NCBI GenBank assembly: GCA_003133325.1
Contig: PKXA01000083.1
Coordinates: 32,926-90,837, forward strand
Direction of reading: 5' to 3'
Source of the DNA: Acidimicrobiaceae bacterium
GTDB taxonomy: Bacteria > Actinomycetota > Acidimicrobiia > Acidimicrobiales > RAAP-2
DNA length: 57,912 nt
The notes beneath the pieces were generated by a model that made no database searches, was not told the origin of the DNA, and was given only the letters and a program-made list of their open reading frames with translations. The position numbers and the translations under genes were made by a program. Positions 1 through 57,912 of the stretch are shown one piece after another (within the stretch, counting starts at the first letter, position 1; the number at the start of each line of letters is the position of its first letter).

Positions 1-1
1 G

Positions 2-337
2 AAGGGACCCGAGGCCTTCGAGCTGTTCAGCTGGACCATGGTCGAGCGCGATGCGCCACAGGAACTGCGGGACCAGATGCGGATCATGACTGCAGCGACG
101 TTCGGCGCCAGCGGTTTCGTCGAGGTCGACGACACCGACACCTGGCCGGTGCAGACCAAGGCATCCCTCGGAGCGATCGGCCGTAACCAGAAGTTGCGCT
201 ACCAAGCCATCACGGGCGAAGGGAAGCCCGAAGGCTGGCCCGGCCCCTGCAAGGTATACGACGGCTTTGCCAAGGACGACAGCCAGTGGGAGTTCTGGGT
301 CGAATACCTCAAGTTCATGACCGGGAGGCCCTGGTGA
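2..337 (+). CDS. Ring-hydroxylating dioxygenase alpha subunit, C-terminal end (partial)
   Basis: The reading frame is open from the window edge and runs to a TGA at 335-337, leaving about 111 residues. The sequence has the C-terminal features of the catalytic alpha subunit of a Rieske non-heme iron aromatic dioxygenase: the FVEVDDTDTW stretch, the aromatic-rich YDGFAKDDSQWEFW segment and a terminal FMTGRPW. The Rieske cluster and iron ligands lie upstream, outside the window. The next gene starts with a GTGA overlap and encodes the matching beta subunit, so the pair forms an alpha-beta oxygenase. The enzyme would cis-dihydroxylate an aromatic ring using electrons from a ferredoxin. No ferredoxin or reductase gene is visible here. 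The substrate cannot be inferred from this fragment. Confidence 0.8.
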   Translation, partial: KGPEAFELFSWTMVERDAPQELRDQMRIMTAATFGASGFVEVDDTDTWPVQTKASLGAIGRNQKLRYQAITGEGKPEGWPGPCKVYDGFAKDDSQWEFWVEYLKFMTGRPW

Positions 338-885
338 CCATTACCGATCCTCAGCTCGCGACAAGGGGCCGCCGAGTGCGGGCCTCGGATCCTCTGCATG
401 GCGAGATCGTGGAGCACCTCGAGGACGAGGTGCAGCTTCTCGACGACAACGACATCATGGGTTGGATCCAGTTGCTCACCGAGGACATCGTCTACCGTGC
501 CCCGGTCCGCGTGACGCGCGGGCCGGGCGATCGGTCGCCGTTCGAAACGGAGATGGCCCACTTCGACGAGACCGCCATGACCCTGTTCCTCAAGGCCATG
601 CGGATGACACAGACGTCCAGTGCCTGGGCCGAGAATCCGGTGTCGCGGACCCGGCGCATCGTCAGTAACGTACGGGTGTTCGAGACAGATGTTGCCCTCG
701 AGTATCGAGTCGAGAGCAGCATCCTCCTACTGCGGTCCCGCTACGACGAGCCGACTTACGATCTGCTCTCGGGTCGGCGGATCGACCTCCTGCACCGTGT
801 CGATGACGGATTCAAGCTGGCATCCCGAACGATCTACTTCGACCAGGCGACCCTCGGCATGCAGAACCTCGCCGTCTACCTCTGA
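334..885 (+). CDS. Ring-hydroxylating dioxygenase beta subunit
   Basis: This 183-residue protein has the cone-shaped NTF2/SnoaL fold family pattern of dioxygenase small subunits, including a DDNDIMGWIQLLTEDIVYRAPV segment near the N-terminus and the conserved SNVRVFETD and LLHRVDDGFKLASRTIYFDQ stretches. The length is usual for the family (160-190). The GTG at 334 is chosen because it overlaps the alpha-subunit stop (GTGA), which implies translational coupling. An in-frame GTG at 286 would add 16 residues inside the alpha gene and has no support. The beta subunit is structural and sometimes shapes substrate preference. It acts with the preceding alpha subunit in the cytoplasm. Confidence 0.85.
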   Translation: MTITDPQLATRGRRVRASDPLHGEIVEHLEDEVQLLDDNDIMGWIQLLTEDIVYRAPVRVTRGPGDRSPFETEMAHFDETAMTLFLKAMRMTQTSSAWAENPVSRTRRIVSNVRVFETDVALEYRVESSILLLRSRYDEPTYDLLSGRRIDLLHRVDDGFKLASRTIYFDQATLGMQNLAVYL

Positions 886-1027
886 TGCCCGGCCTCGCCA
901 CACACCGGACCGGGAGCGCCCGACGACTGGGCATCCGTGAGCGGCATCGAGCCATGGTGGCGATGAGCACCAGTTTCTCGATCAATCACGCCTCGCGACC
1001 TCGACACGAAGAACGGAACCGCCGCCC

Positions 1028-1876
1028 ATGAAACTCGCTCACGTCAGCCACGAAGGTCGACGACGGTGGGGGCTCGTCGACACCGAGTCCGGCACGGTCA
1101 CCCCCGTTGTCGGCACCATCGAGGACTGGGGGCCGGCACTCACCCTCGACGGTACCGAACCGACCCTCGACGGCGCGGCGATCCCACTGGCCGAGGTGAC
1201 CTTCCTTCTGCCGATCGTCCCGACTTCCACAATCGTCGGCGTGGGAATGAACTACTGGTCCCACCTCCGTAAGCTCGGCGTCACGGAGCGACCCCCGAGC
1301 ACGATCGGGTATCTCAAGCCTCGGACCGCAATGGTCGCCCACGAGGAGCAGATCACCTACTCGGCACTCACCGAACAGCTCGACTTCGAGGTCGAACTGG
1401 TGGCGATCATCGGTGCGCCAGAGGTGCCCTTCGGCCACCCGACCGACGCGGTGCTGGGCTACACGGTGGGCAACGACGTGAGCGCTCGGGACGCGGCGGC
1501 GCCACCTTTCGGTGGCTTGGATCTCTTCACTATCAAGGCGCTCGATCGGTCGACGCCGCTAGGGCCATGGATCACCACGAAGGACGAGCTGGGTGGAGGA
1601 CCCCAGCCAGACCTCGAGATCTCGCTTCGGGTCAACGGCGAGGGTCGCCAGCTCGATCGGACCAGCAACATGCTCTTCACCATCGACGAGTGCATCCAGT
1701 ACGTCCTCGAGAGGATGAGTCTCACTACCGGTGACGTCGTCTTCACCGGCACCACCGACGGTGTCGGCATGGAGGACGGCCGGTTCCTCCAGCCAGGCGA
1801 CCTCGTCGAAGCCGAGGTGTCCGGTATCGGCGTACTGCGCAACACCGTCGGCTCCCATCAGCCGAGACGACAGTGA
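1028..1876 (+). CDS. Fumarylacetoacetate hydrolase (FAH) family protein
   Basis: This 282-residue protein has a small N-terminal domain and a FAH fold. The metal-binding acidic residues are visible in DFEVELVAIIG and GNDVSARD, and the C-terminal GDVVFTGTTDGVG loop is typical. Family members hydrolyse acylpyruvates or carry out hydration, decarboxylation or isomerisation of the products of meta-cleavage of aromatic rings. Here it lies between an aromatic dioxygenase and a second Rieske oxygenase, so a role in processing a ring-cleavage product is likely. The ATG at 1028 has only a weak ribosome site. The 142 bases upstream hold no other gene. The exact reaction cannot be told from sequence alone. 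Confidence 0.85.
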   Translation: MKLAHVSHEGRRRWGLVDTESGTVTPVVGTIEDWGPALTLDGTEPTLDGAAIPLAEVTFLLPIVPTSTIVGVGMNYWSHLRKLGVTERPPSTIGYLKPRTAMVAHEEQITYSALTEQLDFEVELVAIIGAPEVPFGHPTDAVLGYTVGNDVSARDAAAPPFGGLDLFTIKALDRSTPLGPWITTKDELGGGPQPDLEISLRVNGEGRQLDRTSNMLFTIDECIQYVLERMSLTTGDVVFTGTTDGVGMEDGRFLQPGDLVEAEVSGIGVLRNTVGSHQPRRQ

Positions 1877-1909
1877 GTTGAAGCACATCGAACCCTCAGG
1901 AGATACCCA

Positions 1910-3133
1910 ATGAAGATGACTGAGAGCGACACGATCACCCAGGTCGGACCCGGCACCCCGATGGGTTCGCTGCTGCGTAGCTACTGGGTCCCGGTGCTCC
2001 GCTCGGCGAAGCTCGAGGTGGGACAGGCGCCCGTGAGGTTCCGGATGTTCGGTGAGGACTACATCGCCTTCCGCGGTGCCGACGGATCCGTCGGCGTCCT
2101 CGACGAGGCATGCCCCCACCGCGGCGCCTCGTTGGCACTCGCCAATATCGAGGACAACTGCGTGCGCTGTATCTACCACGGCTGGAAGATCGACACCGCT
2201 GGCAAGCTGGTCGAGGCGCCGACGCATCCCTTGACAGCGAAGCTGGACAAGATTCCCACGGGAGGCCACCCTTCCTACGACGACGCCGGCATGGTCTGGG
2301 CTTGGCTCGGGGTCGGCGAGGCACCCCCGCGACCGGTGTTCGCGTTCTCCGGGCTGCCCGAGAGCCAGGTCATTTCGGCCACCGGGGTCGTTCGTGCCAA
2401 CTGGGTCCAGATGCTCGAGGGCCTCTGGGACACATTCCACGCCCAGATCCTCCATAATCGGGCCAACCGCTCCACGTTCGGCGAGACCGCTCGGATGGCG
2501 AACTACTACTCGAACGTGGCACCTCCCGGGAGTTCGATCGCCTACGACTTCCCCGAGCTGTCGGTCGAGTCGACCGACTACGGCTTCGCCTACAGGTCCT
2601 CCGACGACCTCAAGGATCTGAACTATGCCTGGATCATGCCGTGGTACGTGCACCACACCGTCGGGCCGAACCCCCTCGACGATAAGGCCGTGCAGATCCA
2701 CGTGCCGATTGACGACGACCACACCCTCTTTTGGCAGCTGATGTACAACCGACACGTCCCCTTCGAGCCGGACGGCTACGCGAGACGATCGTTCCCCGCC
2801 TTCGCCGACCTCAACGAGTTCCGCTCGGAGTTCACCCCGGAGAACGGCTGGAGGCAAGACCGAGAGGCGATGGCCGAGGGCCGCAGCTTCACCGGTATCG
2901 CGGACGGACGGGGTGCATTGCAGATCCTCGTCGAGGACATCGCCATCGCCGAGGGCCAAGGTCATCTCGACCGCTCGAAGGAGAACCTCGGTGCCACCGA
3001 CCGTGTGGTCACCCGAGGACGCAAGGCGCTACTCCAAGCGGCCCTGGACTTCGAACGGGGTGAGCCCGCGTTCGGGCTCCGGGCCGACGTCTCGGCCGTC
3101 GAGGCGGTGTTCGAGCCCAAAGTGCACTCCTAG
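1910..3133 (+). CDS. Rieske non-heme iron oxygenase, phthalate 4,5-dioxygenase type
   Basis: This is a single-component-type oxygenase subunit of 407 residues. The Rieske [2Fe-2S] ligands are C68, H70, C87 and H90 (CPH and CIYH), and the mononuclear iron site is D174-H177-H182 in LWDTFHAQILH. The overall length and order match the homotrimeric phthalate dioxygenase/vanillate demethylase group. Such enzymes hydroxylate or O-demethylate aromatic acids with electrons from a separate flavin/ferredoxin reductase, which is not encoded nearby. A good AGGAG site lies seven bases before the ATG. It follows the FAH gene by 33 bases and is probably in the same transcript. The substrate is unknown. Confidence 0.9.
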   Translation: MKMTESDTITQVGPGTPMGSLLRSYWVPVLRSAKLEVGQAPVRFRMFGEDYIAFRGADGSVGVLDEACPHRGASLALANIEDNCVRCIYHGWKIDTAGKLVEAPTHPLTAKLDKIPTGGHPSYDDAGMVWAWLGVGEAPPRPVFAFSGLPESQVISATGVVRANWVQMLEGLWDTFHAQILHNRANRSTFGETARMANYYSNVAPPGSSIAYDFPELSVESTDYGFAYRSSDDLKDLNYAWIMPWYVHHTVGPNPLDDKAVQIHVPIDDDHTLFWQLMYNRHVPFEPDGYARRSFPAFADLNEFRSEFTPENGWRQDREAMAEGRSFTGIADGRGALQILVEDIAIAEGQGHLDRSKENLGATDRVVTRGRKALLQAALDFERGEPAFGLRADVSAVEAVFEPKVHS

Positions 3134-3175
3134 CCGATTGACCCTTGTACCGAACCTCCTTGAAAGGAACCTCCC

Positions 3176-3748
3176 ATGACAACCAAGCCGGCCCGGCTGT
3201 CCCACGTCGTCCTCCACTCCACTGATCCCAAGCGCCTCATCGACTGGTACTGCGACGCGCTCGGTGGCGAGATCGTCTTCGACTCGCCGTTCTTCGTCTT
3301 CATGACCTATGACGAGGAGCACCACCGCGTCGCTTCGCTGCTGAGCTCGACTGATTCGAGTTCTCGCACCCCGGGCACCGGGCTTTCGCATGTCGCCTTC
3401 GGGTTCAACACCATCGGTGACCTCCTCGACCACTACGATCGGATCAAGGCACAGGGAAACAAGCCGGTGACCAGCATCCACCATGGGCCGACGATCTCTC
3501 TGTATTACAAGGACGTCGACGGTAACAACGTCGAGTTCTTCGTCGACACCATGCCGCCGGCGGAGGCAACGGCATTCCTCAAGGGCCCGTCCTACGCCCA
3601 GAACCCGATCGGCTACGAGATCGACCCCGAGGACCTGGTCGCCCAACGGGCCGGTGGCGCGTCGGACACGGAGCTGCTCGCTTTCGATACCGAGCGCGAA
3701 GTCGACATCATGGCGACGCTCATGCGCCAGCAAGAGCTTCTGGCCTGA
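3176..3748 (+). CDS. VOC-family protein, probable extradiol dioxygenase
   Basis: This 190-residue protein has one pair of vicinal-oxygen-chelate beta-alpha-beta modules. The likely metal ligands are H10 (LSHVV), H72 (LSHVAFGF) and E120 (GNNVEFFVD), the arrangement of single-domain type I extradiol dioxygenases and glyoxalases. It sits among aromatic oxygenases, which favours ring cleavage of a catechol-like product over lactoylglutathione lyase activity. The C-terminal 60 residues are outside the VOC core and helical. AAAGGA precedes the ATG. It is followed after one base by the SnoaL-like gene. A non-enzymatic or isomerase VOC protein remains possible. Confidence 0.75.
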   Translation: MTTKPARLSHVVLHSTDPKRLIDWYCDALGGEIVFDSPFFVFMTYDEEHHRVASLLSSTDSSSRTPGTGLSHVAFGFNTIGDLLDHYDRIKAQGNKPVTSIHHGPTISLYYKDVDGNNVEFFVDTMPPAEATAFLKGPSYAQNPIGYEIDPEDLVAQRAGGASDTELLAFDTEREVDIMATLMRQQELLA

Positions 3749-3749
3749 C

Positions 3750-4208
3750 ATGGCGACCTCCACCGACAATCAGCTGCCGATCGAAGACCGACTGGCAATC
3801 GAGCAGCAGTGCACCCGGCTCAGCTACGCCTTCGCCTACCACATCGACCACGGTGAGTTCGAGGAGATGATCGCCCTCTTCACCGAGGACGGCGTCTTCG
3901 ACCGTGCCGGGCTGGTGCATCGTGGCCACGACGAGCTCCGTGAGGGGATGCGGGAGCGTCCCCCGATCACCACTCGGCACGTGATGACCAACTTCTACTT
4001 CGACACTGTCGGGCCCGATGTCGCCACCGGCACGGTGTACGTGATGACCTACCACGCCCATGGCTCCTACAGCGGCGAAGCAATGGTCTACGGCACGGAA
4101 CACGGACGCCTGATGGAACTGCGCGACGAGTACCGCCTGACCGTCGACGGCTGGCGCATTGCGAGTCGCATCGGGACGCCGATCTTCGTGCCGAAGGTGT
4201 GGCCGTAA
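3750..4208 (+). CDS. SnoaL-like / NTF2-superfamily protein
   Basis: This 152-residue protein has the SnoaL-like pattern: an N-terminal helix pair, HIDHGEFEEMIALFTEDGVF, and a C-terminal EYRLTVDGWRIASRIGTPIFV strand. The fold is used by polyketide cyclases, dehydratases and dioxygenase beta subunits. The ATG at 3750 is one base after the VOC stop, so the two are translationally linked. It ends the aromatic operon that begins at 1028 or earlier. It could be a dehydratase for a dihydrodiol or an accessory to the Rieske enzyme. No catalytic residue assignment is possible with confidence. Confidence 0.7.
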   Translation: MATSTDNQLPIEDRLAIEQQCTRLSYAFAYHIDHGEFEEMIALFTEDGVFDRAGLVHRGHDELREGMRERPPITTRHVMTNFYFDTVGPDVATGTVYVMTYHAHGSYSGEAMVYGTEHGRLMELRDEYRLTVDGWRIASRIGTPIFVPKVWP

Positions 4209-4283
4209 GGCGAGGGACCACCCGGGTCGTCGCTGGGACGAGTCCCTGGCGACGAACCTCCGGCCGGTGGTGACGCCCCCTGG

Positions 4284-4345
4284 TACGATCGGCCGACGGA
4301 CCGTCGTGGTAGGCGCGACCACCCCCGTGGCCCACGACGCGGGGG
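4284..4345 (+). promoter_or_regulatory. Promoter/operator region of the TetR gene with two inverted repeats
   Basis: A TACGAT hexamer at 4284-4289 resembles a -10 box; no clear -35 is seen. A perfect palindrome CGACGGaCCGTCG lies at 4294-4306, just downstream. A second inverted repeat, CCCCCG (4322-4327) with CGGGGG (4340-4345), follows before the GTG at 4367. The first is a plausible autoregulatory TetR operator. The assignment is inference from position and symmetry. Confidence 0.4.
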
Positions 4346-4366
4346 ACGAAGGCTGAGGAGCTGCGA

Positions 4367-5002
4367 GTGGCCGCCAAGAGGATCGCTCCAGAGGAGCGGA
4401 AGGCGCTGATTGTCGACGCGGCGGCGCACTTGCTCGACGAGCGTGGTTTCGGCGAGATCACCGTCGAGATGCTGCGCGACGCTGTCGGTCTCTCGAAGGG
4501 AGGGCTGTACCACTACGTCCAGTCCAAGAACGACGTCCTCGTTCTGGTGTGCGAGATGGCTGCTCAGCAGATGCTCGAGGGTCTCGATAAAGCGAGAGCC
4601 CACGAGGGCTCGTCGCGGGAGCGCATCGAGGTCCTGGTCAGCGAGCATTTCGACCTGGTGCTGCGTTACGGCGGCGCCTTGTGGGCCTTCTTTGGCGAAC
4701 GCAACCGCCTCTCCCCCGTGGAGCGTGACCGGGTGCTCGTGCTGGAGCGCAAGTACCTTCACGGCATGAAGGCGATGTTCGACGAGATGCGCGCCGCGGG
4801 TGAGCTACGAGAACTCGACACCATGATTCTGAGTGAGGCGTTCCTCGGAATGGTCAACTGGGTCGCCCGGTGGCATCGGGGCCAGACCGCCGTCAGCTCG
4901 CTGCGAGCCACGCTTCTCGACCTCTTCGTGGGCGGTGCTCTGCTGGGCGGTGGCGACCCGTTGCGCCGCTACCCACTGGCACCTCCACTCGGCCCGACCT
5001 GA
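4367..5002 (+). CDS. TetR/AcrR-family transcriptional regulator
   Basis: This is a 211-residue regulator with an N-terminal helix-turn-helix (DERGFGEITVEMLRDAVGLSKGGLYHYVQSK, residues about 24-55) followed by an all-helical ligand domain. The GTG start is preceded by GAGGAG at a suitable distance. It is codirectional with, and 158 bases after, the aromatic operon. It most likely represses that operon or itself in response to an aromatic or CoA-thioester ligand. A palindrome at 4294-4306 lies in its own promoter. The C-terminus is proline-rich (RRYPLAPPLGPT) and probably disordered. The following 178 bases to the convergent lpd gene hold nothing I recognise. Confidence 0.9.
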   Translation: MAAKRIAPEERKALIVDAAAHLLDERGFGEITVEMLRDAVGLSKGGLYHYVQSKNDVLVLVCEMAAQQMLEGLDKARAHEGSSRERIEVLVSEHFDLVLRYGGALWAFFGERNRLSPVERDRVLVLERKYLHGMKAMFDEMRAAGELRELDTMILSEAFLGMVNWVARWHRGQTAVSSLRATLLDLFVGGALLGGGDPLRRYPLAPPLGPT

Positions 5003-5180
5003 GCCGTCCACGAACCCCCCGGACCCGCTTGACTCGCCCGAACCGTCACCGGAAGCGAAGCCGCGGCTGTTCACGAGACGCTGGGCCTCGCTCGGGGCCG
5101 AGAGCTCGCCTTGTGCGCGGAGCTTGTCCAATTCCGGAGGCCCCGGTGTCCAGATCTGCTCAATGACCTGGTGGAGCCCG

Positions 5181-6569
5181 TCATGGGTGGAGGTGGAACG
5201 GTGAACCGGCGGCGGCGAGGGCCGCTTCGCGGATCCCTTCGGTGAGGGTGGGATGGGCATGGACGACGTCGCCGACCTCGGCGGCCAGCGCCTCCCACGA
5301 AGTGGCCAGGCCGAGTTCGCCGATAAGTTCGGTTGCGGATGGGCCGACGACGTGCCCCCCGAGGAGGGTGCCGTCGGCGGCGCAGACGAGTTTCACAAGT
5401 CCACCGCCGCCTTCGATCAGGGCCCGGGCGTTGCCGGCAAGCGGGACTGTGGTGACGATGATCTGGTCGCCGTGCGTGTCGCGGGCCTGCGGTTCGGTGA
5501 GCCCGACCGAGGCGACCTCGGGGGTGCAATAGGTGACCCGGGGGACGAGGTGGTGCTCCACCGGGTTCGGGTCGAGCCCGGCGATGACATCGGCGACGAC
5601 GAACCCTTCGGCGAACGCGGCGTGGGCGAGCGCGAGGGTGGGAAGGACGTCCCCGACAGCCCAGAGGCCATCGACGGATGTGGACCCGAACGCGTCGGCG
5701 ATCACGTGGCCCCGCTCGCTGAGTACGCCGAGCTCTTCCAAGCCCATTCTCGCGGTAGCCGGTCGTCGGCCGACGGCTACCAGCATCTGGTCGGCGGTGA
5801 TCGTGCTGCCGTCGGAGGTCTCGACCACGACTCCGGCGTCACTGCAGCGTGCACCGGTCAGGCTCGTCGAGACGCGGACCTTGATGCCCCGCTGAGAGAA
5901 GGCCCGGGTCAGCGCTTTCGAACTGTCGGGGTCCTCGAGCGGGAGGAGCTGATCGGCGACCTCGAGCACGGTCACCTCGGAGCCGAGTGATCGCCAGAGT
6001 GATGCGAACTCGACGCCGATGCTTCCCCCTCCGACGACGACGACCGATTGCGGGATTCGCTCGAGTCGTAGGGCTTCGTCGGAGCGGAGGATCCGGTTAC
6101 CGTCGGGAGTGACGTGGGGCAGGTCGATCGGTGCGGAGCCGGTCGCGATCACCAGGTGCGCTGCTCGCAGGGTGGTGGTATCGCCGTCGGCGCCGGTGAC
6201 GGCGGCTTCACCCGGCCCCACGACCCGACCCCAACCCTCGACGACCGTGATGGACCGGCTGGCGAGCAGCCCGCTGAGGCCCCGGTGAAGCTGATCCACG
6301 ACCCGGTCCCGGAACCGTCCGGCGGCGTCAACGTCGACCTCCGGGCCGGCAGTGGCGAGGCCGAGCTCGACGAGCTGTGGCACGGTGTCGGCGAGGTGGG
6401 CGACGTGCAGCAGGGCCTTGGAGGGGATGCAACCCCGGTGCAGGCACGTACCACCGACCCGGTCGGCTTCGATGACGGCGACCCGCAGGCCGTGGCCCAC
6501 CGCCCGAAGCGCAGTTGCATAGCCGCCGGGTCCGCCACCGAGGACGACGATGTCGTAGGTGTCGCTCAC
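5181..6569 (-). CDS. lpdA: Dihydrolipoyl dehydrogenase, E3 of the branched-chain 2-oxoacid dehydrogenase complex
   Basis: This 462-residue flavoprotein reoxidises the dihydrolipoyl arm of E2 with NAD+. The FAD-binding GGGPGG motif is at residues 11-16, the redox disulfide is C42/C47 in GGTCLHRGCIPSK, the NAD-binding GGGSIGVEFA lies mid-protein, and the HAHPTLTE catalytic His-Glu dyad is near the C-terminus. It starts with GTG and overlaps the E2 stop by four bases (GTGA). It is the last gene of the four-gene complex operon, a dedicated E3 rather than the housekeeping copy. All key residues are present. Confidence 0.95.
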   Translation of the reverse strand: MSDTYDIVVLGGGPGGYATALRAVGHGLRVAVIEADRVGGTCLHRGCIPSKALLHVAHLADTVPQLVELGLATAGPEVDVDAAGRFRDRVVDQLHRGLSGLLASRSITVVEGWGRVVGPGEAAVTGADGDTTTLRAAHLVIATGSAPIDLPHVTPDGNRILRSDEALRLERIPQSVVVVGGGSIGVEFASLWRSLGSEVTVLEVADQLLPLEDPDSSKALTRAFSQRGIKVRVSTSLTGARCSDAGVVVETSDGSTITADQMLVAVGRRPATARMGLEELGVLSERGHVIADAFGSTSVDGLWAVGDVLPTLALAHAAFAEGFVVADVIAGLDPNPVEHHLVPRVTYCTPEVASVGLTEPQARDTHGDQIIVTTVPLAGNARALIEGGGGLVKLVCAADGTLLGGHVVGPSATELIGELGLATSWEALAAEVGDVVHAHPTLTEGIREAALAAAGSPFHLHP

Positions 6570-7879
6570 GAGAGCAGCAGGGCCAGCTCAGGGGCCTCGA
6601 TCAGTTGGCGCAGACCACTGAGGAACCGGCCAGCTTCGGTTCCGTCGAACACTCGGTGGTCGAAGGCGAGCGTGAGTGACGCCGTCGACCGGGCGACGAC
6701 CGCTCCGTCGACAACATGTGGCCGAGGTCGGATCGAGCCGACGCCGAGGATCGCTGCCTCAGGGTGGTTGATGATCGGGATGCCCTCGTCGAGGCCGAGG
6801 GCCCCGAAGTTGGAGATCGTGAAGGTCGAGCCCTGCAGGTCGGCGGGGCCGAGCGTGCCGGCCCGTGCACCCTCCGAGAGCCGGGCCATCTCGGTCGACA
6901 GTTCGTGCACTGTGAGCTGCTGGGCACCGTGGACGACAGTCACGACCAGCCCGCGCTGGGTAGCCGTGCCGATTCCCAGGTCCACCGTGTCGTGGACTCG
7001 GATCTCGGGGACGTCGTCGATGAAGGTTGCGTTCAGGATCGGGTTTGCCTGCAACGTCTGCACGACGAGGCGGGACAAGAGCGAGAAGGGCGTGACGACC
7101 ATGTCGAGGCCTTGGCGGGCCGCGTGGTCGTTCAGTGCGGCGCGGACCTCGAGGAGCCTCGTGCAGTCGGCAGTGACACTGCAGGTGGCGTCCGGGATGC
7201 GCGCCCGGGAGGTGGCCAAACGCTCGGCGATGCGAGCCCGTACGCCGCTCACGGGGATGATCGAAGACGAGGACGAGGCAGGTGTCCTCGTGCCTGCGGT
7301 GGTCGTGCGCGCGGCCGCCTCCACGTCGGCCCGGGTCACGATGCCTCCGGGACCCGATCCTGGTGTGGCTTGGTTGAGATCCACCCCGAGGCGACGGGCC
7401 AGGAGCCGGACCGGCGGTTTGGCGAGCGGTCGCTCGTTCGGAGCCTGGGGGGGCATGGACGCCGGCGCAGTGGCACTTGCTCTGACTAGGGCCGCCCCAC
7501 GCGTGGTGCGGCGGCTGCGATCGATGGAGCCGTCGTGTCCGTAGCCGACGAGGGTCGGCTCGGGGCGCGGGGAAGCGTCGTCGGCAAGGATCGGCGCGTC
7601 GGGCCCGGCGGTTGGAGCGCCGGCACCAGAGGACGTATCGATTCGGGTGAGCAGCGTACCGACCTGCAGGGTCTCCCCGTCGTCACCGCCCAGGGCCACG
7701 ATGGCCCCCTCGTAGGGTGACGGTACCTCGACCACGGCCTTGGCCGTCTCGACGAAGCACAATGGCTGATTGAGGGCAACGCGGTCCCCGACGCCGACCA
7801 ACCAGTTCACGATTGTCGCCTCTTCGAGGCCCTCGCCGAGGTCTGGGACGAGGAAGTCCCGCTCGGTCGGCTCAGGCAT
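6566..7879 (-). CDS. Branched-chain 2-oxoacid dehydrogenase E2 (dihydrolipoamide acyltransferase)
   Basis: This 437-residue protein has a lipoyl domain (residues 8-85; lipoyl-lysine K47 in ETAKA), a linker rich in Pro, Ala and Ser, a peripheral-subunit-binding domain around PPVRLLARRLGVDL, and a C-terminal catalytic domain with the AFDHRVFDG active-site histidine and aspartate. It forms the core of the complex and transfers the acyl group to CoA. The ATG at 7879 overlaps the E1beta stop by eight bases. A longer upstream extension in this frame is only the shadow of E1beta. Operon position and domain order identify it as the BCKDH-type core; specificity for branched chains is inferred from the nearby leucine genes. 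Confidence 0.92.
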   Translation of the reverse strand: MPEPTERDFLVPDLGEGLEEATIVNWLVGVGDRVALNQPLCFVETAKAVVEVPSPYEGAIVALGGDDGETLQVGTLLTRIDTSSGAGAPTAGPDAPILADDASPRPEPTLVGYGHDGSIDRSRRTTRGAALVRASATAPASMPPQAPNERPLAKPPVRLLARRLGVDLNQATPGSGPGGIVTRADVEAAARTTTAGTRTPASSSSSIIPVSGVRARIAERLATSRARIPDATCSVTADCTRLLEVRAALNDHAARQGLDMVVTPFSLLSRLVVQTLQANPILNATFIDDVPEIRVHDTVDLGIGTATQRGLVVTVVHGAQQLTVHELSTEMARLSEGARAGTLGPADLQGSTFTISNFGALGLDEGIPIINHPEAAILGVGSIRPRPHVVDGAVVARSTASLTLAFDHRVFDGTEAGRFLSGLRQLIEAPELALLLS

Positions 7880-8849
7880 GGTCGTAGGTGAGCGACCGCT
7901 CGACCGTGTCGAGGAGGCGGTCGACCCCGGGCAGCCAGATGGACTCGAGGCGGGCCGGGGGATAGGGGGTGTCGAACCCTGTCGCACGGAGGACCGGTGC
8001 CTCCAGGTTCCAGAAGAGCTCTTCTTGCACCCGAGCCGCGAGCTCGGCGCCCATGCCGAGGGTGCGGGGCCCCTCGTGGAGCACCACACACCGCCCGGTC
8101 TTGACCACCGACGCTGCCACCGTGTCGAAATCGAGGGGCACCAGCGAACGCAGATCGATGATCTCGAGGTCCCAGCCGTGCTCGTCGTGCGCGACCGCCG
8201 CCGCTTCCAGTGCGGTGACGACCAGGCCGCCATAGGTCACCACCGTCACGGTGTCCCCGGCTCGGCGTACCGCCGCTTTCCCGATCGGCTCCGTGCGCTT
8301 GCCCCGCTCGACGTCCTCGCGGGCCCAGTACCGACGCTTCGGCTCGAGGAAGACCACCGGGTCATCCAACTCGATGCTGTCGCGCAGGAGCGAGTAAGCG
8401 TCCGACGGGGTCGACGGCACCACCACCTTCAGCCCGGCGGTGTGAGCCCAATAGGTCTCGGTCGACTCCGAGTGGTGCTCGGGTGAGCCGATTCCGCCGA
8501 ACGACGGTACCCGAAGGGTCACCGGCATGTTCACCAGCCCGCGGGTGCGGGAGCGGTACTTCGCCAGATGGGTGACGATCTGGTCGAACGCGGGGTAGGT
8601 GAACCCGTCGAACTGGATCTCGGGGACCGGGCGGAACCCACGGATCGCCATCCCGACCGCTGCACCCACGATGGCGGACTCCGCCAGCGGGGTATCGAAG
8701 CAGCGCTGCTTCCCGAACGTGGACCGCAGGCCGTCGGTCACCCGAAACACGCCTCCTTGGCGGCCAACGTCCTCTCCGAAGACGACCACCCGGTCATCGG
8801 CTTCCATGGCGTCGTGCAGAGCGGCCCCGATCGCCTGCACCATCGTCAT
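7872..8849 (-). CDS. Branched-chain 2-oxoacid dehydrogenase E1 beta subunit
   Basis: This 325-residue transketolase-pyrimidine/C-domain protein has the family landmarks VVVFGEDVGRQGGVFRVT, DTPLAESAIVG and RVPSFGGIGSPEHHS. Two ATGs compete. The one at 8849 is chosen because a GAGG lies eight bases upstream, across the E1alpha stop; GTG at 8858 and ATG at 8843 are alternatives. It pairs with E1alpha to decarboxylate the branched 2-oxoacid with thiamine diphosphate and reductively acylate E2. It lies ten bases from E1alpha and overlaps E2, so expression is coupled. Confidence 0.93.
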   Translation of the reverse strand: MTMVQAIGAALHDAMEADDRVVVFGEDVGRQGGVFRVTDGLRSTFGKQRCFDTPLAESAIVGAAVGMAIRGFRPVPEIQFDGFTYPAFDQIVTHLAKYRSRTRGLVNMPVTLRVPSFGGIGSPEHHSESTETYWAHTAGLKVVVPSTPSDAYSLLRDSIELDDPVVFLEPKRRYWAREDVERGKRTEPIGKAAVRRAGDTVTVVTYGGLVVTALEAAAVAHDEHGWDLEIIDLRSLVPLDFDTVAASVVKTGRCVVLHEGPRTLGMGAELAARVQEELFWNLEAPVLRATGFDTPYPPARLESIWLPGVDRLLDTVERSLTYDHA

Positions 8850-8859
8850 CGTCGCCACC

Positions 8860-9945
8860 TCAGACCTCCCGCCCGAGCTCGGCCAGCAGCTCGGCCCGCT
8901 GGGCCACCAGCACCGGAGTTGGCTCGACGAAGACGTGATCGAACAGCTCCGCGACCGACCCGTCCGGCGCGTCGAACACGGCGTCGCGTAGCGAGGTCCG
9001 CAGCGCAGCGGCCGTGGCGCGGGCCCGCTCTTCGAGACTGTCGTCCCAGAGCCCGGATCCAAGCAGATAGGCCCGGCACCGGTCGATGGGGTCGAGGGCC
9101 TCCCAGGCGTCAACCTCCTCGTCACTGCGATACCGGGTGGGGTCATCGGAGGTTGTGTGCGGGCCGAGCCGATACGTCACCGCCTCGATCAACGTCGGGC
9201 CCGCGCCGCGCCGTGCTCGCTCGGCGGCTTCGGCGACCACGAGGTAACAGGCGGCGACGTCGTTGCCGTCGACCCGGACACCAGGCATGCCGTAACCGAT
9301 TGCTTTGTGGGCCAGCGATGGAGCCCGGTACTGGTCCGTCAGTGGGGTCGAGATGGCCCATCCGTTGTTCTGCACGTAGAAGATGCACGGCGCCTGGTTG
9401 ACTGCCGCGAGGTTCAGCGCCTCGTGGACGTCACCCTCGCTCGTCGCTCCATCGCCGATGAACGCCACGGTCACCCCACCGTCGGCGAGCCACGTTGACG
9501 CCATCGCTGCACCCACCGCGTGCAAGGCATGGGTTCCGATCGCAATCGAGATCGGTCCGACACACCGCTCGATGAAGCCGACCCCACCGTGCCAGGTGCC
9601 CCGCCAGGCCAGGCCGATGCCGCCGGGGTCGATACCTCGAACCAGGAACGCGCCGAGCTCGCGGTATTGGGGGAAGAGCCAGTCGGTGTCGCGCAGCGCC
9701 GAGGCGCACCCTACCTGGGCTGCCTCCTGGCCTCGGCACGAGGGGAACAGGGCCAGTTGGCCCTGTCGCTGGAGGTTCACGAACTCCTCGTCGAGTTCGC
9801 GGGTCGCGACCATCGTCTCGTACATGGCCGGCAATCGATCGTGGAGCGCGGTCAGATCCAGACCCGCCGTCGGCGTCGTCGTCCCATCCGGCGCCAGCAG
9901 CTGCCGCGGCTCGAGGTTTATCCCCTGGATCAGCAGATCCGCCAT
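8860..9945 (-). CDS. Branched-chain 2-oxoacid dehydrogenase E1 alpha subunit
   Basis: This 361-residue thiamine-diphosphate-binding subunit has the TPP motif beginning GDGATSEGD and ending in QNNG. The SCRGQEAAQVG and LVRGIDPGG segments are typical of E1alpha. The ATG at 9945 follows a strong GGGGAGG Shine-Dalgarno. It is the first gene of the four-gene operon and faces an Lrp-family gene across a 64-base region. The substrates are probably the 2-oxoacids from leucine, isoleucine and valine, since leucine-pathway genes follow at 11066-16886. Pyruvate dehydrogenase activity is less likely with this E1alpha/E1beta form but is not excluded. Confidence 0.93.
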   Translation of the reverse strand: MADLLIQGINLEPRQLLAPDGTTTPTAGLDLTALHDRLPAMYETMVATRELDEEFVNLQRQGQLALFPSCRGQEAAQVGCASALRDTDWLFPQYRELGAFLVRGIDPGGIGLAWRGTWHGGVGFIERCVGPISIAIGTHALHAVGAAMASTWLADGGVTVAFIGDGATSEGDVHEALNLAAVNQAPCIFYVQNNGWAISTPLTDQYRAPSLAHKAIGYGMPGVRVDGNDVAACYLVVAEAAERARRGAGPTLIEAVTYRLGPHTTSDDPTRYRSDEEVDAWEALDPIDRCRAYLLGSGLWDDSLEERARATAAALRTSLRDAVFDAPDGSVAELFDHVFVEPTPVLVAQRAELLAELGREV

Positions 9946-9970
9946 CTTGCACCTCCCCTTCGCGTCCGGC

Positions 9971-10015
9971 CCTATGTGAATGCCATAATGCTGAACCAGA
10001 TATAGGCGCATGGCA
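9971..10015. promoter_or_regulatory. Divergent promoter/operator between bkd operon and lrp gene
   Basis: This AT-richer region holds two interleaved inverted repeats: CCTAT (9971-9975) with ATAGG (10002-10006), and TGCCAT (9981-9986) with ATGGCA (10010-10015). The second right arm covers the ATG at 10010. Lrp-type regulators bind arrays of imperfect palindromes between themselves and their target, so this is a plausible operator. No convincing -35/-10 pair can be fixed. Confidence 0.4.
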
Positions 10016-10522
10016 AGTAAGCCGCAGGATATTCTGAATAACATGGAAAAACAGAAGATCAGCACTTCAGACGTGGTCCTCCTGCGCCTTCTGCAGAAGA
10101 ACGCACGAATCACCAACAAGGAACTGGCGCGGGCCGCGGGCATTGCCGAGTCGACCTGCCTCGAACGGGTGCGATCCCTGCAACAGCGGGGCGTGATCCG
10201 CGGCTGGCACGCCAGGGTCGATCTGGCTGCGATCGGCAGGCCCATTCGGGCGTTCATCAGTGTCCGGCTGCAGCCCAAGACCACCACGTCCATACGAGCG
10301 TTCCAGGCCGAGGTCCTCGACGCCCCGGAGACCATCAGCCTCACCACCCTCACCGGCGCCGACGACTTCATCGTCGAGGTCGCCGTCTCCGACGTCGATC
10401 ACCTCCGGACCTTCGTGATCGAGCACATCGACAGCCGACCTAACGTCGCCGATACCCGCACGGCACTCGTCTACGAGCACCGCCGCAAGGCCGTCGTGGA
10501 GCCGATCGTTTCTGACCACTGA
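10010..10522 (+). CDS. Lrp/AsnC-family transcriptional regulator (BkdR-like)
   Basis: This 170-residue protein has an N-terminal winged helix-turn-helix (LLRLLQKNARITNKELARAAGIAESTCLERVRSL) and a C-terminal RAM/AsnC ligand domain (AFISVRLQPKT, LTGADDFIVEVAV). It is divergent from the branched-chain 2-oxoacid dehydrogenase operon, the arrangement of bkdR in other bacteria, so it probably activates that operon in response to a branched-chain amino acid. The start may be ATG 10010 or ATG 10043 (MEKQKIS); neither has a good ribosome site. The later start would leave the inverted repeat at 9981-10015 wholly non-coding. Confidence 0.88.
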   Translation: MASKPQDILNNMEKQKISTSDVVLLRLLQKNARITNKELARAAGIAESTCLERVRSLQQRGVIRGWHARVDLAAIGRPIRAFISVRLQPKTTTSIRAFQAEVLDAPETISLTTLTGADDFIVEVAVSDVDHLRTFVIEHIDSRPNVADTRTALVYEHRRKAVVEPIVSDH

Positions 10523-10559
10523 GGGGGTCGGAACGTGAGGCCTTACCCGTCTGGGTGCC

Positions 10560-11060
10560 TCACTCGGTCGACGTCGATGCCGGTGATGATGCACGAGCCG
10601 CGCGAGGTGATCGTGATCCAGTCGCCGTGGCGCCACACGCCCGGATAGTCGTCGAAGTATTCGGCGCGGTACAGCGACCCATCAGTGTCACCCACGAACC
10701 CGACCGGCATGGACGGCATCGGAGCCCCGGTCGAGTTCACGGAGCGAAGGAGCGACAGGTCGAACTCATGACCGGGGCGCAGCCCCGCTTAGCGGCAGGC
10801 GACGAGATACGGCGCGCCCACACCGGACCACGTGATACCGATCTCCGACACGACCTGCCATAACGTGGCGGATCCCTCGGCACTCCGGTCGCCGTCGAAG
10901 GTCACGACAGTGGCGCCCACGAGCAGGCCCTCGACGAGGGAGTTCCCCATCATCCACCTGTCGTGGTGAACCACAACAACGTGTCGTCCTCGCCCATGTC
11001 GACACGCAGGCCGATCACCGCCAGCGGATACCACAGCACCGTGGGCTGCAAGTCACGAGG
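10560..11060 (-). pseudogene. Acetoacetyl-CoA synthetase remnant
   Basis: Translation of the minus strand gives successive pieces of an acetoacetate-CoA ligase. First is VDMGEDDTLLWFTTT, then after a one-base frameshift near 10955 come WMMGNSLVEGLLVGATVVTFDG and GITWSGVGAPYLVACR. An in-frame TAA at 10789-10791 follows, and then AGLRPGHEFDLSLLRSVNSTGAP. The sequence then jumps to MPSMPVGFVGDTDGS, a loss of roughly 60 residues, and continues YFDDYPGVWRHGDWITITSRGS before homology ends at about 10570. The N-terminal half and the C-terminal domain are absent; intact enzymes have about 650 residues. It lies directly after the acyl-CoA dehydrogenase stop in the same direction, so it was probably the last gene of the leucine operon. 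Confidence 0.85.
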
Positions 11061-11065
11061 TGAGC

Positions 11066-12208
11066 TCACCCGACCGGCAGCCCGAGGCCGCGGGCCAGCA
11101 CCAGCCGCTGGATCTTGCTTGTACCTTCACCGATCTCGAGGATCTTGGCGTCGCGGTAGAAGCGCACGATCGGGGTCTCTTCGATGAAGCCGGCCCCACC
11201 GAACACCTGGGTGGCGACTCGTGTGGCGGTGACCGCGGTCTCGGTGGAGTACAGCTTGGCCATCGCTGCAGCCTGCCCGATCGGGCGACCCTGGTCCTTC
11301 AACCATGCCGCTTTGTAGGTCAGGTTGTGGGCGTTCTCGATCGCCACGGCTAGGTCGGAGAGTTGGAATGCCAGTCCTTGGAAACGACCGATCGGGCCTC
11401 CGAAGGCGTTCCGCTGTTTGGCGTAGTCGACCGCGTGTTCCAGGCATGCCCGCGCGCAGCCCAGCGCGAGCGCCGAGATGGCGATCCGGCCGTCGTCGAG
11501 GATCGAGAGGAAGTTGCGAAACCCCTGGCCGGGTTTGCCGAGCAGGTTGGCCTCGGGGACGCGACAGTCGTCGAGGAGGAGGCCGTGGGTATCACTGGCG
11601 TGCCAGCCGAGCTTGTAATAGGCGGGTTCGACGACGAGTCCCGGCGTGCCGGCCGGCACGACGAATGCGGAGATGCCGTCGTCGGTGCGAGCGGTGACCG
11701 TGATGATCGACGTGATGTCCGTTCCGCAGTTGGTGATGAACGCCTTGCTCCCGTCGATGACCCACTCGTCACCCGCGAGGCGAGCCCGGGTCCGGGTGGC
11801 GCCGGCGTCGCTGCCACCGTCGGGCTCGGTCAGCCCGAATGCGCCGAGCGATCGGCCGGCGACGAGGTCGGGCAACCAGCGGTCCTGTTGCTCCTCGTTG
11901 CCGAACTGGTGGATCGGGTTGGCACCGAGGCCGACCCCGGCCGACAGTGTGATCCCCATCGACTGGTCGACACGGCCGATCTCCTCGATCGCCACGCACA
12001 GCGACGCGAAGTCGCCCCCACTCCCACCCCACCGTTCGGGGAAGACGAGCCCGAACAGCCCGAGGTCGCCCATCGCTCGAGCGACGTCGACCGGGAAGTG
12101 GTGATCGCGGTCCCACTGGGCGGCGTGCGGTGCGATCTCGGACTGGGCGAAGTCGCGCACGACTTTGCGGAACATCTCGTGCTCGTCGCTCAGTTCCCAA
12201 CTGCTCAT
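11066..12208 (-). CDS. Acyl-CoA dehydrogenase of the leucine operon (isovaleryl-CoA dehydrogenase by context)
   Basis: This 380-residue FAD-dependent acyl-CoA dehydrogenase has the family signatures GAFGLTEPDGGSDA, QVFGGAGFIEETPIVRFYRDAKI and EGTSKIQRLV. It starts with an ATGA overlap with the carboxylase alpha gene, which indicates it serves the leucine pathway as isovaleryl-CoA dehydrogenase. However, the glutamate of the EGT motif, the general base of short- and medium-chain enzymes, is present, whereas classical isovaleryl-CoA dehydrogenases have AGT there and place the base elsewhere. It may therefore be a broader short/branched-chain dehydrogenase. Electrons would pass to ETF, not encoded here. 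Confidence 0.88.
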   Translation of the reverse strand: MSSWELSDEHEMFRKVVRDFAQSEIAPHAAQWDRDHHFPVDVARAMGDLGLFGLVFPERWGGSGGDFASLCVAIEEIGRVDQSMGITLSAGVGLGANPIHQFGNEEQQDRWLPDLVAGRSLGAFGLTEPDGGSDAGATRTRARLAGDEWVIDGSKAFITNCGTDITSIITVTARTDDGISAFVVPAGTPGLVVEPAYYKLGWHASDTHGLLLDDCRVPEANLLGKPGQGFRNFLSILDDGRIAISALALGCARACLEHAVDYAKQRNAFGGPIGRFQGLAFQLSDLAVAIENAHNLTYKAAWLKDQGRPIGQAAAMAKLYSTETAVTATRVATQVFGGAGFIEETPIVRFYRDAKILEIGEGTSKIQRLVLARGLGLPVG

Positions 12209-14238
12209 GGCTGCTCCTCGGATTCGTCTTGGTTGGTGTGCTCTCGCTCGTGCGGTACGTCGACAGAGGAGACTGTGATTACCGGGTCGTCGAGGCCGAC
12301 TGGCTGCCCTTGGCGGGCGAGTACGGCAGTGACCTTTCCATCGGCCGACGCGATCAGCGTGTGTTCCATCTTCATCGCCTCGATGATCGCTACCGTCTGC
12401 CCGGCAGCGACCACGTCGCCCTCGGCCACCAGCACCGCGGTGGCGATGCCGGGCATGGGGCTGCGGATCGTGCCGTGATCCGCAGCATCGGTGTCGGGGC
12501 GGAGGTGATCGGCGCTTGGATTGTGGTCACGGATCGGCCAGGCTGATCCAGCGATGCCGACCCAGGTGACCCCATTGTCACGGTGCACGGCCATCGGTGT
12601 GGTGACGCCTTCGAGCGTTACCCGGACCACCCCTTCGGCTCCGGCGACCACCGACGCCGTGCGAGGTTCCGCATCGTCGATCATGGCGTCTAGCGCCGAA
12701 CCACCGTGGAAGCGGAACGCCACGGAAACCGTGCCGCGGTTCGGTACGTCGAGGCGTTGGCGTACCCAGGATGGTCCGCCATGGCGCCATCCGACCGCCG
12801 CCTGCCAGGGATCATCTGCACCTCTGGCGTCGAGCAGGGGCAGCACAGCGGCGGCAACGGCTGCGGCATCGGGTACCTCGGCGGCCCCGAGGGCATCGCC
12901 GCGCCGTTCGACGAGCCCGGTGTCGAGGCGGCCGGCGATCACCTCTGCGTCGGCGAGCAGCCGCCGCAGGAATCCGACATTGGTGGTGACGCCGAGGAGA
13001 ACCATCGACGAAAGTGCAGCGTCGAGCCTCCGCAGTGCCTCGTTGCGGTCCGCGCCGTGGGCGATCACCTTGGCGAGCATCGGATCGTAGTCGGCACCGA
13101 CGACCGTACCGACGTCGACACCCGAATCAACCCGCACTCCTACGCCGGAAGGTTCGACCAGCCGGCGCAAGGTCCCGCCGGTCGGGAGGAAGCCGCGAGC
13201 CGGGTCTTCGGCGTAGACCCGTGCCTCAATGGCGTGACCCACCGACGAGAGGTCTGCCTGTGTGAATGGCAGTGGCTCGCCAGCGGCGATGCGTAGCTGC
13301 AGCTCGACGAGATCGATGCCGAAGATCAGTTCGGTGACCGGGTGCTCAACCTGTAAGCGGGTGTTCATCTCCATGAAGAAGAACTCACCGGGTCGGTCGT
13401 CCGACATGATGAACTCCACCGTCCCGGCGCCGGTGTACCCGCAGGCCCGGGCAGCATTGATCGCCTGTGTGCCCATCGCTGCTCGAATCTCGGGAGTGAC
13501 GAACGGCGATGGTGCCTCCTCCACGATCTTCTGGTGACGGCGCTGGAGGCTGCACTCTCGTTCGCCGAGGTGGACCACGTTGCCGTGCGTGTCGGCCACC
13601 ACCTGAATCTCGATGTGCCGCGGGTTGATGACGTAGCGTTCGACCAGGATCGTGTCATCGCCGAACGCGTTGCGAGCCTCGCGCCGTGCGGAGTCGATCT
13701 GCGGGCGCAGCTCGGCTTCGTTGCGCACCAGCCTCATGCCTTTGCCACCACCACCCGCCGACGGCTTGAGCAACACCGGTAGTCCCACCTCGAGCGCCGC
13801 CACCACCAATGCCTCATCGTCCAGACCGGCTTCGTCGCTCCCTGGCACCACGCGCACACCGGCGGCAGCCACCGAGCGCTTGGCGGCGATCTTGTCGCCC
13901 ATCGCCCTGATCGCTGCCACCGGCGGCCCCACGAACACGATTCCATGGGCCTCGCAGGCGCTGGCGAGTGCCGGGTTCTCCGACAAGAAACCGTACCCGG
14001 GGTGGATCGCGTCGGCCCCTGAGGAGAGCGCGGCCGCCACGACCCGGTCGACGTCCAGGTAGCTCTCGGTCGGGGCGGCAGGGCCGAGCCACATGGCGAC
14101 GTCGGCGTCGCGCACGTGTCGGGCGGCGACGTCGGCGTCGCTGTACACAGCCACCGAGCCGATGCCGAGCTCGCGCAGTGTGCGGATCACCCGCACGGCG
14201 ATCTCTCCGCGGTTGGCCACGAGGACCCTCGAGAACAT
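12205..14238 (-). CDS. Methylcrotonyl-CoA carboxylase alpha (biotin) subunit
   Basis: This roughly 677-residue subunit has a biotin carboxylase N-domain (VLVANRGEIAVRVIRT), an ATP-grasp domain (KPSAGGGGKGMRLV; EMNTRLQVEHPVTE), a biotin carboxylase C-domain and a C-terminal biotinyl domain. The biotin-lysine lies in EAMKMEHT near residue 623, followed by an acidic tail. It carboxylates the biotin used by the beta subunit. The length and operon match 3-methylcrotonyl-CoA carboxylase better than acetyl/propionyl-CoA carboxylase. The ATG at 14238 is taken by homology; a GTG four codons upstream (14250) has slightly better ribosome-site spacing. It overlaps the next gene by ATGA. Confidence 0.92.
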   Translation of the reverse strand: MFSRVLVANRGEIAVRVIRTLRELGIGSVAVYSDADVAARHVRDADVAMWLGPAAPTESYLDVDRVVAAALSSGADAIHPGYGFLSENPALASACEAHGIVFVGPPVAAIRAMGDKIAAKRSVAAAGVRVVPGSDEAGLDDEALVVAALEVGLPVLLKPSAGGGGKGMRLVRNEAELRPQIDSARREARNAFGDDTILVERYVINPRHIEIQVVADTHGNVVHLGERECSLQRRHQKIVEEAPSPFVTPEIRAAMGTQAINAARACGYTGAGTVEFIMSDDRPGEFFFMEMNTRLQVEHPVTELIFGIDLVELQLRIAAGEPLPFTQADLSSVGHAIEARVYAEDPARGFLPTGGTLRRLVEPSGVGVRVDSGVDVGTVVGADYDPMLAKVIAHGADRNEALRRLDAALSSMVLLGVTTNVGFLRRLLADAEVIAGRLDTGLVERRGDALGAAEVPDAAAVAAAVLPLLDARGADDPWQAAVGWRHGGPSWVRQRLDVPNRGTVSVAFRFHGGSALDAMIDDAEPRTASVVAGAEGVVRVTLEGVTTPMAVHRDNGVTWVGIAGSAWPIRDHNPSADHLRPDTDAADHGTIRSPMPGIATAVLVAEGDVVAAGQTVAIIEAMKMEHTLIASADGKVTAVLARQGQPVGLDDPVITVSSVDVPHEREHTNQDESEEQP

Positions 14239-14264
14239 TGGTCGCGACACGTCCGGCACCCCGA

Positions 14265-15890
14265 TCACATCCGGAATACGCCGTAGGCAACAGGATCGAG
14301 CGGGACACCCCCGACGATGCCCAGCGCGAGCCCGAGCACGGTGCGGGTGTCTCCAGGCTCGATGATGCCGTCGTCCCACAGGCGTGCGGTGGCGTAATAA
14401 GGATTGCCCTGCACCTCGTACTGGTCGCGGATCGGCGCCTTGAACGCTTCCTCCTCCTCGGCCGGCCACGAGCCGCCGTTCGCCTCGATCTGATCCCGTC
14501 GTACGGTCGCCAGCACGCTCGCTGCCTGCTCGCCGCCCATCACCGAAATCCGGGCACTCGGCCACGTCCACAGAAAACGCGGCGAGTAGGCCCGACCACA
14601 CATCGAGTAATTGCCGGCTCCGAACGACCCGCCGATCACCACGGTGAGTTTGGGCACTCGGGCGCAAGCCACGGCGGTCACCATTTTGGCGCCGTGTTTG
14701 GCGATGCCGCCCGCCTCATAGTCGCGCCCCACCATGAACCCGGTGATGTTCTGCAGGAAGAGCAGTGGGATCTGGCGCTGGTCGCACAGTTCGATGAAGT
14801 GCGCACCCTTCAGCGCCGACTCGGAGAACAGCACGCCGTTGTTGGCCACGATGCCCACCGGGTGCCCCCAGATGCGGCTGAACCCGGTGACCAATGTCGA
14901 ACCGTAGTCATGCTTGAACTCCGAGAACCGGCTGCCGTCGACGATGCGAGCGATCACCTCGCGCACGTCATATGGTGTCCGGCTGTCGGCCGGTACGATC
15001 CCGTGGAGTTCAACGGGATCGACAACCGGATCGACCGGTGTCGCCACCACCTGCGGCACAGTAGGCGGCAGCGTGGCCACGATGTCGCGCAGGATCCGCA
15101 ATGCGTGAGCGTCGTCGTCGGCGAGGTGGTCGACCACCCCGGAGATGTGTGCATGCACGTACCCCCCGCCCAGGTCCTCCGCGGACACGACCTCACCGGT
15201 GGCCGCCTTCACGAGCGGGGGACCACCGAGGAAGATCGTGCCCTGCTCGCGCACGATCACCGCCTCATCGCTCATCGCCGGCACATATGCTCCGCCCGCC
15301 GTGCATGATCCGAGTACTGCGGCGATTTGGGGGATGCGCAGCGACGACATCCGCGCCTGGTTGTAGAAGATCCGCCCGAAGTGCTCACGATCGGGAAACA
15401 CTTCGTCCTGCGCCGGCAGGAACGCGCCACCGGAATCGACGAGGTACACGCACGGCAGTCGGTTCTCCAGTGCCACCTCCTGGGCGCGCAAGTGCTTCTT
15501 CACGGTGATGGGGTAGTAGGTGCCACCCTTCACCGTGGCATCGTTCGCGACGATTACGCACAAGCGCCCCGACACCCGGCCGACGCCCGTGACGATCCCC
15601 GCGGCCGGTGCGTCACCGCCGTACATGCCATTCGCTGCGAGCGGCGACAACTCGAGGAACGGCGAACCCGGATCGAGCATCATCTCCACCCGATCCCGCG
15701 GCAGCAGCTTGCCACGGGAGATGTGGCGATCACGCGCCGGAGCCGGTCCGCCGAGAGCCGCGGTCGCCCGCGCCTTGCGCAACGCAGCGACGAGGCCATC
15801 CATCAACACGGCGTTGCGCCGGAACGCCTCCGACCTGGGATCACACGTGGTGCTCAGCATCGGCCAGCTCACCTCGGTCCCGTCAAGCAT
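14265..15890 (-). CDS. Methylcrotonyl-CoA carboxylase beta (carboxyltransferase) subunit
   Basis: This 541-residue carboxyltransferase has two crotonase-like domains. It carries the oxyanion-loop segments [17 protein letters not shown] and [20 protein letters not shown], characteristic of the methylcrotonyl-CoA enzyme. It transfers the carboxyl group from biotin to 3-methylcrotonyl-CoA, giving 3-methylglutaconyl-CoA in leucine breakdown. The start at 15890 follows an AAGGTG site. It is the first gene of the minus-strand leucine operon and is divergent from HMG-CoA lyase with a 72-base gap. No methylglutaconyl-CoA hydratase gene is in the cluster; the crotonase at 25451 is a candidate. Confidence 0.93.
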
Positions 15891-15962
15891 GACTGCACCT
15901 TAACCCTGACTAAGGTGTGGACGGCAACCGGGCGACACGACCAGGTGCGACGAGGGAGCACG

Positions 15963-16886
15963 ATGACCGACCACACAGCGACGGTGACCATTCGTGACGT
16001 GACCCCACGCGACGGGCTGCAGGCCGGCAATCCCGTGTCCAGCATCGCCCGTGCCGAACTGGCGATCACGCTCGCCGACGCCGGACTCGCTCACGTCGAG
16101 GCGGCCTCATTCGTGTCAGCCCGTGCGGTCCCTTCGATGGCCGGCGCCGACGAAGTCTTCGGACTGCTCCCTGACTGTGGCACGGCGTGGTGGGCCCTCG
16201 TCCCCAACGCCCGGGGGGCCGAGGCCGCACTGGCTGCCGGCGCCCGGTGCATCACCGTCACCATTTCGGCGTCGGCGGCCTACAGCGAGAAGAACGTCGG
16301 ACGGAGCACGGCCGACGCCATCGCCGGCCTTGCCGATATCGCTGCCATCGCCCACCCTGCCGGGGCCGCCCTCGACGTCGTGGTGTCGTGTGCATTCGGT
16401 TCCCCGTTCGACGATGTGAGCAGCCCGGCGCCAGTGATCGACGTTGTCGATGCCGCTCTTCGGGCGATGCCAGGCGCCCGCATCACACTCGCCGACACAA
16501 CCGGCACCGCGACCCCCCGTCGGATCGCCTCAGTGGTCGGCGAACTCGTCGGCGAGGCGCGCGCCGATCTCGGACTTCACCTGCACGACACCCGGGGCAC
16601 CGCACTTGCCAATGCACTCTGGGCGTTGGAGAACGGCATCCGACGCTTCGACACGGCCACCGGTGGCCTCGGAGGATCGCCGTTCGCCCCGGGAGCCGGC
16701 GGCAATCTCGCCACCGAGGACCTCGTCCTCGTGCTCGACGACCTCGGCGTCTCCACCGGCATCGACCTCGATGCCGTCCTTCGGGTAGCCAGCATGCTGC
16801 CGTCGTTGGTCGGGCATTCCGTCCCGGGCCGAACGGCGGCGGCAGGCCCGCTTCCCTTGTTCCACAGTTCGCGGACCCCGCCATGA
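15963..16886 (+). CDS. mvaB: Hydroxymethylglutaryl-CoA lyase
   Basis: This 307-residue TIM-barrel lyase splits HMG-CoA into acetoacetate and acetyl-CoA, the last step of leucine catabolism. The metal-site landmarks RDVTPRDGLQ and LHLHDTRGTALAN are present, as is the C-terminal GNLATEDLVLVLDDLG. In the signature loop, GGLGGSPFAPGAGGN, residue 239 is serine where the animal and Bacillus enzymes have the catalytic cysteine. Either this is a natural serine variant or activity is reduced. The ATG at 15963 is close to a GAGGGAGCACG leader. It overlaps the TetR gene by ATGA. Confidence 0.88.
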   Translation: MTDHTATVTIRDVTPRDGLQAGNPVSSIARAELAITLADAGLAHVEAASFVSARAVPSMAGADEVFGLLPDCGTAWWALVPNARGAEAALAAGARCITVTISASAAYSEKNVGRSTADAIAGLADIAAIAHPAGAALDVVVSCAFGSPFDDVSSPAPVIDVVDAALRAMPGARITLADTTGTATPRRIASVVGELVGEARADLGLHLHDTRGTALANALWALENGIRRFDTATGGLGGSPFAPGAGGNLATEDLVLVLDDLGVSTGIDLDAVLRVASMLPSLVGHSVPGRTAAAGPLPLFHSSRTPP

Positions 16887-17488
16887 AACCCACACGTACA
16901 CGCCGCCTCGAGATGCTCGCGATCGCCGCCGACCTCTTCGCCGCCTACGGGTTCCATAACGTGACGGTCGACGACATCGGCGGTGCGGCCGGTGTATCGG
17001 GGCCTGCGCTCTACCACCACTTCATCAGCAAGGAGGCACTGCTCGGTGAGATGTTGGTCTCTATCAGCCAGCACCTCCTCGACGGCGGGACGCTGCTGGC
17101 CGACGGCCAGCCCGTCGACCTGCTCGAACGCCTGATTCTGTTCCACTGTGAGTTCGCCGTCGACAACAAATCACTGATCGCGGTCCACTTCCGTGATCTG
17201 ATCCAAGCCACTGGCAGCGACCAACGCCGCGTCCGTCGGCTGCAAGCGAGTTACGCGGCGCTGTGGGTCGACGCTGTCCTCGCCCGGGGCCATGGCGTCG
17301 ACCCGCGTAGCGCCCGTGCCGCCGTACACGCCGGGTTCGGGTTGATCAACTCCACGCCGTTCAGCAGTACCCTGCCGCGCGCTCGGATGATCGACCTGCT
17401 GTCGGTGATGGCCGCAGGTGCACTCGGCTCTGCCGCGAACATTCAACTTGCCATCCCGTTGGGCGAGCGATCCACCACCCGAGTCTGA
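16883..17488 (+). CDS. TetR-family regulator of the leucine/isovalerate genes
   Basis: This 201-residue protein has an N-terminal helix-turn-helix (FAAYGFHNVTVDDIGGAAGVSGPALYHHFISKEALL, residues 19-54) and a ligand-binding helical domain with a TetR_C-like LINSTPFSSTLP segment. It is translationally coupled to HMG-CoA lyase (ATGA), which supports a role as local repressor responding to a CoA-thioester intermediate. It is one of two TetR genes in the window that could bind the paired operators at 18673 and 18802; no sequence evidence decides which. Confidence 0.88.
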   Translation: MKPTRTRRLEMLAIAADLFAAYGFHNVTVDDIGGAAGVSGPALYHHFISKEALLGEMLVSISQHLLDGGTLLADGQPVDLLERLILFHCEFAVDNKSLIAVHFRDLIQATGSDQRRVRRLQASYAALWVDAVLARGHGVDPRSARAAVHAGFGLINSTPFSSTLPRARMIDLLSVMAAGALGSAANIQLAIPLGERSTTRV

Positions 17489-17551
17489 CGGCCCTCCCAG
17501 CGGCTCAGGAGACCCGAGCCGTGCACCACCGACTGTGGAGCAGTTCGATCG

Positions 17552-18646
17552 TCATCTGGGGCGTGTCACGTCGGCCGGCACGGCCGGCCAGGGAGCGACG
17601 CCGAGCGAGGGCTCCGGGGTCTCGTAGTAGAGGCCGAGGGCCTCGAGCGTCGGGATGTCGTGGACGGAGAAGAGGATGGCCTCCTCGGTGGTGGAGCGGT
17701 TCACGAAGCTGTGTTCCGCCCAGTTGGGGATCACGAAGCAATCCCGGTCGGTCCACTCGAGATCGACGCCGTCGACGGTTGTCGTCCCGGCCCCGCGCAC
17801 GACGTGGTACATGCCGCTGGAGGTCTGGCGGTGGGGCCGGGTGCGCTCACCGGGGCGGAGCATCTGGATCCAGCACGAAATGGTGGGCATGGTGTGCCCA
17901 CCGGTAATGGGGTTCACGTACTCGAGGACGATCCCGTCGAACGGGCTGCCGTCCTCTGCTGCCATTCCGAGCAGAATCGGCTCGACGTCGCGCCACGGGT
18001 AACGGTGCGGGACGTGGAGTTCTTTGCGTCGCTCCCACGTCGGCCGCACGTCGCCGGAGCGGTTGGCCAGGGTGCTGCCAGAGCGCTCGTGCTCGGGCTG
18101 CCGGCGTTCGCCGAGTGTCTCGTAGAAGCCACCGTTCAGTGCGAGCACCAGACCGATGTCGAGTGCATCGAGCCATGTGACGTTGCCATCGGTCCCGTTG
18201 TGGTGGTCGTGCCACGTCCAACGCGGGGTGAGGACGAGGTCGTTGTCCTCCATCGGCAACCGCTCGCCGTCGACCACCGTTACGAGATCCGGGCTTCCGT
18301 CCACGACGAAGCGGATCGCTGCCATGGTGTGACGGTGGGACCAGGCGATCTCGCCGGGCTTGAGCATCTGCATGCCCATCACCATCGTGTGAGAGGTGCC
18401 GCGGTCGAGCCCGGGGTTCATGAAGGCGAGGTTCCGTCGGGCGGTGAAGCTCTCCGGCAGCACATCGCAGGCCTCGAGCAGCTTCGCGTTGACGTCCTTC
18501 CATCTCCACAGATGCGGAACTCCAGCTGGGCGCGGCCCACCGACCAAGCCCTCGAGGAGGCGATCGAATTCCCACTGCCCCTTCATCGCGGCCTCGGCCA
18601 GCTCCTGGTCGAAACGCGCAAGGCCCTTTGACGCCTCACCGCTCAT
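17552..18646 (-). CDS. Gentisate 1,2-dioxygenase
   Basis: This 364-residue bicupin has the N-terminal metal triad H104, H106 and H146 (SHRHTMAAIRFVVDG and WTWHDHHNG), matching ferrous gentisate dioxygenases. The second cupin has RPHRQTSSGMYHVVRG. The enzyme opens the ring of gentisate to maleylpyruvate. The ATG at 18646 is preferred over GTG 18652 because GGGGGG lies six bases upstream. No maleylpyruvate isomerase or fumarylpyruvate hydrolase adjoins it, although FAH-family genes at 1028 and 28803 could supply the latter. It is divergent from the seven-gene operon at 18842, with a matching operator on each side of the intergenic region. Confidence 0.88.
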   Translation of the reverse strand: MSGEASKGLARFDQELAEAAMKGQWEFDRLLEGLVGGPRPAGVPHLWRWKDVNAKLLEACDVLPESFTARRNLAFMNPGLDRGTSHTMVMGMQMLKPGEIAWSHRHTMAAIRFVVDGSPDLVTVVDGERLPMEDNDLVLTPRWTWHDHHNGTDGNVTWLDALDIGLVLALNGGFYETLGERRQPEHERSGSTLANRSGDVRPTWERRKELHVPHRYPWRDVEPILLGMAAEDGSPFDGIVLEYVNPITGGHTMPTISCWIQMLRPGERTRPHRQTSSGMYHVVRGAGTTTVDGVDLEWTDRDCFVIPNWAEHSFVNRSTTEEAILFSVHDIPTLEALGLYYETPEPSLGVAPWPAVPADVTRPR

Positions 18647-18672
18647 AGTCACCCCCCGTGCGCAAAAAGAAC

Positions 18673-18690
18673 CGACCGGCTGTCCGGTCG
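18673..18690. promoter_or_regulatory. Perfect inverted-repeat operator near the gentisate dioxygenase gene
   Basis: CGACCGG (18673-18679), spacer ctgt, CCGGTCG (18684-18690): a perfect 7+7 palindrome typical of TetR-type operators. It lies 27 bases upstream of the gentisate dioxygenase ATG. The core CTGTCCGGTCG recurs at 18809-18819. Confidence 0.6.
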
Positions 18691-18801
18691 TTTACCCGAG
18701 CTAGCGTAACTGGAGGAAGCCAAGAGCGCAAGGCCGAGAACACGGTATCCACGGTGCCGGGTCGTCCTGGGTTGACGGCGGCTCGCCATGGGCGATAGAA
18801 C

Positions 18802-18819
18802 AGACCAACTGTCCGGTCG
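18802..18819. promoter_or_regulatory. Second, imperfect copy of the operator near the oxygenase operon
   Basis: AGACCAA-ctgt-CCGGTCG shares 11 contiguous bases (CTGTCCGGTCG) and the GACC half-site with the operator at 18673. It lies 23 bases upstream of the ATG at 18842. One copy next to each divergent gene suggests a common regulator for both transcripts. Confidence 0.55.
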
Positions 18820-18841
18820 GTATGGAAATGGAAGGGGATTC

Positions 18842-19627
18842 ATGCTCATCGCGAGCCCAGACGAGACCCGCACGGAGTCGGCGATCACCGAGGACGAGAT
18901 CGCCACCGGGCGGGACATCACCGCGGCCGAGCTGGGAGATACCCCGCGTGAGTACCAGGAGCTGGTCGTCGGGCTTCTCCGAGGTCACGCTGCCGGCGAA
19001 GCGTTCGTGCTCGACAAGGACATCTTCTCTCATTGGGCAGCAGACGCCCCACGCGCCGAGGACCGCTTCATGGTGCTCACCACCATCAAAGAGGAACTGG
19101 AGCACGCTCTTGAGGGCTGGCGCCTGCTGCGCCAGCTGAGCGATCTGATCGACTGGACGGACCTCTCGCCGGTGCCATCGGGGGGATCGCGTTACGAGGG
19201 CTTCCGCCATCCGACAACGGAATGGGCGGAGTTCGCTGCGCTCAGCGCCCTGACCGATCGTGTCGGTTGCTTCCAGCAGGAGGAGCAACTCGACTGCTCC
19301 TACGTGCCGTATGCGGAGGCGGTCCAGAAGGTCTACTTCCCGCTGGAGAAGGGCCATGCCGCCCGCGGCCGGTTCTGGCTCCGGGAGCTGTGCAAGACCG
19401 ACGACGGCCTCGCTCGGGCGCAGGCAGCTGTGGACGTTTGGTGGCCCCGGGCCCTTGACATGTTCGGACGGTCGGAAAGTTCACGCCAGCATCTGTACAT
19501 CCAGTACCGCTTGAAGAAGCGCACCAACGAGGAGCGTCGCAAGGCCTACATCGCGACCGTCCGGCCGGAACTCGAGTCGTTGGGGCTCACGGTGCCGGAC
19601 AACTCGGTCGGTCGCCAGTTCATTTGA
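18842..19627 (+). CDS. PaaA-like diiron monooxygenase (phenylacetyl-CoA epoxidase family)
   Basis: This 261-residue ferritin-like protein has two ExxH iron motifs, E85-x-x-H88 (KEELEHA) and E169-x-x-H172 (LEKGHAARG). Its C-terminal stretch DMFGRSESS...LKKRTNEERRKAY...PELESLGLTVPD follows the pattern of PaaA, the oxygenase subunit of phenylacetyl-CoA epoxidase. It is somewhat shorter than PaaA (about 310). The usual partner subunits (PaaB, C, D) and the PaaE reductase are not present. The ATG at 18842 is preceded by GAAGGGG. It heads a coupled operon that includes a PaaK-like ligase, so it probably oxygenates an aryl- or enoyl-CoA. The substrate is unknown. Confidence 0.75.
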   Translation: MLIASPDETRTESAITEDEIATGRDITAAELGDTPREYQELVVGLLRGHAAGEAFVLDKDIFSHWAADAPRAEDRFMVLTTIKEELEHALEGWRLLRQLSDLIDWTDLSPVPSGGSRYEGFRHPTTEWAEFAALSALTDRVGCFQQEEQLDCSYVPYAEAVQKVYFPLEKGHAARGRFWLRELCKTDDGLARAQAAVDVWWPRALDMFGRSESSRQHLYIQYRLKKRTNEERRKAYIATVRPELESLGLTVPDNSVGRQFI

Positions 19628-19637
19628 CCCTGGTCCT

Positions 19638-19943
19638 GTGATCCGCGGGTCTCTCTGCGCTTCGTGCGGTGCCGCCTGGTACCCCGAGGTGATCCGTTGC
19701 GCGCTCTGCGGTTCGTTCGAGGTTGCACCGAGCCCGATGTCGGGGGAGGGCATTGTGCGCTCGTTCACCTGGGTCCACTCGAACGCACGTCACCCTTCCC
19801 CCTGGGGCCTCGCGCACATCGAGACCGCCGAGGGTGTCTTCCTGGTGGGGCTGACAGAGGGACACCTCGACATCGGAGACCGGGCGGCAGTCCTCCGCTT
19901 CGAAGATGACCTCCCTGTATACACGAGACAGGTCGACGCGTGA
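19638..19943 (+). CDS. DUF35 zinc-ribbon/OB-fold protein
   Basis: This 101-residue protein has a rubredoxin-like zinc ribbon (C7, C10, C21, C24) and a C-terminal OB fold. Such proteins partner with SCP2-type thiolases; in steroid side-chain breakdown the DUF35 domain of ChsH2 binds and activates the aldolase Ltp2. Here the thiolase follows with a one-base overlap (TGATG). The GTG start at 19638 is ten bases after the oxygenase stop. The protein is small compared with stand-alone DUF35 proteins (130-150) because it starts directly at the ribbon. Confidence 0.85.
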   Translation: MIRGSLCASCGAAWYPEVIRCALCGSFEVAPSPMSGEGIVRSFTWVHSNARHPSPWGLAHIETAEGVFLVGLTEGHLDIGDRAAVLRFEDDLPVYTRQVDA

Positions 19944-21085
19944 TGTCGACGCCTCCTGCACTCGTGATCGCCGGCGTGGGGATCGAGCCCTTTGTCGGCA
20001 AGCACCCATGCGATGCTGATGAGATTGCACGTAGGGCGCTCCTTGCCGCGCTCGACGACGCTTCGGTCGACATCCCCGAGGTCGACCTCTGGGTCTTCGG
20101 GTCGCGGTTCGAACATCCTTCCATCGGCCAGCGGACGCTGTGCGCGCTCGGTGCGACCGGTGCGACGGTGCTCAATACGGAGAATGCCTGTGCCTCGGGG
20201 ACGGTCGGGTTGCAGATAGCGGCTGCCTATGTGGCGGCCGGGATGGCGCGCCGGGCGGTCGTGGTCGGCGTGGAGCGGGCGAGTGGCCTCGGCAGCAGCG
20301 TCCCGCTCCCGAGTTGGGACCGGCTCGGGCGCGCCGGGGTGACCCACCCTGCCAGGTACGCCCTCGATGCTGCCCGTTACCTCGTTGAGCACGGGTGCAC
20401 CGCAGAGCAGCTCGCGGCAGTCTCCGTGAAGAACCGGAGGCATGCCGCCTTGAACCCGGCAGCGAGGTTCCAGACTCCGGTGACGCTCCAGGAGGTCCTT
20501 GGGGCCCCGCCGGTCGCCGATCCGTTCACCCGGCTCCATTGCTGCGCGAATGCCGACGGCGCCGCCGCCCTCGTCGTCACCGCCGCGGACGACGTCCCAA
20601 CGGGTGCCGACGCCGTGCCGCTACTGGCGATCGCGACCGGGTCCGGGGCCAGAGCCGACCGTTGGCCCACGCAAACGCTCACCCGCCGGCTGGCCGAGCG
20701 GGCATTCGCCGATGCCGGAGTCGCGCCGTCCGATGTCGATGTCGCCGAGATCTACGATGCCTTCACCATTCTAGAGATTCTGAGCGCCGAGGGCCTTGGG
20801 CTCGCCGATTCGGGCACGGCCGGTCGACGGATCGCCGCGGGCGATTTCGATCTCGGGACACCGGGGTTGGTGTTGAACTCCGGCGGGGGGTTATTGGGTC
20901 GGGGGCACCCCCTCGGGGCAACCGGCGCCGCGCAGGTCGTCGAGATCGTGCAGCAGCTCCGCGGGGTCGCAGGCCCAAGGCAGATCCCGGGTGCTCAAGT
21001 CGGGCTGGTTCACACCCTCGGTGGCAACGTGCGGGAACTGGAGTCCAACGCCGGAGCCGTGATCATCCTGGGCCGAAGGGGGTGA
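19943..21085 (+). CDS. SCP2-type thiolase-fold protein, possible retro-aldolase partner of DUF35
   Basis: This 380-residue thiolase-fold protein has the nucleophile-type cysteine C83 (ENACASGTVG) and the GRGHPLGATG histidine motif. The second catalytic cysteine of true thiolases, normally near the C-terminus in a CxG motif, is replaced by LVHTLGGN. That fits the non-thiolase SCP2/Ltp group, some of which (Ltp2) perform retro-aldol cleavage of beta-hydroxyacyl-CoA with a DUF35 partner. It overlaps the DUF35 gene by one base. Retro-aldolase activity is inferred from neighbours, not shown by a motif. Confidence 0.8.
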   Translation: MSTPPALVIAGVGIEPFVGKHPCDADEIARRALLAALDDASVDIPEVDLWVFGSRFEHPSIGQRTLCALGATGATVLNTENACASGTVGLQIAAAYVAAGMARRAVVVGVERASGLGSSVPLPSWDRLGRAGVTHPARYALDAARYLVEHGCTAEQLAAVSVKNRRHAALNPAARFQTPVTLQEVLGAPPVADPFTRLHCCANADGAAALVVTAADDVPTGADAVPLLAIATGSGARADRWPTQTLTRRLAERAFADAGVAPSDVDVAEIYDAFTILEILSAEGLGLADSGTAGRRIAAGDFDLGTPGLVLNSGGGLLGRGHPLGATGAAQVVEIVQQLRGVAGPRQIPGAQVGLVHTLGGNVRELESNAGAVIILGRRG

Positions 21086-21087
21086 CC

Positions 21088-22392
21088 GTGACCCGCCTCG
21101 CCGACCGACGAGCCGCTCTCCTCTCGCTGCAGGCCGAGAAGCTGCGGCGCCTCCTCGCCCGGTGCGAGGCGAATCCCTTCTACCGACCCCGTCTCGAACA
21201 GGCGGGTCTGCGCTCGGACAACCTTCGCAGTGTCTGCGACCTCCGTCGGTTCGACCCGGTCGAAAAGCAGGACATCCTCGACGACCAAGGATCCCTGCCG
21301 CCGTTCGGCGCCCGTCTCGGCATCGGGGTGGACGAGATCCGGGAGGTCCACCTCACGTCGGGAACGACCGGACTCGGGCAAGAGGCCATGGCGCTCGATG
21401 CCGAGGACGTCGAGGCATCTGGAGCCACGTGGCTCCCGACATTCACCGCTGCCGGTCTGACGCCGGGCGATCTGTTTGCCACCTTCTACCCGGCCACGCT
21501 CTTCGCCTACGGTCGCTCGGTCCTGACCGGCGGGCGCGTTGCGGGTGTGCCGGTGGTGTCGATGGCGGGACTGGATCGTTCGGTTTCACTCGAGCTGCTG
21601 CGTCGGATTCAGCCCAAGGCACTCGGTGCCCGACCGGCGCTGTTCGGGCTTCTCGCCGAGGAACTCGCCACCGAGGGCACCACTCCCGCCGCGGCGTTCC
21701 CGGCGCTCCGGAGCATCATCACCTCCGGCCTGTCCGGGTCTCAGGCCATGGCGTTGCAGGAGACCTGGGGGGTTGTGCCGCACGAAGTGTACGGGATGTC
21801 CCAGGCGGCCGGGATCATCGCCGGGACAGGGTCGGAGGGTGCCGTGCCTGGTGGGGTGCCTGGAGTCATGCGCTGTATCGAGCGCCAGTTCATCGTCGAA
21901 GCCGTGCACCCCGAGACGCTTGATCCGGTGGAAGAAGGCGAGGCCGAGCTCCTACTCACCTGCCTCGACCGGGTGGCGTCACCCATCCTCCGCTTCAGGA
22001 CCCACGATCGGGTCGACGTCGTGCCCCCCGGGAGCTATGGCGACGACACGCCGTTGCTCGGCTTGCGGGTCGGATCCATCGGCCGATGGGACGACATGGT
22101 GAAGCTCCGTGGCAATAACGTCTGGCCCGGTCAGCTCGACGAGGCGCTCCTCGGCGACCCGGGGGTCCTCGACTATCGAGCCGAGGTGGTCGTCGACGCC
22201 CGCGGGGTCGAGCAGTTGCTGGTCGTCGTCAGACCCGACGACGCCACCGGGAGTGGGGTCGATGCGCATGCCGCCATCCTGTCCCGCAGGGTCAAGGCGC
22301 GCACCAACGTTCGACCGTCGATCAGCTTCGATCCTTCGCTGGCGGTGCCCGATCTCAAGCCCAAGCGACTCGTGGATCGGAGACGGGGATGA
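21088..22392 (+). CDS. Phenylacetate-CoA ligase-like acyl-CoA synthetase
   Basis: This 434-residue adenylate-forming enzyme has the PaaK architecture: an N-terminal helical region with NPFYRPRLEQAG, the ATP-binding P-loop LTSGTTG, a mid-protein EVYGMSQAAG, and a C-terminal LRVGSIGRWDDMVKLRGNNVWPGQLDE. It would convert an aromatic carboxylic acid to its CoA thioester at ATP cost. The GTG at 21088 has AAGGGGG at good spacing; GTG 21082, which overlaps the thiolase stop, is the alternative. Placement in an operon with a PaaA-like oxygenase suggests it supplies that enzyme's substrate. Confidence 0.88.
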   Translation: MTRLADRRAALLSLQAEKLRRLLARCEANPFYRPRLEQAGLRSDNLRSVCDLRRFDPVEKQDILDDQGSLPPFGARLGIGVDEIREVHLTSGTTGLGQEAMALDAEDVEASGATWLPTFTAAGLTPGDLFATFYPATLFAYGRSVLTGGRVAGVPVVSMAGLDRSVSLELLRRIQPKALGARPALFGLLAEELATEGTTPAAAFPALRSIITSGLSGSQAMALQETWGVVPHEVYGMSQAAGIIAGTGSEGAVPGGVPGVMRCIERQFIVEAVHPETLDPVEEGEAELLLTCLDRVASPILRFRTHDRVDVVPPGSYGDDTPLLGLRVGSIGRWDDMVKLRGNNVWPGQLDEALLGDPGVLDYRAEVVVDARGVEQLLVVVRPDDATGSGVDAHAAILSRRVKARTNVRPSISFDPSLAVPDLKPKRLVDRRRG

Positions 22393-22841
22393 CGGCCACG
22401 CCCGTTGTCGGAACTGTGCTCGGCGAGTTCGACGCGGTACTCGACCGGGCGAGGGTATGGCGTGTCGACTGGGCCGTCGGGCTCGACGTCCCGGAGTATC
22501 AGGATCCCGAAGTCGCCCGATCCGCAGGCCATCCCGACATCCCCGTGCCACCCGGTGCGCTGGTATTCTTCTCGTTCCTCCCTGACGACAGCTGGCTCGA
22601 GCGCGCCGGGATCTGTTTCGACCGTTCGCTCGCGGTGCGACGTCAGATCCGTAATCATCGCCAGCTGTACGTGGGTGATGTGGTTCACGGTCTGTCGCTC
22701 ATCGACACCGTCGAGGTTCGCTCCTCGACGAAGGCCACCATCGTCACCACCGTGATCGCCACCCGTTACTCGGTCGACGGCGAACTGGCAGTTGAGGAAT
22801 CGGTGACGTACTCGACCCGCCACCCCGAGGAGATGCGATGA
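22389..22841 (+). CDS. MaoC-like FAS1-type dehydratase N-terminal domain protein
   Basis: This 150-residue hot-dog protein is of the MaoC_dehydrat_N kind (LDVPEYQDPEVARSAGHPDIPVPPGALVFFSF). Such subunits lack the hydratase catalytic dyad and form heterodimers with a catalytic MaoC protein, as in ChsH1-ChsH2. The partner is the next gene, reached by an ATGA overlap. It overlaps the ligase stop in the same way. The likely role is substrate binding in an enoyl-CoA hydratase. Confidence 0.82.
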   Translation: MTATPVVGTVLGEFDAVLDRARVWRVDWAVGLDVPEYQDPEVARSAGHPDIPVPPGALVFFSFLPDDSWLERAGICFDRSLAVRRQIRNHRQLYVGDVVHGLSLIDTVEVRSSTKATIVTTVIATRYSVDGELAVEESVTYSTRHPEEMR

Positions 22842-23227
22842 GCGACGATTGCGAGTTCAGCACGGGTGCGCTGACGAAAGAGCGGATCGCGCAGTTCTCC
22901 GTAGCGATGCGGGATCCCAACCCGGTTCACCTCGACCCATCGTTCTGCGCGTCGATCGGATTGCCCGGGATCATCGCCCCGGGCGGTATCGGGGTGGTGG
23001 CCATAGCCCACGCCATCGGCCTTCGCTATGGTGCGCGGACGATCCGCGAGTTGGACATCTCTTTCCGGTCACCCGTGCATGTGGGGGAGTCCCTGCGGTG
23101 CCGGTTCGAGGTGATCGATGAGAAGGGCCCGACAATGACCCTTACCGCTCACGCGACAGGTGACGATGGTCGGACCTGCGCCGATGGGACCGTGACTGTC
23201 GAGCGAGAGATGGAGGAGCAGGCGTGA
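22838..23227 (+). CDS. MaoC-family enoyl-CoA hydratase, catalytic subunit
   Basis: This 129-residue hot-dog protein has the hydratase-2 motif RDPNPVHLD, with catalytic D26 and H31, followed by GLPGIIAPGG. It would add water to an enoyl-CoA, giving the 3-hydroxyacyl-CoA that the DUF35/thiolase pair could then cleave. It is coupled to the preceding non-catalytic MaoC gene (ATGA) and to the following ThDP gene (GTGA). Confidence 0.87.
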   Translation: MSDDCEFSTGALTKERIAQFSVAMRDPNPVHLDPSFCASIGLPGIIAPGGIGVVAIAHAIGLRYGARTIRELDISFRSPVHVGESLRCRFEVIDEKGPTMTLTAHATGDDGRTCADGTVTVEREMEEQA

Positions 23228-24906
23228 AGACCTACGAGGTGCTGGCGCATGCGTTCCGTGCCGAGGGCGTGGAGCACGCGTTCGGGATCATCGGCGATGC
23301 GACGTTGCAGTGGTACGCGGCCATGGCCGGCTCGGGAGTCCAGATGATCGACACTCGCCAGGAGACCAGCGCGGTCGCCATGGCTGAGGGCTACGCCCAG
23401 GTTCGACGCGACGTAGGCGTCGCATCGGTGACCTCGGGACCGGGCCTCGCTCAGGCGGCCCTGGCGCTCGCCAACGCTGCACGGGCTGGTGCCCCGACGG
23501 TGATCTTCGCCGGCGACAGCCCCACCACGGCCATCGAAGGGCCGCAACTCCTCGATCAGCGCCGTTTCGTCGAGGCCTGCGGTGCGGTATTCGTGGCGCT
23601 GCGGAGTCCAGCCACCGCGGCGGACGACGTCCGCCGCGCCTTCGCGATAGCGCGAGCCCGACGCACTGCGGTGGTGCTGAACGCACCGATGGACCTCCAG
23701 GCAGCGGAGTGCCCGGTGGATCCCGACGATCTACCGAAGGGACCTACGGTGGTCGACGTGCTGCCGTCGGCGCCGTCGGTTGCCGCCATCGAGGAACTGC
23801 TCCGCCTTGTCGAGCAGTCCCGTCGCCCGATTGTCCTCGCCGGCCGCGGCGCGATCTTTGCAGGTGCCCAGCGAGCCCTCCTCGGCTTGGCGGAGCGGAT
23901 CGGCGCGGCAACGACGACCACGTTGCTCGCCAAGGGATACCTCGACGACGACCCCTTCTGCCTCGGAGTGGTGGGCCCGCTGGCCAGTGCACCGGCCGAC
24001 GAGCTGTTTGCCGAGGCGGATCTTGTCCTCGCCTTCGGGGCCAGCCTTGACCGATTCACGATCGCCGGACGCGGGTCCACCCCGGTATTCCCCAACGCGA
24101 CCTTGGTTGCCATCAATCATGACGGCCCGAATGGCTCCCCCAACGCCTACGTCCACCACGCTGTGGTCGGCGATGTCGGATGCGTCGCCGAAGTCCTGAC
24201 CGCCCGGATCGAGGATGTCGGATTTCGGAACGAAGGCTTCCGCACCGAGGAGTACCAGGCTCGACTGCTCGGCGCTGCCCGCCCTGGCACAGAGTGCGCG
24301 CCGGGCTTCCTCCACCCGGCCCGAGTCATGGAGATCCTCGAAGGGCATCTCAGCCGTGACCGTCACCGGGTCGTCGTCGGTTCAGGTCACTTCTGGTCCT
24401 GGCCGATCATGTACCTGCGTCAGCCCGTCGACGGGCGCTTCCTGTTCGCCCACTACTTCGGTTCGATCGGTCTCGGCCTCCCCGTTGGCATCGGAGCCGC
24501 GATTGCGGACCCGTCTTCACGGGTGGTCGTGGTGGAAGGGGATGGGAGCATCATGGAGACCATCCAGGAACTGGACACGGCCAGCCGATACGGCATTGCG
24601 CTGACCGTTGTCGTGATGAACGACCAGCAACTCGGCGCCGAGCGGTTCAAGGGTGAGCTGCTCCGTCTCGATCCGAAACTGATGCATGTCCCGACACCCC
24701 GGTTCGATGACGTGGCCCGTGCCTTCGGCGGGGACGGAGCGTTGGTGACCGACGACCAGGGTATGGATGCTGCGCTGACCCGCGCTGCGGCGGCCGAGGG
24801 GCCGTTCGTGCTCGATGCTCGGATCGATCCGGAGATCGTGTGTGACATGTACCGAAAGCTCCACTATGGGATGGCGAACGTCGCCCCGCACCAGCGCCTG
24901 CCCTGA
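23224..24906 (+). CDS. Thiamine-diphosphate-dependent enzyme, acetolactate synthase-like
   Basis: This 560-residue protein has the three-domain layout of the POX/ALS family. The PYR domain has a cofactor-activating glutamate in DTRQETSAVAMAEGYA. A central TPP_M domain carries PIVLAGRGAIFAGAQ, and the C-terminal PP domain has GDGSIMETIQELD leading to MNDQQLG for ThDP-Mg binding. The fold is shared by acetolactate synthase, benzoylformate decarboxylase, benzaldehyde lyase and 2-hydroxyacyl-CoA lyase. It is the last operon gene, coupled by GTGA to a hydratase, and there is no acetolactate synthase small subunit, so a catabolic C-C lyase, ligase or decarboxylase is more likely than amino acid synthesis. 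Confidence 0.85.
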   Translation: MKTYEVLAHAFRAEGVEHAFGIIGDATLQWYAAMAGSGVQMIDTRQETSAVAMAEGYAQVRRDVGVASVTSGPGLAQAALALANAARAGAPTVIFAGDSPTTAIEGPQLLDQRRFVEACGAVFVALRSPATAADDVRRAFAIARARRTAVVLNAPMDLQAAECPVDPDDLPKGPTVVDVLPSAPSVAAIEELLRLVEQSRRPIVLAGRGAIFAGAQRALLGLAERIGAATTTTLLAKGYLDDDPFCLGVVGPLASAPADELFAEADLVLAFGASLDRFTIAGRGSTPVFPNATLVAINHDGPNGSPNAYVHHAVVGDVGCVAEVLTARIEDVGFRNEGFRTEEYQARLLGAARPGTECAPGFLHPARVMEILEGHLSRDRHRVVVGSGHFWSWPIMYLRQPVDGRFLFAHYFGSIGLGLPVGIGAAIADPSSRVVVVEGDGSIMETIQELDTASRYGIALTVVVMNDQQLGAERFKGELLRLDPKLMHVPTPRFDDVARAFGGDGALVTDDQGMDAALTRAAAAEGPFVLDARIDPEIVCDMYRKLHYGMANVAPHQRLP

Positions 24907-25450
24907 CGAGAAGGCGACGGGCCGGCGTAGCTCTGATCGTGGGTTCGCAGCGTTCTCGTTCCGGCATGGTGCGGACCTTCAGACGGCGATCCTGTGTGGT
25001 CTTGCATGGGTGAGGGTACCCTTGCCATGCGTTGGGTCCGGCTATATCACTCGGATGACATGCTCTCAGTTGTCAGCGCCAACGAACCTTCATCTCGGTC
25101 TCGTCGCCGAACCGGAGCCGTCGGGAACTGAGGCCACCTACGAAGTGCGGACCCCAGTCACTTACGAGAGTGGCGCATTCAGTGGAGCGACGCCCGGCTT
25201 CAATGCTCAGCAGGTCCCCCGGCATGACCGACGGCGTTCGTCCTCCGCACTTGGCCTGACGATTCGCGCCGCACCCTCTTTGGCATTCTGCTTGATGCTG
25301 GCGGACTCAACTCAGGGCGGCATCGATGCGGTGAGGGGTCTGAACTGTGACGCGCAGGGCGGGCTCAAATGGCGTCATCCTTGACCACGTCCGCCCAGTG
25401 CGTCCCTCCGAGTTGCTGGGCGCATCTGGATCAGGATTGAGCTGTCACAT
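24907..25450. other. Intergenic region between convergent genes, with a strong hairpin
   Basis: No convincing gene is seen in these 544 bases. Open frames crossing it have no recognisable domains. The only structure is a hairpin at 25004-25030: GCATGG pairs with CCATGC around the ten-base palindrome AGGGTACCCT (25013-25022). It could terminate transcription of either convergent gene, but no T-run follows and it is 100 bases past the ThDP gene. Confidence 0.45.
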
Positions 25451-26305
25451 TCATTCGGCGATCCCTCTTCCGGAGTCCGACGTCACCTGACCGTCAGGTG
25501 CCAGGGTGGAGCTTGCCGAAGGGAAGTGCGGGGCTCGCTTCTCGCGCAGTGCGGCAGCGCCCTCGAGAACGTCGGGACCCATGAAGCAGAGCATCTCGTA
25601 GGCGGCTGACTGGTCGAAGATCGGTCCCGCGGCCTTGAGCCAGTTGTTGAGTGCGCGCTTCGTCCAACGGATCGCCGGCTGGGATCCAGTAGCCAGTTTC
25701 TCGGCCACCGCCATCGCCTCGTCGAACACCTTCTCCTTGGGCAGCGCCATGGTGACCATGCCGAGACGCTCGGCTTCAGCACCGGTCAGCATTTCGCCGG
25801 TCAGCAGGTAGTAACGGGCCTTCGCCATGCCCGCAAGGAGTGGCCAGATGATGGCGGAGTGATCACCCGCGGCGACCCCGAGCTTGACATGCCCGTCGCC
25901 GAGGCGGGCATCCTCCGCACAGATCGAGATGTCGGCGAGCAGGGCCACAGCCAGACCAGCCCCAATTGCGACGCCATTGATTGCCGAGATTACCGGTTTC
26001 TCACAATTGATCATGTTGTAGACGAGGTCACTCATTTCGGAGATCATGTGCGCCACGCGATCGAAATTCCCAGACAGGCGTTCGACCATGGCGAGGTCGC
26101 CTCCGGCAGAGAACGCCTTGCCGGCACCGGTCACTACGGCCACGTTGGTTTCGGGGTCCCGAGAAATGTCCGCCCAGACCCGGGAAAGTTCACTGTGCAT
26201 GTTCTCGTCGGCGGCATTGTACTTATCCGGGCGGTTCAAGGTGATCACCAGAATGCCGTGGTCGCGTCGCTCAAAATCCAACTGCTCGTAGCCTGCGTAC
26301 TCCAT
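25451..26305 (-). CDS. Enoyl-CoA hydratase/isomerase family protein
   Basis: This 284-residue crotonase-fold protein has the oxyanion-hole segments GAGKAFSAGGDL and NGVAIGAGLAVALLADISICAEDARLG. Its second acidic position lies in VAAGDHSAIIWPLLAG, the aspartate-containing form found in many actinobacterial crotonases in place of the classical glutamate. The ATG at 26305 is preceded by GGAGGA. It stands alone, convergent with the ThDP operon. It could hydrate methylglutaconyl-CoA for the leucine pathway, which otherwise lacks that enzyme here, or act in general beta-oxidation. Confidence 0.88.
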   Translation of the reverse strand: MEYAGYEQLDFERRDHGILVITLNRPDKYNAADENMHSELSRVWADISRDPETNVAVVTGAGKAFSAGGDLAMVERLSGNFDRVAHMISEMSDLVYNMINCEKPVISAINGVAIGAGLAVALLADISICAEDARLGDGHVKLGVAAGDHSAIIWPLLAGMAKARYYLLTGEMLTGAEAERLGMVTMALPKEKVFDEAMAVAEKLATGSQPAIRWTKRALNNWLKAAGPIFDQSAAYEMLCFMGPDVLEGAAALREKRAPHFPSASSTLAPDGQVTSDSGRGIAE

Positions 26306-26567
26306 GTGGTTCTCCTCCGGCGAAAGTCTATTTGGCAAGTCATCGTCGACTCTGATCGTTCGCGCGACCGGGTGAGCTGAACGACGCAGAGAGGTGAAAA
26401 CGCCTTCCTGATAAGAGAAACCGATGTCTGTGTCGGCACTAGTTCCCGACTCAAGACAGCGCTTCAGAAGTGAACGGTACCAGCACCGTCGCGGTGTGGC
26501 GGAATCCGATCGCGGCTCCACGCACCACCCTCTGTGGAAGACGCCAAGCGGCAGGCTTGGCCGGGGC

Positions 26568-27038
26568 GTTCCCGGAAACGTTCTTGCCATGGAGCTCGTC
26601 TCGTTCCAGACATCCGTGGCGATGTTGGCCTCGGGCAGCTATCCGGGAGCCAGCGACCCGGCAGCACTCCTCGGCGACAGTGGCACCGCCAGGAGCCATC
26701 TGTTGTACGGCCTCGGCATGGTGGCTTGTGAGCATGGGTCGGCAGTGCGCGATGTCACCTGTGGTGGGCTGGTGAACGAACTGGCTGAATCAGCCGAGGA
26801 CCGGACACGCGGCAATCGCAACTGTGCCCTCTTCATCATCGACCCGCACAATCCGTTCCGTACCCTAGAGATACGTGCGGAAGCCGAACTGACCGCGGAC
26901 CCCGAGAAGACAACTGTCCGCAAATTCGCCAAGATCTACAGTATCGACGAGTCCATGCTGGTCGACCCAACAGAGGATCGCTACACCGTCACCTACCGGC
27001 CTCGGAGATTGGTCGCCAACCCACCGGCACACACCTAG
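26568..27038 (+). pseudogene. Chimera of an IS21 IstB remnant and a beheaded PPOX-type oxidoreductase
   Basis: One open frame joins two unrelated pieces. Up to about 26800 it reads as the ATPase core of an IS21-family IstB helper: VSFQTSVAML, then LLGDSGTARSHLLYGLGMVACE and VTCGGLVNELAESAED. The Walker A lysine region is corrupted (GTAR for GTGK). From about 26805 it reads NRNCALFIIDPHNPFRTLEIR...ELTADPEKTTVRKFAKIY...VDPTEDRYTVTYRPRRLVANPP, the C-terminal part of an F420/FMN PPOX-class enzyme that lacks its first half. The insertion probably truncated the flavoprotein gene and later decayed. Neither part should be functional. Confidence 0.75.
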
Positions 27039-27099
27039 CGCAAGCTTCGTGCGCCCAGAAGCATGGGCTCCCGTGAGTGGAATGAGGTGATGACATGAA

Positions 27100-27296
27100 G
27101 TGACCCATCGGCAAGCTCGTGTTCGCCAGTTCTTCAGCGTCATCCTGCCCGAGAACACCCGCTCGATGGCGGTGGCGATGCGGCTCGGCTTCACCTTCCT
27201 CGAAGATAAGGGTGATGGGCCACTTCTCCGAGATACCCCACGGGATCTGGCGGCTCGGGCGCGACGAGTGGCAACCCCGGACCGAGAGACCCGCCG
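27100..27296 (+). pseudogene. GNAT acetyltransferase C-terminal fragment with frameshift
   Basis: The frame from 27100 gives FFSVILPENTRSMAVAMRLGFTFLEDK, the conserved C-terminal acetyl-CoA-binding segment of RimJ/RimL-type GNAT enzymes. The expected continuation, VMGHFSEIPHGIWRLGRDEW, is found in the next frame. The shift is explained by one extra G in the GGG run at about 27209. No N-terminal half is present upstream. It lies next to the IstB chimera, and both look like debris from the same disturbed patch. Confidence 0.7.
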
Positions 27297-27713
27297 TCAG
27301 TCAGCCATCTCCGTCGGGTCGGTGATCCTGACCTCGTCGAAGTGTGAACGGAAGAATCCCTTGTCCCTGGTCAACAATTGATCGGCAAAGACAACTGAGT
27401 GCGCGCCGATCAGAAAGTCAGCAGCAATACGGTCCCGACGTCCCCCGGCCGTTCGGTGAGCGCGCCATGCGGTTGACGCCAGTAGCGCTGAGTCTCTGTC
27501 GAACCCGCTGAAGGTGACACCGAGTGCCCCCATGGCGTCGATGGCGGCAAGGTGGTCGGGGAACGCTGTTGCCACTTCGGCCCACACCACTGGACATGCA
27601 ATCAGGGCGCCTTCAACCAGAGCGGAGCGAAGCGCGTCGGCCGAAAGTCTTCCGAAGGCGGAGTCCGCGCCGAACACGTCAAGCAGCACATTGGTGTCGA
27701 CAGCGCTGATCAC
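27297..27713 (-). CDS. vapC: PIN-domain toxin VapC
   Basis: This 138-residue PIN-domain ribonuclease has acidic active-site residues in VISAVDTNVLLD, VVWAEVA and RRDRIAADFLIGAH, so all expected carboxylates are present. The GTG at 27713 overlaps the antitoxin stop (GTGA), the usual order and coupling. VapC toxins cleave tRNA or rRNA when free of antitoxin. An upstream in-frame start at 27749 would lie inside the antitoxin gene and is rejected. Confidence 0.88.
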   Translation of the reverse strand: MISAVDTNVLLDVFGADSAFGRLSADALRSALVEGALIACPVVWAEVATAFPDHLAAIDAMGALGVTFSGFDRDSALLASTAWRAHRTAGGRRDRIAADFLIGAHSVVFADQLLTRDKGFFRSHFDEVRITDPTEMAD

Positions 27714-27946
27714 ACGGGTTCCTCTTCGCCGCGCAAACCGGTCATCCATGCATCTGTGGAGCGACCCAGCTGCACGATTCCGAAACTCGCCGCCACAGGA
27801 TCGACTGGCGCAACCTTGCGACCGATCAGTGTGCCTCGGTCTTCGGAGAAATCAACGATTTGTCCCGGAACCAGACCCAGCCGATCGCGGAGGGCTTTAG
27901 GGATGGTGACCTGGCCTTTTTCGGATACGACACTCTTCATACTCAT
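27710..27946 (-). CDS. vapB: AbrB-type antitoxin VapB
   Basis: This 78-residue protein has an N-terminal swapped-hairpin AbrB/MazE DNA-binding domain (VVSEKGQVTIPKALRDRLGLVPGQIVDF) and a C-terminal tail that should wrap the toxin. ATG 27946 or ATG 27940 may start it; TAGGA lies upstream of the first. It probably represses its own operon through the inverted repeat at 27930-27951. Confidence 0.87.
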   Translation of the reverse strand: MSMKSVVSEKGQVTIPKALRDRLGLVPGQIVDFSEDRGTLIGRKVAPVDPVAASFGIVQLGRSTDAWMTGLRGEEEPV

Positions 27947-27951
27947 AGTGT
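27930..27951. promoter_or_regulatory. Inverted repeat over the vapB start codon
   Basis: ACACT (27930-27934) and AGTGT (27947-27951) flank the two candidate vapB ATG codons. Binding of VapBC here would block initiation as well as transcription. The arms are short, so this is a weak call. Confidence 0.35.
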
Positions 27952-27992
27952 AGTCATTCCTACCCAAAAAAGGGGAGGAGAGAATACGCCGG

Positions 27993-28763
27993 TCAGCGTA
28001 GGTTGAGCCCGCCATCGACCAGGACGACTTCTCCGGTCACGTAGGAGGCCCGAATCAGGCCGTAGATCATCTCGGCGACGTCCTCGGACGTAGCAATCCG
28101 CCTCAGCGGTGCCTGGGCCTGGACGTAGGCCCGGACGGTGTCCCATTCGGCCGTCCACGGGGTGTCGACCAATCCCGGTGCCACCGCATTCACCCGGATG
28201 TCGGGACCGAGGGTGTTGGCCAGCAACCTGGTCATGTGCGAGACCGCGGCCTTGGAGCAGGCATAGGGAATAGAGCTGCCGGTCGGTCGTTCCCCGGCGA
28301 TCGACGACACGTTGACCACCTGGCCGCGTCCGGAAGCCACCAGATGAGGGACTGCGGCCACGGTGACCTGCCACGTGCCGATCACATTCACGTCGAAGAT
28401 GCGGCGCCAGACCTCGGGGGTGGCTGCTTCGAGTTCCCGGTGGGGGATGACCGCGGTCGCACCGGCGTTGTTGACCAGGACATCCAGCCGTCCGTGACGT
28501 TGGATCACCGTCTCGATCAAGCGGTGGGCTTGCTCCTCATCGGCGACGTCGGCTTGGACGTAATCGGCCCCGGGAAGCTCGCCCGCCAATGCTTTCCCCG
28601 CGGACACCGAGTGCACCGAGTTGACCACCACCGTGGCGCCGGCCGAGGCCAGTTGCCGGGCGGTGGCGGCACCGATCCCCGAGGACGAGCCGGTGATCAA
28701 CGCCACCTGACCATGGAGGGGCGAGAGGGGATCGGCACTGGTGGGGGTGGTGGCCTCGGACAT
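27993..28763 (-). CDS. Short-chain dehydrogenase/reductase
   Basis: This 256-residue classical SDR has the cofactor motif TGSSSGIGAA near residue 24, NNAG, the catalytic serine in NVSSIAGE and the YACSK Tyr-Lys pair. The C-terminal ASYVTGEVVLVDGGLNLR is typical of 3-oxoacyl-ACP reductase-like and polyol SDRs. It would oxidise or reduce an alcohol/ketone with NAD(P). It is divergent from the FAH-family gene at 28803 across 39 bases. The substrate is unknown. A long proline/serine N-terminal tail precedes the fold. Confidence 0.9.
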   Translation of the reverse strand: MSEATTPTSADPLSPLHGQVALITGSSSGIGAATARQLASAGATVVVNSVHSVSAGKALAGELPGADYVQADVADEEQAHRLIETVIQRHGRLDVLVNNAGATAVIPHRELEAATPEVWRRIFDVNVIGTWQVTVAAVPHLVASGRGQVVNVSSIAGERPTGSSIPYACSKAAVSHMTRLLANTLGPDIRVNAVAPGLVDTPWTAEWDTVRAYVQAQAPLRRIATSEDVAEMIYGLIRASYVTGEVVLVDGGLNLR

Positions 28764-28802
28764 GAGAGGAGTGTAGGACTGCCGGTGGCGTACGGTCTAT
28801 CC

Positions 28803-29702
28803 GTGCGACTGGTGAGCATGCTCGATGACGGGGTTCGGACCGGCCTGGTGGAGGGGGACGAGATCGTCGATCTCACCGACCCGGCCATCGGACTGCCCGG
28901 CGATATGGTGGCCTTGCTGACGTTGGGCCCCGATGCCGCCGATCCTCTCCGACGAGCGGCGTCCACCGGCGCTCGCCGGCTGCCGATGGCCTCGACCCTT
29001 CTGTTGGCACCGGTGCCGCGGCCGCCCTCCTTTTTGGCCATCGCCCGCAACTACGACGCCCATGTCCGTGAGCTCGGGCACGAGCGGCCGGAGTGTCAGA
29101 CCTGGTTCTCCAAGCAACCCACCTGTGTGATCGGGCCCGGTGCTGCCATCGAAGTCCCATCGGTGTCGACCGACGTCGACTACGAGGGCGAGGTCGGCAT
29201 GGTCATCGGCCGATGGTGTCGCCATGTGCCGGTGGAGCATGCGCTCGAGGTGGTGGCCGGGTACACCGTGGTCAATGACGTCAGCGTCCGAGATTGGCAG
29301 TGGCGATCCCCCACCATGATGATGGGCAAGGGTTTCGATACCCATGGTCCGACGGGTCCGTGGTTGGTGACCGCCGACGATCTCGGAGACCCTCAGGACC
29401 TCAGCGTGCGCACCTGGGTCAATGACGAACTCCGTCAGGACGGCGCCACCGGTGACATGATCTTCACCTGTGCACAGATGATCGAGCACTTGTCGACGGC
29501 ATTCACCCTCGAGCCGGGGATGATCATCTCCACCGGGACACCGGCGGGTGTGGGGGCGAAGGACGACCCTCCCCGTTGGCTCGCCGCCGGGGACACCGTT
29601 CGGATTGTGGTGGAGGGCATCGGCGAGCTGTCCAACCCGGTGGTCGACGAGCCAGGAGCGGACCGGGGCCGGCCCGATCGGGATCGGTCCGACCGGCCAT
29701 GA
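28803..29702 (+). CDS. Fumarylacetoacetate hydrolase family protein
   Basis: This 299-residue protein has the FAH metal site in DYEGEVGMVIG and VVNDVSVRDWQ, and a terminal FTLEPGMIISTGTPAGVG loop. It resembles 2-keto-4-pentenoate hydratase/5-oxopent-3-ene decarboxylase and fumarylpyruvate hydrolase types. Fumarylpyruvate hydrolysis would complete the gentisate route begun at 17552, but the gene is 10 kb away. The GTG at 28803 follows TACGGT by only a few bases, suggesting a leaderless transcript. The C-terminus is an Arg/Asp-rich tail. It overlaps the ArfB gene by ATGA. Confidence 0.87.
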   Translation: MRLVSMLDDGVRTGLVEGDEIVDLTDPAIGLPGDMVALLTLGPDAADPLRRAASTGARRLPMASTLLLAPVPRPPSFLAIARNYDAHVRELGHERPECQTWFSKQPTCVIGPGAAIEVPSVSTDVDYEGEVGMVIGRWCRHVPVEHALEVVAGYTVVNDVSVRDWQWRSPTMMMGKGFDTHGPTGPWLVTADDLGDPQDLSVRTWVNDELRQDGATGDMIFTCAQMIEHLSTAFTLEPGMIISTGTPAGVGAKDDPPRWLAAGDTVRIVVEGIGELSNPVVDEPGADRGRPDRDRSDRP

Positions 29703-30127
29703 CCGCACCATCGGGCGGCCCAGACCGGGTGCGGATTACGTCGTCATTGTCCATCCCGCTGTCCGAGCTCCAGTTCCGTTTCACCCCGAGCGGCGGCCCC
29801 GGCGGCCAACACGCCAACAAGGTCAACACCCGGGTGGAGCTTCGCTTCGATGTGGCCGCCTCTCCGTCGCTCGGACCCCGCCAGCGGGCCCGACTCCTCG
29901 AGAAGCTGGGTGCGGAGATCCGGGTGGTCGCCGACGATGAGCGATCCCAGGGTCGCAACCGTCAACTGGCGGTCACCCGGTTCGGTGAGCGGATGGCCGC
30001 CGCCCTCCACGTCGACAAACCGCGCCGTGCGACCCGACCATCCAAGGGCGCCAAGGAGCGTCGGCTCACCGCCAAGCGACAGCTCTCCGAGCGGAAGCGG
30101 TCCCGGCGTCCGGATTTCGACGACTGA
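29699..30127 (+). CDS. arfB: Alternative ribosome-rescue factor ArfB (peptidyl-tRNA hydrolase domain)
   Basis: This 142-residue protein has the release-factor GGQ motif at residues 35-37 (GGPGGQHANKVNTRVE). A basic C-terminal tail (RRATRPSKGAKERRL...KRQLSERKRSRR) enters the mRNA channel of stalled ribosomes. It hydrolyses peptidyl-tRNA to rescue ribosomes on truncated mRNAs. The ATG at 29699 overlaps the FAH stop by four bases. It ends 12 bases before the convergent oxidoreductase gene. Confidence 0.93.
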   Translation: MTAPSGGPDRVRITSSLSIPLSELQFRFTPSGGPGGQHANKVNTRVELRFDVAASPSLGPRQRARLLEKLGAEIRVVADDERSQGRNRQLAVTRFGERMAAALHVDKPRRATRPSKGAKERRLTAKRQLSERKRSRRPDFDD

Positions 30128-30139
30128 CCGAGCGACGAC

Positions 30140-33100
30140 TCAGGCCGATCGCACCGCCGGCCGGTTCGCCGCCGAAAGGGCACCAAGCAGCAAGGCGCTC
30201 TCTGACCGGAAATGATCGATGCCCTCTCTCTTCACTCCCTCGTAGCCCCGGACGAGCTCGGGGAGGCCGGCCACCTCGGCCACCGCCGCGGCGGTATCCG
30301 GGGTGAGATGGGTCAAGGCTTGCCCGAGCAGGCGGAGGTATTCGGTCACCAGGGCCCGCTCGGTCCGGCGCATGCGGGCATAGCCAAAGGGATCGAATGG
30401 TGTCCCCCGCAGATGGCGGGCGGTCTGCAACAGATGGAAGGCGGGTGCCGTGGCCGGGCCGAGGCTGATCTTCTTGCGGAGGCCGAGCTTCGCCAGCAGG
30501 GGAGGAAGGAGCATGACCCGGATCCGTGCCCCCTGGCCGAACTCGTCGCTCAGTTTGGCCTGTTCCATGGCGTCGAGGTGGAGCCTGGCCACTTCGTACT
30601 CGTCCTTGTAGGCCATGAGCTTGTGGAGGCCCATGGCGAAAGCGGTCGTGACCGGCAGCTGTTGGCTCGGTGCCTCGGCCACTTCGACCGCTGACACAGA
30701 GAGGACATGGTTCAGATAGCCGCGGGCATACCCGGTGCTCTGATAGGCGATCAGATCATCGAGCCGCGGCTCGAGAACGGGGCGGAGGACATCGGGGATG
30801 TCGCGGTCCCCGAGCAACAGACGGGTAGCCTGACCGGTCGGCAGCGGCCCGCGGTCGGGGGATGCCAGCACCCGGCGGACAGCAACGGGGTCGATGACCG
30901 CCGCGCGCCCCCACCGGAAGGCCGCCAAGTTGGCCGCCACCGCGGTGCCGTTGAGCCGGATGGACTCTTCGATCGATCCCGCCGTGATGGGCAGGCACCC
31001 GTGCTGGAACGCCGCGCCGGTGAGGACCATGTTGGTGGCCAGGTGGTCACCCGAGATCCGCTCGGCGATCCAGTTGGCGTCGAGGTAGAGGTTCTCCCGC
31101 CGGCAGGTCTCCCGGTCGATCCGAGCCACCACCTTGGCTCGCTCCGGAAAGGTGACGGTCGGGTCGGTGACCATCTCCGCTGTTGCCACTTCGGCGGTAT
31201 TGACCACGGCCACTGTCCGCCGCCGATCGGCGGTGGCCAGATTGGCGGGACTGACTGCGCCGAGCAGGTCGAAGGCGAGCAGGACATCGACGCTTCGGCC
31301 CCCGGCCCGGACGGCGGCCTCGATGGGGTGGGACGAGATCCGCAGGTCGGAGGTGACCGGCCCCCCTTTTTGGGACAGCCCGGTCTGCTCGACTCCGGCG
31401 GCGAAGCGACCATCGAGGAGGGCGGCCATCTGCAGGACCCGAGAGATGGTGACGACCCCGGTGCCGCCGATGCCGGGCATCCGGATGAGGACGTCATCGG
31501 CGGGCACCCGCCCGACCGGTTGCACCAGGACGACCGGCGGCTCGGGGAGGGCCGGCGGTGTGGCCGGCCGTTTTGCCGGCCGCTTTGCCGGCCGTTTCGG
31601 GAAGACCTGCACGAACGAGGGGCAGTCACCCCTCAGGCATGAGTAGTCCTGGTTGCATGATCCCTGGTGGATGGCGGTCTTCCGGCCGAACTCGGTGTCG
31701 ACCGGCACCACCGACAAGCAGGTCGACTGTTGACCGCAGTCGCCGCAGCCCTCGCACACCCGTTCATTGATCCACAGGCGCATGGCCGGCGTCGGAAGCT
31801 GGTGGCGCTTGCGCATCCGGCGCTCCTCGGCGGCGCAGCGGTCGTCGTGGATGAGCACCGTGACCCCGCTGACCTCGGCCAACTCGGTCTGCACTTCGTC
31901 CAGCTCGTCGCGGTGGCGGACCTGGGCGATCGGGTCGAGGGTGACCCCCCGATAGTCCGCCGGTTCGGGCGTGGTCACCACTATCCGCTTCACGCCTTCG
32001 AGGGCCAACCACCGGGTCAGCTCGGGTACCGGCATGAGGCCGACGGGCTCCTGCCCCCCGGTCATGGCCACCGCCCGGTTGTAGAGGAGCTTGTAGGTGA
32101 TGTTGGCCCCGCTGTCCACCGCCGCCCGGACGGCCAGTGATCCCGAATGGAAGAACGTCCCATCGCCGAGGTTCTGGACGAAGTGGGCATCGTCGGTGAA
32201 GGGGAACAGGCCGTTCCACTGGGCACCCTCGCCGCCCATCTGGGTGATGCCGACGGGGTGACCTCGGCCGTGCGGGTCGAACGACGCCATGATGTGGCAG
32301 CCGATACCCATACCGACCAGGTCGTCGTCGCCGGCCCGGGTGGAGCGATTGTGAGGGCACCCCGAACAGAAGTACGGGGTCCGGGCCAACAGGGGAGCGG
32401 AACTGACTCGGAGCTGATCGGCTCGATTCAGTTGCTCCAGATGGTGGCGGGCGGGTTCGGGGAGCGCGTCGCCGATTCTGGCGGCCAAGACCTGGGCGGC
32501 CAGATCGCTGGTCACCGTGGCGTGCTCGGGAACCAGTGGACGCCCCTCGTGGTCGCGCTTGCCCACCACCAATGGCTGGTGCGGCTGCCGGTAGAGGGCT
32601 TCTTTCACCTGGGTCTCGAGGAACCCCGCCTTGTCCTCGATGACCACCACCTCTTCGAGCCCGGCCAGCATCCGGCGCAGGTGCCCCGGATCGATCGGCC
32701 ACACCATGGCCATCTTCACCAGGCGGATCCCGAGAGCCTCGAGCCCGTCGTGGTCGATCCCGAGATCGACCAGGGCGCGCAGGACAGCGGCGTAGGCCAG
32801 GCCGGAGGCCACCACCCCGAGGCGGGGCCGCGCCGGCTGGTAGGCCACATGGTTCAACGAGGTCGAGTCGGCGTACTCCGTGGCCCGGGGGAGTCGCACC
32901 TCGATCAGGTCCTCCTCGGCCACCATCGACTGGGCCCCGATCAACATCGACGATCGCCACTGGCGGGAGAGATCGGGTGCGGGAATCCACCCGGCGGGAT
33001 CATCGAGGTCGACGGTGGCAGCCGCGTCGGCGATGTCGGCCACCACCTTCACTGCCGCCCAGGTTCCGGCGAAGCGGGACAGCGCCACGGCATGAAGGCC

Positions 33101-33682
33101 GAACTGGCGGACCTCGGCCACCGTGGACGGGGCCAACAGGGGAATCAGCAGGCTCTTGGCCATGCCCTCACACGAGCTCGGGATGGTGGAGGACTTGCAC
33201 GTCGGGTCGTCGCCGATCCACGCCACCGCCCCGCCGAGCGGGGCCGTCCCTGAGTAATTGCCGTGTCGGATGGCGTCGGCGGCTCGATCGAACCCGGGGT
33301 TCTTCCCGTACCAGAAGCCGGCGACGCCGCGGTAGCGACGTCCCGGGAGCTCTTCGAGGAGTTGGGTCCCGCCCACCGCGGTAGCAGCCAGCTCCTCGTT
33401 TACTCCCGGACTGACCACGATGCCGGCACCGTCGAGCAGTGAACGGTTCCGCTGCATCTCGAGGTCGAGGCCGCCGAGCGGGGAACCCTCGTAGCCGCTC
33501 ACGAACGCGGCGGTATCGAGGCCCCTGGCGTCGTCGAGCCGTCGCTGGTCGAGCACGGTCCTCACGATGGCGTCGATTCCCGACATGAGCACCCGCCCCT
33601 GGCGAGTGGTGTACTTCTCATCCAAGGTCACCCGGGGCGCCGGCCTGGCCGGGCCGGTTACCAGATCGACCACGTTGTCCAC
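30140..33682 (-). CDS. Indolepyruvate:ferredoxin oxidoreductase-type fused enzyme
   Basis: This 1180-residue single-chain 2-oxoacid:ferredoxin oxidoreductase has, in order: an N-terminal ThDP pyrimidine domain (YEGSPLGGLDLEM, GVNEELAATAVGG), a CSGCPHN cysteine motif near residue 440, a ThDP-binding GDGTFFHSG near 507, a cysteine-rich iron-sulfur segment (CEGCGDCGQQSTC...CNQDYSC..DCP) near 640, and a gamma domain (PGIGGTGVVTISRV) from about 730. A KRPA-KRPA-KRPA linker separates the last two. It decarboxylates aryl- or branched-chain 2-oxoacids to acyl-CoA with ferredoxin. The GTG at 33682 is chosen by a GGGGG site. It follows the leucine dehydrogenase gene, which would supply 2-oxoacids. Confidence 0.88.
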   Translation of the reverse strand: MDNVVDLVTGPARPAPRVTLDEKYTTRQGRVLMSGIDAIVRTVLDQRRLDDARGLDTAAFVSGYEGSPLGGLDLEMQRNRSLLDGAGIVVSPGVNEELAATAVGGTQLLEELPGRRYRGVAGFWYGKNPGFDRAADAIRHGNYSGTAPLGGAVAWIGDDPTCKSSTIPSSCEGMAKSLLIPLLAPSTVAEVRQFGLHAVALSRFAGTWAAVKVVADIADAAATVDLDDPAGWIPAPDLSRQWRSSMLIGAQSMVAEEDLIEVRLPRATEYADSTSLNHVAYQPARPRLGVVASGLAYAAVLRALVDLGIDHDGLEALGIRLVKMAMVWPIDPGHLRRMLAGLEEVVVIEDKAGFLETQVKEALYRQPHQPLVVGKRDHEGRPLVPEHATVTSDLAAQVLAARIGDALPEPARHHLEQLNRADQLRVSSAPLLARTPYFCSGCPHNRSTRAGDDDLVGMGIGCHIMASFDPHGRGHPVGITQMGGEGAQWNGLFPFTDDAHFVQNLGDGTFFHSGSLAVRAAVDSGANITYKLLYNRAVAMTGGQEPVGLMPVPELTRWLALEGVKRIVVTTPEPADYRGVTLDPIAQVRHRDELDEVQTELAEVSGVTVLIHDDRCAAEERRMRKRHQLPTPAMRLWINERVCEGCGDCGQQSTCLSVVPVDTEFGRKTAIHQGSCNQDYSCLRGDCPSFVQVFPKRPAKRPAKRPATPPALPEPPVVLVQPVGRVPADDVLIRMPGIGGTGVVTISRVLQMAALLDGRFAAGVEQTGLSQKGGPVTSDLRISSHPIEAAVRAGGRSVDVLLAFDLLGAVSPANLATADRRRTVAVVNTAEVATAEMVTDPTVTFPERAKVVARIDRETCRRENLYLDANWIAERISGDHLATNMVLTGAAFQHGCLPITAGSIEESIRLNGTAVAANLAAFRWGRAAVIDPVAVRRVLASPDRGPLPTGQATRLLLGDRDIPDVLRPVLEPRLDDLIAYQSTGYARGYLNHVLSVSAVEVAEAPSQQLPVTTAFAMGLHKLMAYKDEYEVARLHLDAMEQAKLSDEFGQGARIRVMLLPPLLAKLGLRKKISLGPATAPAFHLLQTARHLRGTPFDPFGYARMRRTERALVTEYLRLLGQALTHLTPDTAAAVAEVAGLPELVRGYEGVKREGIDHFRSESALLLGALSAANRPAVRSA
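31563..31598 (-). repeat. Three 12-bp tandem repeats encoding the KRPA linker
   Basis: Three near-identical units (plus strand GCCGGCCGTTTT, GCCGGCCGCTTT, GCCGGCCGTTTC) encode Lys-Arg-Pro-Ala three times in the linker before the gamma domain of the oxidoreductase. The units differ only in the last bases, so copy number may vary by slippage. Confidence 0.85.
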
Positions 33683-33800
33683 TGCGACCCCCGACCGGCT
33701 ACGCCCAGCGCCATGCCGCCCGGCTTGCCGCGCGTCTGATTGCCGTCGCCTTCCTGGTTGCCGTGGGGATCGGAACGGAATGGAGGGCATGTTCGCCGGT

Positions 33801-34817
33801 TCAGAGCGGTACGGAAACCGGGTGCCCGAGTCGCTCGTCGGCCAACTCCTCGGCGACGTCGAGCGGGGTCCGCCCGGCCGCCTCGGCCCGTTCGAGCACC
33901 TCGCCGGTCCGATCGCCGATGCCCATGACCACTCCCTCCAACCGTGCGTGATCCCACCCCGACCGGATGGCATGGATGTGGATGACGCCCCCGGCATTGA
34001 GCAGAAAATCGGGGACATAGGTGATCCCCATCCCGGCCAGCTCGTCGGCGCATGATCGCTCGGAGAGCATGTCATTGGCGGCGCCGGCCACGATGCGGCA
34101 CCCAAGGGTGGGCACGGTCGCGGTAGTGATCACCCGGGCCTGCGCACACGGAGCCAGCACGTCGCACGCGATGCCGAGCACCTCCTCGGGTGCAACCGAC
34201 CGGCCGCCCACCGACGCGGCGACGCGCTCGGACCGGGCCCGGTCGATGTCGCACACCACCACCTCGGCCCCGGCATCGGCCAGCCGCTGGGCGAGGCTCG
34301 CACCGACGTGGCCGACTCCTTGGATGACCACCCGGTGCCCGGCGAGGTCGGTGTGGTCGAGGTGGCGGACGGCGGCGGCGATGCCGCAGAAGACCCCGAG
34401 TGCAGTCCACGGTGACGGGTCGGTCCGGTCACAGGCGACGTCGGAGGCTACCGTACCGATCACCGCCAGGTCCTCGATGGTCGTCCCCATATCGACACCG
34501 GGGATGTAGGTGCCATCGAGCTCGGCCACCAACCGCCCGAAGGCGCGCAGCACCTAGGCCCGATCCGCCTCGCCGTCCTGGCTCAGGATGACGGACTTGG
34601 CCCCGCCGTAGGGCAACTCGGCCAGAGCGTTCTTGAGGGTCATCCCCCGGGCCAGCCGGCAGGCCTCGGTGACCGCGGCGTCCATGTCGGGGTAGGGCAT
34701 CCAGCGCACCCCACCCAGGGCTGGGCCCAGAGTGGTGTCATCGATGGCGATGACCGCCCGCATGCCGGTCACATCGTCGTGGCGAAGAGTCACCCCCGGG
34801 GTCCGAATTGCCCGCAT
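33801..34817 (-). pseudogene. Leucine/valine dehydrogenase interrupted by an in-frame amber codon
   Basis: The frame gives a complete amino-acid dehydrogenase. The N-terminal domain has DDTTLGPALGGVRWMPYPDM and the catalytic-lysine segment LPYGGAKSVI. The Rossmann domain has GVGHVGASLAQRLADAGAEVVVCDID, and the C-terminal part has GAANDMLSE and DFLLNAGGVIH. Codon 88 is TAG (34554-34556) between GEADRA and VLRAFGRLV, with no frame change. The total without the stop is 338 residues, near the family's usual 340-370. The ATG at 34817 has GGAGG. A GTG just after the stop could restart, but that product would lack the active lysine. The enzyme would deaminate leucine to 2-oxoisocaproate. A recent nonsense mutation or a sequencing error is most likely. 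Confidence 0.82.
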
Positions 34818-34984
34818 GGTGTCCTCCACGTTGATCACGGTGCTCACGCTCCAAGTCAACACCGCCATGCCCGCTGATAGGTGAAAATATCCGGAAATGT
34901 GTACTAATACGCAGCAGAACGACGGATAGGGCATGACGGCCGCACGGATTGTGCATTGAATCGGCCTCCGCTACCGTTGGAAGG

Positions 34985-35464
34985 GTGGCCGAACGCGAAC
35001 TGGATGTCATCGATCATCGGATTCTCGAGCTGTTGTCCCGCAACGCCCGCCGCACCATGGCCGATATCGGCGAACGGGTCTCGCTCTCGGCGTCCGCCGT
35101 CACCCGACGGATCGACCGGCTCGAACGGGACGGTGTCATCAGCGGATACACAGTGGTCGTCGACCACGCCAAGGCTGGTCGTCCCCTTCAGGCATTCACC
35201 GAGGTTCGGTTCTCCGGCACAGCCGACCTCGAGCAGATCCGGGCGACGGCCAGCACCCTGCCGGAGGTACAGGCGGTCTTCGCCACCGCCGGTGACCCCG
35301 ACGCCCTGGTGTGGCTTCGGGTGCCCGACGTGGAACGGCTCGGGCACGTCATCGAGCAGCTACGACGGAGCGGGCGGGTCACCGGGACCAAGACGCTCAT
35401 CGTGGTGGACACCTGGACGAGGCTCCTCGAGTTGGATGACGAGCCCACCGCGTTCTCGACATAG
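34985..35464 (+). CDS. Lrp/AsnC-family transcriptional regulator
   Basis: This 159-residue protein has a winged HTH (IDHRILELLSRNARRTMADIGERVSLSASAVTRRIDRL) and a C-terminal AsnC ligand domain (AFTEVRFSGTADLEQI, FATAGDPDALVWL). It is divergent from the leucine dehydrogenase/oxidoreductase genes and probably controls them in response to an amino acid. The GTG at 34985 lies just after TACCGT (about 34972-34977), consistent with a leaderless transcript; a TTG at 34949 is an alternative start. It is the second Lrp protein in the window placed against a branched-chain catabolic unit. Confidence 0.88.
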   Translation: MAERELDVIDHRILELLSRNARRTMADIGERVSLSASAVTRRIDRLERDGVISGYTVVVDHAKAGRPLQAFTEVRFSGTADLEQIRATASTLPEVQAVFATAGDPDALVWLRVPDVERLGHVIEQLRRSGRVTGTKTLIVVDTWTRLLELDDEPTAFST

Positions 35465-35508
35465 GCCTGCATCGGGCCTGGCCGGGGGGTCGTGCTCGAC
35501 CCGATGGG

Positions 35509-36420
35509 TCACCCGGCGATGCGGTGAACCGGTTCGGAAGCTTGCCACGCGGTGTCGAGCAGATCAGCTATCTCGTTGGTGAGCCGCTCGGGGCGCACCC
35601 GCAACTCGAACAGCGAGTTGGCCCGCACCAACCGGGCGTTCGGCATCCGGAGAGCGAGCCTTTCGGCATCGTGGAACGGGTGGATGCGGTCGGAACCGTG
35701 CCCGATGACCAGAGTCGGCATCGTCATGGCTGCTCGCTCGTCCACGGTGGGGGTGATCGGCCCGGCGAGGACTCCGTGCAGAACGGCGGCAATCTCCACA
35801 GGGTCGTTGGAGAGGGTGTTCATCACACTGTCGAGGGCTCCGATGCCGGTACGGGGGACGCGTCGCATCACACTGGCGAACGCCCGCACCGCCGGCCTGG
35901 CGAAATGGACGGCCAGCAGCATGGGGACGAAGGTGAGCGCAGCCGAAGGGACTGCCCATTCGAGGACCGGCATTTCGATGACCAGCCCCTGGACCCGCTC
36001 GGGCGACTGGGCCGCCGCCATGAGGGCGACACTGGCACCCAGCGACACGCCACCGATCACCGCTTTGTCGATGCCGAGATGATCGAGCAGGGCCACCACG
36101 TGCCGGGCGTAGGTGTCCATCCGGTGGAACGACGCCCGTCGGGGCTTGTCGGAGAGACCGTGACCCGGCAGATCGAGCAAGATGACCCGATTGCCTTTGG
36201 CGGCCAGGTCACCGGCGAGACGTCGGTTGAGGTTGGCATCCAACAAGATCCCGTGGATGAAGACGAGGTTCCTCGGTCCGTGCCCATGGATCTCGTAGTA
36301 CAGGCACAGGCCACCCGATTCGAACTCCCCGACCTCGAACGGGGCGGCACCCGATGGGGCCACGGCCGACGCCGGCGACCCGGTTACCGCCGGGTCACTC
36401 CCACCATCAGTGTTTGACAT
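35509..36420 (-). CDS. Alpha/beta hydrolase
   Basis: This 303-residue alpha/beta-hydrolase has HGILLD (oxyanion), the nucleophile elbow GGVSLGAS (S126) and an acid in HGSDRIHP. The C-terminal histidine of the triad is not obvious: where EHPE or similar is expected, the sequence reads ELRVRPERL. It may use another residue or be inactive as a hydrolase. The ATG at 36420 overlaps the nitrilase stop by 14 bases; ATG 36438 is an alternative. The N-terminal 30 residues are Ala/Ser/Pro-rich. It appears to form a two-gene unit with the nitrilase. Confidence 0.82.
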   Translation of the reverse strand: MSNTDGGSDPAVTGSPASAVAPSGAAPFEVGEFESGGLCLYYEIHGHGPRNLVFIHGILLDANLNRRLAGDLAAKGNRVILLDLPGHGLSDKPRRASFHRMDTYARHVVALLDHLGIDKAVIGGVSLGASVALMAAAQSPERVQGLVIEMPVLEWAVPSAALTFVPMLLAVHFARPAVRAFASVMRRVPRTGIGALDSVMNTLSNDPVEIAAVLHGVLAGPITPTVDERAAMTMPTLVIGHGSDRIHPFHDAERLALRMPNARLVRANSLFELRVRPERLTNEIADLLDTAWQASEPVHRIAG

Positions 36421-37303
36421 CGCGCTCAGAGTTGTCATCGGGACAAGAGTAGGTGCCGGGACGACGATTTGCCAGAACGGGCAGCTCGAGGCGAATAAGC
36501 CGCTGCGACTGGAAATCGAGGTCGGCGATGACCACGCCCGGTGAGGGTTCGACCCGCTCGGCCATCACCGTTCCCCACGGGTCGACGATCATCGAGTGAC
36601 CATGACAGGCCGGCATCCCGGCGGGCAGTTCGCCGACCTGACCGGCACCGATGACGAAGACCTGGTCTTCGATGGCCCGGGCCCGCAGCAATATTTCCCA
36701 GTGGGCCGGCCCGGTGGAGGTGGTGAAGGCAGCAGCAACGGCCACCATGGAAGCGCCACCCAGGGTGAGCGCCCGATAGATCTCAGGGAAACGGAGGTCG
36801 TAACAGATGGAGAGCCCGAGGACGGGAGGCGGGTCATCGGTGCCCGATGGTGAGGGCAAGGGAACCAGGCAGAGGGCGCCACCAGGGGCGATGGTCTCCG
36901 ACTCCCGGTGCTCTGCCCCGGGCACGCTGACGTCGAAGAGATGGACCTTCCGGTAGGCGGCGGCCAGTGAGCCTCCGGGGTCGACCAGACAGCTGGTATT
37001 GCGGAGCCGCCCGTCGGTACCGGCTTCGGGGCCGCGGTCGACCGGTGGCCGCTCGGGGAAGCTTCCGGCCAGCAACCAGATCCGATGACGATGAGCGAGG
37101 TCCGATGCCCAGCTCATGGTGGGCCCGTCCATGGCTTCGGCATTGGCTCGAAGGTGGGCGTCGCCACCGGCCACCGAAAAGTACTCGGGTAGCACTACCA
37201 GCTCGGCACCGTCCCCGGCGGCCCGGTTGACCAGTTCAGCCGCGGCATTCAGGTTGGCGTGGAGATCTGTGGTGGCGGTCGTCTGGATGGCCGCCACTCG
37301 CAT
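36407..37303 (-). CDS. Carbon-nitrogen hydrolase (nitrilase superfamily, Nit2-like)
   Basis: This 298-residue nitrilase-superfamily protein has the catalytic triad E40 (VLPEYF), K119 (YRKVHLFD) and C167 (SICYDLRFPE). The spacing and LFDVSVPG segment match the Nit2/omega-amidase branch, which hydrolyses 2-oxoglutaramate-like amides. The true substrate is not certain. The ATG at 37303 has no clear ribosome site and may be leaderless. It shares an overlapping junction with the downstream alpha/beta hydrolase. Confidence 0.88.
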   Translation of the reverse strand: MRVAAIQTTATTDLHANLNAAAELVNRAAGDGAELVVLPEYFSVAGGDAHLRANAEAMDGPTMSWASDLAHRHRIWLLAGSFPERPPVDRGPEAGTDGRLRNTSCLVDPGGSLAAAYRKVHLFDVSVPGAEHRESETIAPGGALCLVPLPSPSGTDDPPPVLGLSICYDLRFPEIYRALTLGGASMVAVAAAFTTSTGPAHWEILLRARAIEDQVFVIGAGQVGELPAGMPACHGHSMIVDPWGTVMAERVEPSPGVVIADLDFQSQRLIRLELPVLANRRPGTYSCPDDNSERDVKH

Positions 37304-37377
37304 GGTGACATGGTAGGGGAGCCATCGGGCACAATGACCGCCCGGGCAGAGGTCGGAACCGTCATCGAGGCAGTCAC

Positions 37378-37410
37378 CGAGAAGCAACCGAGAAGCAACC
37401 GAGAAGAATC
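37378..37410 (+). repeat. 11-bp tandem repeat upstream of a hydrolase gene
   Basis: CGAGAAGCAAC is repeated exactly twice (37378-37388, 37389-37399) and a third, degenerate copy (CGAGAAGAATC) follows, ending eight bases before the GTG at 37419. The AGAAG parts could serve as weak ribosome sites. Confidence 0.8.
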
Positions 37411-37418
37411 GAGCCGTC

Positions 37419-38657
37419 GTGTCCTTCGGAGACCCAGACATTGTCCGCAGTGCCATCCGGGTGGAAGGCTTCCGAGACGGCGAGTTCGACTACCAGTTGA
37501 TCAAGGCGTTGGGAGTGGCCGACTACGGCGGCTCGACGATAGGGGAGTGCCTGGCGGTGGCGGCCGAAATCACCGACGGCAGCCCACAGAGTTGGGCCCG
37601 GTGTTTTGACGAGCTGGCCCATCGGGTGGAGGCGACAGCTCGAATCTGCCTTGCGGCCGGCCACCGCGTGAGTGGGCGCGACCACTTGTTGCGGGCGTCG
37701 ACCTACTACCGGACGGCCGAGTACTACGTGGACCCGGCCACCGAGGCGTCCCGTCACACCGGAGAACGGAGTCGCGAATGCTTCGCCGAGGCCGGATCAC
37801 TGTTTGAACCGCCGTTGGAACTGGTCGACGTGCCGTTCGACGGATCCATGCTGCCCGGATATTTTCTGCGTCCACGTGCGACGGTGGCGGCTGATCCCGG
37901 GCGGCTTCCCACCCTGGTGTGCGTCGGCGGCTTCGACTCCAGTGCGGAAGAGCTCTACTTCCACTACGGGGCCCCGGGGGTGGAGCGGGGGTGGAACGTG
38001 TTCACCTTCGATGGCCCGGGACAACCGGGCTGCATGCGTCTCGACCCGGCATTGGCTTTCCGCCCGGACTACGAGGCTCCCCTGGCCGCGGTGCTCGATG
38101 TGATCTGCGCCCGTGACGACGTGGATCCCGGCCGGGTGGCCCTGGTCGGCCAAAGCTTCGGCTCGTACTTCGCCGCCCGCAGTGCCGCCACCGATCCCCG
38201 GGTACGGGCGTTGGTGGCCAATCCGCCAGTCATCGACATGTGCCGCTACATGGAGGCGTGGGTGGGAAGCGAGGTCTTCGGGATGTCTCGGGATATCCGA
38301 CCCGAAGACGTACTGGGTGTTCCCGAAGACCTGATGCCCAAGCAGATGCAGTGGGGGATCGAGTCCATCTGCCGTCGTTTCGGCGTGCCGTCGTTCTCCG
38401 CCTGGCGGGACGTCATCACCGAGTACCGACTCGGCGACCTGGTCGGGGCGATCACCTGCCCGGTACTCGCCCTCATCGGGGACCGTGAGGGCATCGAGCC
38501 TCTTTCCCAGTTCGATGCCTTTGTCGGCGCCCTTCCGGGTGAGGTCAGCACCCGTCGATTCAACGTGGACGATGGGGCGTCGACCCATTGTCAATCCGAC
38601 AACATCAGGCTGCTGGCCCAAGTCGTCTTCGATTGGCTGGACGAACGATTGGCCTGA
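37419..38657 (+). CDS. Alpha/beta hydrolase of the FrsA/dihydroxypseudooxynicotine hydrolase group
   Basis: This 412-residue protein has an N-terminal helical cap of about 130 residues and a C-terminal hydrolase fold. The nucleophile is S246 in GQSFGS, the acid is in IGDREG and the histidine is in GASTHCQ, so the triad is complete. The architecture resembles C-C bond hydrolases such as 2,6-dihydroxypseudooxynicotine hydrolase and FrsA-like esterases. No pathway partner is adjacent. The GTG start follows an 11-bp tandem repeat. Substrate unknown. Confidence 0.82.
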   Translation: MSFGDPDIVRSAIRVEGFRDGEFDYQLIKALGVADYGGSTIGECLAVAAEITDGSPQSWARCFDELAHRVEATARICLAAGHRVSGRDHLLRASTYYRTAEYYVDPATEASRHTGERSRECFAEAGSLFEPPLELVDVPFDGSMLPGYFLRPRATVAADPGRLPTLVCVGGFDSSAEELYFHYGAPGVERGWNVFTFDGPGQPGCMRLDPALAFRPDYEAPLAAVLDVICARDDVDPGRVALVGQSFGSYFAARSAATDPRVRALVANPPVIDMCRYMEAWVGSEVFGMSRDIRPEDVLGVPEDLMPKQMQWGIESICRRFGVPSFSAWRDVITEYRLGDLVGAITCPVLALIGDREGIEPLSQFDAFVGALPGEVSTRRFNVDDGASTHCQSDNIRLLAQVVFDWLDERLA

Positions 38658-38691
38658 ACTGGGTCGGCCAGAGGGTGATGGCCGGCTGCGG

Positions 38692-39420
38692 CTAGTGGTG
38701 GGAGCAGGCTCGAACCGCGACTGCCGCGGCCGCAGCAGCGGTCTTGGCGGCACGTGTCACCCCTCGACCGAGACGCACCATGCGAGGGATGCGCGCCGGG
38801 TGCCTCAGGAAGTAACGGGCAACCGCTGGTCCGTTGGGAGTCCCGTCTCGGTGGCTGAGTTGAAAGATCTCCTCGTCGATGCTCCCGTCGGTGGCTCGAT
38901 CACTGATGGCCCGGAACACCGACCACGGGATGCCGCGCCCCTCACAGACTTCGGCGACCGCGGCCGTCTCCATATCGACTGAGACGACCCCCCTCGCCCG
39001 CAGATCGGCGACTTCGGCTGTGTCGGTCAGGAGCAGATCGGTCGTCCACATCGTGCCGTGCGGCGATCCGCCGCCGAACGGTGCTGGACGGTATTCGACG
39101 CCGCTCACGCTGTCTACAACGACTTCGGGGAGAACGAGTGTCCCGATGGGTGTCGTGTTGTCCACCGCTCCTGTGATCCCGACCACGACTACTCGTTGAA
39201 CGCCGACCGCGTCGAGGAGACGGCCCGTCCCGGTCTTCGCCAACTCGGTGCCCATTCCCGTCACGATGGCGACAAGCTGGTGTCCCTCGAGCATTCCGGT
39301 GCGAACCCTGAGGTCGCCGATCTGGGTCTTGTGGAGCGACAACTTCCGGACCAGGGGGCGCAGTTCCATCGGCATGGCGCATACGAAGGCGATGGCGCCA
39401 GGCTTTCGAGAATTGTCCAT
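38692..39420 (-). CDS. Nucleoside phosphorylase/MTA-SAH nucleosidase-like protein
   Basis: This 242-residue protein has the purine nucleoside phosphorylase/MTAN fold: AFVCAMPMELRPL at the N-terminus, VVVVGITGAVD, and the ligand-binding SVDMETAAVAEVCEGRGIPW followed by FRAISDRATD. It may remove adenine from methylthioadenosine or S-adenosylhomocysteine, or act in the hopanoid/futalosine variants of the family. The ATG at 39420 is placed by homology. A basic, alanine-rich C-terminal tail (TRAAKTAAAAAAVAVRA) is unusual. It is convergent with the preceding hydrolase. Confidence 0.82.
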   Translation of the reverse strand: MDNSRKPGAIAFVCAMPMELRPLVRKLSLHKTQIGDLRVRTGMLEGHQLVAIVTGMGTELAKTGTGRLLDAVGVQRVVVVGITGAVDNTTPIGTLVLPEVVVDSVSGVEYRPAPFGGGSPHGTMWTTDLLLTDTAEVADLRARGVVSVDMETAAVAEVCEGRGIPWSVFRAISDRATDGSIDEEIFQLSHRDGTPNGPAVARYFLRHPARIPRMVRLGRGVTRAAKTAAAAAAVAVRACSHH

Positions 39421-39485
39421 CCCCGAAGCCTGGCGCGTCTGGTCCTCGGAGCCAAGCCTTACGCTCTGGGTCCGGACAACCCGGG

Positions 39486-40112
39486 CTAGCTCAGCCCGAG
39501 TTGCCTCGAACATGACGGCCACTGGCCCCATCCGCTGCGAGCCTGAAGCTGGTGGGCGGCCTGATCCTGAACGGCAGGCTCGGCATCACTGGGAAGTCCC
39601 GAGTACCCGATGCTTTGCCACGTGCCGACAGAGAACTGGTAGGCGCCGTAGTAGCCGTTGCCACTGTTTTCGCTGTAGTCACCGCCCGACTCACAGTGTC
39701 GGAGCTCAGCCCAATCGCCGGAGGCGGGGGCATAAGCCGACGCGGCCGGCTGTGCCACCGCTGCCGGTGGAGCCGGGGTCGGTGCCGGAGTGGCGACCGG
39801 AGCCGGAGTTGGTGCTGCGGTTGTGGTGGTGGTGGGTGCGGCGGGAACGGTGGCAATTGCCGGAGCCGCTACGGGCGCCGGAAGGTCCAGCGAGGCCAGG
39901 GCGATATCGAGCCCACCCATCGGGCCATCGGCCGAGCCGGGAACGGGGTTGAGCCCGTTTTGGTTCCCCGACAGGCTGTCGGCAGCCAGCTGTGAACCCA
40001 GGACAGCCGCGGAATTCCCGGTAGCTGCCTGTGATGAAGTTGATTGATGGAGGGCAACACCAAGTATTGCCAGGAATGCAGTAATCAATAAGAAAAAGCG
40101 GTGCTTGCGCAT
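39486..40112 (-). CDS. Secreted Rpf-like transglycosylase
   Basis: This 208-residue protein has a signal peptide (RKHRFFLLITAFLAILGVALHQ) and a low-complexity linker rich in Ala, Pro and Thr. A C-terminal resuscitation-promoting-factor domain (WAELRHCESGGDYSENSGNGYYGAYQFSVGTW) carries the catalytic glutamate in CESGG and two cysteines. It would cleave peptidoglycan outside the cell during growth or resuscitation. The ATG at 40112 follows GAGGAGG. The leader upstream is about 330 bases if the promoter at 40450-40479 is right, and contains competing hairpins around the ribosome site. Confidence 0.9.
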   Translation of the reverse strand: MRKHRFFLLITAFLAILGVALHQSTSSQAATGNSAAVLGSQLAADSLSGNQNGLNPVPGSADGPMGGLDIALASLDLPAPVAAPAIATVPAAPTTTTTAAPTPAPVATPAPTPAPPAAVAQPAASAYAPASGDWAELRHCESGGDYSENSGNGYYGAYQFSVGTWQSIGYSGLPSDAEPAVQDQAAHQLQARSGWGQWPSCSRQLGLS

Positions 40113-40443
40113 ATCTTGCGCCTCCTCAAAGTCGCGGAAGCCCGTAGGGCTTCGAGGGTGGCATGGGAATGCGGGCAACCGTCTTGAGTGCATTCGACTC
40201 GCGGACCGGTGCCGGGGAGGGCAGACGGCTCGGGACTTTCAATGAGGTCCGTACGAGGTGCAGACGGGGTAACCCTTGTCAGGTCAGCGTGGGGCGGCTC
40301 CTGGTCGGCGCAGTCGTTTGTTGAACGTGGTGTTCATAGGTTCTCGACACAGGTGGTCAAACGGCTTGAGCCGACCCTCGTGTGGTTCAGTCGCCAGCTT
40401 CTGTGCTGCCGCATCACCGCCGTCTGCCAATGGCTGAGCGAGT
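40113..40443 (-). promoter_or_regulatory. Long structured 5' leader of the Rpf-like gene
   Basis: The 3' end can fold in two exclusive ways. GAAGCCC pairs with GGGCTTC (40137-40143 with 40147-40153), leaving the ribosome site free. Alternatively CCTCGAAG (minus strand, 40150-40157) pairs with CTTTGAGG (40124-40131) through eight pairs including one G-U, hiding the GAGGAGG. This looks like a translational switch. I do not see the conserved cores of the c-di-AMP or c-di-GMP riboswitches. The rest of the leader shows nothing recognisable, and no gene. Confidence 0.45.
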
Positions 40444-40449
40444 TCCCGT

Positions 40450-40479
40450 ACACTACCGACCAGAGTCACATTGTTGCAA
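40450..40479 (-). promoter_or_regulatory. Candidate promoter for the Rpf-like gene
   Basis: On the minus strand TTGCAA (40474-40479) and TAGTGT (40450-40455) are spaced by 18 bases, a fair sigma-70 match. Transcription would begin near 40443. Confidence 0.45.
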
Positions 40480-40481
40480 TT

Positions 40482-40500
40482 ACGCTACGAAACGTAGTGT
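40482..40500. promoter_or_regulatory. Palindrome adjacent to the candidate promoter
   Basis: ACGCTACG-aaa-CGTAGTGT forms an eight-pair inverted repeat with one G-T mismatch, directly upstream of the -35 hexamer at 40474. It is a likely operator or activator site; the protein is unknown. Confidence 0.45.
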
Positions 40501-40554
40501 TGCCGTTACTCAGCGTGGTCAGCGGGGGTGCGGTTGAGCCTGCCTTCGGGGCGG

Positions 40555-41424
40555 TCAGCCACCCGATGGTCGGGAGAACCGGGACGAGACGGCGGCCAGA
40601 GTCTTGGCCACTGCGTCAGCCCCGTCGTTCGACACATCCTCCCTTACCCCGACCAACGGCGTCAGCGAAGCCCATCCATCGGAGATCGCCCCGATGTCGG
40701 AGGCCGGGTCCAACTCGGACAGCTCCTCATCCCGATCGGAACCGCGACCTCCTCGGAGGGCGAGGGTGATCGCCCCGCCGGTCCTGTCTACGGCGGTACC
40801 GTCCACCGGTCCACCGGCACGGTCGTGGCGGGCGGACCGGATCAGTCCGACCGACCCGAGGGACCCGTGGCGGATACCGCGGAGCTGCCCGAGGGGGATG
40901 GCGGGAACGTTCAGGTTCATCACGGTGCCCGGAACCATGGTGGCCAACTCGGGTACCACCTGGTTCACCAGGGCCACCGGGGTCTCCCACGGCACCGGGT
41001 CGGCGCCCCAGGCGATGCTGACCGCCAACCCGCGTATTCCGAACTGCGCACCGGTGAGGGTGGCCCCGACGGTGCCCGAATGAAGCGCCGAGCGTCCCAC
41101 GTTGATGCCATGGTTGATCCCCGACACGATCAGATCGGGGCGGTCGCCGAAGCCTTCGATGCAGGCCAGAATCACGGCCAGTGCCGGAGGGCCGTCGATG
41201 CCGTAGATGGGGACTCGTTCGAGCCCGGGGACTTCCACAGCCTCGTAAGGGATCGACTCCCGCTCGTAGACCGGTCCGACCGCGGCTCCGGCCCCGCTGT
41301 GGTCGACGAGGGGCGCTACCACGATCAGTTCGTGCTCGTCCTCGAAGGCGGCGGCCAGGCCCCTGGCCAGTGCAGCGATGCCCGGTGCGAACACGCCATC
41401 GTCGTTTGTCACCAGAATGCGCAT
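40555..41424 (-). CDS. surE: 5'-nucleotidase SurE
   Basis: This 289-residue SurE-family phosphatase has metal-binding residues in VTNDDG (residues 5-10), a serine in VDHSGAG and an asparagine in SGINHGINVG, all conserved. It dephosphorylates nucleoside 5'/3'-monophosphates and helps survival in stationary phase. The ATG at 41424 begins the conserved MRILVTNDDG. The C-terminal 60 residues are an Asp/Gly-rich extension with no recognised domain. It is divergent from the aldose epimerase gene. Confidence 0.93.
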   Translation of the reverse strand: MRILVTNDDGVFAPGIAALARGLAAAFEDEHELIVVAPLVDHSGAGAAVGPVYERESIPYEAVEVPGLERVPIYGIDGPPALAVILACIEGFGDRPDLIVSGINHGINVGRSALHSGTVGATLTGAQFGIRGLAVSIAWGADPVPWETPVALVNQVVPELATMVPGTVMNLNVPAIPLGQLRGIRHGSLGSVGLIRSARHDRAGGPVDGTAVDRTGGAITLALRGGRGSDRDEELSELDPASDIGAISDGWASLTPLVGVREDVSNDGADAVAKTLAAVSSRFSRPSGG

Positions 41425-41578
41425 CGTCGACGATCCGATCGGAGAGGTCGGGGGATCCCGAGGTCCCGGCTCGAGGAGACGGGTCCTGGTGGCCCTCCAA
41501 CGGGCCACGGTGGCCCGATCGCCTACCATACCGGGCTACATCCGCCGCCCTTCCCGGGAAGACCAGAATGCCGAAGAC

Positions 41579-42532
41579 ATGACACCGCGAACCACTGCCG
41601 ACGATCGACGACCGCCTGGGACCACCCTTGCCACCGGGGACCAGTGGGTCATCGGCCACGGCCATCAGCGGGCGGTGATCACCGAAATGGGTGCAACCAT
41701 CCGAGCGTTCACGGTGAACGACGTCCCGGTGATCGATGGCTTCGGGACCGACGAGTGGAGCCACGGTGGGCGGGGTCAGGTCCTCGCCCCGTGGCCCAAC
41801 CGCTTGGGGGATGGTCGCTACGAATTCGAAGGGATGAGCGCTCAGGCCGCACTCGATGAGCCTTCCCGGCAGAATGCCATCCACGGGTTGGTCCGTTGGC
41901 TGCCATGGTCCATGGCTGGACGGGCCCAGAACCGGGTCACCATGGCCTGTGTCCTCCATCCGTCCCCCGGCTATCCGTTCACCCTGGGCCTCTCCATCGA
42001 GTATCGGCTCGGGCGTGACGGCCTCACCGTCGTCACCGAGGCCGAGAATCTGGGGCCGACGGGGCTGCCGTTCGGGCTGGGCTTCCATCCCTATCTGACG
42101 GTCGGCACACCGGTTGTCGACATGGCGCGCCTGACGGTGCCTGCTGATCGTCGGCTCATTACCGACGATCGAGGACTTCCTACCGGGGAAGCCCCGGTAG
42201 CGGGGACCGAGTTCGATTTCACTACAGGTCGCCTTCTGGGGACGTCTCGATTGGATACCGGCTACACCTCGTTTCGTCGTGACGGGGACGGACGAATACG
42301 GGTCGAGCTCGACCACCCCGACGGGACGATGGGTGTCAGCCTCTGGGCTGATCAGCGCTTCGACTATGTGATGGTCTACAGCGGCGACACCCTCGGTGCG
42401 GGCGAACGGCGCCGGTCACTGGCCATCGAGCCGATGACCTGTCCTCCGGATGCGCTCCGCTCCGGAAACGACATCATTGTGTTGGGCCCCGGTGCCCGCT
42501 GGACCGGATCGTGGGGCATCACCCCACGTTAG
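41579..42532 (+). CDS. Aldose 1-epimerase (galactose mutarotase family)
   Basis: This 317-residue beta-sandwich protein has the catalytic histidines in NAIHGLVRW and GFHPYLTVG and the glutamate in AIEPMTCPPDA. It interconverts alpha and beta anomers of hexoses. The start at ATG 41579 leaves a short disordered N-terminus. Its end overlaps the convergent GGDEF-EAL gene by 14 bases. No sugar operon is adjacent, so the physiological sugar is unclear. Confidence 0.9.
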   Translation: MTPRTTADDRRPPGTTLATGDQWVIGHGHQRAVITEMGATIRAFTVNDVPVIDGFGTDEWSHGGRGQVLAPWPNRLGDGRYEFEGMSAQAALDEPSRQNAIHGLVRWLPWSMAGRAQNRVTMACVLHPSPGYPFTLGLSIEYRLGRDGLTVVTEAENLGPTGLPFGLGFHPYLTVGTPVVDMARLTVPADRRLITDDRGLPTGEAPVAGTEFDFTTGRLLGTSRLDTGYTSFRRDGDGRIRVELDHPDGTMGVSLWADQRFDYVMVYSGDTLGAGERRRSLAIEPMTCPPDALRSGNDIIVLGPGARWTGSWGITPR

Positions 42533-45365
42533 GCCAGGGCTCCCGGGTGCCGCTCATCGAGTCGGTCGCCCCCACGCCTCCGCCAGGTGGGCGGGCCGCC
42601 CCCATGCCTCCGGCGAAGATGGTCTCGGCTACCATCGGCTCGAGCGGCCTGGAGAAGTAGAAGCCCTGGGCGAACCGACATCCCAGTTCGACCAGTCGGT
42701 CCCGTTGCATCCGGGTTTCGATACCCTCGGCCACCACGTCGAGCCCAAAGGCGTCCCCGAGAGTGACGACGGCCGCCACCACCGCGTCGTAGCGGCTGCC
42801 CAGGCTGTCGATGAACGTCTTATCGATCTTCACGATGTCCAGGGGCAATTTCGACAGCGAGAAGAGTGATGAGAATCCGGTGCCGAAGTCGTCGATGGCC
42901 AGACGGATCCCCAACTCCTTCAAGGCATGGAGCCGACGTACGGCGGCTTGAAAGTCCCGCATGAAGAAGCTCTCGGTAATCTCCAGAATGAGTAGGTCCG
43001 GTGGTATCTGTGTAGCCAGCAGTGCGTCGGCCACGTCGTTGACAAAGTGATCGTGTTCGAGTTGCCGGCTCGAGACATTGATGCTCATCGAATCGTCGGG
43101 GCGATCAGGGTAACGCTGACGCCATTCGGCCAACTGCCGGCACCCCTCGTGGAGCACCCAACGGCCGATCGGGACAATGAGGCCGGTGTCCTCGGCGGTC
43201 GGGATGAACCCGAGGGGCTGTACTTCGCCGCGGGTGGGGTGATGCCAGCGGAGGAGTGCCTCCATTCCCACCAGATGATCTCCGTCGAGTGAGATCACCG
43301 GTTGGTAGACCAGTCGGAATTCGCTGCGGTCCAGGGCCATGTGGAGCTGGGCCACGGTGGCCACCCGATTGGCAGCCTGGCGGGTCAGCGCCTCGTCGAA
43401 GAACTCGAATCGCGAACGACCGTTCTGCTTGGCCCGGTTGACTGCGGCGTCAGCGTTACTCATGATTGTCTCGGCGCGATCGGAGGCGAATCCGAAGGCA
43501 ATCCCGATGCTGGCGGTGATATAGCAGTCGATGTCCTCCACGATGAATGGCTGGTCGAACACCGAGAGGAGACGATGGCCGAATCCGATGGCATCGGCAT
43601 GACCGTCCAGCCCTTCGACCAACAGGCCGAACTCATCGCCGCCGAGCCGGGCGATGAAATGACCGTCCACCATGCGTTCGAGCCGTTTGGCCACCGCCAC
43701 CACCAGGGCGTCGCCGACTCGGTGCCCCCGGCTGTCGTTCAGGTATTTGAAGTGGTCCAGGTCGAGCAAGCAGACGGTCATCGGGGGATCCACGGTCAAC
43801 CGGGCATGCAGTGAACGGTCCAGGCGCCGCATGAACAACTCGCGGTTGGCCAGTCCGGTCAACGGGTCGTGGGTGGCCTGATGGGCCAACCGGCGTTCGA
43901 ACTCCCGGCGCTCGGTGACATCGCGGACCGCCACCGAGATGACCTCTCCTTGTGGAGTGTCCAAGGTGCCGAACGAGGCCTCCACCGCAATTTCCGATCC
44001 GTCCTTGCGCAAGGCGAAGATGGTGCGCTCTACGCCGATGAAGGCCTCGCCGATCCCTTGGGTCCAGTTGGCGATGATGGACATCTGCTCGGTCCGTACC
44101 CGTTCGGGCATGAGCATCGATGCCGGCTTCCCCACCAACTCACCGGCGGAGTACCCGAAGAGGGTCTCGGCCTGGTTGCTGACTTCCACGATGAGGCCGT
44201 CGGCCACGTTGGCTACCACCACCGCGTCCGGGGACGATTCGAGGAGCTGCCGAAAATGGTCCGTATCCCGCCTCTGCAGTTCGAGGAGCTGCGCGTTCTC
44301 GAGCGCGTGCCCAGCTTGGCCGGCCAACATCTCGAAGGCGGCAATCTGCTCGGGCAAGGGGGTGCGGCGCTCGCGGGTGGCGGCTTCGAGGATGGCGCCC
44401 AGTTCGCCGTTCACCCACACCGGGGCGGCCATCACCGTCTGATACCCGTCACTGGCCAGCATCGGGACACTTCCCGGCTTGGTGGCATAGTCGGCGATCA
44501 CCACGATGCTGCGCCTTTGGAGGACCAGGGCGACCGCTCCGGTGGTGACGCTGTGATGGCGGGACGTGTAGTCCGCATAAAGGTTTCGGGCATGAAGGAC
44601 GCGATAGGTGGTGGCGTTCTCGTCGATGGCGCAGATGTCGGAGGCCTCGAATCCCAGGGTCCCCAGCGCGTCGACGACGGCAACGAGCACGTGGTCGACA
44701 TCGGAGACATCGATCTGGCGTGCCACCGCCGCCACTCGGCTCCACAGTGCCACCCGGTTCTCCGAGGCTTTGTGTTCCGCCATCTGCCGTCGGAAGGAAC
44801 GACCGAGCTCGTGGTTCAAGAGTCCGACCGCGAGCGAGGCGGCCATGATCACGCCGAGGCGGAACACCAGTTCAGCGATCTCGATGCGCCAACCGGTTGC
44901 GGCCAGGGTGACGACATATCCGATGGTGGTGAAGGCCCCCAGGGTGATCTGTACGGAGATCGGGTAGTTGGGCCCGGCCAGAAAGACCGGCGTGACGACG
45001 AGGAGGACGAAGAGCTCCGATTGGGAGCCGTGGGTGAAGGCGATGCTGAGATCGACCATGCCGACCATGGCGACGGCCCAGCCGTAGACGGCCATCCTCC
45101 CGTGGGGCCGGGCCAGAATCTGCTTCCACGGGAGGATGCCGATGATCACGGTCAGGGCGGTGACCACCAGAATCAGGGCGAAGGCGCCGGCCCGGTTGGC
45201 TCGGTTGTGGCCGGGGAGCACCACATAGAGCGTCACCACCAAGATGATGAAGACCGACGAGAGAATCCCGCCCCGAACCGTTTGCAGCGTGTATCTCGCC
45301 CACGGATCGTCGGATTGTGACACCGGCGAGTGGTCGTCACCGATGTCAGGCTCAGCAGTCGACAT
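42519..45365 (-). CDS. Membrane GAF-PAS-GGDEF-EAL cyclic-di-GMP protein
   Basis: This 948-residue protein has about six membrane segments (residues 35-185), a GAF domain (about 205-365), a PAS domain (370-485), a GGDEF domain with intact GGDEF at 575-579, and an EAL domain with EALLRW at 702 and DDFGTGFSS. Both the cyclase and phosphodiesterase signatures are intact, so it may make and break cyclic di-GMP under control of redox, light or ligand signals at GAF/PAS. The ATG at 45365 is chosen for GAGGAGG. The C-terminus is Gly/Pro-rich. It is the only c-di-GMP gene in the window. Confidence 0.93.
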   Translation of the reverse strand: MSTAEPDIGDDHSPVSQSDDPWARYTLQTVRGGILSSVFIILVVTLYVVLPGHNRANRAGAFALILVVTALTVIIGILPWKQILARPHGRMAVYGWAVAMVGMVDLSIAFTHGSQSELFVLLVVTPVFLAGPNYPISVQITLGAFTTIGYVVTLAATGWRIEIAELVFRLGVIMAASLAVGLLNHELGRSFRRQMAEHKASENRVALWSRVAAVARQIDVSDVDHVLVAVVDALGTLGFEASDICAIDENATTYRVLHARNLYADYTSRHHSVTTGAVALVLQRRSIVVIADYATKPGSVPMLASDGYQTVMAAPVWVNGELGAILEAATRERRTPLPEQIAAFEMLAGQAGHALENAQLLELQRRDTDHFRQLLESSPDAVVVANVADGLIVEVSNQAETLFGYSAGELVGKPASMLMPERVRTEQMSIIANWTQGIGEAFIGVERTIFALRKDGSEIAVEASFGTLDTPQGEVISVAVRDVTERREFERRLAHQATHDPLTGLANRELFMRRLDRSLHARLTVDPPMTVCLLDLDHFKYLNDSRGHRVGDALVVAVAKRLERMVDGHFIARLGGDEFGLLVEGLDGHADAIGFGHRLLSVFDQPFIVEDIDCYITASIGIAFGFASDRAETIMSNADAAVNRAKQNGRSRFEFFDEALTRQAANRVATVAQLHMALDRSEFRLVYQPVISLDGDHLVGMEALLRWHHPTRGEVQPLGFIPTAEDTGLIVPIGRWVLHEGCRQLAEWRQRYPDRPDDSMSINVSSRQLEHDHFVNDVADALLATQIPPDLLILEITESFFMRDFQAAVRRLHALKELGIRLAIDDFGTGFSSLFSLSKLPLDIVKIDKTFIDSLGSRYDAVVAAVVTLGDAFGLDVVAEGIETRMQRDRLVELGCRFAQGFYFSRPLEPMVAETIFAGGMGAARPPGGGVGATDSMSGTREPWPNVG

Positions 45366-45578
45366 CCGGTCCTCCTCGTTCGGCTGCATCGTAGCGGGGG
45401 GCCAAAGAATAGAACAGAGCGGAGCCGGGCCATGATGGCGGAGAAGGGACTGGTAGGTGGGCTGCGGGCCCGCCCGATCAGGGCGACATCGTCCACTTGG
45501 ATCACCACAGGGAACGTCGGGTACGGTCAAGGCCACGGATCAGCCAATGAAACGTCCGATGAACGCGGAGGGGATCAG

Positions 45579-45992
45579 TTGAGTGACCAGATAACGTTGG
45601 TTGACTACTTGGAGCTGGGGGACGACCCCCACCTGGTGGCCAACGAGTGTCGGGCGTGTGGGGCGAGGTTCTTCGACCGGCGTAACGCCTGCGCCTCGTG
45701 CGGGAAGACGGAATTCAAACGAGTCCGCATCGCCGGTGACGGTGAGGTCCGGGCGTTCACCATCGTGTCCTTCGCCGCTCCCGGGGTACCGGTCCCGTTC
45801 GTCGCTGCGCTGGTCGACTGCGACGGAACCAGTGTCCGCGCCAACCTGATCAACGTGGAGGCCGATCCCGATCACGTGAGTCTGGGGATGAAGGTGCGCC
45901 TGGCCACCTACTCACTAGGGGAGGACAGCAACGGAACCGAGGCGATCGGGTTTGGATTCGAGCCACAGGAGGCACACGACAATGGCAAATGA
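45579..45992 (+). CDS. DUF35 zinc-ribbon/OB-fold protein
   Basis: This 137-residue protein has a zinc ribbon (C24, C27, C38, C41) and an OB fold (GDGEVRAFTIVSFAAPGVPVPFVAALVDC). TTG at 45579 is taken as start because GGAGGGG sits five bases before it and no ATG or GTG lies in a suitable place. It overlaps the following thiolase gene by 11 bases. Such pairs act as acyl-CoA thiolase or aldolase complexes. This is the second DUF35-thiolase pair in the window. Confidence 0.87.
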   Translation: MSDQITLVDYLELGDDPHLVANECRACGARFFDRRNACASCGKTEFKRVRIAGDGEVRAFTIVSFAAPGVPVPFVAALVDCDGTSVRANLINVEADPDHVSLGMKVRLATYSLGEDSNGTEAIGFGFEPQEAHDNGK

Positions 45993-47187
45993 TGACATTT
46001 GGATTCTCGGAATTCACATGACCAAATTCGGCAAGCATCCTGATCTCGACGTGGTCGACTTGGCCGCCGAGGCAGCCATGGGTGCACTCGACGATGGTGG
46101 GGTCGGCATCAAGGACATGGGGGTGCTGGCGGCCGGTTGCCTGATGATGGCATCGGCGGGGATCGGCCAACAGCTCCAAAAGCAGATCGGGCAGACCGGT
46201 ATCCCGGTGTACAACGTCGCCAACGCCTGTGCCACAGGCGCTACCGCCTTGCGCACGGTCATCATGGCGGTGAGAGCCGGTGAATGTGACATGGGCCTGG
46301 CCGTCGGGGTCGAGAAGCTGTCGGGGGCGGGGCTGCTGTCGGGAGGTTCCCGTAAGTCCGACGACGACACCTGGACTCGTCATGGCCGTTACGGCGCGGT
46401 GGCGCCGGTTGACGGACGTATCGGAACCGAGACCATGCCGGGAGTGTTTGCGCAGATCGGCATGGAGTACGGGCACAAATACGGTGGTACCAGTTTTGAA
46501 CTGTTTGCCCGGATCTCGGAGAAGAACCACTCGCACTCCACCCTGAACCCGCTGGCCTCCTACTCCAAGGCGATGAGTCTCGAGCAGATCATGGGCGACA
46601 TGATGATCGCTTACCCGAATACCCGACCGATGTGTTCGGCCAACTGTGATGGTGCGGCGGCGGCGGTGATCGTGAGCGACGCCAAACTCCGCACCCTCGA
46701 TCCCGATCAGCGGCGACGGGCGGTGAAAGTCTCGGCCTCGGTGCTGACCAGCGATCCATGGGAAGAGTCGTGTCAGGTACTGCCTGACGTCAACACCCTC
46801 ACCCGCAACGCGGCCAAGTTGGCGTACGAACAGGCCGGAGTCGGCCCCGAAGACCTTGACCTGGTCGAGTTGCACGACTGTTTCGCCACTGCCGAGTTGG
46901 TGCACTACGACAACCTGATGCTGTGCCCGGTGGGCGGAGCGGTGGACTTCTTCGAATCCGGGGCCACTTGGCGCGACGGTTCGAAGCCGGTCAACGTGTC
47001 AGGCGGCCTCGAGTCCAAGGGTCATCCCATCGCCGCCACCGGAATCGCCAACGTCTGGGAAGTTGCCCACCATCTTCGTGGAGAAGCCGGTGACCGGCAG
47101 ATCGAGGGAGCAACGGTGGGCCTTGCCCACGTCATCGGCCTGGGCTCCGCCTGTGGCATTCATATTCTGGAGAAGGCAGCCGGCTGA
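45982..47187 (+). CDS. Acetyl-CoA acetyltransferase/SCP2-type thiolase
   Basis: This 401-residue thiolase has the nucleophilic cysteine in NACATGATA, the histidine in SKGHPIAATG and a second cysteine in GSACGIHIL. The catalytic set looks complete, unlike the thiolase-fold protein at 19943. It starts with ATG inside the DUF35 gene end. It would condense or cleave acyl-CoA with its DUF35 partner. No other beta-oxidation genes adjoin. Confidence 0.88.
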   Translation: MANDDIWILGIHMTKFGKHPDLDVVDLAAEAAMGALDDGGVGIKDMGVLAAGCLMMASAGIGQQLQKQIGQTGIPVYNVANACATGATALRTVIMAVRAGECDMGLAVGVEKLSGAGLLSGGSRKSDDDTWTRHGRYGAVAPVDGRIGTETMPGVFAQIGMEYGHKYGGTSFELFARISEKNHSHSTLNPLASYSKAMSLEQIMGDMMIAYPNTRPMCSANCDGAAAAVIVSDAKLRTLDPDQRRRAVKVSASVLTSDPWEESCQVLPDVNTLTRNAAKLAYEQAGVGPEDLDLVELHDCFATAELVHYDNLMLCPVGGAVDFFESGATWRDGSKPVNVSGGLESKGHPIAATGIANVWEVAHHLRGEAGDRQIEGATVGLAHVIGLGSACGIHILEKAAG

Positions 47188-47231
47188 AGGCAAAGCCGAA
47201 GCCGAATCCGGGGCGCGGTGCTCGCATCATG

Positions 47232-48023
47232 TCATCCCTTATGGCTGGTGGTTGATGGATCGAGGGCATAGACCACGGTGACCTGGGCAGTGGACTGCTG
47301 GGTTCCGGGTTGTACGGGAACGCTCGCCGTGGCCCCGGCCCCGGCGGATGCGGCCGGAGGGAGGTTGTTCTCCGTGAGGGGATAGGTTGTCGTGGAGTCG
47401 GTGATCGAGCACACTCCGTTGATCGATTCACCGGCGGCGGTCGCCATCGAACGGGCGTGAGCGGCGGCGACCCCGATGCCATCGGCTCGGGCGGTACCGT
47501 CCACCGTGGTGGTGTCGTCCACGGAGAACGTGAGCCCATTGACGCGGATGGCGTTACCGGCTGAACTGGCGGCGGCATCGATCACCGCGCCCGAAGCGGA
47601 CAGGTTGTGAAGCTTGACCACGATCGTGTTCGCAACCTGGTAGCCGGTGATGGTGCCATTGGTGGCGAAATTCGGCTGTATGGAGAAGTTGGTCGTCTGG
47701 ATATCGGCTTTTGCCACCCCGGCCAGCTGGAGCGTATTCGACAGTGCCGTCGCTTTGTCGTTGGCTTCGGTGAGAGCGGCCGAGGCGGTGGGATCGGAAA
47801 CGTCGACTCCGATATCGAGGGTGAGCAGGTTCGGGGTCGCGGTTGCCTGTCCCGAGGCTTGCACGGTGAGCTTGGGCGCGGTACTCCCACATGCCGGAGT
47901 GGGTGTCGCCGCACTGGCACCCGAGTTGGTGCAGGCCGACAGGGCGACGCCGGTGATGCCGGCCAGGGCCAGGGGACCGATGGTGGTGAACAACCGTCGT
48001 CGGTTCGGGATGATGTGTCTCAT
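47232..48023 (-). CDS. SIMPL-domain (DUF541) lipoprotein
   Basis: This 263-residue lipoprotein has an N-terminal signal with lipobox LSAC (ALAGITGVALSACTNSG) and a SIMPL/DUF541 domain (VQASGQATATPNLLTLDIGVDV to the C-terminus). SIMPL proteins are periplasmic or surface proteins with a poorly known role in oxidative-stress and envelope homeostasis. The ATG at 48023 follows AAGGAG. It is the third gene of a minus-strand unit headed by an ECF sigma factor, 53 bases after the membrane protein. Confidence 0.87.
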   Translation of the reverse strand: MRHIIPNRRRLFTTIGPLALAGITGVALSACTNSGASAATPTPACGSTAPKLTVQASGQATATPNLLTLDIGVDVSDPTASAALTEANDKATALSNTLQLAGVAKADIQTTNFSIQPNFATNGTITGYQVANTIVVKLHNLSASGAVIDAAASSAGNAIRVNGLTFSVDDTTTVDGTARADGIGVAAAHARSMATAAGESINGVCSITDSTTTYPLTENNLPPAASAGAGATASVPVQPGTQQSTAQVTVVYALDPSTTSHKG

Positions 48024-48076
48024 GGAGCTCTCCTTGGGTAGTCGGTCGACGTCAGTGGGGATGCCAGGCGGACTGC

Positions 48077-48901
48077 CTAACCAGTCGAGGATGGGGTGGA
48101 CATCGGGGTGCCGGCACAACTCGGCGGGGGCTGCCCCCTGTCAGGGGTGAACCCGACAGTTCCTTCCGGACTGATGAAACGCAACTCGCCACTGGGATCG
48201 AGCCGCATCCACACCCACAGATCGGGGCCGTTGGCCGGAGGGGGCATTTCCGAGTCCCAGAGGCGCCCGTCGAAGGTGATCCGCCCATCGCACCGCTCGG
48301 GGAGCGTGTATGCGTAGTACTTGCCAACCACCACTCCCCGGCCACAGGGAGGGGTCGTTTCGCGGCCCGAGCAGAGCCCGTCGGGGCCACTGCCGTTCCC
48401 GGCGTGTGGGACCGGACCGCAGTAGCGGCCATTCTGCCACGATGGATCGGGCGAGTGAGCCGGGCACGGCAGTGGTGCCGACGGCGGCGCTGACGCCGCA
48501 GCCGGTCCAGGCACAGTTCCGGCTGCGGCCGATGAACCGGTTCCACCCGACGCTGTCGCTCCGTTCTGCGTTCCCGTTCCGCCCGACGGACCGAACATGG
48601 CCAACCCTGGCTGTGATCGGCTGAGATCAGGTGTTCCCACCGTTGGCGTGGACATCTGGTTGTGAGTGGCGGATGGAGTGGACTTCAGCGCACTTCTGAC
48701 CGGCGCCGGGGTCCGGACGCTGATGGCGGTGAATGTGGCTCCGACCATGATCACCATCGCCAGACCACCGATCATTGCGCGCCGTTTGTGTCGGATTCGC
48801 CGGATACGCCGGTCCACTTCGACTCGATGGGTCGGAGCCGGCACCGGTGGGGACGGGTCGTCGAGGTCGTCAAACATGGCAGCGCCACCGGCGAGGGTCA
48901 T
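48077..48901 (-). CDS. Single-pass membrane protein, possible anti-sigma factor
   Basis: This 274-residue protein has a basic cytoplasmic N-terminus (RVEVDRRIRRIRHKRR), one transmembrane segment (about 40-62, MIGGLAMVIMVGATFTAI) and a large extracellular Ser/Gly/Pro/Ala-rich region. The C-terminal domain has four or more cysteines (LPCPAHSP, YCGPVPH, LCSGRETTPPCG, PPSCAG). It is coupled to the ECF sigma gene by ATGA, the position of membrane anti-sigma factors. No ZAS zinc motif is seen. The anti-sigma role is inferred from position only; the extracellular domain is not recognised. Confidence 0.7.
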   Translation of the reverse strand: MTLAGGAAMFDDLDDPSPPVPAPTHRVEVDRRIRRIRHKRRAMIGGLAMVIMVGATFTAISVRTPAPVRSALKSTPSATHNQMSTPTVGTPDLSRSQPGLAMFGPSGGTGTQNGATASGGTGSSAAAGTVPGPAAASAPPSAPLPCPAHSPDPSWQNGRYCGPVPHAGNGSGPDGLCSGRETTPPCGRGVVVGKYYAYTLPERCDGRITFDGRLWDSEMPPPANGPDLWVWMRLDPSGELRFISPEGTVGFTPDRGQPPPSCAGTPMSTPSSTG

Positions 48902-49365
48902 GGTTCCCCCAACTCCCGCTTGAGACTGGCCATCGCCCGCGACGTGTGTTGCTTGACGCTTCCGGTCGAGACGCCCAGTGCGAGCGCGGTCTGTGATTCG
49001 CTGAGATCGGCGAAGTAGCGGAGGACAACCGTGTCCCGTTGACGGCGCGGTAGGCGTTCCAGCGCCCGGACCAGGTCGATCCGCCGGCTGTCGAACGGGT
49101 CGGCAGGTTGGACTGGTCGATCGGTCGGTGCCCGTCTTCGCCGACGCCAGATGTCGATGGCGAGGTTGGCCGAAACGGTTGTAACCCACGGCGCCGGCTC
49201 GGTGCGAACCGTTCGCCAGTGGAGGGAGGCCCGAGTGAGCGCGTCGATGGCCACGTCCTCGGCATCCTCCCGCGAGCCGAGGAGCCGGTAGGCGGAACGG
49301 TAGGCAATTCGAAATAGGCGGTCGAAGGCATCGTCGAAGCTTCCAATCTCGGCGGCATGTTCCAT
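48898..49365 (-). CDS. ECF-type RNA polymerase sigma factor
   Basis: This 155-residue sigma-70 family protein has region 2 (AYRLLGSREDAEDVAIDALTRA) and region 4 (RLPRRQRDTVVLRYFADLSESQTALALGVSTGSVKQHTSRAMASL). It is short, like the SigE-type ECF group of actinobacteria. It directs polymerase to stress promoters. It overlaps the membrane protein by ATGA. A candidate autoregulatory promoter is at 49384-49409. Confidence 0.92.
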   Translation of the reverse strand: MEHAAEIGSFDDAFDRLFRIAYRSAYRLLGSREDAEDVAIDALTRASLHWRTVRTEPAPWVTTVSANLAIDIWRRRRRAPTDRPVQPADPFDSRRIDLVRALERLPRRQRDTVVLRYFADLSESQTALALGVSTGSVKQHTSRAMASLKRELGEP

Positions 49366-49383
49366 ACGTCTCTAACTATCTTC

Positions 49384-49409
49384 ACGAATGAGAGTCCCCA
49401 AAGGTTGAC
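49384..49409 (-). promoter_or_regulatory. Candidate ECF autoregulatory promoter
   Basis: On the minus strand GTCAACC (49403-49409) and CGT (49384-49386) are separated so that AACC-N16-CGT is read, the usual form of ECF promoters. It lies about 20 bases before the sigma factor ATG. Confidence 0.4.
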
Positions 49410-49660
49410 ATGCTCGTAGAAGTTGTTGAATTCGGTGGTCGAACGGCACATCGACAGTCGTCAAATGCCGGCCAGATGGCGCCCGTCGTTTGTCTTCAGG
49501 CGAGGGGATCGGACCGGTTGCCCAACTGGCTGCCGACGTGCGTTTTCGTCAATTGGCTTCGAGGAGCTGGGCCATAGTCAGGGGATTGTCGTCGACCACT
49601 GAATCCATGCGCCGGTGTCGGGTGCACCCAATTGCATGCCGGGCCGTGGTAAAAGTCGAT

Positions 49661-51319
49661 ATGAGCGCAACGACACTCCATCACCACCGGGCTGGGCGGG
49701 GATTCCGTGCCCTCAACCGGATTCTGCTGGTTGTGTTGGCGGTTTCCCTCGTCCAGATGGGCGTCCCTTCACCCACGGCCGGCGCGGCTGCCTTGGGCAA
49801 CGACTACCCAGCCAACCTGGCAAACGCGCCGAAGGACTCGGTGATCGATCCTTGGAAGTTCTATAACCGAGAGTGCACTTCGTTTGTCGCCTGGCGCCTC
49901 AATAACGCCAACGGTGTCGGGTTCAACGACTTCTATGAAGGACCGCAGTGGGGAAACGCCAGCAACTGGGGAGTGGCGGCACAGTCAGTCGGCATTGCGG
50001 TGGACAACACCCCGGCGATTGGATCGGTTGCCTGGAACGCAACGAACGGAGGCGCCGACGGGGGTGAGGGCCACGTGGCCTGGGTTGCCAATGTCGAGGC
50101 AAACGGCACGGTCGACATCGAGGAGTACAACGCCAGCATTGTTGGCGGGTACGACATCCGTTACGGATTGTCGACAGCATCGTTCAGCGGGTTCATCCAC
50201 GTGCGCGATCTGGTCGCCACCGATCCGTCGGGGAACCCTTCGGGAAACCTCGAACTTGCCACGCGTGCCGGTGGAAGTGTCGATGTGGTGGGATGGGCTG
50301 CCGACCCGAACGCCGGAAACAACCCTACGTCTGTGCAGTTGCTGGTGGATGGCACCCCGACCGGCCCCATAGGGACGGCAGCCATCCCACGCAGTGACGT
50401 TGGACCTCACGGCTTCGATTTCAAAGTCGGCATGGATGGCTTACCCCACCGGATTTGTGTGGTCGCCTACAACACCGGGGCGGGCACCGGCAACACGATC
50501 CTGCCCGGATGCACGGATATCCCGGGAGTTCCGACCACATCCCCGCCCCCCACTGTCACCGTTGGGACCTTGGGCGCTCCAGTGGTTGGGATGGCGGCAA
50601 CACCTGACGGCGGTGGTTACTGGTTGGCCGATTCGGCGGGCGGTGTGTCGCCGCACGGGGATGCCGTCTCCTTTGGTCTGATGGCCGGCCAAGCCCTCAA
50701 CTCTCCGATCGCCCATATTGTGGCCACACCCGATGGCAAGGGCTACTGGTTGGTGGCCGGTGACGGTGGGACGTTCGCCTTCGGAGACGCCGGCTTCTAC
50801 GGGTCGATGGGTGGGCAACGCCTCAATGCTCGTGTCGTCGACCTGGCACCGACCGAGGACGGCAAGGGCTACTGGTTGGTTGCCTCCGATGGGGGCATTT
50901 TCGCCTTCGGCGACGCCACCTTCTCAGGTTCGATGGGAGGAGCCCACCTGAACAAGCCGGTGGTGGGGATCGCCACCACCACCGACGGAGGTGGGTACTG
51001 GCTGGTGGCCACCGACGGCGGGATCTTCTCCTTCGGCAACGCCCACTTCGACGGCTCCACCGGGGCGATCGCCCTCAACAAGCCGGTAAATGGCTTGGCC
51101 CCGACTACAGATGGCGAGGGTTATTGGTTCGTGGCCTCCGACGGCGGGATCTTCGCCTTCGGGGACGCCGCCTTCCACGGCTCGACCGGAACCACTCCTC
51201 CGGCTACTCCCGTGGTGGGCATGGCCTCCAATCAGACCAGCTCTTCGCCGGGATACTGGCTGGTTGACGGAGCCGGTCAGGTGTTCGCCTACAACGCGCA
51301 CTACCTCGGGGGGGACTGA
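49661..51319 (+). CDS. Secreted CHAP-domain protein with six GYWLV repeats
   Basis: This 552-residue protein has a signal peptide (ALNRILLVVLAVSLVQMGVP), a CHAP amidase/peptidase domain and a middle beta domain. In the CHAP domain the catalytic cysteine is in NRECTSFVAW and the histidine in GGEGHVAWV. The C-terminus has six repeats of about 43 residues with the core GYWLVASDGGIFAFGDA.F.GS. The repeats are abundant in Acidimicrobiia surface proteins and may form a six-bladed propeller. CHAP domains cleave peptidoglycan cross-bridges. The ATG at 49661 is chosen by the signal peptide; ATG 49607 is possible. The 295 bases upstream hold the sigma factor promoter and nothing else recognised. Confidence 0.85.
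   Translation: MSATTLHHHRAGRGFRALNRILLVVLAVSLVQMGVPSPTAGAAALGNDYPANLANAPKDSVIDPWKFYNRECTSFVAWRLNNANGVGFNDFYEGPQWGNASNWGVAAQSVGIAVDNTPAIGSVAWNATNGGADGGEGHVAWVANVEANGTVDIEEYNASIVGGYDIRYGLSTASFSGFIHVRDLVATDPSGNPSGNLELATRAGGSVDVVGWAADPNAGNNPTSVQLLVDGTPTGPIGTAAIPRSDVGPHGFDFKVGMDGLPHRICVVAYNTGAGTGNTILPGCTDIPGVPTTSPPPTVTVGTLGAPVVGMAATPDGGGYWLADSAGGVSPHGDAVSFGLMAGQALNSPIAHIVATPDGKGYWLVAGDGGTFAFGDAGFYGSMGGQRLNARVVDLAPTEDGKGYWLVASDGGIFAFGDATFSGSMGGAHLNKPVVGIATTTDGGGYWLVATDGGIFSFGNAHFDGSTGAIALNKPVNGLAPTTDGEGYWFVASDGGIFAFGDAAFHGSTGTTPPATPVVGMASNQTSSSPGYWLVDGAGQVFAYNAHYLGGD
50575..51310 (+). repeat. Six tandem GYW(L/F)V propeller-like repeats
   Basis: Six consecutive units of about 125-135 bases encode GYWLA, GYWLV, GYWLV, GYWLV, GYWFV and GYWLV cores. 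Units 2-5 share DGG.FAFG.A.F.GS.G; units 1 and 6 are diverged edge copies. Confidence 0.9.
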
Positions 51320-51382
51320 GCGGATGCCGGACCGGCGTCGGACCGTGTGACAATCAATCCGTTCTGGCTCAAAGCGGGGTCG

Positions 51383-52252
51383 TCAGCCAAACACGCCGAG
51401 GGCCTCGAACTCCTCGCAGGTCGCCTCGTCGAGCTCAATCTGCGATGCGCCTAGGTTCTGCTCGAGGTGGGCGAGCGAAGCGGTCCCGGGGATCAACAGC
51501 ATGTTGGGCGAGCGATCAAGCAGCCAGGCCAATGCCAACTGCGCAACTGTCGTGCCGAGCCGCCCTGCGCCGGCCACGACCGCAGGAGCCTCGAGGACGT
51601 GGTTGTGATCACCGCCAAAGGCTGAACCAAGCGGGAAGTACGACACGAATGCGATCCCGTCCTCGCAGCAGGTATCGAGTACTGGCTGCGACGAACGGTC
51701 GATGATGTTGAAGGCGTTCTGTACGCAGACGATGTCGGTGGCCGCGCGGGCTACGGCGAACTGCTCCGGACTGACGTTGCTCACCCCGACACCCCCGATC
51801 AGGCCCTCGATGCGCATGTCGACCATGGCGGCCAGTTGGTCCTCCAATGCGACGTCGGATTCTTCGTGCACCCGCAAGTTCACGACGTCGACCCGGTCGA
51901 TGGCGAGAGTCCTGAGGTTGTCCTCGACGGCGGCCCGCAGCTCGGACGGCATCTGGGCCGGCAACCACTGTCCGCTCCCGTCGCGCCGGGCCCCCACCTT
52001 GCTCACCAAGGCCAACTCTGCAGGGTAGGGGTGCAATGCCTCGCGGATGAGCTCGTTGGCCACATCGGGCCCGTAGAACTGCGCCGTGTCGATGTGATTC
52101 ACACCGAGCTCGACGGCTCGGCGCAGCACCGCCAGTGCCTCGATGCGATCACGAGGAGGACCAAAGACCCCACGACCCGGCAGCTGCATGGCGCCAAAGC
52201 CCATGCGACGCACCATCTTTGGGCCAAGAAGGAACGTGTCGCCACTGGTCAT
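51383..52252 (-). CDS. Aldo/keto reductase
   Basis: This 289-residue TIM-barrel protein has the catalytic tetrad D55, Y60 (IDTAQFYG), K85 (VSKVG) and H129 (NLRVHEE), all intact. It reduces aldehydes or ketones with NADPH. The ATG at 52252 begins MTSGDTFLLG. It is convergent with the CHAP gene and codirectional with the thioesterase upstream. Substrate unknown; the sequence resembles general-stress and oxidoreductase-like AKRs. Confidence 0.9.
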   Translation of the reverse strand: MTSGDTFLLGPKMVRRMGFGAMQLPGRGVFGPPRDRIEALAVLRRAVELGVNHIDTAQFYGPDVANELIREALHPYPAELALVSKVGARRDGSGQWLPAQMPSELRAAVEDNLRTLAIDRVDVVNLRVHEESDVALEDQLAAMVDMRIEGLIGGVGVSNVSPEQFAVARAATDIVCVQNAFNIIDRSSQPVLDTCCEDGIAFVSYFPLGSAFGGDHNHVLEAPAVVAGAGRLGTTVAQLALAWLLDRSPNMLLIPGTASLAHLEQNLGASQIELDEATCEEFEALGVFG

Positions 52253-52298
52253 TTCGGAAGGCTACCGGGCAGGAGCTGATCGAATTCTGCCGGGAGCG

Positions 52299-52943
52299 CT
52301 ATGGCTGGTCGGGCAAGAGCTCTACAAAGAGCCCCTCGGCGTCAGCGATCAGCGTGCCTTCGTTGAGTAGCCGCGCACTGACCCAGCGCTTCCGGCCCTC
52401 GATCCGATCGACTGTGGCGTCGATTTGGAGGGTTACCCCAATCGGGGTGATCTTCCGGAAGTTGACCTTCAGATATGCCGTTCGGGCGACCCTCCGGCCC
52501 ATGGAGTTGGCCAGTCGGCCCAGTACCTCGTCGAAGAGCAACGGCAACGTTCCTCCGTGAGCAGCACCGTTCCCACCCAGGTGGAAGGGTCGGAACACGA
52601 CTCGACCCCGGATGTGACTGTCTGATTCTTCTTCCCAGACGAAGGGAACAAGTAGTGGGTTCCCCCGGCCTGGGAGATCGATCCGCATGCCCGCTGGCCG
52701 TTGCCACTCCGGAGCGGCCCAAGGTCCGAGGAGATCGATTGCTTTCTCGACCAGAGCGGACACGTCATCCCATAGGTTCTCGGGCGGGCTCGAACTGACC
52801 ACTTTGTCCTGCAGGGTGCGGAACAACTCTACGAATCGGGAGTAAGCCACCCCGCCGCGCTCGATGTCAATGGTGACGTTGGCGAACGGGTCGACGGTCG
52901 GTATGTCCGGTGGTCGACTCTCGGAGGAAGACTGGCTCGACAT
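52299..52943 (-). CDS. PaaI-like hot-dog thioesterase
   Basis: This 214-residue protein has a C-terminal hot-dog domain and the HGG motif of PaaI/THEM4 thioesterases (NGAAHGGTLPLLFDEVLG). It would hydrolyse acyl-CoA esters to free acids and CoA, possibly relieving CoA sequestration from the many CoA-dependent pathways nearby. The N-terminal 80 residues are an unrecognised helical extension. ATG 52943 is used; GTG 52973 is possible, and neither has a clear ribosome site. Confidence 0.85.
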   Translation of the reverse strand: MSSQSSSESRPPDIPTVDPFANVTIDIERGGVAYSRFVELFRTLQDKVVSSSPPENLWDDVSALVEKAIDLLGPWAAPEWQRPAGMRIDLPGRGNPLLVPFVWEEESDSHIRGRVVFRPFHLGGNGAAHGGTLPLLFDEVLGRLANSMGRRVARTAYLKVNFRKITPIGVTLQIDATVDRIEGRKRWVSARLLNEGTLIADAEGLFVELLPDQP

Positions 52944-53010
52944 GCTTGGGAACGTTACCGGAGGACGTCCCACGACCGGACCACGATCATGAGGCTCTTC
53001 GCAGGGGCAC

Positions 53011-53223
53011 TCATGCCTCTGAGACCGGCGGGATCACCGCCACCTCATCATCGTTCACATGAGCGTCCGGCTCCATCGCATCGCCGTTCAACCAGATGTT
53101 GGAAACGGCCACAACTCGGGAGAAAAGCTCCCCGAACCTCTCTTCGGCGGCGGCAATGATTGCTGACACGTTGTGTCCGGGCAGCGTTACCCACGACAGC
53201 CCCGCTACCTCTCCCGCCGGCAC
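53011..53223 (-). CDS. MoaD-like sulfur-carrier protein, probably non-functional
   Basis: This 70-residue product matches molybdopterin synthase small subunit MoaD: AGLSWVTLPGHNVSAIIAAAEERFGELF and DDEVAVIPPVS. Two features are wrong. It ends SEA, not the Gly-Gly needed for thiocarboxylation. The first usable start (GTG 53223) removes the first beta strand, which is still encoded in frame upstream (VVARLHLLV, from about 53247) but has no ATG, GTG or TTG start. It lies directly after MoaA. It may be a decayed gene or one using a rare start. Confidence 0.6.
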   Translation of the reverse strand: MPAGEVAGLSWVTLPGHNVSAIIAAAEERFGELFSRVVAVSNIWLNGDAMEPDAHVNDDEVAVIPPVSEA

Positions 53224-53246
53224 AAGAAGGTGAAGCCGCGCTACAA

Positions 53247-54323
53247 CTATCCGCCGGTTATGGACATGGATCGAGCCGGACGGAGGAAGTCCGGCTCATT
53301 GATCCCATGGCCGGGAAACTTTGCCCACACCGCCTCCCGGAGCAACAGGGAGAGGTCCGCGTCGGTGCCGTCATTGCGCAAGACGTCGCGCACGGTGTGC
53401 TCGTCGTCGGAGAACGGACAGTTCCGAAGTGCGCCGTCGGCAGTCAGTCGGAGTCGATTGCAGGTGCCACAAAATGGTTCCGTAACGGTTGAGATCAACC
53501 CAATTTCGCCGATTCCGTCGGCGAAACGAAAACGTTCGGCCGGTGCGGCATCGGTTGGCTCCGTGAGAGGCTCGAGGGGCCAGACGGCCGAAACGCGTTC
53601 AAAGACCTCTCGACCCGGAACCAGCTGATCCCGATCCCACGTTCCTTCGGCATCCAACGGCATGTACTCGATAAACCGCACGATCCGGCCGGTGGCACGG
53701 GCAAAGGAGGCAAAATCAAGAATCTCGTCGTCGTTCTGGTTGCGCTGGAGCACAACATTGACCTTCAGCGGGGTCAAGCCGGCCTCCTCGGCTGCGCGCG
53801 TCGCATCGAGGACAACGGCCAGATTGCCCCGCCGACGAATGGTGGCGAATCGTTCGGGCCGGAGCGAGTCGCAGCTCACATTGACCCGATGGAGACCGGC
53901 CGAGGCCAGCCTTTCAGCCACTTTCGCCAATTCGGTGCCGTTGGTAATCATCGCCAGGTCGTCGAACCCGATTTCGGACAACCGAGCGATGAGCGACGGC
54001 AACCCCTTGCGTACCAGCGGCTCGCCACCGGTGATGCGCAGAGCCGTGACACCGAGGGTCCGCGCCACCTGGGCCAACCGCGTGATCTCGTCAAACGTCA
54101 ACAGCTCCTTCGTCGGAAGAAACGCGAGTCCCTGTTCGGGCATCCAGTACATGCAGCGCAGATTGCAGCGATCGGTCACCGAAATGCGAAGGTCGTTGTG
54201 CACCCGGCCGTAGCGATCGACCAGACGTCCGTAGAGGGGCATGGTCTGCATCGTCGTGTAAGCACGGTCCGAAGGTCTTCGATCGGGCCTGACAGATAAG
54301 GCGACGGGTACCGGAGCCGTCAT
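53247..54323 (-). CDS. moaA: GTP 3',8-cyclase MoaA with a substituted cluster cysteine
   Basis: This 358-residue radical-SAM protein is of the molybdenum-cofactor pathway. The N-terminal CX3CX2C motif reads C53-NLR-C57-MY-W60: the third cysteine is tryptophan (TGG for TGC). The rest is well kept: RITGGEPLVRKG, VNVSCDSL, the C-terminal cluster cysteines in EPFCGTCNRLRLTADGALRNC, and the functional terminal Gly-Gly (SITGG). Without that cysteine the SAM-binding cluster should lose one iron ligand, so activity is doubtful. The ATG at 54323 overlaps the XdhC stop (ATGA). A sequencing error or a very recent mutation is possible. Confidence 0.87.
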   Translation of the reverse strand: MTAPVPVALSVRPDRRPSDRAYTTMQTMPLYGRLVDRYGRVHNDLRISVTDRCNLRCMYWMPEQGLAFLPTKELLTFDEITRLAQVARTLGVTALRITGGEPLVRKGLPSLIARLSEIGFDDLAMITNGTELAKVAERLASAGLHRVNVSCDSLRPERFATIRRRGNLAVVLDATRAAEEAGLTPLKVNVVLQRNQNDDEILDFASFARATGRIVRFIEYMPLDAEGTWDRDQLVPGREVFERVSAVWPLEPLTEPTDAAPAERFRFADGIGEIGLISTVTEPFCGTCNRLRLTADGALRNCPFSDDEHTVRDVLRNDGTDADLSLLLREAVWAKFPGHGINEPDFLRPARSMSITGG

Positions 54324-55144
54324 GACGCGGCCTGATGGATCGGCCCGGAGCCATCCCTGAGTGAAGGCGCTTTCATCCCAGCGCGTTGAGAGATGATCTC
54401 GGCGCAGATGGAAACCGCGGTTTCCTCCGGCGTGCGAGCGCCGATATCGATGCCGATGGGAGACATGACCTGTTGGATCTTCTCGGGGTCCATACCCTCG
54501 GCGCGCAGCCGCTGAATGCGACCCTCGTGTGTTGAGCGTGAGCCCATGGCGCCGAGGTACCCGACCTTGGTGTCCAATGCGGCAAGGAGCACCGGAACGT
54601 CGAACTTGTGGTCGTGGGTGAGCACGCAGATCGCGTCCAGGGGGCCCAATCGATCGGCCACCTTGGCCAGAAAGCGATGGGGCCAATCCACCACGACCTC
54701 GTCGGCTTCGGGGAAGCGAACAGCAGTGGCGAACGCGGGCCGGGCGTCGCACACCGTGACGTGGTAGCCGAGCACCTTGGCGATGCGCACCAGCGCGGCA
54801 GTGAAGTCGACTGCACCGAAGATCAGCATGCGGCGCGGAGCCGCAAACACCTCGATGAACGCCGTGATATCCGTGCGTCGTGCTTCACCGTGGGGGCCAT
54901 AATGACGAGCCACACTACGACCGACGTCGAGGGCCCCTCGTGCATCCCGGATGACGACGCGGTCGAGATCGGCCTCACCCATTGAGCCCATCGGTTCGGC
55001 ATCCGGACGCACGACGAGCTTGGCGCCGAGACGGGGAAGTACGTCTTCCGAACCCTCATGGGGCACAAGCTCGACCACGGTGACCAGAGCCACTGGTTTC
55101 TCTGCTCGCAAGCAGTCTCGGACGAGAGCGAATGGGCCATCCAT
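54320..55144 (-). CDS. XdhC-family molybdoenzyme maturation protein (Rossmann part)
   Basis: This 274-residue protein has an N-terminal CoxI/XdhC-like segment (PVALVTVVELVPHEGSEDVLPRLGAKLVV) and a Rossmann domain (RRMLIFGAVDFTAALVRIAKVLGYHVTVCDARPAF) ending in the XdhC_C core (GYLGAMGSRSTHEGRIQRL, SPIGIDIGARTPEETAVSICAEI). XdhC binds molybdenum cofactor and helps insert its sulfurated form into xanthine-dehydrogenase-type enzymes. It starts with TGATG on the stop of the preceding XdhC N-domain gene. Confidence 0.87.
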   Translation of the reverse strand: MDGPFALVRDCLRAEKPVALVTVVELVPHEGSEDVLPRLGAKLVVRPDAEPMGSMGEADLDRVVIRDARGALDVGRSVARHYGPHGEARRTDITAFIEVFAAPRRMLIFGAVDFTAALVRIAKVLGYHVTVCDARPAFATAVRFPEADEVVVDWPHRFLAKVADRLGPLDAICVLTHDHKFDVPVLLAALDTKVGYLGAMGSRSTHEGRIQRLRAEGMDPEKIQQVMSPIGIDIGARTPEETAVSICAEIISQRAGMKAPSLRDGSGPIHQAAS

Positions 55145-55455
55145 CAGTCGAGCGGCTCTACGAATATGCGGATGGTTCCCCCACAGGTGAGCCCAACCGA
55201 GAAGGCCTCGTCGTCGGAGTAGCCGAATGTGCAGAGCCGAGGTTCGCCGCATGCCAGCACTTCGAGTGCCTCGGCCACGACGGCACCTTCGACGCACCCG
55301 CCCGACACTGATCCGGCCACTTCACCGTCATCGTTCACCGCCATGGCCGCCCCCGGCTCACGTGGCCCCGAGCCGATCACCCCGACAACCCGCGCCAAGG
55401 CCACGCGGTGCCCGGCACTCTGCCAACGTTCGATGTCGTCGAGGACGTCCTTCAA
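55144..55455 (-). CDS. XdhC/CoxI N-terminal domain protein
   Basis: This 103-residue protein is the small XdhC_CoxI domain: VGVIGSGPREPGAAMAVNDDGEVAGSVSGGCVEGAV and LTCGGTIRIFVEP. It is usually fused to, or paired with, the Rossmann part, which follows here with a one-base overlap. TTG at 55455 is taken as start because GAGGGG lies five bases before it and the protein then begins MKDVLDDIERW like its relatives; GTG 55479 and TTG 55491 are alternatives. It serves the molybdoenzyme encoded from 57114. Confidence 0.83.
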   Translation of the reverse strand: MKDVLDDIERWQSAGHRVALARVVGVIGSGPREPGAAMAVNDDGEVAGSVSGGCVEGAVVAEALEVLACGEPRLCTFGYSDDEAFSVGLTCGGTIRIFVEPLD

Positions 55456-55666
55456 TGCTTCCCCTCTTCTCGCCGGCACCTCGCAGGACAAGGCCCGGTA
55501 GCAACACTAATCACGGCACGGCGATCACTTCGATCCCCCTATGCGCTTCCTTGGGTTGGCATTTGCATTGATGGAATGTGCGCAGGCTCACGGCGAGCGT
55601 GCGCCAACAGCAGTTGATGACCGGCTTCACCACCGGCCGCCAGTGGGATTCGTCCTTCGTGGTGGG

Positions 55667-56134
55667 TCAATGTGGCTGCCGTCCGGCGAGTAGTTCAAGA
55701 GCATGTCCGAGGACATCGACCACCGCTTCGAGTGACTCCACTGCGCCCTTCGGTGATCCCGGGACATTGAGCACAAGACACTGGCCGATCGTCCCGGCGA
55801 CGCCGCGGGACAGGCGTCCGAGAGGACTTGCTGCGCGCATGGCTTCGGCCAGGCCAGGAGCCTCGCGCTCGATCACCGAGTGGGTTGCCTCCGGCGTGAG
55901 GTCGGTGGGGGAGAAGCCAGTGCCGCCAGTGGTCACCACCAGACCCGCGAACACCCTCGATAACTCGAGGAGTGCTGCAGCCACCGGAGCCACGCCGTCG
56001 GGAACGACCCGCCGTTCGACCACATGAAAGCCGTGGTTGGTCAAAGCATCGGCAAGTTCCCCCCCCGAACGATCTTCCCGAGTGCCCAGACTGACCGAGT
56101 CCGAGACGGTGAGAACCTTGGCATCGAGGGACAC
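55667..56134 (-). CDS. MoaB/MogA-family molybdopterin adenylyltransferase
   Basis: This 155-residue protein has the MoCF-binding fold: VLTVSDSVSLGTREDRSGG, LVVTTGGTGFSPTDLTPEAT and LNVPGSPKGAVESL. It adenylates molybdopterin before metal insertion. The GTG at 56134 has no clear ribosome site. It lies upstream of the XdhC genes with a 211-base gap and is on the same strand, so it may or may not share their transcript. Confidence 0.9.
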   Translation of the reverse strand: MSLDAKVLTVSDSVSLGTREDRSGGELADALTNHGFHVVERRVVPDGVAPVAAALLELSRVFAGLVVTTGGTGFSPTDLTPEATHSVIEREAPGLAEAMRAASPLGRLSRGVAGTIGQCLVLNVPGSPKGAVESLEAVVDVLGHALELLAGRQPH

Positions 56135-56198
56135 ACCGGTGACGTTACCGCGAGGACCAAAGGCTCCACCGCGGGACCGACGAAGATGGCGCGAGGTG

Positions 56199-56211
56199 CG
56201 ATAATGCGGTG
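56199..56211 (+). promoter_or_regulatory. Possible leaderless promoter (-10) of the PPOX gene
   Basis: GATAAT at 56199-56204 lies seven bases before the ATG at 56212, the spacing of leaderless actinobacterial transcripts. No -35 is evident. Confidence 0.35.
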
Positions 56212-56769
56212 ATGGGCAGTAGGTACGAGGTCATTGACGAGAGCCTGTCCGAGTGGCTGGTGGCGCAGCCGGTCTTCTTCGTCTCCACTGCTCCCCTCGA
56301 CGCCGACGGCTTGGTGAACTGTTCGCCCAAGGGCAATCGGGACGAGTTCGCCGTCCTGGGTCAACGGAGAGTGGCATACCTCGACCAGACCGGGAGCGGC
56401 GTCGAAACCATCGCCCACCTGCAGGAGAATGGCCGGATCGTCATCATATTCTGTGCCTTCGCCGGACCACCGCGGATCGTGCGTCTGCATGGGATGGGTC
56501 GAGTGGTCCTCACCGATGACCCGGGCTTCCCCGACCTGGCGGTTCGGTTCCCCGGTGCGGCCGGTGTGGGCGTGCGCTCCATCATCGTCATCGAAGTGAA
56601 CCGAATCGCCGACTCATGTGGCTACGGCGTCCCCTTCATGTCGTTCGAGGGACACCGTCCGACGATGGACCAGTGGTCGACCCGAAAAGGACCAGAAGCC
56701 ATCAGGACCTACTGGTCCGAGAAGAACGCCGTCAGTATCGATGGCATCGAGGGCCTCACCCTGAACTAG
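56212..56769 (+). CDS. Pyridoxamine 5'-phosphate oxidase family protein
   Basis: This 185-residue protein has the split-barrel flavin fold: FFVSTAPLDADGLVNCSPKGNRDEFAVLG, IAHLQENGRIVIIFCAF and ADSCGYGVPFMSFEG. This branch is distinct from vitamin B6 PdxH and usually has unknown flavin- or heme-related functions. ATG 56212 is used; GTG 56209 is next to it. It is intact, in contrast to the PPOX fragment at 26805. It is divergent from MoaB. Confidence 0.82.
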   Translation: MGSRYEVIDESLSEWLVAQPVFFVSTAPLDADGLVNCSPKGNRDEFAVLGQRRVAYLDQTGSGVETIAHLQENGRIVIIFCAFAGPPRIVRLHGMGRVVLTDDPGFPDLAVRFPGAAGVGVRSIIVIEVNRIADSCGYGVPFMSFEGHRPTMDQWSTRKGPEAIRTYWSEKNAVSIDGIEGLTLN

Positions 56770-57113
56770 GCGTCCACCAGAACGGGTCGATTCCATCTGC
56801 TGATCCTCGGGTTGCGGCCAAACAGTCCTTGACCCTGGACTCCATTCGCGGCTCGTCAATGACATCGAACCTGGTCAGAAGCATCTACGCATTCCTCGGC
56901 ATGGGACGAGGTTTCAGTTGCCCGACAAGAGCACGAACGGGCCGGGCTGATGCTTGATCGCAGAATTCACCCATCGGTCAGTTCCCGCCTAAGCTGTGAA
57001 TCTGTTGGTCGGTGGCCAATTTGATCCCAACCCGGCAGAGTCCTGACCTTCACTGAACAATCGTCGGGCTCCAACCAGAAGGTGCCGCCGATCACTCATG
57101 GGGAGGACCATCG
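56770..57113. other. Intergenic region before the molybdoenzyme gene
   Basis: No gene, RNA or repeat is recognised in these 344 bases. The last 15 contain the GGGGAGG ribosome site of the next gene. The promoter of that gene probably lies here but no clear hexamers can be assigned. Confidence 0.4.
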
Positions 57114-57912
57114 ATGAGAGCACCACTGCGGCCGGCAAAGGGGAAGGCGATGCCGCCTCCGGTTGCACCTTTGCCGATTCCCCACTCTCCACCGATGAGG
57201 GTACCCGAGCTTGAGGCCACCTCGAGGGGAATGGACCGGCGTCGCTTCCTCGGCTACGTGCTGGCGGCACCGACGCTGGTCGTCGCGGCCAGGTTGGCAG
57301 TTGACACCAGAGAGCCGCAAGTGGCGGGCGCCGCGGTTCCGTCCCTGCCCGGGCCCTCAGACCTCTTCGACCTCGGCGATCTCCAGGACCTCGCCGCGTC
57401 TCCCACCTCGGGGTTGATCTCGATCATGGTGAACAGCGATGGGACAGCGTCTTTCGCCTTGCCGCGCGCCGAAGTCGGACAAGGCATCACAACCTCGGTG
57501 GGAATGCTTATCGCCGAGGAGATGGACCTTCCGTTGTCTGACGTCATCGTCACGCTGGCCGACGCTCGCCCCGAGCTGGAGTTCAACCAGTTCACAGGCG
57601 GATCGAACACGACAAGATCGACCTACCAACCGGTCCGAATCGCCGCCGCCACGGCGCGGGCCCGGCTGCTGTCGACGGCGGCCGCGCAGTGGGGCGTCCC
57701 AGTCTCGTCGCTGACCACGAAGAATGGCGTCATCACGTCCTCGACAGGCAGGACCGCCACCTACGGCTCACTGGCAACTGCCGCCGCAGCCTCCCACCCG
57801 AGTTCGGTGAGTATCGAGCTCAAGCCTGCATCCGACTTCACGCTCATCGGCACTTCGCAGAACCGGGTCGATGCACTGGCTTCTGTCACTGGCACCAAGG
57901 TCTTCGCCATGG
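57114..57912 (+). CDS. Xanthine-dehydrogenase-type molybdopterin-binding subunit, TAT-exported (partial)
   Basis: The frame is open from ATG 57114 to the window end (266 residues seen). After a proline-rich leader comes a twin-arginine signal, DRRRFLGYVLAAPTLVVAA, then the start of the molybdenum domain of isoquinoline 1-oxidoreductase beta/aldehyde-oxidase-type subunits: FALPRAEVGQGITTSVGMLIAEEMD, FNQFTGGSNTTRSTYQPVR and a TLIGTSQNRVDALASVTGTKVFA segment. The enzyme would hydroxylate an N-heterocycle or aldehyde outside the membrane. Cofactor genes at 53011-56134 are close by. GGAGG lies seven bases before the ATG. The catalytic residues are beyond the window. Confidence 0.87.
   Translation, partial: MRAPLRPAKGKAMPPPVAPLPIPHSPPMRVPELEATSRGMDRRRFLGYVLAAPTLVVAARLAVDTREPQVAGAAVPSLPGPSDLFDLGDLQDLAASPTSGLISIMVNSDGTASFALPRAEVGQGITTSVGMLIAEEMDLPLSDVIVTLADARPELEFNQFTGGSNTTRSTYQPVRIAAATARARLLSTAAAQWGVPVSSLTTKNGVITSSTGRTATYGSLATAAAASHPSSVSIELKPASDFTLIGTSQNRVDALASVTGTKVFAM

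Follow-up and report, generated by a model that had tools for sequence, protein, structure and literature searches.

Eight genes of an uncultured Acidimicrobiaceae bacterium, seven in an operon and one facing it, may constitute one local regulon by which an aryl carboxylic acid is broken down aerobically as a CoA thioester, with ring cleavage of the PhdI type, a plausible reading that was adopted tentatively. The substrate is probably bicyclic, and 2-naphthoate was taken as a working guess. The enzyme families of the cluster are known and their combination was not found described; no account of this gene set was found in the papers searched, which is no proof of its absence in print.

Operon layout and operator-like sites

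Seven ORFs were found on the plus strand of the window (the whole stretch of DNA that was analysed, 57,912 nucleotides) with intergenic distances of +10, −1, −4, −4, −4 and −4, so that the overlaps ascribed by the earlier note to nearly every junction were present at five of six. The operon starts with a single-subunit PaaA-like diiron oxygenase of 261 aa (18842..19627), followed by a DUF35 protein with a ChsH2-type zinc ribbon plus OB fold (19638..19943), a thiolase-like candidate retro-aldolase (19943..21085), a PaaK-like CoA ligase (21082..22392), two MaoC proteins (MaoC1, 22389..22841; MaoC2, 22838..23227) and a ThDP-dependent enzyme (23224..24906). The families earlier named for these genes were confirmed by Pfam and NCBIfam profile matches. 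A PhdI-like two-cupin ring-cleavage dioxygenase gene on the minus strand (17552..18646) faces the operon, and a TetR-family regulator gene lies on the plus strand at 16895..17488 (TetR_N 57.9 bits, cut-off 24). In addition, an ECH gene was found near the operon on the opposite strand (25451-26305), scoring above cut-off only for a generic hydratase subfamily (401 vs 292, best 25 families listed), and a FAH-family gene was located at 28764-29702, about 4 kb from the operon end.

Two operator-like 18-mers on the plus strand, ACCGGCTGTCCGGTCGTT (18675..18692) and ACCAACTGTCCGGTCGGT (18804..18821), sit between the facing cupin gene and the PaaA-like gene. The consensus was built from these two copies themselves, and they were its sole matches in the 4.05-Mb assembly at no more than one mismatch, where the reversed control pattern gave two. 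At three mismatches the window contained five matches against a shuffle mean of 1.45. The predicted pair makes co-regulation of the cupin gene and the operon likely, as expected from the shared operator proposed earlier, and the TetR protein is a candidate repressor of this local regulon. The ORF finder placed the PaaA start at 18788, which is probably too far upstream because operator copy 2 falls inside that ORF and an alternative ATG at 18842 fits the relatives.

Identity of the cupin dioxygenase

The facing gene had been called a gentisate dioxygenase. In the tree the window cupin grouped with phdI of pht/phd clusters (support 100/100), with GtdA on the opposite side (100/100). Aligned over the full length, it shared 63% identity with the phdI-type gene in reference genome G435, and it was 34-39% identical to the gentisate-side enzymes. 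The phdI naming of this tree reference is based on gene order and lengths, together with PhdJ-like neighbours in two loci (L056 and L058); G435 genes of 804, 1242, 1086 and 1005 bases match the sizes of phtB, phtAd, phdI and phdJ tabulated in PMC12114333. The best NCBIfam match was 5-aminosalicylate dioxygenase (294, cut-off 650), and the gentisate dioxygenase family TIGR02272 came second at 258.4 bits, below its cut-off of 442.1. The sub-cut-off score and the PhdI clade ruled out gentisate dioxygenase as the identity of the protein, and the clade does not support gentisate as its ring-cleavage substrate; judged by its sequence, the cupin bears that name validly only at superfamily level.

PhdI is the 1-hydroxy-2-naphthoate dioxygenase of the phenanthrene pathway, and membership of its clade alone is no proof of the substrate of the window cupin. 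Unlike in PhdI systems, no PhdJ neighbour was found beside the cupin gene and the search for a PhdJ orthologue gave none (best match 26%, 19 bits), while a CoA ligase, a PaaA-like oxygenase and a ThDP enzyme accompany it. For Sagittula MA-2, the available portion of PMC11705938 has the authors proposing a gentisate dioxygenase that cleaves 1-hydroxy-2-naphthoate. If the proposed reading is true, it also warns that annotations as "gentisate dioxygenase" can conceal PhdI-type enzymes.

Enzymes of the operon

The oxygenase matched the PaaA_PaaC domain (PF05138, 78.3 bits, cut-off 28.5), and PaaA was its best NCBIfam match at a score under the equivalog cut-off (TIGR02156, 88.2 bits, cut-off 280). 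The alignment showed all six iron ligands kept and invariant among relatives (E71, E103, H106, D157, E187 and H190 of P0001), the PaaA reference ligands being Glu42, Glu72, His75, Asp126, Glu155 and His158. Compared with the PaaABCE phenylacetyl-CoA epoxidase, Thr99 replaces the lysine-bridge Lys68 and no PaaB or PaaC was found, as had been claimed: in the 96.6% complete assembly, the profile search gave zero PF06243 matches for PaaB, and the window PaaA was the single PF05138 match, leaving none for PaaC. These profile searches revealed no paaABCDE set elsewhere in the genome. A search for a PaaE-type reductase gave five partial matches on other contigs, all under the cut-off; the control likewise gave matches below cut-off in 9 of 14 genomes.

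The absence of partners from these searches agrees with the earlier note, but its view that such an oxygenase is unusual was overstated. BoxB likewise functions without a structural subunit, according to the part of PMC4498308 that was accessible, and PaaA-like genes adjoining MaoC and ligase genes recur in three other loci (L012, L041 and L046). No second PaaA match was found in L012 or L041 by tblastn with the window PaaA, a search that a divergent PaaC could escape. Plasmid relatives of PaaA were 28-33% identical in the 20 of 213 records listed and 28-30% in 15 of 197 in a second listing; two of their neighbourhoods were examined and both were unlike the window cluster. Phage records gave two distant matches.

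An ordinary phenylacetate or gentisate pathway is very improbable. PaaK and PaaA are the best NCBIfam matches of the ligase and the oxygenase and TIGR02272 is the second of the cupin, but the scores lie far under the equivalog cut-offs (121/646, 88/280 and 258/442), PaaB and PaaC were not found, and the cupin belongs to the PhdI clade. The FAH-family gene lies about 4 kb off, but the scan of flanking genes turned up no maleylpyruvate isomerase.

The DUF35 protein matched OB_ChsH2_C (PF01796, 30.0 bits, cut-off 27.1) and carries a C-x2-C-x10-C-x2-C pattern, with the zinc ribbon at 20.4 under 23.2. The thiolase-like protein (Thiolase_C_1, 118.5 bits) retains the N-terminal Cys (NACASG) and GHP and was found, as described earlier, to lack the second Cys, with YDAF in place of the HDCF of SCP2-type thiolases and Ala at the Cys position. 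Of 14 aligned thiolase rows 11 carry HD at this site, and the Tyr was found only in the window protein and in L012 (YDGF); it was also present in a distant thiolase-like protein (L091). In steroid retro-aldolases the Tyr of Y-D-x-x is the catalytic base, and the N-terminal Cys position is Gly in Sal (PMC12329534). The motif suggests an aldolase-like DUF35-thiolase pair, as in the earlier comparison with Ltp2-DUF35, and the MaoC pair, DUF35 and thiolase-fold protein with a Tyr base together resemble ChsH1-ChsH2-Ltp2 and Shy-Sal. In contrast to Ltp2 and Sal, the window has Ala (L012 Gly) instead of His/Cys after YD, keeps the N-terminal Cys and has a free-standing DUF35. Membership among the steroid side-chain enzymes was ruled out by this motif mismatch. 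The best PDB match was benzoylsuccinyl-CoA thiolase BbsAB (192.8 bits), which also lacks the HDCF Cys but has HDAF, not YDAF, and the BbsB equivalog NF053628 scored 200.8 bits against a cut-off of 750. The protein looks intermediate, combining thiolase traits (Cys, GHP) with a retro-aldolase trait (Tyr base). Ten plasmid neighbourhoods of related thiolases were inspected (L053 is unannotated), and a PaaA gene occurred only in L046.

IpfE of the ibuprofen pathway is a DUF35 protein. In an ibuprofen-type route, quite unlikely here, an aryl-acetate or -propionate would be CoA-activated and oxygenated at the ring carbon bearing the side chain, the DUF35-thiolase pair would remove the side chain by retro-aldol cleavage, and the resulting ortho-hydroxy aryl acid would pass to the cupin. 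Each gene would be used once, with a single ligase, and the logic of CoA ligation, ring oxygenation and a thiolase-type retro-aldolase encoded by ipfDE is shared, as judged from the descriptions in the available part of PMC9195938. However, Ipf employs a dioxygenase system instead of a PaaA type, that part of the text describes no MaoC or ThDP step, and the MaoC pair would need to open an epoxide.

The earlier proposal of one catalytic and one non-catalytic MaoC fits the predicted motifs: MaoC2 (MaoC_dehydratas, 42.8 bits) carries D-P-N-P-V-H, a form of the D-x-N-P-x-H motif of R-hydratases, and MaoC1 (FAS1_DH, 44.8 bits) does not, which is the pattern of a ChsH1-ChsH2-like pair. For the ligase, PaaK (TIGR02155) was the best NCBIfam match at 121 bits (cut-off 646), Pfam AMP-binding reached 27.8 bits, under 29.9, and the PDB relatives were PaaK1 (120.7 bits) and 2-hydroxyisobutyryl-CoA synthetase (88.9 bits). 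The ThDP protein has three TPP_enzyme domains, with acetolactate synthase (154 bits) and 2-hydroxyacyl-CoA lyase (126 bits) as PDB relatives. All of the best 25 of its 54 NCBIfam matches were below cut-off, including the 2-hydroxyacyl-CoA lyase equivalog NF058623 (163.1 bits, cut-off 600); by these scores it is divergent from both enzymes and its function is not assignable from NCBIfam. Two plasmid contexts and the genome contexts of its relatives point to no clear substrate. There is little likelihood that the ligase and the ThDP enzyme are a 2-hydroxyacyl-CoA ligase/lyase pair yielding formyl-CoA and a carbonyl compound: such relatives exist for both proteins, but PaaK1 and acetolactate synthase outscore them and the lyase family score falls far short of its cut-off.

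Related clusters and the proposed route

The whole eight-gene set was found in one other record, a Frankiales MAG contig (L012), with counterparts of all eight genes within 9 kb in shuffled order. Identities to the window were 65% for the PhdI-like protein, 62% for PaaA, 58% for the thiolase, 52% for the ligase, 48-49% for the ThDP enzyme, 46% for MaoC1 and 41% for MaoC2. The DUF35 counterpart is weak (23%, no Pfam hit) and was assigned by position and cysteines. The dioxygenase and ThDP genes of L012 share 4 bases, and a TetR gene in the cluster is 26% identical to that of the window. The three-mismatch search gave five operator-like matches, among them sites upstream of the dioxygenase gene and in the gap separating the TetR gene from the ligase gene; one match is intragenic, and one site was scored twice, once per strand. 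Shuffled sequences averaged 0.45 matches, and none of 200 reached five. The contig itself also encodes an HsaA/HsaB-family pair (under cut-offs), and a 252-aa MaoC-like protein with no Pfam hit occurs in L012 and L036. On L011/L035, a third contig, PaaA (76%) is linked with the dioxygenase (63%); the three-mismatch search found no operator-like site in L035.

Of the gene-order conservation anticipated earlier, the content thus recurs and the order differs. The earlier note would have abandoned its proposal for a gene order conserved in no relative, or for a ligase acting only on phenylacetate together with a full paaABCDE set elsewhere; since the gene content recurs in L012 and no such set was found, neither case applies in full.

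L036 and L046 hold a PaaA/MaoC/thiolase core with a His-type thiolase and without the dioxygenase and ThDP genes, which may therefore be add-ons to this core. In L036 one of two divergent PaaA-family genes is followed by the MaoC-like protein, a thiolase, DUF35 and a MaoC pair, and the second precedes a MaoC pair, an ECH and a ligase; L041 reads MaoC, MaoC, ECH, ligase and PaaA, its ECH and first MaoC being identified by eye. The plasmid cluster of Variovorax sp. WDL1 (L046) has PaaA, DUF35, thiolase, the MaoC pair and a ligase in about 6 kb and differs from the window in lacking the dioxygenase/ThDP pair, in its HDAS motif and in a PaaA of 28% identity. The recurrence of PaaA, the MaoC pair and a PaaK-like ligase without the other two genes in L036, L041 and L046, the last with DUF35 and thiolase in addition, argues for a phenylacetate-style hybrid, in which ligation and PaaA epoxidation would be followed by hydrolytic ring opening by MaoC (cf. 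the PaaZ hydratase domain) and C-C cleavage by the DUF35-thiolase pair, and the PhdI-like and ThDP enzymes would serve a second ring or side branch. This hybrid is unlikely but by no means negligible; the window operon has no PaaG-type isomerase or aldehyde dehydrogenase, the nearby ECH lies on the opposite strand with its generic subfamily match among the best 25 families listed, and the thiolase carries YDAF where the hybrid would call for HDCF.

For the PhdI-type regulon preferred here, we infer the step order and the substrate from the gene set and its motifs. The PaaK-like ligase would form the aryl-CoA, the single-subunit PaaA-like enzyme would oxygenate the ring next to the thioester, and release of CoA, for which no dedicated thioesterase was seen, would give an ortho-hydroxy aryl carboxylate. 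Ring cleavage by the PhdI-like cupin would then produce an arylidene-pyruvate, for example 2'-carboxybenzalpyruvate. As no PhdJ aldolase was found, decarboxylation of this 2-oxo acid was proposed for the ThDP enzyme; an unlinked aldehyde dehydrogenase would then oxidise the product, and its activation with CoA would yield a cinnamoyl-type thioester, which the MaoC pair would hydrate and the DUF35/YDAF protein would split by retro-aldol cleavage into an aryl aldehyde and acetyl-CoA. The aldehyde dehydrogenase, thioesterase and reductase that the route requires are absent from the operon. In its specific naphthoate form, with a single-subunit PaaA making the PhdI substrate and with the ThDP decarboxylase and the MaoC/DUF35 Tyr-type aldolase replacing PhdJ to release acetyl-CoA instead of pyruvate, the route is doubtful. 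The PaaA step would be dispensable for 2-naphthoate because this compound already has a known monooxygenase of the flavin type, NmoA (PMC5481743, from the portion available), and the HsaA/HsaB-family pair of L012 is a further point against the reading. Overall, the CoA-dependent aromatic route with a retro-aldol pair and a MaoC pair put forward earlier is consistent with the predicted enzymes, and its gentisate ring-cleavage step gave way to the PhdI clade.

If true, the regulon would unite CoA-thioester epoxidation and cupin cleavage of free hydroxy acids, two separate catabolic worlds, and the single-subunit PaaA would gain a concrete candidate substrate class.

Operon and facing dioxygenase

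The source assembly comprised 133 contigs and 4.05 Mb, with a completeness of 96.6% and a contamination of 3.1%. The tight operon of the earlier note was confirmed at 18842-24906, with seven genes on the + strand and overlaps at five of the six junctions. The enzyme families named there (PaaA-like oxygenase, DUF35, thiolase, PaaK-like ligase, two MaoC proteins and ThDP enzyme) agreed with the Pfam and NCBIfam matches. All NCBIfam matches listed for the operon proteins were under their respective cut-offs, hence these are family members and not the annotated enzymes; the ThDP enzyme showed acetolactate synthase on top (234 bits, cut-off 538). A two-cupin dioxygenase gene (17552-18646) faces the operon, and two operator-like 18-mers (18675-18692 and 18804-18821) lie between them. 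With a consensus built from these two 18-mers themselves, the two sites were the sole genome matches at ≤1 mismatch, while the reversed control pattern gave 2 matches.

The facing cupin had been labelled a gentisate dioxygenase. NCBIfam search placed 5-aminosalicylate dioxygenase first (294 bits, cut-off 650) and gentisate dioxygenase next (258 bits, cut-off 442), and the same families in the same ranking were on top for its best plasmid matches, two cupins from Massilia sp. WG5 (53% identity) and from Pseudarthrobacter phenanthrenivorans Sphe3 (48%). In both cases the adjoining gene belongs to the dihydrodipicolinate synthase family, as in phdI-phdJ. In an 11-row tree, the proteins of the window, L012 (a Frankiales MAG contig), L011, WG5 and Sphe3 and the phdI-type proteins of reference genomes G435 and G402 were split from four gentisate-side enzymes with 100/100 support, which applies to the split between clades, the branching within the PhdI clade not being settled by the tree. 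Two of the four gentisate-side genes adjoin fumarylacetoacetate hydrolase and maleylacetoacetate isomerase genes. The G435 neighbourhood has genes of 804, 1242, 1086 and 1005 bases, matching to one base (length versus end-minus-start) the phtB, phtAd, phdI and phdJ lengths in a table of PMC12114333 for Mycobacterium sp. TJFP1. The gentisate label was therefore dropped, and by its sequence grouping the window dioxygenase is PhdI-like. Membership in the PhdI clade does not prove the substrate, since a passage of PMC11705938 proposes that a gentisate dioxygenase of Sagittula MA-2 cleaves 1-hydroxy-2-naphthoate. A search of the window genome for PhdJ homologues gave nothing better than one 26%, 19-bit match.

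Oxygenase and thiolase-like protein

The PaaA iron ligands given in PMC4498308, placed on a phmmer alignment to 3pvr (chain numbering offset by two, our own count), mapped to E71, E103, H106, D157, E187 and H190, and all six were invariant across the window, L011 and L012. Lys68 of the lysine bridge is replaced by Thr99 in the window PaaA. No PaaC or PaaB genes were found in the genome, and PaaE-like stretches elsewhere in it were under the cut-off. A 2026 survey (PMC13186573) used PaaA and PaaC together as markers for the phenylacetate pathway; of the two, PaaA alone was found in the window genome.

In PMC12329534, the Tyr employed by steroid aldolases is that of YDHF or YDCY, and SCP2 thiolases are described with HDCF and a nucleophilic Cys. 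A 14-row alignment showed Tyr only in the window (YDAF) and L012 (YDGF), HD in 11 rows (HDAF in 6) and Phe in one divergent row. A distant fifteenth protein, encoded near a ThDP relative at L091, has YDSF and lacks the N-terminal Cys, so the motif Tyr is not unique to the window and L012. Both of the latter keep the N-terminal Cys and GHP. Together, Tyr, Cys and GHP point to a retro-aldolase that arose from a BbsB-like thiolase; the protein could also be a thiolase.

Related clusters and distribution

The genome-collection scan, which detects close relatives only, returned two loci, L012 and L011. The order in L012 is dioxygenase-ThDP-PaaA-(252-aa MaoC-like)-DUF35-thiolase-MaoC-MaoC-TetR(-)-ligase, followed downstream by a 4Fe-4S ferredoxin, a ferredoxin-reductase-type protein and a flavin reductase. 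Identities to the window were 65% (dioxygenase), 49% (ThDP), 62% (PaaA), 23% (DUF35), 58% (thiolase), 46% and 41% (MaoC), 26% (TetR) and 52% (ligase). The gene order, whose conservation was raised in the earlier note, differs in L012 while the gene content is linked there too, indicating that linkage survived rearrangement. Ahead of the L012 dioxygenase gene, and again in the TetR-ligase interval, lie operator-like sites that differ from the window consensus at 3 positions each; one more match is intragenic. In L011, PaaA (76% to the window) is linked with the dioxygenase (63%) and the contig stops just past PaaA. Given an equal length and mirrored matches, L011 appears to be contig C601 (L035) of MAG G274. 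No operator-like site was found in L035. Between its PhdI-like and PaaA genes (L035:839-2513) are 135-aa and 262-aa proteins without Pfam hits, the latter resembling by eye a heme-oxygenase-fold diiron protein, and a small cupin. The 252-aa proteins without Pfam hits (L012:7149-7907 and L036:5925-6683), whose N-terminus resembles MaoC1, directly follow PaaA in both clusters; none is present in the window operon.

Core parts without the dioxygenase and ThDP genes were found in L036 of G274 (PaaA at 64% to the window, 252-aa MaoC-like, thiolase, DUF35, MaoC, MaoC) and in L046, a Variovorax sp. WDL1 plasmid cluster (PaaA, SDR and DUF35 genes together, running divergently to those for thiolase, MaoC, MaoC and ligase; 23-45% identity to the window). 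The PaaA-MaoC-thiolase/DUF35-ligase module therefore crosses phyla, at low identity, and the window and L012 are its version carrying a ring-cleavage dioxygenase and a ThDP enzyme. A second, divergent PaaA-family gene adjoins the L036 cluster and could be a partner. Among ten plasmid neighbourhoods of related thiolases (one unannotated), L046 alone carried a PaaA gene, which makes the association anything but a general one. Five contigs of G274 (L035-L040) together carry seven PaaA-family matches (E≤1e-20); these lie near PaaK-like ligases on L036/L037 and L038 and near a P450 and a thiolase on L039. In the same-order genome G239, L041:4112-11311 is another PaaA-type aryl-CoA module, with MaoC, MaoC, enoyl-CoA hydratase (by eye), ligase and PaaA, then transporter-like genes.

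PaaA matches were present in 8 of 99 relatives (own genome excluded; 23-30% identity) and in 0 of 60 same-genus and same-family genomes. Of the 296 class genomes, 45 matched a three-row PaaA profile at E≤1e-20, the own genome among them; just two, the own genome and G274, exceeded 400 bits. With the PaaA profile, a single genome passed in the phylum draw (1/396 past 1e-28, the own genome) and in the order of G274 (1/58 past threshold, G274 itself). ThDP matches at E≤1e-90 occurred in 18 of 396 phylum genomes, own included. Two large ThDP neighbourhoods were examined: in L091, DUF35 and thiolase (tblastn) and a MaoC pair (by eye) lie within ~8 kb, and in L090 the neighbours are amidohydrolase-like (by eye). 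On contig C70 of the window genome, ~2.1 kb left of the window, an 84-aa stretch (L060:17046-17291) is 52% identical to ThDP enzyme residues 392-471; no gene called by a simple gene finder covered it beyond its first bases, and it is possibly a remnant of a second copy.

Other blocks and predicted pathway

Two other blocks were noted. Window 376-885 and 1910-4208 with L060:18362-19612 encode a Rieske alpha/beta pair and FAH-family, LigXa-like Rieske, VOC and SnoaL proteins; the Rieske beta scored 160.4 bits (cut-off 145) for the 3-phenylpropionate dioxygenase beta family, and the L012 contig encodes a SnoaL protein that shares 54-56% identity with this one. Window 11066-16886 is a leucine-degradation-like block with acyl-CoA dehydrogenase, biotin carboxylase and carboxyltransferase subunits and an HMGL-like lyase, only the lyase having been profile-scanned and the others read from sequence.

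In the preferred account, an aryl acid would be CoA-activated, oxygenated as aryl-CoA and released as an ortho-hydroxy acid, the ring would then be cleaved, and the side chain would be handled by the ThDP, MaoC and aldolase-like enzymes in place of PhdJ. This account is preferred because it puts the PhdI finding to use, and it is held with modest confidence because unlinked enzymes are needed and the ligase is used twice. 2-Naphthoate as the substrate is a guess; for this compound the flavin monooxygenase NmoA is already described in a passage of PMC5481743. Overall, the cluster is real and coherent, is rare among the genomes searched, and is a new variant put together from known families, with predicted functions.
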